A DNA stretch of 64,000 nt, taken from NCBI GenBank assembly GCA_021234155.1, contig JAJEKV010000014.1, positions 4,605,563-4,669,562 on the forward strand. The letters are read 5' to 3'. The notes below the pieces were generated by a model. The model was not told where the DNA came from, did no database searches, and worked only from the letters and a program-made list of their open reading frames with translations. The stretch's first letter is position 1; each line of letters begins with the position of its first letter. Source of the DNA: Isoetes taiwanensis (Eukaryota > Streptophyta > Lycopodiopsida > Isoetales > Isoetaceae). Both the position numbers and the translations under genes were made by a program. Positions 1-64,000 of this stretch are shown here, piece by piece.

Positions 1-165
1 CACTACCGGATGCAGCGCCATGTCACCCAATTTGAGTTTCGGTGGAAGCAATGGGAACAGCAAATCGTGGAGCCAGGAGTGCCATATGGCACAGTATTTC
101 TGGTAGATGACCCTAATGGAGATGGACCCTTAGGGTTCTCAAATTTCTTCGAAGCGGCTTCCTAA
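1..165 (+). CDS. 3' terminal exon of an unrecognised gene (partial)
   Basis: The first base of the window is already in an open frame that runs 54 codons to a TAA at 163-165. The encoded tail is rich in aromatic and charged residues (FEFRWKQWEQ, then VPYGTVFLVDDPNG and a C-terminal SNFFEAAS) and has no low-complexity bias, so it reads as real coding sequence. The gene starts left of the window; the 5' boundary of this exon cannot be seen. I do not recognise the family and infer no function. An AATAAA at 555-560 is a possible polyadenylation signal. Confidence 0.6.
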   Translation, partial: HYRMQRHVTQFEFRWKQWEQQIVEPGVPYGTVFLVDDPNGDGPLGFSNFFEAAS

Positions 166-1930
166 TACAGTGCCGCCATATTCTGTTATCCTCTATTCTC
201 CTTAATTCTGATTGCTATAGACCCACAGAAGCATCTGGCTGTGATCCTCTCCAAGCAGCATTGAGGTCCTTATCTGTTAGAAGACTGAGCTCTTAATCTG
301 TCCTCTTCTTATTTTTGCAAGCATTGTTGCTTATATAAGCACTACATGCATATCTCTCGTTTATGTAAACCGAACTCTGGCAAAATGAACACCTTATGCT
401 TCTTTGGCCAGAAAGAATGCCGCTTGTGTGATGCTAATGGAGCTGGACATATCTCAGGAAGCAAAAAGGAACTGTAATGGTGCTCACCGTTTCTGAAACT
501 CAACAAGAGGACATCTTACAATAAGGTAAATTGGATATTTCAGTTTATATTTTCAATAAACAGGTGCTTTCTCCTTAAAGCTTGATGCTTTGATCATGGA
601 TAACTTGCTCTTTAAAATGGTAACATACTTCTAAACCAGTGGTTTGGATGTTCATGCTAATAGTTCATTGCTGTTCTTTCTTAAACATACATAACTGGTT
701 TCCTTGTTTCGTATTTTCTAAACTAACAGGGCAAAAGGTTACAAAGGCTGATCGGCTATAAACCGAGAGGCTCCATTTGTACCTTTTGGCCCTTCATTCA
801 TTACCAAGCCTATTGCTAATGATTTGATGTGGCTGCAGGTACCGGACCTCTCCTGCTTTTGACGTTGTTTTGTGTTTGTTAGTTGGAGTATTGAAAATGG
901 AAGTGGAGATAAGCTTTTACAACATGCGGTTTGCTAATTTTCTACTGTGGAAGAACCTTCTCCATAAATCATGACATTAAGTTACTCTTCAAAACTTGTA
1001 AAGGTTTAAACAGGTTGGGTATGCTCTACTCTAGTGAAGACATTTTCACATGGTCTCTGTACATTCAAGCCATAGTTTAATCTAGCTGGAAAGGCTTTTT
1101 CTATTGCCATTTCTTGGTTTGCAGCATTACTTGTAGCTGATGTTAAATATTTTCCTCTCAAACATTATGTAAAGCTCGTCCATACATTACTGGATTTATG
1201 AGAATGCCTTCCATTATATAGTCGGTCTAATAAATCATGGCAATGACATACTGATTGGTTGCTGCTAAAATAAGTTATAAAATATTTTTCTTCTTGCAAT
1301 GTTTAATCCCTTGCATGTGCAATTTATTTTTCCAGTGGGCTTTGTCCAGTTTTGTCTTGTCCTGATTTAATGACTCTAATGGTACTTGTCTACATTTGAC
1401 ATTTGAAATACAGTCAATTGGACAGTTTGACTCTTTGGCCTAGATTGTTATATCAACGGACAGAAATTTCTTGGGCTTGTAAAAAGCTAAGTTTATAAAT
1501 AATAGATAATTTGGTTCAAAGGTTATTCTTGACTTATCTACTCACTGGTTTTGGTAATTTTTAGTCCAAAGGTTTTAGAGGCTAAAGGACAATAAGTACC
1601 AGATAATTCTTACGTAAGTTTGAATCTGGGTTGATAATACAATCCTTGGGATTGACCGAGGATTGATGTCAGACCTAGGATTCTAGGTTTGGCTGGGTTT
1701 TTTTTTTTGCTTAAACAGGCAAGTATAATATAGTAACTACACAAATTTGAACGCTTTGCCGATGCGCGGCAGCCCAGAGGCAAATGTTGACCCCACAAAA
1801 TTTAACCCGTGGGGGCATTCCTGAAACGTGAATGTCAGGTGGCGTAATTTCTAACGTGGCATCTCACATGGCATAAAAGAGCTTTTGTCCTATTCTCTCA
1901 CATTGCTTCGCTTCTCTTCGCAACAGTTCG
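166..1930. other. Non-coding: probable 3' UTR then intergenic
   Basis: This AT-rich stretch has no convincing reading frame. The first 400 bases probably include the 3' UTR of the gene ending at 165 (AATAAA at 555-560). I see no tRNA, no long repeat and no transposon motif here. Confidence 0.5.
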
Positions 1931-1934
1931 CCTC

Positions 1935-2215
1935 CGGCCATGGCTATGGCGCCATGAAGGTGATGGATCATTTTGTAGGTTATGATGTTGTAGCTTGATG
2001 TAGGCGGCTTTTGCATTAGTCGTGGAAAAAGATGCTTCTGTTGTCATCTATGTATCTTCTGGCCTTCTGGCTAAGCTCCGGCTATGGCTATGGCGCTTTG
2101 AAGGCGCTGGAGGCTTTAGGTAAGGCGCTGTAGCTGGATGTAAGCGGCTTTTGGATTATGTGTGCAAAACCACGCCTATCTTGCTCTTCTTTATATTCTG
2201 GCTGGCTGTGGCACT
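1935..2215. repeat. Degenerate tandem duplication (two units of about 125 bp)
   Basis: Two diverged copies follow each other, about 1936-2060 and 2085-2215. Both carry GGCTATGGCGC, then a GAAGG(T/C)G core, then TGTAGCT(T/G)GATGTA and GCGGCTTTTG. Divergence is high, so the duplication is old. Function unknown. Confidence 0.5.
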
Positions 2216-3912
2216 GTAAGAGGCAAGATTATTGCATGAAATCGGTTATGTTTAGAATGCTAAGATTTAAAAGGCTTTCTTGGTAAGATTTCAGCATTCT
2301 TTGTTTCTTTTTAAGCTTTGTGATGCTAATGCTTTCCTTTTTTACAGATGCAGGTTGTCTTGGTGTTGTTTTGGCGCCGCAACAGTATAGTAGAAGAAGA
2401 AAAGGAATCTTAGAAGCTCAAGATGATTCTGGCGATGTTAGGGCAGACATGCAAGGTGCTGGACGCTACCATAGCCAATTTTGTGAAGCAAGTTATTGCC
2501 GAGGCTGTGGGTATTGAAAGCACAGATAACAGGAAAGTTCTTCGGTGCAGATGATGAAAAAGCATTTCCAGAAGCTATGATCTTGTCATTTCTATCTTTG
2601 AATATTATATCAAATTTGCCATAATACAATATTTTATTTGAGCTCATTGTCTCCTTGATGGTGTTTATTTGTGACTGTAACTGTAACTTTGGCTTTGAAA
2701 TTTCCACTTAACATTCTGCGAGTTCAAGAATGTCGGATAAAAACTTACAGAATGCCAAGTAAAAATGCTCAGCTTTTAGAATGTAGAGTAAAAATGTCCA
2801 GAATTGCTAGCAAAATAAAGATTGAGTTTGAAGGTCAAGATTCCCTAAAAGAATATAGTCCACGTGGCAGCATAGGATTGGACTAGAGGTCAGAAATTGC
2901 ATTCTTGCGCCCACAAGCAGACACTTTCTTGGCCCTCATCGAAAAAAATAGGATCTCCGACAGTCTTGCCATCTCTGCGCCAGTTTCTCAAATGCTGCTA
3001 GAGGTTTCCTAGGACTTACCCAATTTGAGGTAAATTTATTGTGTTGTTCTTTTTCTTTTTGCTTTCAAACAGATAGACCTAATTTTTTTGCAGGTGAGCC
3101 CCTGATGCTTGCATCCAAAAAAGTAAGCGCCCATGCTTCTGGCAGAATTAGCGATCCCGAATTCTGCACAAATTAAATAAATGGTAAATTTTTTTGCTTC
3201 TGTTTTCGTGTTGCTGAGCTCAAATCCGGCAAAAAAGCTCATAGGTTGTGGTATTGAAACCGGTTTTGGTGGTTGCATTGTGGATTAGAGCTTCATATTT
3301 TGCGTAAGAACTGCACTCAGCTCTTGGTATAGAATTTATGGGTTCTTAAAAAACCCTTCGATTTCTCCGTATATAGCAGTGCTTGGCGACTATCTTATTT
3401 GTGGGAGGATGCTGCAGAGTACCCTGGCTGCTATGGATTTATGCCCTCATTCTTTTACTCTTCTATTTCACCATCGTTGCATTAGCTGCACATTTTTTTA
3501 TTTGATTGTACTATCGATTTCCTTTGGCCATTTTGGTTCCATTGTCTTGCACCTTCAACAGTAATTTCAATTCACTGTCCTCATGAAACTTTTGAATCTC
3601 TCTAATTCTTTAGATTTTGCTTGGATCTTTTATCTCAGTTATGAATTTATGGTTTGTGGGGGATGGATCTATGACGTCATAATGATTTGCGGGGATGGAT
3701 CTATGATGCCATGGCTGTAATTAAGGCGGATTTTGCTCTCTTCTATCTGGAGGCCCCACTATCCAGACAAAGTTGATGATAAGAGAAAAAATGGATTTAA
3801 CACAGGGTTTGAGACTAGTTGAATCAACTTCTCTTTGCTAATGAATATTGATTTGTGGATAGAAAACAACAAATGGTTAAATTTGTAATGTTTTTAGGGA
3901 ATAATGAATGCA
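2216..3912. other. Non-coding with weak coding-like patches
   Basis: A 65-codon open stretch ending at 2517 is preceded by a splice-acceptor-like TTTTTTACAG near 2340, but it has no recognisable homology. Around 2715-2800 a short AGAATG...GTAAAAATG motif recurs about three times. Nothing else in the interval can be supported. Confidence 0.35.
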
Positions 3913-5086
3913 AATAATGTTATAATTATTTCGTTTGGTATTTGGGGACAGTATGTCACGCATGGTTTTGCCTAGATTTCGCGGTGTATTGTATGCAAAA
4001 TCGTAGTTGAAGTGTATATTTTGAGTGATTTGAGCTGCTTGTTGGCTAGTGAAATGAGCATTCCAAAATCGGCTCTGGGATGGAATTTTTTTTTTTTTTG
4101 TGCTATGCATGGTATAAGAATGGAAGGATAAGAATGGACGCCTCTTTCTTCTTTCGGCAGGGGCGGCAAGGGATCCGGGTGGGGCGGCCTTCCAGTCAGA
4201 CTTTCCGGCTGAAGCTGCTTCACTTCTTGAAATTAGGGGCCGGGCTGAAGAGTATATAGGGCTGCTGATAATACAGGAGCGGCCTTGCTGCTGGTGATAA
4301 TATAGGGCTGTAATGGCTATTGGCAAGGCAAGGCACAGGCACAGTCTGGTTTGGCGGCAGTCTGGTTTGTAAAGAGGTGAGGTGGACTGTGGATCGGCTT
4401 GTTGTTGGTGATTCCGGCTCTAAATGCTAGAATGATTACACAGACCCTGACTTCCTCAACGCGTCTTTTCTCTTCTTCGACGAAAATGGTGACCCTGTTA
4501 CAGTTTATGTCAGAGATGCTTTGACAGCCGAAGCTTTGGGGTATAAATATCAGCCCATGCCCACCCATTGGACCTCTGAAAAGGCCGCAGAATCTGCAGC
4601 TTCATCTTCTACCAAATCCAAGCTCAAAGCTAGCAAAAGCTAGAATGATCCGAGTTGAAGAAGTTGCGATTTTCTTTCTGTGTGGGGCTCTGCACAATCT
4701 TATGGCCGAATCTCATGGCCTTGGCTCCGGCTGCTTCATGCTGGTTCCGACAGTTCATGCTGGTTCATGCAGAGGCGCGCCTTCACTTTTTTTTTTCTTC
4801 TAACCATGTGTAGCGTTTGGACTATTGGAAGTGGCAGGCGAATTGAGAGGAAAAAATTAATGGCTTTTGATTTGGCATATATAGAACACAGAATATTCCA
4901 TTGATCAATGGTTAGAAATAATGTTCTAATTATTTCATTTGGTATTTGGGGGCGGTATTTCTGGCATGGTTGTGCCAAGATTTTGCCCCTGTATTGTATG
5001 CGAAAACGTAGTTAAAGTGCATTTTTTAGTTGATTTGAGCTGCTTGTTGGCCCAGAAAGGTAGATGTTCCAAATTGGGCTGTGGGC
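3913..5086. repeat. Direct repeat pair, about 170 bp, 1 kb apart
   Basis: Copies at about 3913-4080 and 4916-5086 share TTTGGTATTTGGGG, TGTATTGTATGC(A/G)AAA, GTAGTT(G/A)AAGTG and TTTGAGCTGCTTGTTGG. They probably derive from an unidentified dispersed repeat. The orphan exon at 4431-4643 lies between them. Confidence 0.6.
4431..4643 (+). CDS. Orphan terminal exon, product unknown
   Basis: A 70-codon frame runs from an acceptor-like ATGCTAG (in-frame stop at 4428-4430) to TAG at 4641-4643. It has no ATG near its start, so it can only be a 3' exon (phase 0 if the acceptor is right). Composition looks truly coding: an ordered core containing FLFFDENGDPVTVYVRDA and ALGYKYQPMPTHW, ending in a Ser/Ala/Lys-rich tail. 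I could not assign the family or find upstream exons with confidence; the surrounding direct repeats hint that it may be a transduced or duplicated exon. Confidence 0.4.
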   Translation, partial: NDYTDPDFLNASFLFFDENGDPVTVYVRDALTAEALGYKYQPMPTHWTSEKAAESAASSSTKSKLKASKS

Positions 5087-5169
5087 ATGTGTTTCTTGGC
5101 ATTTCTAGGCGATAGAAGGCACATGGGCATTCTGTTGGGCAGACACGTGTGGATGGCATGCCATTATTG

Positions 5170-5355
5170 TTGATGGGCAGATGGCTGAATCCGGTTGCTA
5201 TGAGGGCTGAATCAGGTTGAATCCGGTTGCTATGAGGGCTGAATCCGGTTGAATCCGGTTGTCTGCGGCATTATTGTTGTTGTCTGCGGCATAGGCAGAT
5301 GGCTGAATCCGGTTGCTATGAGGGCTGAATCCGGTTGAATCTGGTTGCTATGAGG
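5170..5355. repeat. Minisatellite-like array
   Basis: The motif GCTGAATCCGGTTG(CTATGAGG) recurs about eight times in tandem or near-tandem, interrupted by TCTGCGGCAT(TATTGTTGTTG) spacers. Short reading frames through it are repeat artefacts. Confidence 0.8.
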
Positions 5356-6984
5356 ACGATACAGGGGCGGCTTGTTGAGGGCCCGGGGGGTGCACCTCTA
5401 TATATGGACAGATGGCATCTGCGATCGAGGGGTCATAGAAAAACCCCTGTATACGGCTTTTGGAGTAGAAAAACCCATACCATACGGTTTTTCGAACTAA
5501 CATACAATATAGCCCCTATCCGTAGATTTACGATTGATTGTGCCAAATTATATAATCCCTTTCCGACTTTGTACCTTTTGTCATGCCAGCAACTTTGTGG
5601 GAGATGGTTTATTCTTGTTATTGTTTACATCACGATTTTCACTATGATATGAACCAGTTGAAGTCCAACCTCCGCTGGCCTCAAGGGTTATTTCTATTGC
5701 TTGAGGTAAATGTTAACCTCTAAAAACCAGCTTAAAGTAAAAAGACGCTAGTGGTTAGACATTAAAACTCGTTACATGAGTGGCCGATCATATAACTCTG
5801 AACAAATTGTCATTTACTTTTGCTAATTTTTGTCCAATTTTATTGCCACTGCCTACGGCCAATATTCATGCCAAATTCAGTAGGTTCTATTCATATGCCT
5901 AAATTTGCAGTGCCCAATTTTACTTTGGTGGTTATCTTCTTAATAGAAGGATCTAACAATATCTTTAGTGGCAAAAAATAGCTCCTATGTGATTCAACTA
6001 GTTGGCTACTTGCAACCATGACTTATGAATGCACCTACTACCACCTCTCAACCTTGGCTATAGATCCACGATTGCATGTAATTCCCATGGATGGCCTCCA
6101 TGCAACGTCAAAAAATAATATCTAAGCCCTAGGACAACTCAAAAAACTTAGCAAAATAGGCTAATACCCAATTCAAGATTTAGCATTAGCCAACCTGTTT
6201 ATTTATCTGAATTGCCCTATTTCATTTCTCTTCCTAAATAGCTTATCAATTTCTAAATTGATTAAACACATTCACATCATTTATCTAAATCTATGTGTTC
6301 ATCACCTTCAATACACCAAGGGTAGTTCAAAAATCACAATATAGTTTTATTTCCAACAGCTGCCACCTTCTTGGGAGACTTGAGAATCAGTAAAGGCCAT
6401 TCATTTGCTTTTGCAAAGGCATGAGATTTCAAGGCAAACACATCTTGTTCTCTCATCTCCCCATCTAGTGCACTTAGAAAAAAAAGAGAACAAGGTAGAA
6501 AAAGAAGCAAAGCACATTCAATATAAGCATGCTAACTTAATGCCACTAGTAACGCATTGTTCAAGTTGAGACTTTGGCTTCTGCCATTAGTTATGATAAT
6601 TCTGTTCTGTACAGATATTGAGCCACAGGCAAGTCCTAAACTGTTATATACATCCTCCTTTATTTCACGCTCAGGCACAAGCTAATTGAGGTTGTGCTTT
6701 TCGCTTGGCCTTAGACACCACGTTTTCACCATATGGAAACCAAGCTTTGATATTGCTTAGCAAGAATCTCAATATGCTACTCACTGGATCTTGCAGACCT
6801 TCACCATTTGCGGCAGTACCTTGATGCTTGCTTCATTTGTAAACTTTGGGATCCGAGCGCCATAAAACAGGTTAAAATGGGACATTACAAGCAACAGATC
6901 AATCCCATGTTAACACAAGGTCCACAACACTACTTGTGTATACATCTGCCCATGAAGAAGCGCAGACTGATACCCTAGATTTGA
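5356..6984. other. Non-coding, nothing recognised
   Basis: AT-rich sequence with stops in all frames. I see no RNA gene, no terminal repeat and no protein similarity. Confidence 0.5.
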
Positions 6985-7143
6985 ATGGCGTTGCATCGCC
7001 TACGCAGTGAGACATGTAGATGGACTTGTGAGGCACGTGAGGACATGATTTGTCAATATTGTCAACAGGGAACTATTGAGGATGAAACCCATATCCTTCA
7101 GAGCTGTCATATGGCTATATCTGAGCACAATATGTTCACTTAG
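6985..7143 (+). pseudogene. LINE C-terminal zinc-finger (zf-RVT-like) fragment
   Basis: A 52-codon frame contains CQYCQQGTIEDETHILQSC. This fits the C-x2-C ... E(D/E)E-x-H-x-L-x-x-C pattern of the zinc-binding domain that follows reverse transcriptase in many LINEs. An upstream RLRSETCRW segment resembles the usual lead-in (R-L-R-x-E/G ... W). No RT remains next to it, so it is a small orphan fragment. Confidence 0.4.
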
Positions 7144-7689
7144 TCCCACCTAATCAGCCACTACATGTGCATCTAGACATGGCCTGTATGGGCTCACTCG
7201 GATCATATGTTCAAGAGATCATACATCATTGTACAAGTTTGTATAGTTTGCCAACATAACTATTACTGCCACGGTTTTTCCCCCGAAAAACCTTCAGGGC
7301 AGGGGTTTTTAATTATGACAATAATACACTTGTTGTTTTCTTTATCTGGATCCCATAGGCCAATTGGTCTCTGTGAACGATAAAATACATCCAATTCAAT
7401 TCAATTTAATGTGAATTAGTACTTTCTCTAACTACTTAACTACCTTTGAAAATTTCCTATTTCTTTTGGGCCAACCATTTGTCATTTTGTGCCATTTTCT
7501 TTGCAGGTTCCCTGTTGAATGATTCCCCATTTAATTTTCACTTGTAAAATAGGGCTCATGAATAATTTTGAGCTCAAATTTATTAGAAGGTTTCTTTTGA
7601 CTCTATCTTCATAATTAACTTACCCTAACAACTAGATCTAACTTGCTAACGACCTTCTAATGGTGTGGGGAAAAAATTCTTCCACTTTT
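7144..7689. other. Non-coding, nothing recognised
   Basis: AT-rich with CAATTCAATTCAATTT-like short repeats near 7390. No gene or element boundary is visible. Confidence 0.5.
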
Positions 7690-8247
7690 CGAGGTTCATA
7701 ATTGGGATTTACCAATAAATTTTCTACTGGGCTAGTTAGCTACTTAGGGTAATGGCTAGTGCTTGATCTTGGTCATCCAAGATCATTGCCCTGATATTAT
7801 CGCGATGCTCCTTGCACTATATACCACAGCTTGCTGTAGACATTGAAGGACCTTCCCCATCCAATGGCTACCCATCGTATAGGCCCTCCGTCTAACTCAT
7901 GGGGATGGCTAGACAGATGGGAAGAGGACATGGAGGCATCATTCCATCCCATCCTCTATGGGCTTCTACATGAATGGAAGCAAAACATATGAACATTAGC
8001 ACTATAAATAACATAGCAACAATACTACCTCAAAAATTAGTGAGAATCCACCCAACCATAATACATCATGAACATCAAATACATCAAAAGGAGGCTCCTA
8101 TCGGGGCTCAAACTTAAGAGAGAGTTAACTGACGGTTGGGGTCTCCAAATAGAACATGATGAGTTATGGCAATGACTTGGGCTGGCAATAGACAATGGCT
8201 AGGTTTGGCCACTCCATCCACCCCTCCTGTGCATACTTTGCAGATAG
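7690..8247 (-). mobile_element. Diverged LTR fragment, same family as the 47.5/56.1-kb LTRs
   Basis: Compared with the LTRs at 47530 and 56146, this stretch keeps the order of landmarks: a leader, a degraded PBS complement (CCCTGATATTATCGCGATGCTC near 7790 versus CTCTGATACC...GTGACGCTC), GGCCCTCCGTCTAACTC, GAGGACATGGAGGCATCATTCC, TTAGCAC and CCACTCCATCCACCCCTCCTGTGCATACTTTGCAG. Similarity stops at about 8247, where the DIRS-like element begins, which suggests truncation by that insertion. Confidence 0.6.
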
Positions 8248-8545
8248 AGGTTGAGTTTTCTTCGTTTTACTGTCTATGTATCGGGCTATTCATCATTCTG
8301 TACTCCTTGGAGGATTGCATAACTGTGGGCTGCATTTATACATTGTACGCATTAACATGGTTTGTTTTTCTTCTTGCTGTTGTCGTTCTCATTGGCATGC
8401 CGGGGCGCCTTCTTAGACTCGTCATCGTGGAGGGCTTGACTTGTTGTTTTGGGGGCGACTTTTTTCCCCGTCTCGTGGCTGGCGTGCTTTTTTTTCCATT
8501 GTTTTTGTTCTCTAATGTACTTCCTTTTTTCAGGTCACTGAGCTG

Positions 8546-9606
8546 ATGCCGTCCATAGCGAGCACTTCTAGCTCTTCTCCCTCGGCTTCGCTTTCTCCCC
8601 CACGGCTCGCTCGCGCTGCTGGTTCTCGTCGTCAACGCGAAGCTTCCCTCTCGCTTGAACCGGACTCTTCGGACGCCAGTTCCTTTTCTCCCCCTGCCTC
8701 TCCTGCTTCCGTTTCGTCTATTTTCTCGTTTTGGTCCCCCTCAGCCTTTGCTGCTCCTTTCTCTTCTCTCGCCGGTGCCGCCGCTCCTTCTTCTTCCACT
8801 CAGATGGCTCCTCTTTTCTCTTCTCTGCCGCACGCATCTTCCGCCTCGGCCTTGCCCGTTTCTTCCGCTCCAGTTTCTCCTGAGTATACCCAGTTACTGC
8901 ATGAGCTTCAATAGCAGCGGGCCACACTCCAGGCACTCCAAACATCGATGACCCAGCAGTTGTCAGTTTAGACCCAACTTGAGCATCTCCAACAGGACAT
9001 TCGAGAATGAGCCGCTCGCCCTACACCTTCTTTTGACCGCGACTCCATGCGACATTACTACGAGTTTGCGTCTGCTATGGACACTCGATTTCGATGGATT
9101 CATGGCCGTCTTGCTATGTTGGGGGTCGCCATTCCGGACGATGTGCTGCAGATGGTGGAAGAAGGTAAGCGTTTGGCGGGTCAAGAGATGAAATTTGTCC
9201 TTATTGCTGATCAACATGGATACGACGTCGCTTTGCAATTTAGCGAGTCCCCTAGTTTGAACTTTTCTTCGGACGAATCCAAACGCTGCATCAGGCTAAA
9301 AAATGCGCCCAAGAGAAGCGCCTATCTCGTGCTTGCACTTCGCCGTACCCTGCATCTGCCACTTTTTCTTCTTCTGCTTCTTCTCCTGCCAATCCCTCCG
9401 CCCTTCGCTGTACTTTTTGTGGTCGTTTTCGACACACTGCCGAAAATTGTTTTCGTCGCCAATTCTTTCATAACGTCGTTCCTCCTTTTTCTCCACCATT
9501 TCCTCAATCTGTACCTCTCAACCCCACTCCTTTGATGGCTTTTCCTCCGCAGCCACATCATCTGGCCCTTCCTCCACCTGCCTTGCCTCAGCCTTGGTCT
9601 TCTTGA
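8546..9606 (+). pseudogene. DIRS-like ORF1 (gag-like), broken
   Basis: From ATG 8546 the first 120 residues are Ser/Ala/Pro-rich. Next comes a Gln/Leu-rich heptad stretch (coiled coil) interrupted by TAG at 8912 and 8969 and TGA at 9008, then a globular part (RHYYEFASAMDTRFRW, near 9047-9300). A frame change near 9295 leads to a zinc knuckle, CTFCGRFRHTAENC, at 9409-9450 (C-x2-C-x4-H-x4-C), and a Pro-rich tail ending with TGA at 9604. The role expected from the family is RNA-binding and particle assembly. ORF1 is preceded by TTTTTTCAG near 8525-8533, which looks like a splice acceptor. Confidence 0.7.
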
Positions 9607-9690
9607 GCCGTTTTAGTTGTTTTTCACTATGTGTTGTATTTACTTTTGATCATTAATAAAGGATATTATTTTCTGACGGGTCTCTTTTTG

Positions 9691-11590
9691 CAGATTGCCA
9701 AATTTTTACCTCTCATTTACCCTATCTCTGCTTTGATCCTGTGGCTCTCGATTCCTACTATGCTACCTTATCTGTGCGTGGGCGTCTCCTTGCGTCTTTA
9801 CCTTTTTGGCGCTCTATCTCTGCCAATCCTCTTGTCTTGTCTTGGATCCAGTATGGTTATGCTTTTCCTTGGGCCCAGGGACCTCCACCTCAACCATTTC
9901 TTCGCCCAAATCTTTCCTCTCTGTCGTCGCATATTCCTTTTGCCCGTTCTGCCATTCAAGACCTTTTGCGTTCTGGTGTTGTTATGCAGGTCCCATCTTG
10001 TCCCTTTTTCTGCTCACCCCTTGGCGTTGTGCCCAAAGGCGACCACAAGTTTTGCTTGATTCTAGACTTATGCTACCTTAACTCTTTTTTTGTCCGTTCC
10101 TTCTTTTCGTTACGAGTCGCTTTCTGATGCTTTGGCTGTCCTTCAACCCCAGGATTTTCTCTTTACGTTGGATCTGAAATCCGGTTACCATCATGTTCCC
10201 ATTTGGCCTCCTCATCATACTTTTTTGGGTTTTCAGTATGACTACCATTTTTTTGTCTTCACTATGCTACCTTTTGGCCTGGCCTCTGCTCCTTTTGTCT
10301 TTACCAAATTGATGCGCCCGTTAGTCCGCCATTGGCGAGCGGCCGATATTCGTTGCACCCCTTATATGGATGATTTCCTTTTTAACACTCAGCATGACCC
10401 TAGTTTTCTTCAACATCGCATCATTTCTGATTTGCAATCTGCTGGTTTTCTCATTGTTTGGCCTAAATGTCGTCTGCGTTTGTCACACCGTGCTATTTTC
10501 CTCGGGTTTCTCCTTGATGCTTCTGCTATGGTTATTTGCCTATCTTCCAAGAAATTAGCCAAGTTTTTTCACCTCTCCTCTTCGCTTCTTTCCTCTTCTC
10601 ATCTTACATCACGTCATCTTGCCAAATTCTTGGGTTTTCTCCAGTCCCTTCGCATTGTTTTCGGTTCCCTTGTCTCCGCTTTAACCTTCTTTTCTTATCG
10701 CCTTATTCAACCTTGTCACTGGGATGCTCCTATTTCTTTATCCTCGTTAGCCCGCATGGAAATTGTATTATGGGAATCCGTCGCCTCTTCTTTGAGTTTT
10801 CACCATATCTCCCCACCCCGACGTCCTTCTGCCGTCCTTGGTTTCGGCCTTGATTCATTTGGTTTTGGGGGATAGCTCCTTCTCCGGTCGAGAACCACTT
10901 GGATTTTGTTGGCATTTTTTCCGAGTCGGAACTTTCTCATTCTTCCACTTGGCGCGAACTCTTAGCTTTCTATCAAGTTTTGCGCTCGGCCTTGCCTTTT
11001 CTCCATGCTCGCCTGGTCACTGTTCGTGGGGATAATTTGAATGTTGCCACCATTCTCCAAAAAGGGGGTTCCTCTTCGCCTGATATTCATTTTCTCACCT
11101 TAGAGATCTTCCTACTTTGTTTTCACTTTTCCATCTCCTTGGAGCACATGCGGATTCCGGCTCCCAAAACGAGTGGGCCGATTATCTTTCTCGCCTTCCT
11201 CAATCTGATGAGTTTGCCCTTGCCCCGTGGTGTTTTTGCTATATTGATTCTTTGTGGGGCCCGCATCATGTTGATCGTTTTGCCTCTCCCCTTAACCACA
11301 AGCTCCCCGTTTATAATACTCGGTTCGCATATTCGCACCGCATTCCCCCTGATGCTTTTACTTATGATTGGCACCTTTTAACAATTTTTGTTTTCCTCCG
11401 CCCCCCTTAGTTCCCCGCGTTCTACACCATGCGGCCGCATGTCATGTTCGTATTACACTGGTGATTCTTCATTGGCCTTCTGCACCATGGTGGCCCTTGC
11501 TCTGGACGGGATTGGCGTGGGCGTCTTATGTTTTTTGATGCATTTTCGTTGGCTTTATTGCCCCATATATCGGCAACATTTGCAGGGTGT
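9691..11590 (+). pseudogene. DIRS-like reverse transcriptase and RNase H, broken
   Basis: The RT opens with LPFWRSISANPLVLSWI and GYAFPW, then CSPLGVVPKG and LILDLCYLN, typical of DIRS RTs. It continues with LDLKSGYHHV, FGLASAPFVFTKLM and the catalytic YMDDFL near 10365. The frame changes between 10065 and 10090. RNase H follows in shifted frames: a D in GLDSFGFGG, E in STWRELLAFY, D in TVRGDN, D in NEWADYLSR. After that comes the WGPHHVDRFAS region characteristic of DIRS elements, and a segment to about 11590. At the family-invariant RLILDLRYLN-like motif both Arg are Cys (TGC/TGC), consistent with CpG decay. Confidence 0.8.
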
Positions 11591-11627
11591 CGGCGTCATG
11601 TAGCTCTTTATATTTTTCTTTGTCAAT

Positions 11628-12611
11628 TTGAATAACGTTAACATGGTTTTTCTGTTGTTTGTGGCAGCTACCTCTCGCTTGCTCACTCCCCAGGAGGTCC
11701 CCTTGTTCCTTTCGACTTTGCCTTTGGTCTTTTCCTCCCGCGCCCCATCTACTCTCACGTTCCGCCGCTTTGTTGTTTGGTGCCGTCTACATGCTGTTTC
11801 CTATCTCCCTGCTTCTCCCTTTGTCGTTGCGGCATTTTTCACTTCTCTTCATCATTCTCATATATCGCCCTCGTCCATTACTTCGGCCTCCGCAGCCATA
11901 TCCTTCTTCCATCAAATTTTCAACCTTCCCTCTCCCGCCATTTTACCTTTACCGTCTTTGGCTCGTCAGCCCACCTCTCGTCGGGCCCGCCCCTCTCGTA
12001 CCTTTCTTCCTCTCCTGCCTCAGCATGTACGCTCTATTGTTCTCCACTTCGCGCATCCCACGGCTCCTTTTCCCTCATTGGCCCGCGCTGCTCTCGTCAT
12101 GCTTTCTTTTGCCGTTTTTTTGTGCATCTTCGAGGCCCTTGCCCTCAATTGGCGTGATCTTTCTTTTTCATTGTCTCACGTTGATGTTCTTATTCGCCAT
12201 TCTAAACGAGACCAACTTGCCCGCGGTCATACGATTTCCTTAGCTCACTTGCCGTCGCTCGCATGCCCCGTCACTATCCTTCAGCGCCTAATTTCCACCG
12301 GTTCTTATCATCTCCTCGATCCTCCGTCCGGCGGCCCTCTTTTTCGTTCCTCTCCTTCCTCTCTACGTCCCTTATCCTATCCGACTGCCCGTGCGTGGTG
12401 GAGGGAGTGTCTTCTCGCTATCGGCTTGGATCCATCCCAATATGGTACACATCCTGCTCGTCGTGGCGGGGCCTCGGCAGCTGCGGCTCGGGGGGTTCCA
12501 CATGATGCTGCCCGCACTCACGGTCGCTAGCGCTCCTGTTCTTCTCATTCTCGATACGTGCTTCGCGACCCAACTCAACACTTGGAGGTTTCGCGGCGAC
12601 TGGGCTTATAG
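11628..12611 (+). pseudogene. DIRS-like tyrosine recombinase, inactivated
   Basis: A 300-codon frame has an N-terminal SAM-like half (RRFVVWC, SITSASAAISFFHQ) and a C-terminal catalytic half (EALALNWRDL, HVDVLIRHSKRDQ, then YGTHPARRGGASAAA). The H and R of the second catalytic box are at 12450-12464. The catalytic Tyr (SRYVLRD) is at 12555-12557 but lies beyond a TAG at 12528-12530 placed where the family has HGRW. The position of the first catalytic Arg appears to be Cys (TGC, 12123-12125). The frame finally closes at 12609-12611. Normally the enzyme integrates the circular cDNA without target-site duplication. A CAG with polypyrimidine tract precedes the domain at about 11650-11668. Confidence 0.8.
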
Positions 12612-12634
12612 TTGAGGAAGTTCTCTGGTAGTCG

Positions 12635-12963
12635 GCCGGTTTTGTGTCTCTTGCGAGTCCCTTCCCAGAATAGCATCGATGCGAGTCATCGGATCGCCAT
12701 TCTGGGAAGGGACGAGCTCCTATATAAGGCCATTTCCTCTTTCGGACCGGTTATCGGCGTCTTCTCACAGCAGCTCTTCTCCTATTCTCGTTGCTTCCCT
12801 CCCTTCCCGCCCTGCTGCGTGGGGGCATGAGTCTTTTTTCATCTATGTTTCTTGTTCATGCACTCTTTGTTGTTCTTTCCCTTTGGGTGTTGCTATTATC
12901 ATGTTTTCTTTTCATCGGCATCATCAGCCGGTTTTGTGTCTCTTGCGAGTCCCTTCCCAGAAT
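12635..12963. repeat. Split direct repeat tail (B1-A2-B2) with stem and TATA box
   Basis: Identical 37-bp copies starting GCCGGTTTTGTG and ending CCTTCCCAGAAT lie at 12635-12671 and 12927-12963. Just inside B1, 12699-12716 is the reverse complement of its end (15 exact pairs), so a strong hairpin can form. A TATATAAG at 12721-12728 begins a likely promoter, consistent with the A2 block repeating the element's 5' promoter region. B1-A2-B2 order is as in PAT-type DIRS elements. Confidence 0.75.
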
Positions 12964-13590
12964 CTATTTCTTTGCTTCAATGTGCAACTATTAGGATTTA
13001 AATGATAAAAAAAATATTATTACATTGCAAATTAAAAGCTGGAGCAATTTTTCTATTGATGGATGTTCTGGTTGTGTTTTTTATGCTGGTTTATGCCAAA
13101 TATTGTTCTAGTGCAGATGCTACATTAAAATGGGGAAGATATGTAAAATACTGCTGTAATTAAGAGTTGTGGAAATGTAGATGATAAACAGCCTCTAAAT
13201 AAGCAGCCATATCAGCCTGTGTCATGTACTTGAAATGATGATGTGTATGAGTGCTTGTTTTGAACTATATCAAACTTGTTTCGAGAAGAGCGCACCATTT
13301 CCTCCTTTCTAGTTTCCTCACGGTTGCCTGCATGCTCCAAGCTGCTCAAAACTGTAATCACATCGTTTTCACTATTTTATTGGGATATTTGTCTATGTAT
13401 GTTGCAAGCCCAAAGGATTAGTTAAAAAATACAAGCTCTATACACCTTGCTAATAGGGCTTCATAGATGTGCCATGGCATCTAGAAAAGGGTATGTGATA
13501 TAAGAAGGCACTTTTCTTTGTTATAATTAATGTTTGCTTAATAATCATGTTCTGCTTTGAGAGAAAAAAAAATACTCTGTTGTGAACTTA
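12964..13590. other. Non-coding, nothing recognised
   Basis: AT-rich flank to the right of the DIRS-like element. It does not continue the LTR sequence that was cut at about 8247, so this insertion is not a simple clean disruption of that LTR. Confidence 0.45.
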
Positions 13591-13593
13591 ACG

Positions 13594-13880
13594 ACATCTT
13601 GCAGTGTGAAGTGCTCTATAACGATTTCTGTTATGTTAGTAATGTGATTTAACGACGTCATGTAGTGTGAAAGTAGTGTGAAGTGCTTTATAACGGTTTT
13701 CGTTAGGTTAGGTGTAACATAACCTAACGGTATCGTGCAGTGTGAAGTATTTTGTAACGGTTTCCATTAGGTTAGGTGTAACATAACCTAACGGTACCGT
13801 TCGGTGTGAAGTCTTTTGTTAACGGTTTCCGTTATGCTAATTTTTAATCTATTGGAAAGTGTGAAGTGAAATCTTATAGT
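13594..13880. repeat. Degenerate tandem array with internal hairpins
   Basis: Four or five units of about 65 bp, each starting GTGTGAAGT, then TAACGGTTT(T/C)CGTTA. The middle units contain the self-complementary GTTAGGTTAGGTGTAACATAAC(CTAAC). Confidence 0.7.
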
Positions 13881-13952
13881 TAGATTATCTTAACATAAAG
13901 GAGCATCCGTTAGATTAAAAATTTAACCTAACATAACGATCAGTTGGAATGG

Positions 13953-14660
13953 CCCTTATTAGGACATTGAGTTATTTTGGTAGAGGTTTGAGCCCCCGTA
14001 TTTCATATTCTAAAACCTTAGGAAAAGCGACATAGAAGCTCGATATTCCATCAAAATCTTAGGCAAACTCGTATTTCATATTTTAAAATCATAGCCGCCC
14101 CCAACCATAAATGACTCTAAGCGAAACGAGAGGTGCCAGGAGGCTCCAACATATGATCTAGGTCGTAGAATCGACGGATCCGACGATTGTGGTAGTCCAG
14201 GGTGCACCTCGTCTAGAATATGTACCACAATAACAGGGGGTTTCAGGGGGATTTGATATGGATGTAAAAATGACCATTCCTAAAAACATAGAGTATATCC
14301 CAAAAACAATTGAGTAGGTTGTTATAAAAAACAAATATAGATTTAAAATAAAAAATAATTACGTTAGCTCATTGGTTATGTTGGTCAAAGTACTCTTATT
14401 AGGATATTGAGTTATTTTGGTAGAGATTCGAGCCCCTGTATTTCATATTCCAAAACCTTAGGAAAAGTCGTATAGAAGCTCGATATTCCATCAAAACCTT
14501 AGGCAAACTCGTATTTCATACTTCAAAATCATAGCTGGCCCCAATTAGAAATGATCATAACCGAAACGAGAGGTGCCAGGAGCTCCAACATATGATCTGG
14601 GCCGTAAGATCGATGGATCCGGCGGTAAGTGCACCTCGTTTAGAATATGTACATATTCTA
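13953..14660. repeat. Direct duplication of a dispersed repeat
   Basis: Copies at about 13953-14220 and 14393-14650 share TTGAGTTATTTTGGTAGAG, TAGAAGCTCGATATTCCATC, GGCAAACTCGTATTTCATA, CGAAACGAGAGGTGCCAGGA and CTCCAACATATGATCT. The first copy ends in AATATGTACCACAATAACAGGGGG (from 14217), closely related to the terminal inverted repeat at 17905 and 20084. Confidence 0.75.
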
Positions 14661-14833
14661 AACGGTGCAGGTGCACCTCGACTTGTTACAAATGCTATCC
14701 ATCGATCTTACTACGGCGTCGATCATATGTTGGAGCTCCTGGCACCTCTCGTTTCGGTTATCATCATTTCTAATTGGGGCCAGCTATGATTTTGAAGTAT
14801 GAAATACGAGTTTGCCTAAGGTATTGATGGAAT
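14485..14833. repeat. Long inverted repeat (about 170-bp arms)
   Basis: The second copy of the preceding repeat is followed at once by its own reverse complement. 14485-14654 (ATTCCATCAA ... GAATATGTAC) pairs with 14655-14833 (ATATTCTAAAC ... TTGATGGAAT). Identity between arms is high with a few mismatches and almost no loop. A transcript across it would form a long double-stranded RNA. Confidence 0.85.
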
Positions 14834-15956
14834 TTTTACAACATAATCAATATTTGTTGCATTGCATCACATCGCATGGCTTCTACAACATGCAATTCCT
14901 TAAATGCTCATGAACAAACTTAAAACATCTCTGTCCAATCTTCATGATTTTGCCACTTGTTGTTTTAATGATTTGCATAATGGTTTGTTTACCCCCACAA
15001 AATAGGATCTTTGTTCTTTGTTAGTCTTTCTCATTCAACTCAATTTATCAAATGTTTGTTGAAAATAATTGTTTTCAAGGGAAGTTTTGTATAATTTCTA
15101 GCTAAAAACAACCAAAGCCCCTTTCTAGCTAAATCTTAAGATTTTTAGAGGAATCTTTCAAATGCATTTCTTAAATTAGTGCATTTCAATTTAAACATTG
15201 TTAAGAACTTGAGGGAGACAATTGACTAGGATGGTAAGAAATCTTTGCCATGATGCTTTTGGTGAGAGGCTGAAGTGAGTGGCATTAGGATCTGATGCTA
15301 CTCAAATAATGCAACAATCTTCTTACACCTGAAAGGGCTTTAGCTATGCACCATTTGTGAGAAGGTATAATTCGTGCGTACAACACCTTCTTAGCTTCAT
15401 AACTTCCACGAGCACGAAGATACCTAAACTGGATTCCTGTACATATTGAAATACATGAACTACATTCTCAGAAATCAATTAGCAAAACAAACAATCCCCA
15501 TTACCTCAAACCATGTTGGTTCAAGCAGAAGGTTAGCTTGCCAGGACGCCAACGAGGCAAAACCCTGAATTAAAATTTACAAACAAGATGAGAAACTGCA
15601 TTGCTTATATTCAAAATAGTTGTGTGGAAACTACCTGTATTTGAAGTCATGAGTCCTGTCATCACAAAAAGACCATTCACATGGACATGAAGAACTGCAA
15701 ATCCAAACTAACTGCCTATATGGTACCCTCAGTAGCTAGCCTAACTGTGGTGGAGATGATGAAATAAAGGAAGGAACATCTGCTTTTGACTTAGAACTAC
15801 ATCCTTCCTGAAATGAACCTTCACTACTGTTAACATGGACCATCTCATTAGCTTATATACCTCCTAGAATAATGCATCGTGCTGCCAAAGAAATAGATGC
15901 TAGAATTGGAAAAGTTCTTTCATGTGTTTCATTTTCATCACCACTCTTTATATTCA
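14834..15956. other. Non-coding, nothing recognised
   Basis: AT-rich sequence without open frames of note or repeat structure that I can identify. Confidence 0.45.
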
Positions 15957-16460
15957 TTTTTTTTTTTTTAATATAACAATCACCAGACAACTACCATTAA
16001 CATTTTTAATACAAACCATTGCATTTAACACATTTTAATTAAAATCCCCCTTAAACCCCCTTTGGTTTGGGTGCATATTCACACGGGGGGTTACTCCGGG
16101 CATCGAGAGCTGTCGGATGGGCATATTTGCCCTTTATTCCTTCATCTTGACCGTACATAGCGATCCTCGTTTGTGGGGTATGCATGTACAAGTTTTTGTA
16201 TACTGTATATTGAGATTTGTAAAATACTATAAGGTTTGAGAGAATGTACTTAATGGTGTTAATTTTGTACATGTATTGTAAATGTATTTTTGGGGCTCTC
16301 GCTGCCCTACGTAACCCCCGTGTGAATATGCACCCAAACCAAAGGGGGTTTAAGGGGGATTTTAATTAAAATGTGTTAAATGCAATGGTTTGTATTAAAA
16401 ATGTTAATGGTAGTTGTCTGTTGATTGTTATATTAAAAAAAAAAATTGGGCCCTTCGGGC
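15957..16460. mobile_element. MITE-like element, copy 1 (about 135-bp TIRs)
   Basis: 15957-16091 and 16309-16445 are inverted repeats with about one mismatch and one indel, both containing CCCCCTTTGGTTTGGGTGCA and GTGTGAATATGCACCCAAAC in opposite sense. The 217-bp centre has no coding capacity. The right side runs into GGGCCCTTCGGGCCC at about 16448-16462, a palindrome also found at the end of copy 2. Confidence 0.8.
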
Positions 16461-16919
16461 CCTAACTAACGCAAACATAGATAAATGTTATGGGCCTAAA
16501 TATTAATTACTATAAAGCACAAAAACATCAAGACAAACAAATTGTTCCCATTGCCACTAGTCCAAGAGAATCAACTGTCAAAATAAATACCCCCTTCTGC
16601 TAGTGCATATGGTAACATGTGCTGGTATCAATGCAAGCCTGTTTTGCCATGGCAAGCATTCATAAAGCATATGGCATATGTAAAACAAATTTAATTCCAC
16701 AAAGAGGGAGCATCAATACAAAAGAAATGGCAATCATAACGGCATTGGCATCCACAAATAAGAATATTCATAGGATCAAAAACAAGATATGATTTATAAT
16801 CATCCCCGAGCTGCCAAGATTGCAAATTCTTCTTTGGAAAAACCACATTATGGCATTATCCCTGTTATAATGCTACATATTGTCTCTCAATGCATTAGAA
16901 CTACTGTTGCCAAAACCAA

Positions 16920-17830
16920 GCTTGTTCAACCATCCGCCGCTTCCCCATTTGAAATCAAATAATAACAGTTGCGTCATCCAAACTGCCACATTTACCATAC
17001 ATCTGAATGAGCAGGTTCCTAATAAAAAGACTACTCCGTAAACCACTTCTATTAATGTGTTTCGCCCTCGATAAAGCCTTGGCACGGCCACAACTTCTCA
17101 ATAAATAAGAATAACCCGGAGGCATCATTGTAAAATTCTTGTTCATCTAGAAAATCCACTGCCTCTTTAAGCCTACCTTGCCTACAAAAGTTGGCAATAA
17201 ACTCCTTGATCTTCTGTCTAGCCCTTGCATCATCGGAATTAGCTACCATGGATTGTATCTGAGGTTCTAGCTCTTCTGAAACGAAATAAAACAATACATC
17301 GCAAATGCTTCATAGCAGTCTCGCAAAATTCCACAAGCTAAGGAAATTGTTGGATTCCACAATGAAAGTAACGCATTAAGGGAGGGCAAAATTAATAATG
17401 ATGCCGCGAAGACATAAGAATACACCGCCAACAAGACCGATAATTGCATAGGACTTACTTGTTCAACAGAAAAAAGGGAACCATGAAAATAACACCAAGC
17501 ATCCATTTACGCTCCGCAAAACATTGGAAATATAGAAATGTTGGAAGATGCCTTGGACAAAGATCATTTATAGCCGCTTATAAGCGTAAAAAAAAGCTCT
17601 AACCTCGGGCTTTTTATACGATGTGAGATGATCAAGATCAAGAAACTTGAAAGTGACAACGCAACAAGAACGAAAATGCCGAAGAAAAACTTGGCGCTTA
17701 AAAGCCAGAAGACCAGGCTATTCAGGGTCAAAACATCTTACCTCAAAGATCTCTGAATCCGTTGATGACAAACGATTACAAAGGATTGATGACAACCCAT
17801 CATCTCTTATGTGGAAATAACAAAAATTCA
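16920..17830 (-). pseudogene. PPR-type gene remnant with possible 5' exons
   Basis: On the minus strand 17275-16955 encodes IKEFIANFCRQGRLKEAVDFL, then after a frame change near 17120, YSYLLRSCGRAKAL and FIRNLLIQMYGKCGSLDDA. This is the layout of the N-terminal repeats of plant PPR proteins (organellar RNA-binding factors), where N-LL-x-MYGKCGSL-DA is typical. A stop follows at TVII*, so only about two repeats survive. The segment is preceded by a good acceptor (TTTATTTCGTTTCAG ending 17276). Further upstream are donors CAA/GTAAGT (17458) and GAG/GTAAGA (17741), suggesting two earlier, perhaps untranslated, exons. Frameshift and truncation argue for a pseudogene. Confidence 0.5.
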
Positions 17831-18055
17831 AGCCACTGATTGAGATTGCTGGAGCTGGAAGAGGTTAAGAACAGAGGTTAAGAGGTTGATTGGGCCCAGA
17901 AGCAAATATGTAGCATAATAACAGGGGGTTTTTTTTGTGTTTTTGTACGCTTTTCACTAAGGTTTTCCTATGATTTCGTGATGTATTCAAATGGATGTAC
18001 TAATGCGTACATCTAGAGTGCACCATTTCTGAGCCATTGTTTTTAGCCTTTTTTT

Positions 18056-18178
18056 TCCAATGGTCAACAACCAATGGCTCACAACAAAAGCCCTTTTTTT
18101 TGCGTGTGGTGCATAATGGTCAACAACCAATGGCTCACAACAAAAGCCCTCTTTTTGTGTGTGTGATGCATAATGGAC
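18056..18178. repeat. Tandem duplication, about 60-bp unit
   Basis: Two copies of AATGGTCAACAACCAATGGC ... ACAAAAGCCC...TTTTTGTGTG...GCATAATGG. Open frames through it on both strands are repeat artefacts. Confidence 0.8.
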
Positions 18179-18808
18179 ACATGAAGGGCTTGAAGGGCGC
18201 ATGCAATGCAGTTTCCCCGCCGGCAACACATTTCTTATCATAACGCTTGATCCAGAGCTCTGTTTGAGATGATTTTTATTGCGTTGGAAAGCTCTCTCCG
18301 AGATCTTTTTGATAGTGTATGATATGGATATGTTTGGTTAAGTTATCTATGCTAAAACAGCAATTTTTCGGCCGGGTTTGGTAGGCTTTCACATCCTACC
18401 AGCTGATTAATACAGGATTGCGCTATTGGATATTGTTTTATGGCTCATTCCGAATGAAGCTTGCAAAAAATTACCATGCATTTTTAGATTTTGAGGCAGT
18501 TATTAAGCAAATTCCAAGGCTTCTAGATCCTTGTGCTAACAAGCAGAAAAGTTTCCCACTTTGGTTTCTCACCACAAGAATCCATGGAGGCCAAAGGCTG
18601 CTGTTAAATTCCAGTTGAAAAATGTTTGTGTATGGGTGTTGCAAACTTTATGACTTTCAGAATAATGGGATCAATCTGCTCTATCTTTATGGTAACTTTT
18701 ATTTATGTTCTATTTGTTTTATTGTGATGAAATTCAAAAGCTACAGGTGATAAAGCCTCAAATGAATTCTAGTTTTTTTCTGGTTTAAATTCTAAAATTT
18801 TTGTCACA

Positions 18809-19262
18809 CTGGGGGGTGACGTCCCTAAGGCCCCGAAGGGGCCAAAAAAAAAATTTTGCAACACAAACCATTAACATCCAACATATAAAAATTAAATCCC
18901 CCAACACATAACAACCATTGACATAACCAACCAACACATAACTACCATTGACATTAATTAACACAACCATTGGGTCTAACACATTTAAATTAAAATCCCC
19001 CTTAAACCCCCTTTGGTTTGGGTGCATATTCACACGGGGGGTGACGTAGGGCAGCGAGAGCCCTCATAATTATATTTTGCACGTACAAAATCGACACCAT
19101 ATAGTATTCCGCTTGAAATCTTATAGTATTTTGCGAATCTTATTATACAGTATAGCAAATTTTGTACTTGCATACCCCACAAACGAGGAACTTTACGTAC
19201 GGTGTAGATTAAGGAATAAGGGGTGAACATGCCTATCCAACAGCTCTTGTTGCCAGAAGCCA
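18809..19262. mobile_element. MITE-like element, copy 2 (inverted relative to copy 1)
   Basis: Its sequence is the reverse-oriented counterpart of the centre and one arm of copy 1: shared CACACGGGGGGT, CGTAGGGCAGCGAGAGCC, TACCCCACAAACGAGGA and AGGAATAAG(G)GG. The outer end shows GGGGGGTGACGTCCCTAAGG followed by the palindrome GGCCCCGAAGGGGCC and an A-run. The opposite arm is missing or degraded. Confidence 0.7.
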
Positions 19263-20383
19263 CAAAAAGAACAGGCCAGTTGAGCTAGTTTTAGGCAAAA
19301 AAATCCTGCAAATTTTTGAACGTGGAACCTTGATTGATCACTGAATCCCAGAGGAAGAATCGAACCTGAAAAAGCCGATTTTTGCAAGCAACCTCAGGAC
19401 GGATTTGTTGAGTCGAATTGAATGGTCATGCAAGTACAGATCCAAACAACACCCAAGCGGGCATAAAACCCCGAAAACAAACTACATTAGGCCCGGCATG
19501 GAAAGATCGCGGAGAATCGCCCGTGTTAATGTTTATGTAATCATGTGGAAATCTCGCCTGATACTCTTCCCTTCGAGTTCAAGGCACTGGAAGTGGCACT
19601 GAAGATAATAATAATTTTTTTCATTAGGTTTTCCATCCTCATGTGCGTTGTATGCTGATCAAAGCACAGACAAAACTGCAATGAAGAACCTCTGAGATAG
19701 GTCGTCTCTAAGGAGCCCCAGCAATCCAAACCTTGCTGCATAGTCGAATTTCGACAGCATCGTTGCTGCTTTGCCTTATGCCTGCAGAACCAGGAGAAAC
19801 CTAAATGGCTTCAGCTAACCCTAAAGTAACAGGGCTCGAGCCCTGCATGCACACCAGTTTTAAATAAATCATAAAAGAAGGGGTAAATTTTAAATAAATC
19901 ATAGAAATAAAAATAAAAAGGGGTAAACCATTGAAGATATGGATTTTAAGAAATAAAATACGCGGCGCACTCTAGAAATACTGATTAGCATGGCTCGCGC
20001 AATACGCCCATCAAATCATATAAAAACCATAGCAAAAACCGTACAGAAATACAAAAAAAACCCCCTGTTATTATGCTACATATTGCCACCCGTTTTATCT
20101 CCACTAATTAATTTTGTAGCTTTTGCTGAGCTTTTGCATGTGCCTCAGCTTTTTGTTGTACTAATGATGTCACAAACCTCAAAGGATGTAGCTCTAGAGG
20201 TTGCAGAAGAATTTAACAGAGTGAAATATTTGTATGAAAAGTTCTACTTAAAAAAAGCAATGATATAGCAAGTTAAAAATGCAATTAAAGATTATAAAAC
20301 ATACCTTAATACTCTCAATGGTATTAAGCAAGCTTGGAGAGATGTGTTAATCTAGAAATGCTCTTAAGCGCAACAAACCAAAC

Positions 20384-20530
20384 CTAGGACAAAAGTTTAT
20401 CAAAAGTTGCCCTAGTATGGGGCACCTTAACATATGGAACTTCCCAAACAGATGAATGGTCAATACCTCCATCTGCAAAACAACATTCTCCACAGTTTGG
20501 ATGTCGCATCCGAAGGTTGTGATGATGATG
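20384..20530 (-). pseudogene. Possible LINE zinc-finger fragment
   Basis: Minus-strand frame with HPNCGECC then GGIDHSSVWEVPYVKV. It resembles the C-x2-C ... I-(D/E)-H-x-x-W-x-C-P block after LINE reverse transcriptases, but the last Cys is Val. Weak call. Confidence 0.25.
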
Positions 20531-21181
20531 TGCCGACGCCATCAAGCTCACTGTCTGAAGCAATTCCTGCCTGCGAAGCAACAACATCGAGAGATTTTAG
20601 CATTTTCTCTTCACATTCTTCCACATGCAAAAAAGTATTTTACCATCTATACCCTTGCCTGACTTGTATGGAGTAGGCTAATAGTAGGTGGCTGCATCAT
20701 GAGCAATATTTTCAATTGCACAAGAAGTATTATCTCTAGTAGAGGAAGATACCTTCGAATATGCTAATTAAGCATGGACGTTTTGCAAAGAATTGAGTTG
20801 TCATACTGTAGGAAGCACAAATGGAAGGAATTATGGAACATATTCTGCAAAAGCAAACTCCCTAAGGACAGAAAAATCCAAGCTTTCAATGAGAATGCTT
20901 TATCTGGAGTTCAAGTTGGCATCTGATTCTCAATGATATCATCAAACACAAGACGTCTTCAGAACATGAATTACGTTAAAGGCACTCCAATGATTAGATA
21001 CTGCCGCTGTGGTAACTATTGGGAAATGCAATTATTCTTGCAAAAAAATCTGATACATGGAAATCTATAAAACTAAACCATGATGTTAGATATCTAATGC
21101 TCAACGAACCTAAGAAATAATCATCCAAAGAATTGTTAATAACTAGTTCATATGTGCAAGGGAGAAATAAGATAAAATACT

Positions 21182-21520
21182 GTGGCTTGGTTACTGTGGC
21201 TCATTTGGAAGCGGCGATGCCTGAAGGTGTTCGGGAATGAGGAGGTGCAGCCTGGGGTGTTGATCCCGCAATTGAGGTACAAATTATATCTTTCCTACTT
21301 GGCGTGCCCTCGTAAGGCACAGTTCAAGGCAGCTGTATGGGAGAAGACCCTTCTCATTGTAGACAGCTTTGGCAGGTTTGTTTCTTGACTCGTAGGTAGG
21401 TATGCGTGCCATTTGGGTGCTCGCCCGAGTGTGGGCAGGGGCACCCTAGTATCGCTCTTCTTGTACTTATTATATATTAATTAACTGATCCTTCAAAAAA
21501 ATAAAATAAAAAATAAGATA
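21182..21520 (+). mobile_element. LINE 3' end remnant
   Basis: The frame at 21182-21388 (WLLWLIWKRRCLKVFGNE and a basic/hydrophobic tail) resembles the segment that follows the zinc finger in plant LINE ORF2 proteins (LxLWxIWxxRNxxxF). About 110 bases after its TGA the sequence enters an A-rich tract (TTCAAAAAAATAAAATAAAA at about 21490), as at a LINE 3' terminus. Confidence 0.45.
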
Positions 21521-23262
21521 AAATATTATGTTGTATATTGTTGCAAAAAATAAAAGAAAATGTAGGCAGAAGGTAACTAGATGGATCTTGAAGTGATGAC
21601 GAGCTGATGCAGCAAAGGCAGGTAAAGCTCCGGTGGAAAGAGCACCATCAACGGATTTCTTGGAGGATTATCAATTTCTCTCAAAGATGGTCGAATTTCA
21701 TATATGATAAAGCTCTCTAAACAAACAAATAAGAGAATGAACTAGACCGAGGTCTCTGATCTGCTGGAGCACGACGTGTGAGAACAAAGAGAGAAGGGGA
21801 AGAACAGACATCGACGACAGGCCAGGTGAATATCTCTAATTTTTATAATTTCCTGAACTGTAAATGTTGAAATTTGAAGATCTAACAATGGTCATTGAAA
21901 CTTGCTGAGGTGGACTCCAAGGTGGATAGGCTAGAATCTAAGAAATTGCTTGGGGTAGGCAAACCCGCCAAAAAGGGGTAGTCTTGGCTCCACTTTTCCT
22001 TAGAAGAATGTGCCCCACAACTCAATAGATGTTACTAGGCTATTTAGGATATATTATAGTTCAAGGTGGTGGCTAATACTTTCTGCAAGGAAAGCTTAGA
22101 TGCAATCTAGCTCATAAACAATTGAGAATTTTATTTCTTCATGAATATAAGCCCATAAAGGCCATACGACTGTGCATATAGCAGTGCATATCATCTTAAC
22201 AGATGGGCAAAAAGAAGTGCAAAGGAAAAGGGATTTGTAAACTTCTTACAACTTAGTTCGACATAAATCATGCAAGGTATCAAGGCTCCATTGTGGTGAA
22301 CACTGCCAAAAATATTGAGATTTTTTTGATTAACCTGTTTAACAGGCGAAGATTCAAATCCTCTGCTTTCCCTATAGGAGTTTGTCTTGCTTTTCTTAAG
22401 AGAAGCTAACTCACCATAACAGTTTAATAGCATGTTGACATTGGATGTGGAAATGCTTGAACTTCTCAACCATTTTATGTCCTCTCTAGTGTGGTTGTTG
22501 AGCACTCAATCTTCTTGTAAATTTTAATTTCTGGATCAATCATCTCGACCTCCAGCCATTTTCTCCAAAGGGCCAAAAGAACAAATATTTTTGGCCAGAA
22601 TGAAAAACCCAAATTAACAAAATAGATAGATTTGTCCTTATTATATGCAAAGTCGTGCTGAATAGGTCAAAGTCTAGACGGAAGCAGGCAAGCAAATGCT
22701 CGCAGACCAAGAAATCAAGGACGGCGAAGGAGTCCCACTCCCAATAGTTCTATGACTAAGTGAGCGATGTTTTAGCAACAAGAAGAAGAAAGTAAGGAAC
22801 GCGAACAGACCAGAAAGAGGTTTGATACAGGTACATATTATAATTATTTCACGGTTTTATTCTAAGACAGTGCATTGATTAGAAATTTCATTAGATGAGC
22901 TGTAGTGAACAAGCATGTTGTTTAATTTTTTCGGCTTCAGTGAAAACCTGAATCATGCGAAAGTGTAGAATGGTGTTAGTTTTAGAAACAATTTGGGATT
23001 CAGATGGTTGGCTCGCTATGGTGGTATTGTACATATTATCGACCACATTCTTGCATCCAATTTCCATGGTTACTAGGTTAGCCAGTTTTATTTTCATAAA
23101 ATGCCTCTCTGAATGAAATCAGATTAGGTATCTTTCTGTAAGATAGTCATATATCCAGTTCATTATAGACTTTCTAAGATAATAGTACATTCATCATTTA
23201 AGACTTTATCAATTCCATGTTGAAGGTTATACCAGGGCTTCTGCTACCAAATAGTCTCAAAC
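21521..23262. other. Non-coding; possible 5' region of the 23263 gene
   Basis: No coding region recognised. A donor-like GATACAG/GTACAT near 22831 ends a purine-rich stretch that could be an untranslated first exon of the downstream gene. This cannot be confirmed from sequence alone. Confidence 0.3.
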
Positions 23263-23916
23263 ATGAATGTTGTAGGTATGTTCAATATTAATGGTCATTT
23301 GTCAAATGATGTCGAACTTGGACTTCCACCTGCTGGGGAGCGAGACCCTTTCCTTGAAATAATGAGCATACCAAGGTTGAAGATAAGGTATGAAAAATGG
23401 AAGAAGGAAGAGGAAGTATTTGCGCAACGCATTGAACGCAAAGAGCAAAGTTTGGGGAGCACAAAGAACGAAATTTACCAACTTTTAGGCCTGTACTTTG
23501 TTTTCGAAGGCGTGATTGTTTCTGCAGTTTCACAGACCACAAAGATTGATTGTAAGTTCTGCTGGATTCCCATGCTCTTATCTATCATTGCATCTGGCAC
23601 TGCAATTTTTGGGGTGTGGTACAAATTAAAAGACAAGGAAACACTTGAAAAGGCAATTAGAGGTGAGAAGAATAATATACGAGCAACATTTAATGCTCTC
23701 GGTAGGCTTGAAGATGAGGGTAAAGATTTTGATCTTAGGACTGGAGTGGCAGAGCACTCTGAGTTTGAGCAAGTTAATAGCAGAGCCAAGATGACATTGA
23801 AAGATACATTCTTGGGTCCCCCACTTCTTATGGTGCTGTTAATATTCTCTGTCCTTGTTGCCATCTCTTGCCCTTTGCTCATATGTTGGGGTGACAAGAG
23901 CCAGCCCAGCTCCTAA
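23263..23916 (+). CDS. Plant coiled-coil membrane protein, three predicted TM segments, unknown function
   Basis: An uninterrupted 217-codon frame from ATG 23263 to TAA 23914-23916. Residues 38-70 are strongly charged and amphipathic (short coiled coil). Residues about 71-91 (IYQLLGLYFVFEGVIVSAVS), 98-120 (WIPMLLSIIASGTAIFGVWY) and 185-209 are hydrophobic enough to cross a membrane, with a charged loop (121-180) between the second and third. The first two helices are separated by a short Cys-containing turn. This layout recalls a family of uncharacterised land-plant membrane proteins with a YxxxGxYxVFQGV-like first helix; that assignment is from memory. No stops or frameshifts, so it may be functional. 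An alternative is that 23263 is the last coding exon and translation begins upstream. Confidence 0.65.
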   Translation: MNVVGMFNINGHLSNDVELGLPPAGERDPFLEIMSIPRLKIRYEKWKKEEEVFAQRIERKEQSLGSTKNEIYQLLGLYFVFEGVIVSAVSQTTKIDCKFCWIPMLLSIIASGTAIFGVWYKLKDKETLEKAIRGEKNNIRATFNALGRLEDEGKDFDLRTGVAEHSEFEQVNSRAKMTLKDTFLGPPLLMVLLIFSVLVAISCPLLICWGDKSQPSS

Positions 23917-24095
23917 TGTATGTTGTGTAAATCTGTATACTAAAGTGTGGTTATAGAAAACAATCTGTATCCTAAAGTGTGGTTGTAGAAAGCTTTCGCC
24001 AAGTCCAGCCCCTAACATTGTGTACATCTGTATACTAAAGTGTAATTATAAAAACCCATCTGTGTCCTGAAGTGTGGTTATAGAAAGAATTTTAA
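23917..24095. repeat. Short tandem repeat in the 3' UTR
   Basis: The unit ATCTGTAT(A/C)CTAAAGTGTGG followed by TTATAGAAA recurs four times at about 30- to 70-bp spacing directly after the stop codon of the membrane-protein gene. Confidence 0.7.
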
Positions 24096-24747
24096 CTCTG
24101 AAGTTAACATGTTAATGTTCCTGCCATCTATGTTCTTACATCATGTTTGTTCAGAATCTTGTTCACACATTCAAATCATAAGTCATAATTATTTTATGCA
24201 TCACCATTGTTTCAATGCCTTGGAGTTCCCATTTGGTCATCTGTAGGCTCCAACGTACTACTGTTGCAGAACGCCAATGTTTTTGCTGTTTTGCAAATGC
24301 TTGGTTTGCCCAAGCCATATACTATACTATCTAGATGACCAGCATGTCATAAAAAAGACAATAACAATGACGACGAGAATGAAAATCAAATGGACTGTCA
24401 TATGTACCTAATCCATATACAGATCAAAGTTATATCTGCACATTTTATATGGCAGGTCTTGGACCAGTACAATATGAGATCCACATAAATAGAAAAGCTC
24501 ATGCAGAGATTTTGTGATATTATTGTATGCCAATTTGGCTGTGTTAGAAGGGAGAGAATATTTTACCGTTCTCCTCATCTTTGGAAACTAAATGTTTTTT
24601 CACAAACAAAGGGCCCGTCAAGTTTAGAATATGCCCACCACTTTGGAGGGGTAAAAACATTTTTTTTATTATAGTACTAGGAAATTGAGGTGGCAGTCTA
24701 TGTGCTTTTATACGAAGATGCCATGAGCAAATGTACACTCTTTTTTA
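24096..24747. other. Non-coding, nothing recognised
   Basis: AT-rich interval between the 3' UTR repeat and a LINE remnant. No feature supported. Confidence 0.45.
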
Positions 24748-25903
24748 ATGCTACAAGGAAAAGGAAGCTCGGTATTCTATACATTAGTTTGGCTAGATGG
24801 CTCTCTTGTTTTTTATCATGTGCGCTTTAAACAATATCTTCATCTTTGCAAGCACTTATTGCTATCCTTATCTAAGGCAGATTTAAGAGCAGTTGTGGCC
24901 TTGTTGGAAAATGATAAATTCCCTAGTTTAGGTAGTTTTTCTATTGAATTATTTCAGAAGTGCTGGGATTGCTTGGAGAATGATATGTATAATGTCTTTT
25001 TGTGAGTTTCAAATGTTCAAATGCCTCAATAAGATTTTTTACACGATTTTTAACACGAATCGCATTTCTCTCATTTCAAAGAGCTAAAAGCAAGACTACT
25101 TTTGATTGACAACCTATAATAAAGCTTTCTTCTATTTATATGATCTTTGCTAAGGCATTGGCATATAGGGTTTGAGAGATGTAGTTGAATCCATCTTTCT
25201 AACACATTTGATTTCCTCTCTGGTTGATGCATTCTCAACAACATTGTTGCTGCATTTAAAGAAATGTACCAATCTTGGTTGCCTGGTCATATGGTGTGCC
25301 TTAAACTTGATTTGCTAAAGCATATGATAGTGGTGATTGGAAATTCCTAGAGAAGTGTTTTCTTGCTCTTGGATTTGAAGAGGCATTTAAAAAGAGATGT
25401 TATGGCGCTTCATACTTCAGCTAGATATATGATACTTTTGCAGGGCGATCCATCGGATATTTATTGTAGTGGATAGAGGAATCTGACACGGTTATCCCTT
25501 GACACTTTTACGTTTCACAATTGTAGCAGAAGGGCTATCCCATCTTTTCTCTGTGCCTATCTAGGATGACATTATCCAAAATTTGCCAATAGCTGGTGGT
25601 TTTCAAAAGGTACATAATCAATACACATACGACATATTTCTGTCCTTACTTGTTGAGATTGAGAATCTTTACAATGCCAAGCTATTGTTGCACATATTTT
25701 CCCTAACATCAAAGGGGTTATTGTGGGCTGGCAAAAGTGCACCACTTTGTGGGTATTTTGGACTACCTCTAGAAGGTACTTCTGCATGGCAAGACTATGA
25801 GGCTAAAGGGGAAAACACTTTGTATGATGGAATAAAACTAAATTATTTATCCATAAAAAATCCATTATGGCTAAGTCTGTACTTAGTAACCCGCATGTTA
25901 TAA
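24748..25903 (+). pseudogene. LINE reverse transcriptase remnant
   Basis: Across three frames the order of LINE RT blocks is kept. First comes a linker (DKFPSLGSFSIELFQKCWD, about 24908-24975), then IFAKALAYRV (about 25145). ILNNIVAAFKEM follows near 25230, then KAYDSGDWKFLEKCF and LALGF (about 25318-25378). Last, at 25616-25640, is a block where the catalytic YADD appears as YTYD in NQYTYDIFLSLL. Many stops and frameshifts separate them. The enzyme would have carried out target-primed reverse transcription; this copy is dead. Confidence 0.65.
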
Positions 25904-26287
25904 CATCTTCTCTATTTGTATAACATACCTCGTATCATTGGAACCATGCACCAACTAATAATAGTAATAATGTATCCCATTATCCGTTATTTGGTCACTT
26001 TTGCACGTGACTGCCATCCCAAGAGAAAGTATGAATATCAAGTATAAATTTTCTATCATAAAAGCTAATGCTAAGTTTTGATCAATGCTCATAACTGACC
26101 AGCTAAGGGGTGATGTCGAATTGCTAAGGGGTCAAGGCATTCTTGCCAGCCCTAACCTGCAGAATGCAGTTCCACCATAAGGTAAAACCACTTAATTCTT
26201 TCGCTTTTTTGCATGCCACTTTTCATTCTGAATAAGAATGATCATGGCAGGAATCCATACTATTTACCTGACGTGCAATAGTGTTTC
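25904..26287. other. Non-coding, nothing recognised
   Basis: Probable decayed continuation of the LINE; no motif can be supported. Confidence 0.35.
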
Positions 26288-26490
26288 TGATGATAGAGAT
26301 TCATATTTAAAATGTTTACGAAGAAAAAATGTTTACGGTGATGAAGATTCATATTCAAAATGTTTACGAAGAGAAAATGTTTACAAAGAATGTAACTGAA
26401 TCCTTTTTTTGCAGTCTCTACAGTTTTCGCGTACAACAAATGGAATCCTTTGTTTGCAGTCTCTACAGTTTCCACGTACAACAATTATGA
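26288..26490. repeat. Two adjacent tandem duplications
   Basis: First, GATTCATATT(T/C)AAAATGTTTACGAAG with GAAAATGTTTAC, twice (26288-26390). Then GAATCCTTT...TTTGCAGTCTCTACAGTTT(T/C)C with CGTACAACAA, twice (26398-26489). Confidence 0.75.
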
Positions 26491-27462
26491 TGTTCGATAA
26501 ACACAAGGACCAAGATATATGCCATCATACTATGTTATATTTGTTAAAGCATTATCTAATTGTTGTATTGTATAGGGTTGATGGCCCAGACATAGAAGAA
26601 CAATGAGGGATTCTGTAGGGTATAGCATAAGTGGAAAGTAGCTTTCCCTTTTCCAAAGTTGCATTTTTAATCTTAACTCTTGAAATACGTGTATCCAATC
26701 TTTTAGTCTTTGTATTTTTATTACCAACGTTTGGTTGTTGGCTCAGATTGTTCGTAGCCATGTTTATTAAAAGAACATCTAATAAGCAAAACATTGTTTT
26801 CAATCCTAAGCACATGAGGATCTACCTTGATTATGCTTTTTATCTCAGATATAGAAAGATCCCGATGCTTCAAAAATTGGAACTTATATGTTTTAAAGTA
26901 TCTATACCAGTCTCACATGCCCACCACAAAACTCTTGATAGATACTAAACTGTCGCAAAAATTGTAAGTCAAGTTAAAGATTGTAGATGAACCTTAAATT
27001 GTCACGAAAACTGGAACTTATGTTTAAAAGCATCTTTAGTATTCTTACGTGATATTCCATATAACTTCCACTTTCTCTCAATGCACAAACTAAAAAGCAC
27101 ATAGGCTATCACTAGTATCGGGCTATCACTAGTTTCAGAGCTATAAGAGGTTGCATCATAGGCTCTGATGCTAGTAACTCCACATGGATTTGCATGATCT
27201 AAATTTTTTTAAAGTTGACAAAACTTTATTAATCCGTGCTAACTGGCGAACTCAACCAAAGTAATTTTTAAAATAAAATTTCAAAAATGGATTTAACTGA
27301 ATCGGGTCTTTGGCCACCTTGTTGCATGGATTTCTGCATATCCGACCATAACCGCTGGAGACATCCTGTTCGCCCTTTCTACTTGAAGTTGTTTACATTC
27401 GAAAAAATTCCTTTTCATATATTCAGAAATGGCTCTTGAATCGGACCTCGATCTATGCATCC
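26491..27462. other. Non-coding, nothing recognised
   Basis: AT-rich. An AGTATCGGGCTATCACTAGT direct duplication sits near 27115-27140, and AAATTGT(AAG/CACG) motifs recur near 26955-27010. No gene supported. Confidence 0.4.
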
Positions 27463-28377
27463 ATGGATCGCAAGCCTTGGGTTTCTGCTAGTTTGCTGGT
27501 CGAACTGAATCTGAGCAAAAATTCGGGCTTTTTAAACTCAAAAATATGCTTGCAATTCCGAAAACAGGTAGAGTCATGCATGCTTTTCTTCTTTTGCATT
27601 GCTTCATTTATAAGCACGATTATATCTTTAATCACTGTTCTTCAACAACAAGTATGAAGATGAATGTTAACGTCAATGCAGATTCTAAAACAAAATCATT
27701 GAACTTGTTTCATTTTTTGTGTGATCTTCGAGGAAGCTCCAAAGAAAATCCTGGCACATGAACTAGATGAGCTTGGAAAAGATGCATTTGGAGGTATGCT
27801 CGGCATGTCTTATCCTGCAACATGTCTTAAGTGTTGTACATTTATTTCAAAATTCAATTGTAACTGCTAAAGTAATGCCAATGAGAAGGCTGAAGTGTTC
27901 TGTATGGAAAAGGAAAAGTTTGTAGCAAGACTGACTAAACTCATTGTTGTATAGCATTGTAAGATCTACAAGCAGTCAAAGATGATTATCCGAATTCCTA
28001 ATGCGTGTAAGGCTAGCACTCTTTATTGTCCTCTTGCCAAAAAATTAGAAACAACAATATGTTTGATCTTCAAGGTCAAATCCACAACCCAAATTCATGT
28101 AAGGCCGTGATGTAAGTTTTTTTTTATGGAATAAAATGTTTCTTATGTGTTTCTAACATCTGTGTAGATTTTTATTTTGTTAGCTAATGGCCACAAAAAA
28201 GGATATGCTGGTTTGCCTTTTCTTGTCATGCATTTTTGGGGTAGAAGCTGCAAGGCCAATGGCCACAAGGGGACCTCTGGCTAGTTACTTATAGGTTGGG
28301 TTGTCGAGAAGATTGGGAAGCGGCAATATATCAAGATCTTTGACATCTTTGGGAGGTCCAGCTCCATGGGAGAATAG
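27463..28377 (+). CDS. Candidate small three-exon gene (about 82 aa), unknown
   Basis: Three segments join with GT-AG borders in consistent phase. Exon 1 is 27463-27567 (35 codons from ATG, MDRKPWVSAS..., donor CAG/GTAGAG). Exon 2 is 27733-27793 (EAPKKILAHELDELGKDAFG, acceptor TTCGAG, donor GAG/GTATGC). Exon 3 is 28295-28377 (GWVVEKIGKRQYIKIFDIFG then RSSSMGE and TAG, acceptor ACTTATAG). Exons 2 and 3 read as an acidic-basic, Phe/Ile-containing C-terminus. I do not recognise the family. It could also be the surviving part of a longer gene, or chance. Confidence 0.35.
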
Positions 28378-28942
28378 GCAAATATCAGATGGTGGTAATG
28401 AGAAGCTCAAGAACCGATGTCGGATCTATACCAAAAAGTTGGATCGAGCATTGAGGAAGCTGATTACCGCAACAGTGCTACAGTAATCGGGTAATACCCT
28501 GACTATAGTGTTGAACTATTGAAATCATATTTTAATCTAATGTTTTGAACCTTAATCATTAATTTAATTGTTCTAAACATCAATCAAATTTAAACCTAAA
28601 CCATTGAATGTTTTAATTTAATGTTAAAATTTGGATTGCAATCTAATAATATTATTCCTTATGGACTTGTTTGTGTTAATTCCCAAAGGGCTTTCTTAAA
28701 ATAAGCAAGATCAATCAAGAACTCGTGATATATGAACTATGAGAATGTGGTTATTTTTTTTTCCACCTATTGCCTTGCTAAATATTACATGTCTAAAATG
28801 CCTCCTTGTAGTCCTTTTCGTGATGTTGTTAATTGGTTTCCCACGTATGGATCAATGTGCTTTATTAGAGATTATATTGTTTCTCCCCCCCAATTGTTTC
28901 GCCCATTTTATTGGCTCTCGAAATTGACTGAGCAGCCAAGGA
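28378..28942. other. Non-coding, nothing recognised
   Basis: AT-rich; short reading frames at 28732-29013 overlap the repeat motif described next and show no similarity. Confidence 0.4.
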
Positions 28943-29193
28943 GGATTCAATCAAGCGAATCCTTAGGATTCCCCCAAGCGAATCCACCTTGGTATGGAGG
29001 ATTCACTCAATGAATCCTTTTGATCGCATATGTCAGTTTGTCAGTTTATAGGCATACTGCATGCCTTGATTGTGCTTTATAGGTTTGCTGTAGGGATTTT
29101 TGGGCTGATTGAATTGGAGGATTCACTCAAGCGAATCTTCAGGATTCACTAAGCGAATCTTTCTATGGCCTGGAGCATTCATCTAAGCGAACC
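28943..29193. repeat. Dispersed near-palindromic motif, six copies
   Basis: GGATTCA(A/C)TCAAGCGAATCC and close variants occur at about 28943, 28966, 28999, 29119, 29140 and 29169. Each is an imperfect inverted repeat (GGATTC...GAATCC). Confidence 0.7.
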
Positions 29194-29343
29194 CTCCTTT
29201 CATGCTATAATCAATTTTGGGAGCCGCTAGCAGTGCCACTATTGTTTTGCTAAATATTATATGTCTGGTATTGTTTCTCCCCTGATGTATTTTGCTCAAT
29301 ACTACATGTCTAAAACACCTAAAACAAAAAGATTTTACTCTGT

Positions 29344-29345
<2 letters not shown>

Positions 29346-29376
<31 letters not shown>

Positions 29377-29575
29377 GGTGTTGTATAGAATAAACTAAAT
29401 ACATGCCAATCCAGGGACATTCATGATGTAATTCACGTGAGTGTAATTCACGATGTCCAGTATATCGAATAAAGTAAATACAATGCAATCCACTAACATT
29501 CACGATGCAATTCACGTGGATGTAATTCACGATATCCATTGACATTTCCTAGTAATATAGAATAAAGTAAATACT
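29346..29575. repeat. T30 tract followed by a 78-bp tandem duplication
   Basis: Thirty consecutive T at 29346-29375. Then units at about 29389-29462 and 29467-29540, plus a partial third (to 29575), share GAATAAA(C/G)TAAATAC, TGCAATCCA, AATTCACGTG and TGTAATTCACGAT. Each unit contains a CACGTG core. The tract lies 3' of the DUF7796-type gene. Confidence 0.8.
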
Positions 29576-29649
29576 CATTAGTCTTTTAAGTGTATTTTCA
29601 ATGTAGAATGTGAACACAAAAGTGAGGAAAAAAAAAAAGAGGGAGTAAA

Positions 29650-31091
29650 TCAATGTTCAGTAGAATTAAAGTGCTCTAGACAAATGGCATTGGGAGAAAC
29701 ACCATCCCAAACATACCATATATTCCTCCATTTCTCAACTCTAAGGCGACACTCGTCCAAAGAAATTTTTGACAACAAATTCCTCATTCCAGCAGCAACA
29801 GGCCCTACAAAATCATCAAACAGTTCTTCCCAGCCATGTTCCCAACCAGCAGAAGGGTTGCAAAGCTGCAGATTGATTTGATCAATTGGACCAATCCAAC
29901 CATATTTCTTCTCCATTTTTTCATGCATTTCTACGGCCTCGGATCCGATGGCTGCAGGGGTGCATGGCCTACAGTAAGCTCCATTCAACGGCCCTTTGCT
30001 AAACATGGATGCAACAGGAAGAGCATGGATCGACAATGGCCACCCAAAGCTTTTCTTTGAAACCACACAAAATGGTATCAACCTTCTTTCTAACGTTACG
30101 TTTCCAATCTCAAACTGGGTCCTATATGCTATCTCTGAGTTAATACGTCTACCTGTCCTATTATAGATCTCTTGTAGCATGTTGAGCCTAGAAAATGCAA
30201 TTTTGCTTGTGAATCTGTTGCCTAATCCGAATCTGTCATTCAAGCCAAAGTAGTCTGATCCATAGGGTACCGTATAGGAGTCTTTTGAGAAATTGGTTAT
30301 AGGGGCTAATGGTGAGCTCCAAAACGAATCTACCCTCATCCTGATTATCCAGTCATATCTGAAATTGTTTTGTGTCTCATACTTTGTGATCATGTTCCAA
30401 CATCCTTCCACCAGGTTGAAATATTGAAGCAACCCCTGTTATATGTTGTAGTTTTAGTAATTTGATTCAGCAAATGTTAAAATTCCATTCAATTCAATTC
30501 TCCCTCTTTTTCTTCTCCTTCTACATAATTAATCTATTGACTAGATTATGATTATGGAATCTTACTTGAATTCCATTTGCAGAGCCTTGAGGTGCCAAAA
30601 GGTCTTTATATAACCTAGTTTCCTCGATCTTCTCCTGCTTGAAGATTCTTGATGCTACAAATTTTGTTGTGTTGCTATTCAAGAGAATGAACTTGTAAGA
30701 GTCCTTGTCAAGAGGTGCATGTAAGAAAACATCTGCATTCCTGTACACTTCTAGTACATTTTTGCGGATTGATGTGCCTGTAAGCTCAAATGCTCTAGCT
30801 CCACCTGTGAAGCAAATGGCGACTCTAGGATCCTATATCAAATACAACATATATTACAACATCAAATTATACATAAGCAAGAAACCAAATCATAAGTCTT
30901 TCTGTCCTCACCTTAGAGATGGATGGGAATGATGTTGCAAATCTCGACCTATGTAATAAGATGTCCAAAGTTCTAACCCCATCTATCGTAGATGGTAATG
31001 GAGAGAGGACATAGACAACCATGAGCATCGTCATAACTATCAACCCTCCAGTTGGACATGGATGAGAATTGGCGATTAATGGTATTGTCAT
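29650..31091 (-). CDS. DUF7796-type, glycosyltransferase-like plant protein, 3 exons
   Basis: Exons on the minus strand are 31091-30912, 30832-30566 and 30435-29650. All borders are GT-AG (donors AAG/GTGAGG and CAA/GTAAGA) and all in phase 0, giving 410 aa. Residues about 15-32 are hydrophobic (GGLIVMTMLMVVYVLSPL) behind a short N-terminus, as in a type II signal anchor, so a Golgi or ER luminal protein is likely. The body starts with VAICFTGGARAFELTG and YRNADVFLHAPLD. It continues with YDWIIRMRVDSFW, YTVPYGSDYFGLNDRFG, INSEIAYRTQFE, PLNGAYCRPCTPA, GWEHGWEELFD and a WDG..SPNAICL tail. These are the conserved blocks of plant DUF7796 proteins, which I know by pattern; RxRxD near DWIIRMRVD suggests a nucleotide-sugar site, an inference only. 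No defects are seen; length is near the family norm. Regulation is not evident. Confidence 0.85.
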
Positions 31092-32446
31092 TTAACTAGA
31101 AAGTATAGAGGATTGGAATGTGGTGCGTTACCTTGGATATGCTTACATCCAACTTCCTACATGCCACATAGTTATAGCCTTAGTAATTTTCCGTTCTTTT
31201 CTTTCTCAAAAACAAATGTATCACAATTTCATACCTTTGACATTTCCACATATAGCATGTGAGATGTTTCATAATTTTAAAGCATCTAGGTATTAACTTG
31301 ACTTTGGGTTTCCAAAGCATGAAAGAAAGGAGCTAATGTTGACATGCACCGATTTTGACTCCTAATGCATGAAATAAAGGGGCTAGCATTGACATCTTAA
31401 AGATTCCTTGCCTTCCTGATACTTTTTCCAAGTAACAAATACAATCAAAATGCATGAATACATTATTTGGTAGGCTTGTCAACATGCTATTTTTGCAATT
31501 GAGAGTACATAACAAGATTCATATGAAATGGCACCCATTTAGGTTGTCACATGGCCTTTTCCTCATTTTCAACTCTTTAAATGTGATTGCATACCTCTAA
31601 ATGCAAAGACTAATTTTCTAAGGCAAACAGTCAAGGAGAAAATCTTTTTGTTCAAGTATGTATATGTACGAAGAAGATAAGTTATATTTACCAATAAAGT
31701 TGTGAATAGAAATGTTTAGACAATCCAAGTCTCTCTTGACAATATTCGAGAAACGCGTCTCAAAAAACATAAAAAAAGTCACTTTTTTCGTGAAGTTGAC
31801 CATACAACATTTGAAGGAAGAAAATCTTCCCATTATATACATGAATTCATATCTGTGCTGATTGCAAAACTTGAGCAGGAACATTTTGACAAGATGTTTG
31901 TATATCAAGATTTGAAAACATGTTTATATATCATGTAAAGCAATGGGCCAATGGTCTTTGCAACATCATAGTTGGCTAGCATCGTATCAACCATAGTGCA
32001 AAGCTTTCAAACTCGAGATTTGAAAACATTTGGAAGCCATCAAATTCAACTCTTATATAAGCAATGCAAGCTATGAATATGTTTTTGAAACAATGAATAC
32101 TTATCTTTATTCTAGAATACTTGCTCAGACCAAAGGCTATCAACCTTCAAGTGCCAAGTGTTTTTTTAATTTTGCTCCCTTTCATGTCTATTAATATATT
32201 CTACTCTTTTATAGTCTTTAACGCATCTATGAAAGTATTTCATGTAATGTTCTCTAGCGCTTTGCCACAATTTCTCTAATGGCTTGCACATTCCATCTTC
32301 CTTGCACCCTTCTCTCTCTATTCTTCCTTCCTTACACCATTCTATTCATTCTCTCTCTAGAGTTTTTTGACCATTTGTCTATCTGTAGAGCTTCAGGCCT
32401 TGTCTCCAGGGTTGCCCTTAAGGCCAAATTTGTCTAAGTATAATTT
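31092..32446. other. Upstream and intergenic, nothing firm
   Basis: Contains the presumed promoter of the minus-strand gene; no clear TATA element could be assigned. A 29-bp direct repeat (GCATGAAA(G/T)AAAGG(A/G)GCTA...) occurs at about 31318 and 31367. Confidence 0.4.
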
Positions 32447-32591
32447 AGAAGAAGAAGAAGAAGAAGAAGAAGAAGAAGAAGAAGAAGAAGAAGAAGAAGA
32501 AGAAGAAGAAGAAGAAGAAGAAGAAGAAGAAGAAGAAGAAGAAGAAGAAGAAGAAGAAGAAGAAGAAGAAGAAGAAGAAGAAGAAGAAGAG
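32447..32591. repeat. (GAA)n microsatellite, about 48 units
   Basis: An uninterrupted run of GAA triplets, about 145 bp. It produces spurious poly-Glu, poly-Ser and poly-Leu frames. Confidence 0.97.
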
Positions 32592-34489
32592 ATTTTAACG
32601 TCACGCCACAAGGCAGCGTCCTATCGGACATGTGACACTTTACAACACACCCAGATGGGTCCTGCCCCCACCACTTTACATTGCTGAAGTGGGTCCTTCC
32701 CCCACCAACTTTACATTGCATGGCCACAGAAGGTCGGGCGAATAATAGAGTTGCAAGATTAGTTATGTTGGCGAATGTTTTTTAGACATGAATGTTTTTT
32801 ATAGAAATCTAGGAGAATCATGGCCAATATTATTTTGCCAAGATCTAAATAGTGCAATTTCTGTGGTGAAATTTTATTCACTGGCATCCATATTTAATCA
32901 AGGATACAAACACATTATAACTATAGTTGCATGATGCAATACCACAACTTAACGTTTGCAAATGAGAACGTGGCTTATCCTAGATAAAACGAATCTATTA
33001 AAAGGGAGGTCTGTACAAAAATGCTCTCCAGTGCATCCTTAGAAGTATTTGAAACACAATAGCTACAAAAAATAACTCTTAAAATTATCATACGTACCTG
33101 GATGGATATGGGGAATGAATTAGGTTATGAAGAAAGCATGGAATATTATGATTCCATAAGAAATCTTTGAGAAGGAGGGTAGAGGATAAGGCGAATCCAT
33201 AGTTATGACGCTTAATGGATGTGGCGAATTTTCAAGTGGAGTGAGATTTGTTTATAGAAAAGTTGGCTAATTTTATTTTTTTCATCTATAACGGGCCCTA
33301 CTAAACCATAGCATCAAAATTTCTCGATAGCCTTAAAAAATAGCCTTATGAGAACTTTCATCCTTAAGGGCTACCCTGCTTCGTCATTACATGCTCTCTC
33401 GAGCTTCTTGCCACTTCCTTTTTCTAGAAATTCTGTGCTATTTCTTTCTCTAGGATCCTGAGGACTTTCTCTCTCTAGGATTGTATTTAATTTGAGCCAA
33501 ATATCACATATTAGTCTGCTTCAAAGTGCTCTTCAGCTAAGCTTTTAGACTCTCTGGGTTCTTGATCCATCCCAACCTCATCAAGAATGAAACCTCCCAC
33601 CCACAGGGTTAAACCCGCCAACCCCGACATGCCAAACCACTGAGGGTGGGTATAAGGGATACATCCAATCTCACATCCCCTTTCCATCCCCCCCATCCCC
33701 CCCAACCCCCTCCCTGATGGACACAACATCCTCAATGCCCTTCCCAAGCCCCATGTATATGCCCATAGAATCCCAAACACTCTAGGTCACGTCCAATATG
33801 GCAGGTAAACTTCTGCTAAAGGAGATCATAGAATGCATTCCCCTGTGTAGAATGCTCACACTGATAAGATTAATAGACCTTCACTAAGAAAAGCAGCAAG
33901 GATGGCATGCCTCACCGAGCAAATATAATTATCAGCATATGCATTAACTGCTGGCCAATCAAATAGACATTCAGATGCATTTCTGGCATCGACTTATGCA
34001 TGCAGTAGCTTGATGATCGCTTACAACTTACACAGTCAGAATGCTGCCAAACTAGATAAAGAATTCCTGGACTTTGGGTACACTTAACCACAACATTGAG
34101 GAGACTGGACACCATGATCTAAGCTCAGAAACATTTTGAATAAGAATTTAGGGAGAACATAACACAATTCGTAGGAGATTCTGGAGATATCCACTAGTAT
34201 CCAGCAACCTTTGCAGGATGAAATGCATGCTTTGAAGAAGGCAAATCCTTCCTGAGATACTAACATAGCCTCCAAGCTTTGGAGACTAGAATAATGTTCC
34301 TTTTGTCAGGAACATGACATTCGAGAGCTAGAAAAGACAGTGGTTTTGCAGGGCAATGGGATACATGCTGAGACTGATGAGCAAGTACGTCATTGCATGC
34401 AGGAATTACAAAAGTACGCAATAAAGCATCAAGAGCACACAACAGAGCATCATTATTTAATCTCTCAACTACAAACATTGAAGGCAATT
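32592..34489. other. Non-coding, with a small tandem duplication
   Basis: GGGTCCT(G/T)CCCCCACCA(A)CTTTACATTGC is duplicated at about 32657 and 32690. A C-rich stretch lies near 33680-33715. Nothing else is supported; TRIM flanking DNA begins near 34250. Confidence 0.45.
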
Positions 34490-34887
34490 TGTAACGACCC
34501 ATGGGAGATAGCTCGAGTAGATCTGGGTGTCGCATTCCTGAGACACCGGCATAAATGGTTAGAACTGACTATTCATAAATGTCTGGACGATTTTGTCCAG
34601 CTGGTTAAGGGCATATCGGTTAGGAACTTTACATTTGGTATTAGAGCAGCGCTCGAGTTCGAGTCTCCATGGGGGCAAGTATGATTCGGAATATCGTTGG
34701 ACAGTAGGTCATGACTTGGTCTTGGACACCACGGGATGGTGTGGTCTATGATTTATGATGCTCTAGGATGAGCATAGTTCTTGTGGGAGAGATTGTAACG
34801 GACCCATGGGAGACCGCTCGAGTAGGGGTGTCGCATCTAGATAGTTTTGCCCAATCAGTTAAGGGCATGTCGGTTAGGAATGTTACA
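34490..34887 (+). mobile_element. TRIM (miniature LTR retrotransposon) with target-site duplication
   Basis: LTR 1 is 34490-34633 (144 bp, TGTAACG ... CTTTACA) and LTR 2 is 34794-34887 (94 bp, same ends, an internal deletion of about 47 bp). Both share CCCATGGGAGA, GCTCGAGTAG, GGTGTCGCAT and AAGGGCAT(A/G)TCGGTTAGGAA. LTR 1 is followed by a PBS-like TGGTATTAGAGC (34636-34647; one mismatch to the usual tRNA-iMet PBS), and LTR 2 is preceded by a purine-rich GTGGGAGAGA. CAATT flanks both sides (34485-34489 and 34888-34892) as a perfect 5-bp duplication. The 160-bp interior has no coding capacity, as in TRIMs that are moved by other elements' proteins. Confidence 0.9.
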
Positions 34888-34892
34888 CAATT

Positions 34893-35799
34893 GTAGATAC
34901 TACAGCTATTGCCCATGTTGAGAAAACTCGACTCGACAATCCTTGCATGACAACCAACCGTTAGCTCACAAAAGCAAGCCAACCAGGTCTTAGCTTAGAC
35001 AAACAATAGCTCCCCAAGCAGCCAGACTGTTAATGCATCAACTCGTCCATCAAAGGGTATTGGATGAGTACTCAGGGAGCAACAGGACCAGAGATGCATG
35101 TGTCATAATGTGGTGGTTCAGGGGTTTCTTGAGGAGGAATGGAAAGATCCGAGGGAGAAGATTTAGAAAATGATCCTCTCCAAGATGAGCTTTCACGTTT
35201 CTGTGCACATTGTCAGGGCATCCCGTCTAGGCATTTCGCGCCATAGCTTGCCAAGAATAGTGAAGTTCACAGTAGTGGATTCACTGATCACAGATGCCAT
35301 TCCCCAGGGAGTGACATCTCTATATATGTGGACTACGACCTCAGCCTGTTACAACAGGAGTCATACTATAGGAAGGTTGCTCGGTGAGAGACATAAGAAA
35401 TACCGAAGGCGTCACTGCTCTAGTTCAGGGTAAGATAAGGATTTTCCGTATGCATACTCAAACTATGGCAAATACTGCACAAAAACGGAACATATGAGTT
35501 ATTTGCTCGTGATGTTGTGGTGTTGTTGATGCTAGTACAACCCCCTCAGGGTGCTATTACTGCTATTTATGATCTTACAACTCTTCGAGGTGCCGCCACT
35601 TCTGCTGCTACATCCAAAATGCCTTGGGGAGTGCCACTCATCATTGCTACTTCTCCCCGGTGAACTCATCATGCTATTGTTGCAACTAGTGAACAAGCGG
35701 AGACGTTGCGAAGCACCTTCAATTTTCTTACACAAAGCAAACATGCACAATAGCTGCATGTGGACAAGAGTGCAAAGACAGTATGAAAAACCCCTCTTT
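34893..35799. other. Non-coding or unrecognised LINE leader
   Basis: Short frames (35170-35433 and 35551-35844) show no similarity. The stretch may be the decayed 5' part of the LINE whose endonuclease follows. Confidence 0.35.
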
Positions 35800-36640
35800 G
35801 TGGACAGGCTGGATCCATATGTCGATCTATATGATAACATTTAGCAGCACAACCAGCTAGGACATGTGATGCTTGTTGGAGATTTTAATGTAACACATGT
35901 AGGAGCAACCAATGAGGCTCAACCCTTTGGCCGATGACATGTTGCAGCTCCGAATAGCAAAAGAGTTTTGGAATGCATGTTTGTTGATGGGGTCATCATG
36001 TCATGCGATTTGGAAGAAAAGTGTTTCAGATGTACATCTTTGACGTGCTCATTTGCAATGGTCTTACACAATGACTATCCTCCTCCCTATATACTTGTCA
36101 CAGGAGAATTAGAGGGGCAGATGCAAATTCCATCGATTATATGCTTGTCGCAGAGAAAGACTTGCACCTTGTCAAGTATTTGCAAGTTGGCACAAATAAT
36201 AGGGATGAAGAGGTAGATTCAGATCATTAAACCATCTTTTTGGAGGTAGCCTGGCAGCCTGTGCAGATCCACTACCAAACTAACTTCCACATGCCTTAGC
36301 TTCGCCTAGATTACGACCAGGCAGAGTCTTATGCGGAGCTTCTATCAAAAGAGTTAGGGGGAATTTGGCAGCTTTCCACCTTAGAGCAACAAACTAACTA
36401 GCTGGTCATAATCCTTCTAGGTGCTACAGAACAATTTTTTGAAAGAAGACGCACAAGGAGGTTTTATGTTCATCAAGCTTTCCTCGAAACAAGTAGTTTG
36501 ATGCTCAATGCAAGGAGCTTAAGTATGGTGACTGATCCTACTCTTAGGTTGTAGGTGGTCAAACATAACAAAACTTTCCTCAAGAGCGAAAAGGTACAAA
36601 ATATATGGCAACAAGCATATGCATTCTAGGGGTCATATGG
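35800..36640 (+). pseudogene. LINE AP-endonuclease remnant
   Basis: The plus strand encodes DPYVDLYDNI then HVMLVGDFNVTH (35860-35900), the GDFN block of the LINE endonuclease. After frame changes come SIDYMLVAEKDLHLVKYL (36132-36185) and VDSDH (about 36214-36228), the SxDYxL and SDH catalytic blocks. Stops interrupt several times. This copy is unlikely to belong to the LINE at 24.7 kb because it lies 10 kb away and carries the other half of the protein. Confidence 0.6.
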
Positions 36641-37630
36641 AGTAGACATGATAGGATGCATGAAATCATCGGCCACGATGTAAAATTCATAATTTCCTTA
36701 TGTTGTGATCAATGACATGCATTCATACCTAGGAATGAGCTTGCAAGTGTTCCTCCAGAGACACCTTCACCAATGACAGTCGAAATAATTAGAACCTTCA
36801 ATCCAAACATTTCTCGCAAATTGGTATCAAATTGCCTCACGTTGGAGAAAATATGAAGTCGAAAACATTATAACAAGTCGTAGTGGTCATATGTATTGTA
36901 CCTCATCACATTTTTCGGGTTTGTAATTTGGTACATTTGTTCATTTGTTAAGAATTTGCACTAAATTGTGAAGTTTGTTGTACTTATGAACAACTGTAAA
37001 GCTTCTGTGATGCCTCCAAAACTGGTCCGGCCCTTGGCTTCTCTGGCACCATTGCTACTTCAGCACCATCCCTATGCATCATAGAGAAAAAGGAAGAGAC
37101 TAGTATCCCTTTTTTTTTGCCATGTAAATTTTGTAATCCCTAGGTGGCATTTGTTATGTCCAGTAATATCGTTGGAGGGCCTCTTCTACACCCCTCTAAT
37201 AAAATCTCAACAGCGCAGCACTCGCAGCTCCACCACTCGTGCGCTGCCTCAATTTTTTCGTGGGCGGAGAGGTCCCCCACAACATGCACCACCGCAATTT
37301 TTTACTAGCATAGAGGCCGAGACCTATAGTACATTATCCACATCAAATGAAATACTATATTATATATATCCAATAAATTTTAAGGATCGTTAAGATATTT
37401 GGCATTCAGTACTTCATTTATTGGGTGCTTAATTGGGAACCAGAATTTAGTATCTGGTGGGTTTTGGTCCACGAGGCCAAATGCTTTGTATTCTTGATGT
37501 CATTGGCTTCATTTGTTGGGTGTTTGATTTGGAACCACAATGTTTTTGGTACTTAATGTTTTTGATAAGAATGTTTTAGGGCATTCTTATCTGTTAGATT
37601 TTGCCTTTGGGTTTTGCGCTGGGGAGCGCC
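36641..37630. other. Intergenic and presumed promoter of the beta-glucosidase gene
   Basis: No gene recognised. A TATATATA run at 37361-37369 followed by CCAATAAAT lies 262 bases before the ATG at 37631 and is a weak core-promoter candidate. Confidence 0.3.
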
Positions 37631-40600
37631 ATGGCCAAATTCCTTTGTATTCTTGCTCTCATATCCTGCGTCCAAATCCATTGGCGGACTTGCACCGCAG
37701 AGCCAGAAAATGATTTCTACTGTGGACTCGCCGGTGCGGATCTTCGCCGCAGCAGTTTTCCTTCAAACTTCATCTTTGGAGTTACGACTTCTAATTATCA
37801 GGTCTGCTTTCTCGGTTTTCCGCTAGTGGATTATTTCTTTTTGCCTTATGATTTAGCTCTTTACAAACTGTCATGCATAATAACAAAGCATTATACAGTA
37901 AAATCTGTAACTTCGTGCACATTATACCCGACATGTTGCAATGTAATCACCGTGTTTGATGTGATCAAGCAGTAAGTAATTTTTATGTTGGTATGAAGTC
38001 CATACTATGAGTATTTGATTAAGCATGAGAAATTAAGTACTATTGATGCTGATCAAGCATGAGAAATTAAGTAATATTAATGCTGGGATGAAGATCATAC
38101 TGTGACATATCTAACTTCTATGCCTAGTATATCACAGTATGAAGGCGCTATAAACGAGGGGGGTAAAGGGCCAAGTAATTTTGACAGCTTTGCACATGTT
38201 CCAGGTTTTCTGTTTTTTTTCTTCTACTTCTATGAGTTCCAGTGCATAGGTCTTTTTCCTTTATTAATTGGCTCCTGTAAGGTCCAGTCGTTTAATTTAT
38301 CTACCTTAAAGCACAGGAAATATCATTGATGGAAGCAACGCAGATGTTGCAGAAGACCATTATCACCGTTATAAGGTAAGCAACAGGTTTCACCTTTTTA
38401 AAATTTGTGAAAATATTAATTACTTCATTCTTATTTGTCTAATTCGTTCTGTGTATGCAGGAAGATATACAGCTGATGAAGGACCTGGGTGTGGATGCTT
38501 CCAGATTTTCTATTTCATGGAGCCGGATTTTCCCAGGTAATCCTTTAATGTGAAGAATGTCACCTTTTCTAACTGTAGATAAACAAATATGGACATATAT
38601 TGACATCATATTTTTTAAATACCTATTTGCCCAATGCCTTTAACATCCTTCCAGATCAAATAGATTGCGAAATTCGACTTTACATGAGGAAATAAACAAG
38701 CCGAACAATTTAACATACTAACTACGAAAGCTACAAATAAGTATTACAAAGCACAAGCAACAAAAAGGATGCAAGTCATCGTTACAATTTCTATACATAC
38801 CAAAACATAAACAAAAATGATTCATTTATATAAATATTAATGCCAGCACTGTTTAGGGCGGCTTTTCTATGAAGGCTGAACCTGAAATTTTGTGAAGGTT
38901 GTGATGTTTACCTCGAAACTAGATTTGCGTCGTTCTATAGATCTCAAGCCGCATCCTCCTTTCTTGTTATACAGTACAAGAAAATATAGAGAAAGCTCGA
39001 GCCCAGATTTGTGAAATCCCCGTAGATCTCAAACCTTATCCTTTGTTTTTCTTATGTAGTAAACAATCAAACCTACGTCAAGGCAAGTAGGAGTGCGTTC
39101 CTGCAAGATCTTTAAACCATTCTTGCTTAGAATGACAACTGGCCTCACAAAACCTGTAGTACCAGGTTAAGAATTGCCTTGACATAGTAGAATGGCATGG
39201 GGTCAGCCATTCTTGCTGCCCCCATGACATGCAGAATCAGATCGCCATGTCGTGGGGGTAGCAAAAATGGGTGACCCCATGCCATTCTACTAACAAGAAG
39301 ACAAAAAGGAAGCTACAAGAAGACAACAAGCTCTACCAGGAAGAGAAAAGAAGGCTTGGAACCTTCAATTCTTCAATTCTAGGTCTCAAGCTTGGGTATG
39401 GGTACCTCTAGGTTAGACATTCGTGGGAACGTTGGACGTTTGCATCCGGCCCGTCAAAAAACGATCCCCATGAGAAAGAAACCTTTTAGACCAACGTCAG
39501 GCAGCCTCCTTGACTATTTATTTAAGCATAACAAGTAGGATTATGCATTCGTGGGAACATCGGACGTTTTCAACCTTCTTAACAAGTAGGATATATAGAT
39601 TTTGTGTCTCAACAATCCTAAAGATCTTTGAGATACATTGCGAAAAAATCCTTAAAAAGTGAACATCATTATACAATAATAAAAAATATCTTTAACATTG
39701 TTTGAACATGTGACTTCATCCTCTTTTCCACAGTTATTTTTCTTCCTCTTGGTTTGAATGCACAAGAGGTGGCTATTAAGCCAGCTCAAGTTGATTGAGA
39801 GTATACTTGGTTTTGCTACTCTACTAAGTTCCATCTGGTCTCAGGGGCAAGATAGAGAGGCAATGCTGCTCTCCCAGACAAATTGATAACACTTGATGGT
39901 CAAATGTAAATGGGTGTTCAAAACGCTCTCCTTCATTTTCTTGTTCTTGAAAAGTTTGTCTTCGTTATTATGTGGATGAGATAGTGCTTTTTCCTAGGAG
40001 CCAAAAATAGATGCAAAGGGAGCTACATGCATTTCCAGCTTTAGCAAACTAGTGATATTTAGAACTTCAAAAAATGCCCAATTTTACATTAGATACGAAG
40101 AGGCGAAATTGATGGAATGGAGATGCAATTATAGGATGATAAGAGTGTAATTGCAAGCCAACATGCAACCATCTTGTAGGCCTCACTTGTCTTTAAAGCT
40201 TTCTTGCGTCTCTGTTTCAATTATGAATGCGAGTCTACATCTCTTTTCATCAGATTTGATTTGAACATTTTGTTAGATTCATTGACCACCCTTTTGGGTG
40301 AGTCAAATTATGAGTCCCTTCTCGTCATGGCAACTTTTGGGCTTCGCACGACATTACAAGTTTATTCTATTTTCCCTTTTTAATTCCCACTATCTTATGA
40401 TTATCATCCACAATGCTTGGGCCAGTGTTCCTAGCATATTATACCCTTTATAGTTGACATGATGCCCAGTCAGATACTCACTTCATCATTCAGCGGTTGT
40501 TTCTAGTATTTTCTTGTGCTTGAGAGTTTTTCATCATATGTGTTTCATCCTCTATCTATTGTGAATTGCATAACCTGCATATCTTATTTTGTCTTTCAAC

Positions 40601-42609
40601 TATTCTCCATATGTCCTTAATTCTGAGATTGTGATTGCCTATTCTTATTACGACTAATGTGTTTTATGCGAGACTTGCTGATATTTTCCTTTGGCTAGTC
40701 AGTTTAACTTGTGAATAATCCCATAAATTGCTCGAGCAATATGATAACTTATCTTTATTTTCTACTTATATATTTTCTTCTCTTCATTTTTTGGCAGGGG
40801 TTGAACATGTTATAAACAAAGAGGGTATAGCTCATTACAACGATGTGATTGATATCTTGTTAGAAAATGGTAATGCTAAAACTTTTCTATCAATCTTATG
40901 GTGTTGTATATGATACCACATCTCATTCTACTAGGCATTAAACCTGTGGTGACGTTGAACCATCTTGATATTCCACAAGCACTTGAAAAAGCTTATGGAG
41001 GGTGGCTAAGCACTCAAATTATGTAAGTTTAATTGCTTTACTATATTGGTTGAATTGGATACATATACTAAATGAGACAGTGGTGTGTAGTGAGGATTTC
41101 GCTATTTATGCAAATACATGCTTTAAGGCATTTGGAGATCGAGTGAAAGTGTGGATAACTATAAATGAACCGCACGAATCTGTGAATGGTGCATATAATG
41201 TTGGACTTTTACCACCTCAAAGATGCTCTAAGGATGTTGGAAACTGTACTTTGGGGGACTCTAGCATTGAACCATATATAGTTGGACATCATTATTTGCT
41301 AGCCCATGCGGCAGCTGCCAACCTTTATAGAAAGTATTATAAGGTATTGTGTAGTTATCATATAATATATGTGACTTTGAAGGAAGCATTATGTGATATT
41401 ATGTCTTATTAATTATAACATTTATGTAGACAATAGTTTATTAACATATTTTTTTTACAGTCTAAACAACATGGCTATGTAGGTATTAGTTTGGACTCTA
41501 GATGGTTTGAACCAATCACATCGAAAATTCAAGATGAAGTTGCGGCTCAAAGAGCCCTCGAGTTTGAACTTGGCTGGTAAACTTTTCTTCTTAAAGACAT
41601 GGCATACGATTTTCAAGAGAAGACTAGCATCATATTCTTGTCTGATAGGTTTCTAGATCCACTTTATTATGGACATTACCCCCATAAAATGCGTTCTGAA
41701 GTTGGCAATCGTTTGCCAAAATTTACCAAGGAAGAGTCACTTGCAATAAAAGGATCATTAGATTTTCTTGGTCTCAATTATTATAGTGCAGTGTATGCTA
41801 CAGACATGAATAATAAGGACTCTGATCCATCTAAGGATATAAGACCCGTTGCTTATTATAAGGATACAAAATTTCAACTAACAGGTATTATCTTCTGATC
41901 TATTCTCTAGAAATCGTCTTTTATACTTGAACTACACATGTTTTCTTTTTACTTAACATCATGATGACATGTGTAGCTCAAAGGAATGGAGAAAAAATAG
42001 GGCCAGAGGTTAGATACTAACTTCTTTTAGTATATGCGATATAGAATAATTATGCTTCTTTTGCAGATAGATGAGGTGTATGTAGCCCCATGGGGAATAA
42101 AGAAGCTTCTAGAACATATCAAGTTAAGATATAACAATCCAATTGTTATGATAACGGAAAATGGTGGTCTTCTTAACGAGCTAAATGCATTTGATATCTT
42201 TACATTAATTTGATACATTGCATAACAATATCTTTGCTTGCTGTAGGAGTCGGAGATGGAGATATGCAATTTACACAAGAAGTAATGTATGATGTGGAGA
42301 GAATAGATTACCTTAATGGACATCTTTCTTGTTTGCTTGTTGCAATAAGGTCAGTTAAATATAGCTCTAACTAGTACTCTATATGTCATACTTAAAATGC
42401 TAATATTACTTTCCATGTTCTTTAGGAATGGATCGAATGTAGCTGGGTATTTTACTTGGTCTCTTCTTGACAATTGGGAATGGATAAAAGGATTTTCAAT
42501 CAAATATGGCCTTTATCATGTTGATCGAAACACTCTACAGAGATATCCCAAGCAATCCGCTTATTGGTTCAAAACCTTTCTAGAAAGAGAATCACATAAG
42601 TGGCAATAA
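37631..42609 (+). CDS. Beta-glucosidase, glycoside hydrolase family 1 (13 exons, 517 aa)
   Basis: Exons are 37631-37801, 38138-38204, 38317-38375, 38461-38536, 40798-40869, 40935-41022, 41091-41343, 41461-41576, 41649-41884, 41977-42008, 42067-42163, 42247-42349 and 42426-42609. They total 1554 nt, all GT-AG, with every phase consistent to TAA. Thirteen exons is the canonical plant GH1 structure. Residues 1-22 form a signal peptide (secreted or vacuolar). The general acid/base Glu is in ITINEPH (exon 7) and the nucleophile Glu in MITENG (exon 11). Sugar-site residues are present: Q in TSNYQYEG, H in LNHLDIP, Tyr in LNYYSAVY, and WSLLDNWEW. It would hydrolyse beta-glucosides such as defence or hormone conjugates; substrate cannot be told. 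LNHLD replaces the common YHWD. Intron 4 is 2.26 kb and holds a hairpin repeat. Confidence 0.95.
39185..39292. repeat. Hairpin repeat inside beta-glucosidase intron 4
   Basis: A 108-nt near-perfect inverted repeat. TAGTAGAATGGCATGGGGTC at the left pairs with GACCCCATGCCATTCTACTA at the right; the arms are about 45 bp with about five mismatches and the loop is about 12 nt. It could be a small foldback element or a small-RNA precursor. Confidence 0.85.
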
Positions 42610-44229
42610 ATACGGAGGGCCAAGGGATTGACATAAGTTGTGTAAAATAGACTGGCAGAGAACTATGAGGTTTGTGTGTATTGTTTAATTGCATGAAACT
42701 GGATTGAGATGACACGCAACAATGATCATATCCAGAATTACTTGATGTTGCAATTGTTACTGGAATCAGTCATATTCTCTCAATTTTTCTTAATAACCTT
42801 TTTCCCAAAGCTGATGGAGGTGGTGGCTTTACAACAAAAACTAGCAGTACATATACCCGTTTGATACCATCAATTATAGAAAGACTCATCCATATCTTTG
42901 AAAAGTTAATGTCTCCTCCTAGTTCTAAAACACCTATAGAGTATGGAGATGGTTTGTCTTATTTTTACTGCTCCAAATTTTTTTGGAAAGTGTCCGTTTT
43001 TCTAATTCATTTTTCATTTTGAGCATAACATCATAAGGACACTTCGAGATCGCAATGCGTTGATATTTGAGCTGTCAAATGCAAACCTAAGCTTTTATAA
43101 AGGATGAGAATAACATGTTCGACAGTTAGCAACAATCAACAATAAGGATTCGGATTTGGCTTTGATGTGATTCATCTTGCATGGGCGTTAAGTTAAATAT
43201 CATCAACGGTTAATTAAGTTAAGTTTATTCATCAATTCTCTACCATAACTTTATATTAGTTTAGGAATTCCATAAACACATATATATATAATAATATATA
43301 ATTATGAAAGTAATTAAAGTTCTATATAATCTAATTTATGTGAAAGGTTCAGTTTCAAACATTGGCAATATGGGTACATACGAACCAATAACTCAAAAAG
43401 GACCATTGAATATTCTCACCACTTCAGTTTCCAAAAGGCAACATTTATAGAAATATAAAGTTTCATTTGACAGAAAGACCTTAAAAGTTTTATCAAATTA
43501 TAGATTTAATAATTTCACAAATGTAAGCTAGATGAATGATGTAACATACTCTATATAACAATTTCCCCTCCCTCCCTCCCCCCTTTCCCTTCCCCCCCCC
43601 CTTCTCGGAGGAGGGCAGCTTAATAAGAACTAATATTTAACCTTTGGTAAATGTTTGTAGAAAAAATTTATAAACACTTTTAAGATAAAGACCTTACTTC
43701 TAATTTCAAGTAGATACAATGCAAGAGATTTGAGAGAGGACAATTTAAAAAAATATCTTTTAAGTGGATAATGTCCAAATTATAAATGCTAAATCTATAA
43801 ACAATAATTTGTAGATGAGACCAATATCTTTTTTAAAATAACTTGATCATATCACACAAAGATTTAAATAGTTTTTAAGTTAAGAAAATACAATAAATTT
43901 ACTATTTTTCTTACTACCATAAAGTTATTGTTTTCCTTACTAAATGAATGTCTACCTAATAATAATAATTTGATTTGATACGTTTTAACTTTGATATTCT
44001 TATGTTCATGCTTTCAATTTGTATGAGTCTTTTGCTTGAATTTTAATATGAAATTTGTCGTTTGATGCAGAAACTTTATTTGGAATTCAATGAAGCAACT
44101 TCAGGTCATCTCATGCTCATGCTTTGATTATACTGGTGCATGGTCTTAGTAAAGCCACTCTCTTCTACGTCTACCTTCAAGTTTATCATAAGCTTTCTTC
44201 TCTACTATCTTTCGATTGGCCATGGAAAA
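42610..44229. other. Intergenic, AT-rich
   Basis: 3' flank of the beta-glucosidase gene. A pyrimidine tract (CCCTCCCTCCCTCCCCCC and similar) spans about 43563-43605. No gene recognised. Confidence 0.45.
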
Positions 44230-45039
44230 CTTACTGAAATTAGAGTGCAAATTGGGTCCCTACCACCAATTCTACCGCAAATCGATTTCGGAAGAGTTGG
44301 AGAAGGAAGGAGCTACTTACTGCTGCATCCAGACTTGAAGAATGGAAGCCTTCGTAATAATGGCTCTAGCCAAGAGGTTATTAGTCTCTAGATAGTTTGT
44401 GCTTCATCTAACCCTTGTATGACTAGATGGATGGATAAATCCTCTTTTATGTACTGCTAAGATGATGATGGATGTTTTATTTATGATTATGTATTCTCTT
44501 TCTGTTCCTCCTGTGTGTTGGGGAGTAAGGGTGGGTAGAGACCTGAAAGCTTCCTAGTAGTGATATGTCTCTAGCTAGAACCCTTGAAACACGGTAAATG
44601 CGGCTTGTGCACCAGAGCCCACCTGGCTGTGCATGCTATGTTGTGATTCAGCACCAGATAACGGGTATAATGGTGAAACGGAGGTGGGATCTTGCCTAGC
44701 GTGGCTACGGGATTCCTATAGCATGCTAGGCTTATTTATGGTATATCGCTTATGTTATCTTGTCTTTGTGTTGTTGTTTATAGGATGATGGATGGACCAC
44801 CCTTCGTGGTGGTATATTTTTTTGTATATGATTACTAGGTGCTAATATATAAGTACGCTTCCACTGTATAGGATTTCCCTAGAGGACATGGAATGAATGA
44901 CACCTACGTGTCCTTCACCCGGACACTTGGACATCCGAAGTGGTCCGAGTTAGAAGGAGGACCTTTCCATGGTGATGCAATCACCACGGATGGAGTATTT
45001 ATACGATGGGAGCATCGTATAGATTTTGGGAGCGTCACA
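44230..45039 (+). mobile_element. 5'-truncated LTR, plus orientation, with PBS
   Basis: It is the reverse-oriented relative of the LTRs at 47530 and 56146, sharing the AAATCGATTT segment, GCACCAGATAACG, GGCTTGTGCACCAGAGCCCACCTGG-like text, ACCACCCTTCGTGGTGGTAT and GAAGGACACGTAGGTGTCATTC in opposite sense. It ends in GCGTCACA at 45039. Similarity to the first third of the full LTR is missing, so it is truncated or chimeric on the left. Confidence 0.75.
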
Positions 45040-45040
45040 C

Positions 45041-45052
45041 TGGTATCAGAGC
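45041..45052 (+). other. Primer-binding site (tRNA-iMet type)
   Basis: TGGTATCAGAGC follows the LTR end by one base. It matches the usual plant PBS complementary to the 3' end of initiator tRNA-Met. A leader related to those at 47209-47529 and 55830-56132 continues to about 45360. Confidence 0.85.
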
Positions 45053-45685
45053 ATGATTTTGGTAGACCAAATCATTGCACTGGCCATAGTCTAACCCGTT
45101 AGATTGGTTAGTTGTAGGGGACTTTTAATTTAAGCTAAACTATCCCAATTCCATAGCTAGTATGTGTGGTGGCCTAGTTATGGGAGAGTTAAGCTAGTTA
45201 GGGATTAAGGTGTGAGTCATTAGAATCAAGTATGTTAAGTTTTTGAAGAAAATGAGGTCTCTTGTTTCCACGGGCCATAACTTTTTCTAGGTAACTCGGA
45301 TGGAGGCGATTCTTGCATCAATGAGTCGAGACAATCTATTGACTAAGTCGGCATAAGTAGAAGGTGCCGAAATGACATCAAATGGGCACAAGAGCAAAAG
45401 GGGTGTGATTAGCAAAATTGTGCCTTAAAATTCAAATCTAAACATAACATTTTGCTATCACACCTCCATATATTTTTGCATATAAAAAGTCACGCGTATT
45501 TCTGTTGTGTAAAAAATTTTCATTAAAAAAAAATTAAAAAAAAAAAAAAACTGTTTCGTTTTGGTTCCGTCTGCCGCCTCATCCGTCCGCTATAGCCGCT
45601 GGAGAAAACCTCGCTTCCCATTTGTCCTTGGCCGCTGTCGCTGCCCCCGTACCAACGCCTCACTTCCGTACCTTCTCGTGTGCAA

Positions 45686-46778
45686 ATGAGTATGGCTCGT
45701 ACTCGAGGTTATGTTAGCTACTACAACCTCAGCATCCACCAAATCTTCGCCGAGCTTGGCGAGCAGCTCAACGATGACTCGGGGAAGATTGAGGTCCCCT
45801 TGACCGAGCTTGTTCAGCAGTTCGACATAGGGTGCCCTACCCTATCTTCCATCTGATGGAGCGCTTCCTGCTGTTGTTGAATGCCTTAGGGGAGCCTTAC
45901 ACATTGGTGGAACAACCTGATGATCAAGTTTTGAGGCTGGTCAAGTTCTACCCTCCTTCATGCATTGAAGTTGGCGAGGATCAAGCAATCAGGATAGAAG
46001 CCGAAAGAATTATGGAGCTAGCCTGAAGTGATGACACATGCGAGATGGAGAGGGGAGACCCAAAGGCCCGGGGTAGAGAGTATGTCTACCTGGGAGACGT
46101 GCAAGCTATAGGGTCAACGCTCGTCGCCTTGCCAAGATGGAAGAGCGTATGGCAGCTGTATACGCTGCGCAACAAGAAGCTAACCGGGCAGAGCAGCAAC
46201 GTCAAGCTGAGCAACACGTCAAAGAAAATGCTGAGCGAGAGACCCACCATTAGATCCAGCAAGACGAGGAGGAGAACACACAGCGGGCTCCAGACCAGAT
46301 TGAAACCCCCATTGTTAAACGGAGGTGGAAATTCATAGCACGTAAGTCATGGAGCGCCTACAAGGAGAAGCTCAAAAAGGTAGGGAATATTGGCAAGGCC
46401 ATGAACTCTGCCCATCGGCAGGACTGTGTGGACGCCGCTCAACCTCGCCCCGTGACAGAAGGCAAGACCCTTTTTAAGAAGTTGCATAGGTATAGGCACG
46501 GTACCGTGGCGTTGAGAGAGATACGGAAGTATCAGAAGACCACTAAACTTCTGTTACAGAAGCTTCCTTTCCAGTGCCTGGTCTGAGAGATAGCACAGGA
46601 GTATCGGACCGACCTTCAGTTCCAGATCTTTGCTATGCTCGCCCTCCAGGAGGCCGCCGAAGACTACCTGATTGCCCTTTTTAGGGATGCCAACCTCTGT
46701 GCTATCCATGCTAAGAGGATTACCATTATGCCAAAGGATTTGACCTTGCCAAGGAGGATTCGGGGAGACCACAAGTAG
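45686..46778 (+). pseudogene. LTR-element ORF carrying a histone H3 fold, broken
   Basis: ATG 45686 opens an unrecognised N-terminal region (SIHQIFAELGEQL, then after a frame change MERFLLLLNALGEP ... AERIMEL). A Glu/Gln/Ala-rich heptad stretch follows (from about 46130, stop TAG 46251-46253), then a basic segment. From 46476 to the TAG at 46776-46778 comes a histone H3 fold: [72 protein letters not shown]. Only one stop (TGA 46584-46586, where H3 has Arg) breaks the fold. The canonical H3 N-tail is absent and is replaced by the upstream text. Position after LTR, PBS and leader suggests it occupied the gag slot. Alternatives are a captured or retroposed H3/CENH3-like gene, or a virus-derived histone. 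Confidence 0.6.
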
Positions 46779-46958
46779 CCCCATTTTTCCAAGCCACTTT
46801 GTAAATCATTTTCTTGTATATATTTTTGGATTTGAATATGGGAATCTCAAATTTTATGCATAATTCCTTGTTGTATTTATTTCTTAAGTAAATAAATAAA
46901 TAGACATCTGACGCTGACGTCAACATACTTTAAAATAAAGTCACAATACAAAGATTTA

Positions 46959-47208
46959 GTGCTTCATTTCTCTTTTGCTTCTCTTGCTCTCTCGCTCCTC
47001 CTCCACGTCCATCTTGCACAAATGGATGCTCCTAATCTCCTCCAATGTTACCAGGATGGTGACCATTGGGATCCGCAAGTCGCATTCGACCTACACCATC
47101 TTTACTTGCTCCAAGAGGTCGACTTGATCACTAATATGCAAGCCCACCTAGGCTATGCTGCCTTCCTCGAGTTTTACACTCAGGAGATGGTTCCTCGTAG
47201 TCTAGGAC
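46959..47208 (+). pseudogene. Unrecognised ORF, left part, cut by the gypsy element
   Basis: An open frame contains MDAPNLLQCYQDGDHWD, LHHLYLLQEVDLITN and LGYAAFLEFYTQEMV, and stops being independent sequence at about 47208, where the leader copy of the minus-strand element begins. Similar text seems to resume at 57668. Function unknown. Confidence 0.4.
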
Positions 47209-47529
47209 AAGGGGTGTCCTAGACTAATCAGGATGTTCCGGACGTGATGGAACAAAAATTGCCGCAACCCGAGTTTTCTAGAGAAAGTTATGGCCTCCGG
47301 AAGAAAGGGACTGCATTCTGTCAAAAACTCAACTTTACTTCATCTTAAAATTTTAAACTTTTTTCTTCTTAACTAGCTCAATCCTCATATACTTAGGCCA
47401 AAACTCATCCTACTTATGGATTTGGTGTAACTTTCCTACGTTGGAGGTCCCCTACTATCTAAACGGTCTAACGAGTTAGACATGGCCAGTGCTATGATCT
47501 GGTCTACCAAGATCATGCTCTGATACCTT
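47209..47529 (-). other. Extra PBS and leader copy outside the 3' LTR
   Basis: Read on the minus strand, LTR 47530-49022 is followed not by flanking DNA but by a PBS-like GGTATCAGAGC (47517-47527) and about 310 bp matching the leader at 55830-56145 (for example GGAGGCCATAACTTTCTCTA and the TAGGGGACCTCCAA region). It is therefore the start of a second, truncated internal region. Confidence 0.75.
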
Positions 47530-49022
47530 TGTGACGCTCTCCAAACCTATACGATGCTTCCATCATATAAATATGGTAAATCCCCTCTTCCATGGCGACT
47601 ACTCCACCATAGAAAGGCCCTCCGTCTGACTCGAACCACTTGTGATGGGTAAGTGTCCAGGTGAAGGACACGGAGGTGTCATTCGTCCCACGCCTTCTAT
47701 GGGAATCCTATATAGCGGAAGCGTACATACATGTTAGCACCTGGCAACAATACAAATAAATAAGTGGCCCATAATCATCAATATGAATACAACAGAATGC
47801 CACATAACAAAGGAAATGCATCATAAATAAGGGCTCTACCCCGGCTCAGACTTATGGGAATTAACTGACGGCCAAGGCCTCCGGACAACAACAGACAGAA
47901 TCATAACAATGGCGTTGGCTGGCATAGAACAATGGCTAAGGTAGTCCACTCCATCCACCCCTCCTGTGCACACTTTGCAGATAGGCTGGAACATGCTATG
48001 GCGTGATTGTAGCCTTCCGGAGACGCAATCCCATGGAATCACCCTATGGAACTACTCCGGGTTACTCCCCGGTCCGATGAGGCAGGTCGGAGAGGCGTCC
48101 TCTCCCCGAGTATGATGGATCCCTGGGTGTGCTAGAGAACACGTGCCACCTCAGTGACCCCCGCATTCGTACACGACTTACTTTCCTAAATCTAAAGGAC
48201 GGATCACCTGCCCGTTCGAGCCCAGGGCGCCCAATCATATTGGCTCGACTCCTGCAACCCAGAAAGTGTCAGACCCATACCCGGCCCTCTCCGTGACCGG
48301 CTATAAGCCTAGCACACTGTATGAGTCCCGTAGCCGCGCTAGGCGAGACCCCACCCCCGATTCACCATCATACTCGTTATCTGGTGCTGAATCACATCAT
48401 AGCATCCACAGCCAGGTGGGCTCTTGTGCACAGGCCGCATTTAATGGGATTTAAGGGGTTCTAGCTAGAGCATCACTAAATCTAGATAGCCTTTAGGTCT
48501 CTACCCCGCTTAATCCAATAGAACACAGGAGGAACAGAAAGAGAAAATAGAATCAGATACAAACATCCACCATCATCATCATAAGTAGATCATAGAAGAG
48601 AATCTAATCATCCATCTACTCAAACAAGGGTTAGAAGAATACAAGCTAAGCTAAACTAACTAGTATCATAGCTATCTCTCTGGTTCTCCATCCTTCTGGC
48701 TGGAACCAAGGTGAGCAGCAGCTCCTCCTACCAATTTCCCCCAAATCGATTTGGGGCAAATTGGGGTCCCGAGCTGGCAGGTCTACTTTGCCCAATCAAT
48801 TTGGGGCAGGTGGCAACTCTAGATTAGTTATCCCTAATTAATTTAGGTCTTTTTAATATTAGGTCAAGCCCTAAATTCGAATTAGGGTTTGGGGTTAGGT
48901 TTCCACCTTAATAATTAATGATGTGCATTAATTATTCATAATTAATGATGCGCATTAATTATTCATAGTGACATGTCATGTATTTATACCCAAAAGGGCG
49001 TATAAATATGTGGAACGTCACA
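47530..49022 (-). repeat. 3' LTR of the minus-strand gypsy element
   Basis: 1493 bp. By eye roughly 95 per cent identical to the LTR at 56146-57667, with indels including loss of about 20 bp that contains ACCACCACGAAGG. Ends are TGTGACG and CGTCACA on the plus strand, which are inverted. Confidence 0.85.
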
Positions 49023-52000
49023 TTCTCCCCACCTTGAAAGTGATGCTGTCCTCAGCATCAAGACTGTTCTTGCTCTGGGCCAACACATGACATGTTGGAA
49101 GCAAGTCTCCCCACCTTAAAGAGGTAATGCGAAATTATAAGTCACACAAAAGTTGTCATGTTCAAGGTGATCAAGTTTGAAATGACGTGTAATGTGCAAT
49201 TTATAACTCGGCGAAAGTTGAACTGTAATGGAAGAATGTTATGTGGAATAAAAAAAATACATATATAGAGCGTATACTATCATCGTGTAAGACCATAGTC
49301 CTGTCAAAAGTCGACAGTCAAGATATAATAGATAAGCAAGCACACTATTGGTCTGTGGTGGAACGTAGCCTATAGGGCCTAGCGGTGGAAATAGAAAACA
49401 CATATGACAACAAAGACATGGGCCGATAATGTTCCCATTATAGCTGTAAATGAAGGTGTCCTATTATGATTATATGCCCATCCCCATTCCTAGGGTGCAT
49501 CTAGCCCGATCCCTCTGCATGAAGGCTGGCCTCCATGATCCCTGCCGGATCTAAGACTTAGGAGATATCGATTAGTGATTGTAGCACATGCTGCTTTCCC
49601 TCGAAACCGGAGTTGATGGCGTCGTTGTTGGCGCAGTTAGAAATCATTGTTTATTCACACACATGTAGCTGATTATATATTATACATAGGCGTAGACATA
49701 AACAACCTCTATTTCTTCTTTTATTATGATACCTATTTATAATTCTCTCATTTTTACTACAACTGATTCTAATCATATTAACTTCTGTCTATATGTCTAG
49801 TATACTCTCCCTTCACTTTACAATTTGTTTTATTACAGTCTACCCTAATTTAATTTTATATATAAATTTTGTTTTCCTATTTTGTTATAGTTTTAACAAT
49901 TCATATATTGCTACCCTCAGTGTTTTACATGCCCACCACATTGGTACTTATCCTTTAATACAATTATGTATTGCATTATATTTTTTCATTTTTAGATATA
50001 TAGTTTGACATTAATTACCCACACACGTTAATCATTTATTATCCATAACCTTTCTAAAACCATAATGTAACTCTCGTTATTCCTTCTATAGTTGTATAAC
50101 ACATACATAATTATCTCATTATATTTTATTTGACTATGTGTTTAAATACTTTTCTCGTTTTGATTATCTTTAAGTGTTTCCTATTCTATTCTATCTTAAC
50201 CATAGGTTACATTCACGTCGATACACATTTGAATTCATTATCTATATTATTCTTATTTTCGTATATTTATCACACATACAGTCACTTTTATATTTACACG
50301 GCACCGGTACATCTCACAGATACATTCGACGCGGCACTGCTAAGTTGATACCGCCCGGGTCGCTATCCAGCAGTGCTATGGCCATGCAATCCTCTTGTAT
50401 CACAGAAGGCCAGTTGTAACAATGGTGTCCATGGCGGAAGCATCGAAAAGATGTCTGATCCTTCCTGAGGCTGTTATATAGTGATGGGTGAGCAGGTACG
50501 GAGTGGTAAGGTATCCTTATTTTGGATCGAGAGTCGAGAGAATTGGTATGACGTAGAAGGAGACTGGATATAACACTATATATCTAAGGAAGAAGTGGTA
50601 TATGATTATCTGCCATAGACCACGTTAGAGAGGTAGTATACTAAGGTGGAAACTGCATTATACGTACCCAGCTCATGAAAGGGAGATCACTTTAGAAGTG
50701 TAGGTTTCGACAATGGTGGTGAAGGTAAGAATGTTGACCTAATAGTGTTTTATTGCCATTTGAATTGTAGTATGATTCACGGAAAGGTAGAGAATAATGG
50801 CACATGAGGATGCGGATCCATAAATTACGGATTATAAAATTATGCATACATAGCATTTCGTAAGGAGATTGATGTTCTGGAGGTGTGCAATAAAGATGCA
50901 AGTGTATCCATGAGTAAGATGACCACGTAGCCACGTGGGTACACTTATCTTGCTAGCAGAAGGTGCAACCGTCTAAAAGCTACAAGGTATATTGGAGCTT
51001 TGCTAAAGCTAGACTATGAAGAAAAGTTGAACTTCAGCTAATGATACATTAGGAAGGCAAGTAATAGAAAATTTGAAGGGACGCTTTGAAGAGTCTAAAG
51101 TGTGGAGTATATACAAGGTAGGTGCCCAATGAACATCTTACCAAGGAGAATGTGCTCTGGACTTGGTATCGTGTGAGTATCCCGAGGAGTAGCTCCACGT
51201 TGGTATATGCGTAACAGGATCATTTAAGGGCATAACAAGAAAAGAAAGGGTGTATAATAGAACTTTTAGTGCACCGTACAAATGTATATGGAAATAATGA
51301 AGATAAGAGTTCCTAGAGTAGATGTTAAGTAGGTTCACTAGGAACTTAGGGTGGCACCTCTCACTGTGGTATTTGTGATTAGAACTCGAGCATGAAGTCG
51401 AACTAGGTTCTTTTTCTATGTATGAATGAGAGACTATGGAAAGTGTGGTGTTAAAACCACAACGGGTATAGTACAATATAACATGAAGTTGAATTATGGT
51501 GGATAATATCATCCACTAGATAGTTATACAGGTGCGGATTATAATTATAGGCTACGACAAAAGTATACACAGAAGGACACATGTATTAAACATGTGGGTA
51601 GTGAGGATTGTACAACACGGTAGGCAAGTATGAGCACCGCTATGTGGTTATGTGCAAGAATGGCATGTGATTCTAGACGTAGGATTGGTTCACAGATGTT
51701 ACCATATCAGATAATAACAAGGTAGCGGTCACGAATGTTGGAAAGTAGTATCAAATACTGTATTAGTAATGATATTAAGGATGTCGACTGCGACATTCAG
51801 ATTTATGTCGTACAGGAAAATAGTAGAATATTCGTGCAAAACGAAGGGGATATTACATGATAAAGTTAGAAATAAGCGTAATGGTACGCTCGTACCTGGA
51901 GGTATCTAATGAGATATGAAGTACTAGAGATAAGCATTGAAGTTATCTCGATTGTTTGGGATTGACTGACGTTGGTAAGTACAACATACTAAGGGACATG

Positions 52001-55000
52001 AAAGGTGTCCAAGTTAGGGAAATAGCTAGAGTAAGTCTAGCATATATGGCGACATTACATTCAAAAATATCCCAATGATAGTTGAAACGAAATGGAAATA
52101 ACAGATAATAGGAGTTTAGCTAGTCAAAGGTTCTAGAGGCCAATGAATTGATTCAGCGTTATAAGCTGAGAGTATCAAGTGGGTGTGGAAATAGTAGGAT
52201 GGATGAAATATCCCTTCCAATAATGGAAGAAGATTAAGATGGTGGCTTTGCCAATTATATAAGTAGGGATAACTGACAAGAGGGCAATACATACCAGTTC
52301 CAAGTCCCAATAAGGAGCAAGACGAGGTGTATAGCAGAGATGGGATGAGATTATATGAATGAGTAGTCTATATATTCTGAGAATGTCCTTCCTCTCGGGG
52401 GAACAATGCTAAATCCCGAGGTAGGGGAATGAGGATCCCTGGTTCGGAAGTACACATTTTCGATAGATTATGATTTTAAGAGCCTTAAGACGATAATGAA
52501 TTGGATAACGCTATGGCGGTTGCTAACGAAGGTTCGGTCATAGGGGTTTTCTATTATGAGAGGGAGAGGGTTCAATGCCTCCATCTCATTATGAGGGAGC
52601 CAAAGAGGACAACATTTGAACCCGATCAAAAGTTGAAGGTGACATGATAGCTTAAGAAAATAGGTTAATTGTGACAAAGCATGGTTGATATTGGGGACAC
52701 AAAGGATATTTAGCTGAAGGAGCCTTTAGAAAAGCTCCTCATCTGGAGTAGACCTTCGGAATTATGGTATAATCCCGTGGGAGGATCATAGTTTATGTAC
52801 ACGACTGGAGTACCATAAGGCACTAAAGGAATGGTTGAAGTAGCTGAGGATCCTATCAAAATATAGGCAGCATATAGAATTCCAACATAGAGTTGGCCAC
52901 TGCCCTGTTGGGAAGTCGGTGGCTTAGCCACATTATAAAGGTACATAGGCAATAGGTCTTGTTTCAAGGAGCTACCAAGCTTATGCTTTAGCTAAGTTAG
53001 AGAGGGCTCTAGTATTGTGGGATGAGAATATATGTTTATCACGTACATACTATGGACCATATGATAAACATCTTAGAGAGGTAATCTATGCAGTGATACG
53101 GGGAAAGAAGGTTGATTGTACCCCAAACTTACCAATGAAGGGTCTGGAGTATGTCTGGAATGTGCAAACAACAGTCAATCTGTTGCATGTTAAGGAAGGA
53201 GGCTGTAGTTGTCACCTGAAATAATTGTCAACGGCCAATAGAACAAGGCTTAAGATGATGGGGTTGAATAGTACGATAGTACAATTCTTGGCTGGATGAC
53301 GAATATGTATCTGGTGTAAATCAAATGTGGTTGTGGAAACATGAAAGGATAGATATCCAACATGATGCCTGCTTGGATAAGGAAGAGTCAAAGTCAATGG
53401 GTTATGCAGAGTTATAATTTTAAACGTCTAGGGCTAGAACATGAATGCAAGCCGGGGTGGCAGGATATTAACTATCCGGAGAATACCAGACGTGGGGGTT
53501 TAGGTAGAATTAGAAAATGCATGATGAGCCTCGGTAACTTACAAATTTCACGAAAGCTCACTCCCTACATCAGAACACGACTATGGCTTATGGAGGTATG
53601 CCAAGTCATTTGTAATGCCGGCATAGCAGCATGACAGCAACACAGAGGGACATAATGTCTAATAGTTCTAAGGTGGATAACGGCGGTAAACGATAACCCC
53701 CAATGATATGCGGGTTAAAAAGATACATGGAAATTTAAAGACATAAACGCAACCTTTAAGGTAGAGACTATTGTATCATACGATATATAATAGTGGGTTA
53801 ACAGCCAACAAGAGGGTTAAAAGGTATCTGAAGGAGTAAATGGGTCGGTAACCCTACAGAATGAAAATAAAGCAGTTCACTTTTGAAAATAGGGCATGGG
53901 TGTGGTGGATTTGCGGATGCCAAGTTACGTGTGAGGGCGCAATAATGGCATGACATCGGCATAGAAGAACGTAAGAATTAACAATTCAAAGATCTACGAG
54001 GATGCTAAAGCATAGGGTTCCAAGAAGATGCGGGGTAAAAGTCATAGAGAAAATTGAGCGCTTAACTGTTCCCTTGGAACCTAGTGAAGCATACAACATA
54101 TAGCGGTAATTTAGAAGATAACAAGAGGGTGATAGAAGATATGAAATGTCAGATCACTTTGTGATCATACGACCAAAGAAATTATAGATGTACAGGTATT
54201 GCGCAGCATTGGGAGTAAAAAAAATAACACGTTTCAAGGCCAGGGTGAAGGAGATCGATGATAGTCCCGAGAAGGTAGCAAAAAAGAAGACAAAATTAGT
54301 GGACTATTATTCATTACGTGGGGCTACCGGGCAGAAAGGCAGCAGGGGACTTTGAAAAACCGTTGAAGACTTAAATAGGGGCCGTAGGGATAAAAGGATT
54401 TCAATTTCTGGGATAACATGGCGAACAATAATTTTACAAGGACCCTAAGAGTAGGTGTCGCTGTAGAAGGGTGCCGGATTGGTACTAACATTTGGGACTA
54501 TTGTTCTAATTCCCTAGGATGGGTAGATTATTCATAGAACTCAGTGATCCAGTGACGCTAAAGTAATGGTTGGAAGGAGTTTGCCCCAATCAAATTTAGG
54601 TATTCTTGAAGGTGTTGATGAGCCAAAAATGGTGGCATACCTTCAAGTGTTAGGGTAGAAAAACTTGAAAAGAGGTTTAGCCATCGCAAGTTGACAGGCA
54701 TATGATGCAAGTATATACTTACTGGGATATAGGCGGTGAAGAGTGGTACAAACTGGTACCAAGGTTTATGCTCTTGATAGATTCGAGTGAGATGTTGATA
54801 TAGCTGTGGGAGTTCGAACTCAAGCAATTACGATGTGTTACCGAGTATGTGTCGTGACATAAAGAAAAGTAGTGAAGGGTGGTGGTACAATTTACAAACC
54901 CAAGGCCTAGAGGGTTGCTGCATGGCAGTGTCTGGTTGGTTGGGTCAAGAGAAGTATATTGTCTGAGAAGAAAGACAGTCAAGGCTTTGAGACTAAAAGA

Positions 55001-55474
55001 AACAGTATCAGGTATGGTTGGTTCATAATGCTACTTAGTTCCTGACATGTGAAGTCGAATGAAATAGCTTTTAAAGCAGATGAAGGTACTAGAAATTAAA
55101 CGAAGGCAGGGTTGAAAGAATTTTGCTACCAAGGCATCGACTAGAGAAAAATTCAGTACTGGAAAATTCCGTACTGCTAGGGTATTGCTGCGAGCGAACA
55201 TTTATCATAGGGGAGAGCGGATTAGGATCCACGTAGAAGATTCTATCTCGCCCGGAAGAGTCACCGTCCATCTCGCATCGAGAAAGTGCGATATTATGGT
55301 TGGGGAACCCATTGGCTGAGGCCAATAATGTCGCTTGAGGTGAGCGCACCTTGGTTGCACAAGTCTGGTGGAGTTGTTGCCACCACAACGTGGGTTCACG
55401 GAAGACGGTCTTCTAATTTAAATAGAAAATAGAGCTACTATAAATAAGACGAGAACTATTGCATTCCTACGTAA

Positions 55475-55711
55475 AGGAGCTTAGCCCATTGGTAAAAGGG
55501 TTGGCTTGGGCATAGGAGGTTAGGGGTTCAATCCCACTATATGCCTCTTTCTCTTAAAAAGAGTTGTGGTCTAGAAATAGAACATCAAACATATATAAGA
55601 AATATATAAAACATAAATATTCAATAAAAAAAGTTGGCATGTTGGTAAGGACTTGAAGTTAGAATTAAGAGGTCATGGGTTTAAAACATGGGCAAAAAAA
55701 AAAAAAAAAAA
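55475..55711 (+). mobile_element. tRNA-derived SINE-like insertion(s)
   Basis: 55475-55549 looks like a degenerate tRNA: box A-like TTAGCCCATTGGTAAA and box B-like GGGTTCAATCCC about 35 nt apart. A second, similar segment at 55632-55692 has box A-like TTGGCATGTTGGTAA and a weak box B (CATGGGTTTAAAA), followed by A18 at about 55694-55711. The arrangement fits one dimeric or two tandem SINEs inserted in the gypsy interior. Confidence 0.5.
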
Positions 55712-56145
55712 GTCAACGCTCGGTGCGCACTTTGCATTTTGAGTGCTTAAAATTGAAAAATAAAGTCCTATTTTGCAAAGTGCCGGTTTAGGGTTTTGGG
55801 CTACTTTTTTTATGCTGGGGACTTGGACAAAGGGTGTTCTAGACTAATTAGGATGTTCTGGAGCGATGGAATAAAAATGGCTGAAATCCGAGTTTCCTAG
55901 AGAAAGTGTGGCCTCCGGAAGAAAGGGACTGCATTCTGTCGAAAACTCAACATAACTTCATCTAAAATTTAAAATTTTTTCTTCTTAACTAGCTCAATCC
56001 TCGTATACTTAGGCCAAAACTCATCCTACTTATAGATTTGGTGTAACTTTCCTACATTGGAGGTCCCCTACTATCTAAACGGTCTAACGAGTTAGACATG
56101 GCCAGTGCTATGATCTGGTCTACCAAGATCATGCTCTGATATCAT

Positions 56146-57667
56146 TGTGATGCTCTCTGAACTTATATGATGCTCCCATCGTATAAATACGGGAAATCCC
56201 CTCTTCCATGGCGACTACTCCACCATAGAAAGGCCCTCCGTCTGACTCGGACCACTTGTGATGGGCAAATGTCCATGTGAAGGACACGGTGGTGTCATTT
56301 GTCCCACGCCTTCTATGGGAATCCTATATACCGGAAGCGTACATACATGTTAGCACCTGGCAACAATACAAATAAATAATATACCACCACGAAGGGTGGC
56401 CCATCATCATCAATACGAATACAACAGAATACCACATAACAAAGGAAATGCATCATAAATAAGGGCTCTACCCCGGCTCAGACTCATGGGAATCAACTGA
56501 CGGCCAAGGCCTCCGAACAACAACAGACAGAATCATAACAATGGCGTTGGCTGGCATAGAACAATGGCTAGGGTAGTCCACTCCATCCACCCCTCCTGTG
56601 CACACTTTGCAGATAAGGCTGGAACATGCTATGGCGTGATTGTAGCCTTCCGGAGACGCAATCCTATGGAACTACTCCGGGTTACATCTCCCAGGTCCGA
56701 TGAGGCAGGTCGGAGAGGCGTCCCCTTCCCGAGTATGACAAATCCCTGGGTGTGCTAGAGAACACGTGCCACCTCAGTGACCCCCCCATTCGTACCCGAC
56801 TTACTTCCCTAAATCTAAAGGCCGGCTCACCTGCCCATTCGAGCCCAGGGCGCCCAATCATATTGGCTCGACTCCTGCGACCCAAGAAGTGTCAGACCCA
56901 TACCCAGCCCTCTCTGTGACCAGCTATAAGCCTAGCACACTGTAGGAGTCCCGTAGCCACGCTAGGCGGGACCCCACCCCCGATTCACCATCATACTCGT
57001 TATCTGGTGCTGAATCACATGATAGCATCCACAGCCAGGTGGGCTCTTGTGCACAGGCCGCATTTAATGGGATTTAAGGGGTCCTAGCTAGGAGCATCAC
57101 TAAATCTAGATAGCCTTTAGGTCTCTACCCCCCTTAATCCAATAGAAGACAGGAGGAACAGAAAGAGAAAACAGAATCAGATACAAACATCCATCATCAT
57201 TATCATAAGTAGATCATAGAATAGAATCTAATCGTCCATCTGCTTAAACAAGGGTTAGAAGAATACAAGCTACGCTAAACTAACTGGTCTCATAGCTATC
57301 TCTCTGGTTCTCCATCCTTCTGGCTGGAACCAAGGTGAGCAGCAGCTCCTCCTCCACCAATTTCCCCCAAATCGATTTGGGGCAAATTGGGGTGGAAGCC
57401 CCAATTTGGGTGTCCCGAGCTGGCAGGTCTACCTTGCCCAATCAATTTGGGCCAGGTGGCAGCTCTAGATTAGTTATCCCTAATTAATTTAGGTCTTTTT
57501 AATATTAGGTTAAGCCCTAAATTCGAATTAGGGTTTAGGGTTAGGTTTCCACCTTAATAATTAATGATGTGCATTAATTATTCATAATTAATGATGCGCA
57601 TTAATTTTCATAGTAACATGTCATGTATTTATACCCAAAAGGGCATATAAATACGTGGAATGTCACA
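56146..57667 (-). repeat. 5' LTR of the minus-strand gypsy element
   Basis: 1522 bp, plus-strand ends TGTGATGC and TGTCACA. The PBS lies immediately at its left, confirming that it is the 5' LTR of an element read right to left. Confidence 0.85.
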
Positions 57668-59315
57668 TATTTAGAGAGGGCGATTGTGTGTGATATGTCG
57701 GGGAGTGACTCCCATGCTGCCAACGTCCTGAAAGGCAAACTCCGATGGGCGAAGAACCCACCTGTTGTGATACATGAAGGCCAAAAATACTTCGACGTAA
57801 AGTTTGATTTGACCATTCTTATGGACCAATACGTCGACGATAAAGCTTTGCCTGCAGAGAAAGCAAAACCGTCAGCTATACTAGATGAGGAAGATGGTGA
57901 GGAGGTCAGAGAGAATGCCTTTGTTCGTTGGAAGCAGTTAGCTGAGCAAATGCCCTTACATCGAGATCAGGACGCTCGACTTACAGGACTGGATACTCTC
58001 CCGGTTTCCACCACCAAGGTCAAGAATACCTCCTATTAGAGGATATCATGTGGACATACCACATTATTGCTGACCTCAAGTTCAAGAAGAAGACACACAA
58101 TCTATACGAGCTCTCCGTATTGCATGGACGATTTCATCAACTTCACCTCAGCTGAGCTCCCTTTTGAGGTACAACAATTGCTTCAATTTCACCAGGAGAC
58201 CATTGAGCCAGTTGATGCCCTCTTGCACTCGCGACATCTTATATTGCAAGAGGCCCCATCATAGCCACCTGGTGAAGCTTTTGTTGCCATGGGATACCTT
58301 GTCCCAAATATTAATATGGTGGATATCCCCTCATAGTCAGATGAGGAAGGGGAAGATCTTTGTGACACCTAAGATCATTTGATGGAAGAGAAGCAAGAAG
58401 CTAAGGAAGAAGAGGTGACCATGGACCTCGACAAAGAGGTGGCTATCTCTATTATTCCTGAGGTTAGTGCCTTGGGTACTCGTTTCTTCCTTTCAGATTT
58501 TAAGCAAGGATATGTCTTTTTTGTGGCACGGGATCTAGCTCTGAAGGCCGAGGCATCATGATGGGCACTTTGTGCTCTATCCACCTTAGCTGGGCATAAG
58601 AAGCTCCAGCCTCGCATGCCCACATATGTGCTCATGCGTCGGGATTTTGCTTTGACCGCTCTAGGGTAGGATATTGCAGTATGGATGAGTATGAAGCTTC
58701 TTGTGGCTGCTCCGTTGGCCACGAAATTTCCCCTAGAGATTGCCTCCGCAGTCTCACGATTAGCTCCAGTGTCACATTACTTCGACACCACCAGCCGCCA
58801 CCGCTTCCTATGCAGATGGATGAGGATGCAAGATCTAGCTCCTGAATATATTCTTGTTATAGATGTATGGCCTTAGTCCATTAGGAAATATGTACCAACA
58901 AATTTGGCACTTGTATGCCATCCTTTAATATAACTTTTTATTATTTTATGTCTTACCCTCCCTCTCTAACGACTGCCTTGCATGCGAATTATAAGTTAAT
59001 GGTTGTATATCTTGCTTATCTCTACTCTTTTTTTATATTTTAGACAGTGCACGTTCCTCTCCATGGACGACCCTCGTACAACCCGGTCGCTTAACTCCAG
59101 AGCAAGAGCTCATACTTATGAAGCATCAACTTACTGAGCTCTAAGCCTATGCACTTCAAAACAACCCGCCAGTGATACTGCAGGAGTACGATTCTAAGAT
59201 TCCTGTTGTAGCCAATCACCAGCCACCACCACTAGCTGCACCAGTACCTGCTCCAGCTACATCCACATGCTCAAAGCATACACGGTGCAGTTCATCATCT
59301 GATGCTAGTTCTAAT
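57668..59315 (+). pseudogene. Unrecognised broken ORF, right part
   Basis: Immediately right of the gypsy LTR an open frame runs YLERAIVCDMSGSDSHAAN ... LTILMDQYVDD ... LTGLDTLPVSTT (to 58039). Then, through stops and shifts, come INFTSAELPFEVQQLLQFH, an acidic EEKQEAKEEE segment, FFLSDFKQGYVFFVARDLAL, LLVAAPLATKFPLEIASA and LTPEQELILMKHQLTEL with a Pro/Ala tail. Many stops replace Gln or Trp codons. It may be the continuation of 46959-47208, split by the gypsy insertion. The family is not recognised; a virus- or retroelement-derived structural protein is one possibility. Confidence 0.4.
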
Positions 59316-59665
59316 TGGTTAGACTATAAATATGCTGACTAAGTATAATGTGCTGAAACATCAATGGTTCAGCACTTAGCACACAGGTGCTGAGAAGGTG
59401 CTGAAATGTACAGAAAGCAGCACTTTTTTAGCACTAAGCACCGACCCTAAATCAGTGCCATAATTAATGGATGGTGGTTAAACGGTAGACTACTATTCTT
59501 GTCTCACCAGTTGTATATATATTCATTGTACGTTATGTACTATGCAATGCTCAGAAGTAGAGATTGTATTTCCTATTGCTTTTCTCAATAAAGTTGTTGT
59601 CCTTCTATTCTATCTCTTGAGTTGATCTTGTGGGGTTTGTGCTGGTTTTGGCACTAGTTCTATCA
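59316..59665 (+). repeat. 5' LTR of the copia element
   Basis: About 350 bp. Shares TATAAATATGCTGACTAAG, AATGTGCTGAAACATCAATG and GTTCAGCACTTAGCACACA with the right LTR. Ends in CTATCA just before the PBS. The exact first base is uncertain by about 15 nt because the two LTR starts differ. Confidence 0.8.
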
Positions 59666-59929
59666 TGGTATCAGACGCTTTCTTGAGGGAAGAATAGAGC
59701 AATCTATTGAAGAACATCCAAATTAGATTGGCCATCATTTCTAGAAGTTCTTTGGCTGAAATTTAATGGTGGAAACTCTCATTTGCAGCATTGGAGAAGA
59801 TTCTTGTCTTTTGGCCTGGAGGAAGTGTTTGGAGAGAGATTCGGATTTTCCAGCAAGTTTTGGTGTGAGATTTGAGTTTTTTCCAAGACCTTTTTGGCGA
59901 CAAAATTCAAGATTCAACTTTTCTAATGG

Positions 59930-60535
59930 GTGCTTTGTTTGGTGACGAATTTATTTTCTCGACCATTTTTTTGGCTGCTGAAAACAGGATTCATTGATCC
60001 ATTCAAGTTCTCACAGAATACAAAGCTCACTAATAATAATTACCATGCTTGGAAGAAGTTCATGGTGAATTATTTGATATTTAGTGACATAGAAGTGGTG
60101 TTTGATGAAGACTTTATCAGCACCAAGTCAGTAGATGCTGGCAAGATAAATCAGAAAGCTTGTGCTCTTGTCAAAAAGTTGGCTGAAGAGACAATTGGTC
60201 ATGAAATCAACCATTTTACTGAGTTTATGGAGATGTGGTCTCATTTGGAGGTGTCTCTTGATAGAAAGAGTAAATGCTGATCCAGAACAAAATGCGACAT
60301 GCCCAATCAGGTGATTTCAAATCTGTCACAACATACCTTACTCAGATGAAACAATGGCGTTTGGAAGAAATCCAAGGAGTTCAAGTGCTGGAATTGTAGT
60401 GAAAAGGGTCACTACAGCTCAAATTGTAAGAAGGAGAAGAAAAGTTCAAAGGGAGAGACGAGTGCTGTTGTGTGTGCCACTTTTGATGCTGAATACCTGA
60501 ATCTTGCAGCAGTGGCCAACACCTTACAGAAGGAC
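59930..60535 (+). pseudogene. copia gag remnant
   Basis: KLTNNNYHAWKKFMVNYLIF and the following EVVFDEDF match the N-terminal capsid region of copia gag. A stop at about 60280 and an apparent deletion lead to CWNCSEKGHYSSNC (C-x2-C-x4-H-x4-C, about 60387-60430), the nucleic-acid-binding zinc knuckle. Most of the capsid C-terminal region is missing. Confidence 0.75.
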
Positions 60536-63500
60536 TAGATTTTGGACTCAGGAGCCAAGGTTCATCTTATCGAAGATTCAGATGTGTATTCTGAACTTGA
60601 ACCTCGATTTGAAGATGATGTAAAGATGGGTGATGGATATTCTCTTCCTATCATAGGAAAGAGCATTGTAGCTTTTCAATTGCATGGATGTGATCTAGTT
60701 AGTAAGGTGAAGAAGGTCATGTTTGCTCCTGGATTACAGTCTAATATCATGTCTGCTGCTGAATTTGATAAGGCAGGCCATCACATTGTTCTCGAAAATG
60801 GCAAAGCCTGTCTGCTGGGTAGGGATCCACTTGAAGGAATTGATTTGAAAAGTCTACAATTCATGGCACAGTGGATGCTGCAGAATGGCTTGTATGTCCT
60901 TGATGGTTCAGTTCATAAGACTGAACATGATCTTGTATGTGATGATTTGACTGCTGAGCATCTGTGGCATGCTCATTTTGGTCATGTTGGAGGCCCTGCT
61001 GTACATGCTTTGTACAAGAACAAGATGGTTACAGGTATTCCCTCTCTGAAATGTGTCACGCTTGAGTGTGCTGCATGCCATCTCGGAAAGCAACCTCAAT
61101 AGCCTTTTCCACAGCAGGCTATTCATCGAGCAACTCAACCTCTTGAGCTGCTGCATTCTGGTTTGTGCAATATGCTTGATGTTTCACTAGGTAGAAAGAG
61201 GTATTTCTTGACCTTGATTGCTGATTTTAGTAATGTATACGTTGCACTGCAAATCTGAGGTGCTTGGCAAGTTCAAGGCCTTCAAAGCAGAAGTCGAAAA
61301 GCAGACAGGGTTAGTGATAAGAAAGATGAGAAGTGAAAATGGAGGTGAATATGTTTCTAATTGAGTTTCTCATGGAAGAAGGTATTGAAAGACAGTTAAT
61401 CGTTGCTTATGCTCGTCCACAAAACGGTGTAGCTGAAAGGAGGAACAGGTCTTTGCTTGATTTGGCAAAATCTATGATGAACCACAAGCAACTGCCTGAA
61501 TCTTTTTAGGGAGAGGCAGTAGTAACAGGAGCAGGTCGCCTACTAAGGCAGTCCAGAATATGACTCCCTATGAAGCATTTTGGAGAATGAAACCAGATGT
61601 GTCTCATTTAAAGGTGTTTGGATGCTTAACTTATGCTTCCATACCTGCTGAGAAGCTGAAAACGTATGGGAAGTTGCATGACAAGGCTGTCAAAGCCATC
61701 TTCATTTGGTATCCAGAAAATCAGAAAGGTTACAAGTTGTATGATCCTTCTAACAAACAGGTTATTGGCAGGTCAGTTCGTTGAAGATGTTGTGTATGAT
61801 GGTATATCTTCCAGTGATTCTCCTGCAGTTCACAATGACAGCAACTTGGATGTTGGAGATCTGATAGCAGCTGCTAGTAGACCTTTCTTTCCCTCTCTAG
61901 TGGCTTCTCTAGTGAACTCACATTTGCCTGAAGTAGTGGCATGGATGATCCCAATCCCACTCGCCCTATGGTCCATAAGTAGGTTGGTTCCTTTCAGGGG
62001 GGGTCCAACACACATGAAGGTACTGTAGCACCTGTTACAGCACCTATTGTAGCACCTGCTATACCTCTTTTTGTTGAACCTAGGAGATCAGCATATCTCA
62101 AGGAGAAATAAATTGTTGCAGAACCGGTTGCAGCACCTGTTGTACCTGTTGTTGAACCTAGGAGATCAGTACATCTGATGGAGAAACAGGAGAAGTCTAA
62201 TGGATCATGTAATCTTGCCTTAATGGCAAAGGTCTAGAATCATGTTGATCCACACACATTTCATGAAGCAGCTAGTGATCCGCAGTGGCAGGATGCAATG
62301 GAAGAAGAATACTCTCAATTGCTGAAGCAAGGCACATGGGAATTAGTTGAACGTTCAGCTGATAAGCAAGTTATTGGCTATAAATGGGTGTTTAAAACCA
62401 AATTTCATGCTGATGGGATAATGTTAAAGCACAAAGCTAGACTTGTAGCCAAGGGTTTTGTATAGAAAAAAGGCTTAGATTATGATGAAGTCTTTGCTTC
62501 CATAGCCAGAATGTCCACTATTAGATCATTTATAGCTCTTGCTACAATGAAAGGTTAGTTAATGTTCCAAATGGACATTAAGTCTACTTTTTTGAATGGT
62601 GATTTGGAGGAAGAGGTCTATATGACTCAACCACCAAGATTTGTTGCTCAAGGGAAGGAGCAGTTGGTTTATCATTTGAAAAAAAGCATTTATGGCTTGA
62701 AGCAGGCTCCAAGATGTTGGCATGCGAAAATCAATGCTTTCTTTCTTGACCAGAGGTTCAGAAGAAGTGCAACAGACCTCAATCTTTATTACAAATCACA
62801 TGAGCGCCGAATGTGCATTGTAGTTTTGTATGTTGATGATTTTATTATCACAGGAGATGCTTATGTGTTGATTTCTACATTGGAGTTGAAGTTATCTTCG
62901 TCCTTCGAGATGACTGACCTTGGCCTTATGCATTACTGTTTAGGTGTAGAAGTGTGGTAGCAGTCAGATGGCATCTATCTTTCTCAGCAGAAATATATCA
63001 AAGAAATGTTACAGCAGTATCGTATGCATGATTGCAAGGCTGTTGCAAGTCCTTTTGATCCAGGCACAAGGCTTGAGCTTGATTTTGATGGTGAGGAGTG
63101 TGATCCCATATTCTATCAAAGCTTGGTAGGGGCGTTGATATATCTCACAATCACTGGACCTGATATCTCATTTGCTGTGGGAGCGCTAAGCAGATTTATG
63201 AGCAATCCCAGCGAGTCGCACTGGAAGGCTGCTAAAAGACTGCTGGCATATCTGAAGGGAACTTCACAGGAAGGTCTCTTTTATCAGAGGTCCTCTGATT
63301 TCCAGCTGAAGATCATGATGATGATCATGATGCAGATCATGCTAACTGTCATGATAGCAGGAGGTCCACAACAGAGATGGTCACGTTCATAGGGCCTAAC
63401 GTGCTGACATGGTTGTCCAAAAGACAGTCTACAGTGCCAATCAGCACCACGGAGGCAGAATTCAAAGCACTCAGTGTTGGGATGCAGGAATTGTTGTGGC

Positions 63501-63814
63501 TTAAACATTTGTGGGCAGATCTGCAGGTACCTTCATCCTCGGCTATTATATTATGCGACAACACAAGTACCATCCATCTTGCCAAGGATGCTAAGTACCA
63601 CCCAAAGACAAAACACCTTGACACCCACTTGTGTTTTGTCCGTGAGCAGATCCAAATGGAATCTTCTCAACTTGTTCATTGCTCCTCACAGGATCAGTTT
63701 GCTGATAGCTTTACCAAACCATTAGTTGGATCTAAGTTTGTCAATGTGAAGGAGAGCTTGGGCATGAAGAAATTGCAGCTGAAGGGAGAGAAGGGTTACC
63801 TTAGTTTCAGTTGA
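60536..63814 (+). pseudogene. copia pol: protease, integrase, RT, RNase H, broken
   Basis: Protease ILDSGAKVHLIED at 60539-60580, directly after a TAG (60536). GAG-pre-integrase LWHAHFGHVGG near 60963 and C-x2-C of ECAACHLGK. Integrase core pieces RSENGGEYVS (about 61333) and ARPQNGVAERRNR (about 61413). MTPYEAFWRMKPD ... VFGCLTYASIP at 61560. RT QMDIKSTFLNGDL, SIYGLKQAPRCW and catalytic LYVDDFIITG (62830). RNase H SKRQSTVPISTTEAEF, LCDNTS, KTKHLDTHLCFVRE to 63814. Between IN and RT a VEPRRS(A/V)(Y/H)L unit is duplicated (62078, 62152). Stops lie at 60536, 61100, 61507, 62109, 62235, 62463, 62556 and 62958. Confidence 0.9.
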
Positions 63815-63850
63815 TTTTCTTCTGCTTAGTCAGCAACATTTACAGGAGAG

Positions 63851-64000
63851 TGTGGGAATATAAATATGCTGACTAAGCATAATGTGCTGAAACATCAATG
63901 GTTCAGCAGACTAAGCATAATGTGCTGAAACATCAATGGTTCAGCACTTAGCACACAAGTGCTGAGAAGATGCGGAAATGTACAGAAGGCAGTAGCACTT
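63851..64000 (+). repeat. 3' LTR of the copia element (partial)
   Basis: Starts after the polypurine tract as TGTGGGAATATAAATATGC. A 38-bp block (GACTAAGCATAATGTGCTGA ... GGTTCAGCA) is tandemly duplicated here but single in the 5' LTR. Runs off the window. Confidence 0.85.

Follow-up and report, generated by a model that had tools for sequence, protein, structure and literature searches.

Does the histone H3 fold that closes a broken reading frame shortly after an LTR in the genome of Isoetes taiwanensis belong to a retrotransposon and, if so, what would a retrotransposon do with a histone? The question is raised by a stretch of 64,000 nucleotides (the window), in which an earlier note had placed an H3 fold in the gag position of an LTR element and had proposed an element-encoded nucleosome-like protein, a captured H3 or CENH3-like gene, or a virus-derived histone. 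The copy in the window has decayed; it comes from a large family of Ty3/Gypsy chromoviruses of this species.

The H3-bearing element in the window

The Pfam Histone profile matches the two halves of an H3 core on either side of a TGA (46254-46586, E 7.8e-9; 46587-46778, E 7.4e-19; both above the Pfam cut-off), and a canonical H3 used as tblastn query is 70% identical over 46449-46769, with no second H3 detected in the window by the same query at E up to 10. The agreement of the two methods confirms that the fold at 46476..46775 on the plus strand is real; it extends from about H39 to near the C-terminus, is split by the in-frame TGA at 46584-46586 and is followed by the ORF1 stop, TAG 46776-46778. 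The EAAEDYL variant previously pointed out does occur in the window but is not typical of the family, as open copies of the element have EAAEAYL (12 of 13) or EATEAYL (one of 13), and the window H3 owes its divergence in part to its subfamily and in part to the decay of this single copy.

Upstream of the fold, the LTR end at 45039 and the PBS at 45041 are present as described. The 5' LTR (44212..45039, plus strand), delimited by blastn against the LTRs of relatives and from the sequence, ends with GAGCGTCACA; it is truncated on its 5' side, the LTR start being TGTGACRTTCC in relatives, and blastn indicates an internal deletion of about 450 bases relative to them. A single base separates the LTR from the PBS TGGTATCAGAGC (45041..45052, plus strand), a motif that we take to be a PBS for the initiator-Met tRNA, and a leader follows (45053..45685, plus strand; sequence and blastn). 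The plus-strand text from 45686 is indeed broken by stops and frame changes, as seen from the ORF list and from tblastn. A remnant of the N-terminal domain of ORF1 (N-domain) was located at 45686..46110 (plus strand) using the ORF list, blastn and tblastn with 13 open ORF1 proteins, whose hits fall in 45662-46110; it begins with an ATG at 45686 (MSMARTRG...), changes frame near 45825 and meets a TGA at 46024-46026, and about 160 bases that relatives have are absent at ca. 46110 according to blastn. The remnant of the ORF1 coil and basic linker occupies 46125..46475 (plus strand), tblastn hits with the ORF1 of open copies starting between 46125 and 46359 and running to 46769 or 46775.

Downstream of the H3 core, the first part of a second reading frame, ORF2, is recognised at 47022..47201 (plus strand; tblastn with the ORF2 of the relative L041, E 7e-13) and its continuation at 57668..58315 (plus strand), in two pieces corresponding to 57668-57868 and 58118-58315 (tblastn, E 2e-11 and 7e-6). 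The interval in between, 47202..57667, is occupied by a composite LTR element on the minus strand, defined by its repeats, its PBS-like sites and the resumption of ORF2 at 57668; because the ORF2 match breaks off at 47201 and picks up at 57668, this element arrived after the H3 element. It consists of two LTRs (ca. 47530-49023 and ca. 56146-57667) plus a partial leader, with an approximate left edge and with PBS-like sites, each having one mismatch, at 47528 and 56144 of the minus strand. Its interior contains no H3 by tblastn of the window and no match to the ORF1, H3 and pol pieces of L041, and it is perhaps a non-autonomous relative of the H3 element. The two LTRs are 93-97% alike in pieces, and LTR or leader stretches of 82-165 bases resemble those of the H3 element (74-89%). 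No pol of the H3 element was found within the window, where the only LTR of its own is the truncated 5' LTR. Two further observations concern other parts of the window: a Copia-like element, judged by eye, lies at about 59334-63992 (direct repeats spaced by ca. 4.5 kb; open frames resembling integrase/RT at 60539-63814), and the plus strand of 8001-12000 is pyrimidine-rich, with an AT skew of -0.32 to -0.45 and a GC skew of -0.19 to -0.25.

Copies and anatomy of the element across the genome

When 46254-46778 was searched as DNA against the genome, whose 1110 pieces total 1,658,258,908 bases, the best 40 of 1217 candidates were scored and yielded 41 matches. These lie at 40 places, one of which is the window itself, and the matches outside the window are 69-87% identical. 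Nineteen decayed copies were tabulated in 10-kb stretches (L009 to L028 without L019, which is the stretch neighbouring L018). Upstream of H3, 12 of the 19 have an LTR and 16 the N-domain, while ORF2 was found downstream in 13, gag-like stretches in six, RT in five, RNase H in four (the match in L015 may come from another element) and integrase in three, counts in which a missing part is no proof of absence since many copies are interrupted by insertions or cut off where a 10-kb stretch ends. The arrangement of LTR, leader, ORF and H3, whose recurrence had been named beforehand as support for an element-encoded domain, thus repeats over the genome (40 matching places scored; 19 copies tabulated). 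One of these copies, L026, which is an internally deleted member of the window's group, has H3 between two LTRs that are 88.9% alike over 1166 columns, together with a one-mismatch PBS and a PPT, and is the only copy tested for a target-site duplication: its LTR pair is flanked on both sides by the 5 bases GGTGG. Many copies, a constant order and this duplication around an H3-containing LTR pair establish that the fold belongs to the element.

Two local arrangements were also noted. In L018, two direct H3-bearing stretches (3034-4182 and 8840-10000) are 95.2% alike and 5.8 kb apart, corresponding to a duplication of part of the element. In L017, a 918-codon open frame (6567-9320) that resembles a non-LTR reverse transcriptase, a putative assignment, adjoins the copy of the H3 element.

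Less decayed copies were sought with the Pfam histone profile, for which the best 150 of 8705 candidates in the genome were scored. Fifteen of these rows were treated as full-length host H3, three on the basis of their profile span and 12 after being read; the latter are 12 distinct coding sequences whose proteins are 97.8-98.5% identical to a plant H3. The other rows, about 135, are not full-length host H3, their match starting at profile positions 4-25 and commonly at 20; in 130 of them the match contains no stop, and for 28 the open frame measures 440-494 codons. The 135 are referred to below as element-H3 rows, a few of which may be host H3-like genes (e.g. one in a 139-codon frame); 13 of the 135, chosen by histone score and a long open frame, were read, and the rest have linkage support only or none. 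All 13 consist of one stop-to-stop ORF of 464-494 codons with the H3 core at its end. They fall into three subfamilies, A (five copies), B (seven) and C (one), between which ORF1 is 40-46% identical by BLAST, and it is subfamily C that the window copy most resembles in its N-domain (52%).

Linkage was examined genome-wide with two other parts of the element, using the best 150 rows of each search, in which an unpaired row is uninformative. With the RT of L041 as query (best 150 of 28725 candidates scored), a same-strand RT was found 2.6-5.9 kb downstream of 17 of the 135 element-H3 rows, 13 of them at 4.7-5.3 kb, for none upstream and one on the other strand (0.05 expected from the best-150 lists), and for four of the 17 linked RTs the frame exceeds 900 codons. 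With an N-domain query from subfamily A (best 150 of 2881 candidates scored), 47 of the 150 matches are in frames of 440 codons or more, and for 50 of the 150 the H3 list contains a row no more than 3 kb away, which in every case is on the same strand and downstream, with none on the other strand (0.02 expected from the best-150 lists).

The element could be followed to its end in L041 and the neighbouring L054, where the order is 5' LTR, PBS, ORF1-H3, ORF2, gag-like and zinc-knuckle-like stretches, RT, RNase H, integrase, chromodomain, PPT and 3' LTR. The LTRs of this copy are 93.1% alike (31 mismatches and 31 gap positions over 899 columns), the 5' LTR being covered by its last 884 bases. 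ORF1-H3 corresponds to 1379-2836 of L041 and ORF2, for which Pfam gave no family with an E of 0.1 or less, to 3001-4096, after the H3 ORF and before the gag-like stretch. The latter is recognised by matches below the Pfam cut-off (Retrotrans_gag, E 0.0021; zf-CCHC, E 0.031), and frame changes break the gag-pol of L041, in which RNase H (E 5e-19) and Integrase_H2C2 (E 4e-15) were detected with Pfam and RT was assigned by similarity to L009 and L010. The chromodomain at the end of pol was seen in one copy (L054; Pfam Chromo, E 3.6e-9), and L009, the sole copy tested for a protease, has a protease followed by RT (RVP_2, E 9e-11; RT, E 1e-33), so that the order protease-RT-RNase H-integrase is pieced together from relatives and is never found complete in one copy. 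The window copy has an exact PBS 12-mer at its LTR end, as do L011, L012, L022, L027 and L041, and the PPT, aaggaggggagaa or GGGGGAGAA, precedes the TGTGAC of the 3' LTR. With these features, seen in relatives, the element is a Ty3/Gypsy LTR retrotransposon of the chromovirus type. The placement of the fold in gag had to be given up, since the H3 ORF has its own stop and is followed in relatives by ORF2 and then by a separate, weak gag-like stretch and pol, ca. 3-6.5 kb downstream of H3: H3 is the end of an extra 5' ORF, and a gag with an H3 fold was rejected on these grounds.

The ORF1 protein and selection on its H3 core

In open copies, ORF1 encodes a new N-domain, a coil and a basic, NLS-like linker that adjoins the H3 core. 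No Pfam relative of the N-domain was counted in six members scanned (best E 0.045, in one member) and no PDB relative was found by profile search with six sequences (best E 4); PDB H3.3 matches residues 363-476 of L050 with an E of 4e-53. The H3 core of the 13 open copies is 84-90% identical to host H3 at the protein level with saturated silent sites, which points to an old capture that has been kept since. In the alignment (H3 numbering), R40, R49, R63, R69, R72, R83, R116 and T118, which we take to be DNA contacts of H3, are invariant in all 13, as are C110, H113, D123 and L126, presumably H3:H3' contacts, and K56, K79, K115 and K122.

Upstream of H39, no recognisable H3 tail was detected in 16 of 17 sequences (13 open and four decayed), their alignments being no better than shuffles (z -0.6 to 1.6), and the context of K4, K9 and K27 is not conserved in the 17. 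The exception is L009, whose linker aligns to the H3 tail with a z of 3.1, contains a TARKS stretch and was aligned by BLAST to the whole tail; an RKS motif is also found 51-61 residues before H39 in six of the 17 sequences. The linker, instead of replacing the H3 tail, may thus be a degenerate form of it. A general homology of the linker to the tail was dropped because 16 of the 17 linkers remain at shuffle level despite the BLAST alignment of L009. At the other end of the protein, the start of ORF1, MSMARTRG in the window (45686-45709) and MANTKS in subfamily C (L050, near 258), recalls the MARTK of H3, a likeness of few residues that may be due to chance.

The dN/dS ratio of the H3 core is 0.013 in subfamily B (21 pairs) and 0.047 in subfamily A (10 pairs), the corresponding values for B and A being 0.078 and 0.080 in the N-domain and 0.12 and 0.13 in the basic linker. 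Between the three subfamilies, pS is saturated (0.83-0.88) and pN amounts to 0.075-0.107 in H3 versus 0.43 in the N-domain. Ratios of 0.01-0.05 within two subfamilies and a low pN at saturated silent sites indicate strong purifying selection on H3. Since the open copies had been picked in part by histone score, the effect of such biased picking was simulated with 8705 copies decaying neutrally, from which the best seven were taken: the simulated pN is 0.22 at a pS of 0.35, versus 0.007 at 0.354 observed in B, so that biased picking does not reproduce the conservation of H3. From its sequence, ORF1 is thus read as encoding a tail-swapped H3 core that belongs to the element and was kept under purifying selection as the element multiplied.

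An H3 tree, for which the 14 of 21 decayed records having one match of at least 85 residues were kept and the other seven dropped, separates the element H3s from host H3 and from two CENH3/CENP-A rows with a fork support of 89/85, and groups the window-like decayed copies as a fourth group (14 rows, 99/98). The fusion of N-domain and H3 occurs in subfamilies A, B and C and in the window's group; as it is common to at least four subfamilies, a single acquisition of H3 ahead of their split is the most likely history, a view based more on the shared fusion than on the 89/85 support of the tree. A divergent or CENH3-like H3, at which the earlier note had hinted, does not fit these copies. A longer loop 1 and a fast-evolving core are what we take to be the hallmarks of CENH3; the element H3s have no loop 1 insertion (at KTDLRFQ), a core that is 84-90% identical to host H3 with a dN/dS of 0.01-0.05, and a position apart from the two CENH3 rows, which fall on the host-H3 side (89/85). 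The same identity to host H3 makes derivation from a giant-virus histone unlikely.

Possible roles and comparison with known systems

As a whole, the best explanation is that of a retrotransposon family with an H3 of its own whose ORF1 protein acts in host chromatin, to which we assign a probability of roughly 0.7. The conservation of the core demonstrates a function and not which one, because H3 is heavily constrained in hosts too. Since the H3:H3' and DNA-contacting residues are kept, host H4 and host histone chaperones are the most likely partners of the ORF1 protein: the core would pair with them, giving nucleosomes or H3-H4 complexes, and would put on chromatin a foreign N-terminus in which the K4/K9/K27 context is not conserved. 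The likeliest target would be the element's own DNA, new or newly integrated copies receiving nucleosomes that the host could not methylate at H3K9 or H3K27. Such shielding of nucleosomes on element DNA from H3K9/H3K27 methylation is plausible, at somewhat less than even odds. The broader proposal, that a retrotransposon lineage makes its own chromatin from a tail-swapped H3 and host H4 on element DNA, which the host could not mark for silencing, is offered more tentatively.

Next after protection ranks a tether, in which the H3 core would dock the pre-integration complex, or ORF1 itself, on host chromatin via H4 and chaperones, in addition to the integrase chromodomain. A chromodomain is indeed present in the copy that could be followed to its end, and the conserved core residues and the NLS-like linker adjoining H3 would suit such a role; the chromodomain alone, however, already provides targeting, and the presence of ORF1 in an integration complex is a supposition about a protein whose N-domain has no relative in Pfam or PDB sequences, which leaves the tether possible but on the doubtful side. 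It is rather unlikely that ORF1-H3 and host H4 serve to compact cDNA (or RNA) in particles or in the cytoplasm as a nucleocapsid helper: ORF1 comes first in the element, has a basic linker and a coil and keeps the DNA-contact arginines, but gag-like and CCHC-like stretches, both weak matches, exist separately downstream, and conservation of the H3:H3' residues exceeds the needs of non-specific binding. Improbable too is a decoy that would draw H4 or chaperones away from host H3 and so loosen silencing of host chromatin in general, which agrees with a core whose residues are kept and a tail whose marks are not, but would require large amounts of protein. That H3 is a passenger, captured from the host by chance and copied without use, has a precedent in the capture and amplification of H3 by fungal transposons (described in parts of PMC6710886) but becomes very improbable given that in two subfamilies dN/dS is only 0.01-0.05 despite high silent divergence, that pN is low between the three subfamilies although pS is saturated, and that simulated biased picking fails to give the observed conservation. 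Finally, a host-H3 retropseudogene beside an unrelated LTR (a single insertion with its own boundaries and poly-A), an outcome envisaged in the earlier note and compatible with the broken window copy taken by itself, has a negligible probability, H3 being present in many copies in a fixed order, fused to the N-domain at many places and, in L026, enclosed by LTRs with a target-site duplication.

Silencing of plant transposons acts largely via marks on the H3 tail. For the preferred reading, action of ORF1 in host chromatin, an abundant LTR element with a conserved H3 core and without the tail would represent either a direct bypass of this tail-based defence or a new hold on chromatin. A natural and long-tested H3 with another N-terminus also makes it possible to test which functions depend on the H3 tail, and the family suggests that part of the host chromatin machinery can travel with a genomic parasite as one of the parasite's genes.

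No histone in an LTR element was found among the papers listed by searches of the open-licence PubMed Central literature, and the word "histone" is absent from the main text of the genome papers of I. taiwanensis (PMC8566536) and I. sinensis (PMC10541799). The nearest counterparts are hAT DNA transposons with a transduplicated H3 in the fungi Pseudocercospora fijiensis and relatives and Pyrenophora tritici-repentis; according to sections of the paper describing them (PMC6710886), P. tritici-repentis has tens of H3 copies with little RIP, many of them potentially active, and P. fijiensis hundreds of RIP-inactivated copies, 94% of which resemble the third exon only. In both the fungal and the Isoetes case a transposon has captured and amplified a host H3, but the carrier here is a plant LTR retrotransposon and not a fungal DNA transposon, and the H3 core ends a long ORF, is fused to another domain, has no recognisable tail and is under purifying selection. 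A second paper reportedly deals with fungal hAT transposons carrying H3 as well.

Among plant elements, a Ty3/Gypsy family of the orchid Phalaenopsis has acquired an ORF for a 2-ODD/AlkB-type m6A RNA demethylase; the main-text parts of that study (PMC9289625) report 15 non-canonical domains across 121 angiosperm genomes, with no histone among those named, and extra ORFs that mostly have no known conserved domain. Like the orchid family, the H3 family stably keeps an extra ORF with a cellular-type domain, which differs in nature (H3 versus demethylase). Plant LTR elements with extra ORFs in sense orientation between the 5' LTR and gag, among them eORF-5'F, are described in portions of PMC6317226 and PMC7264820; ORF1 has the same orientation and position but contains a clear known domain. 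What appears to be new here is therefore the histone domain in an extra ORF of a chromovirus, the extra ORFs themselves being already known. The encoded core resembles core H3 and H3 variants in its 84-90% identity to host H3 and in its DNA and tetramer residues, and differs from them in lying at the end of a long ORF, with a tail that is unrecognisable in 16 of 17 sequences and a K4/K9/K27 context that is not conserved. Finally, the element shares with chromoviruses the order RT-RNase H-integrase and a C-terminal chromodomain (L041/L054), and is set apart from the others in that, in addition to a chromodomain, which reads histone marks, it encodes a histone core, whereby histones join the host genes taken over by LTR elements.
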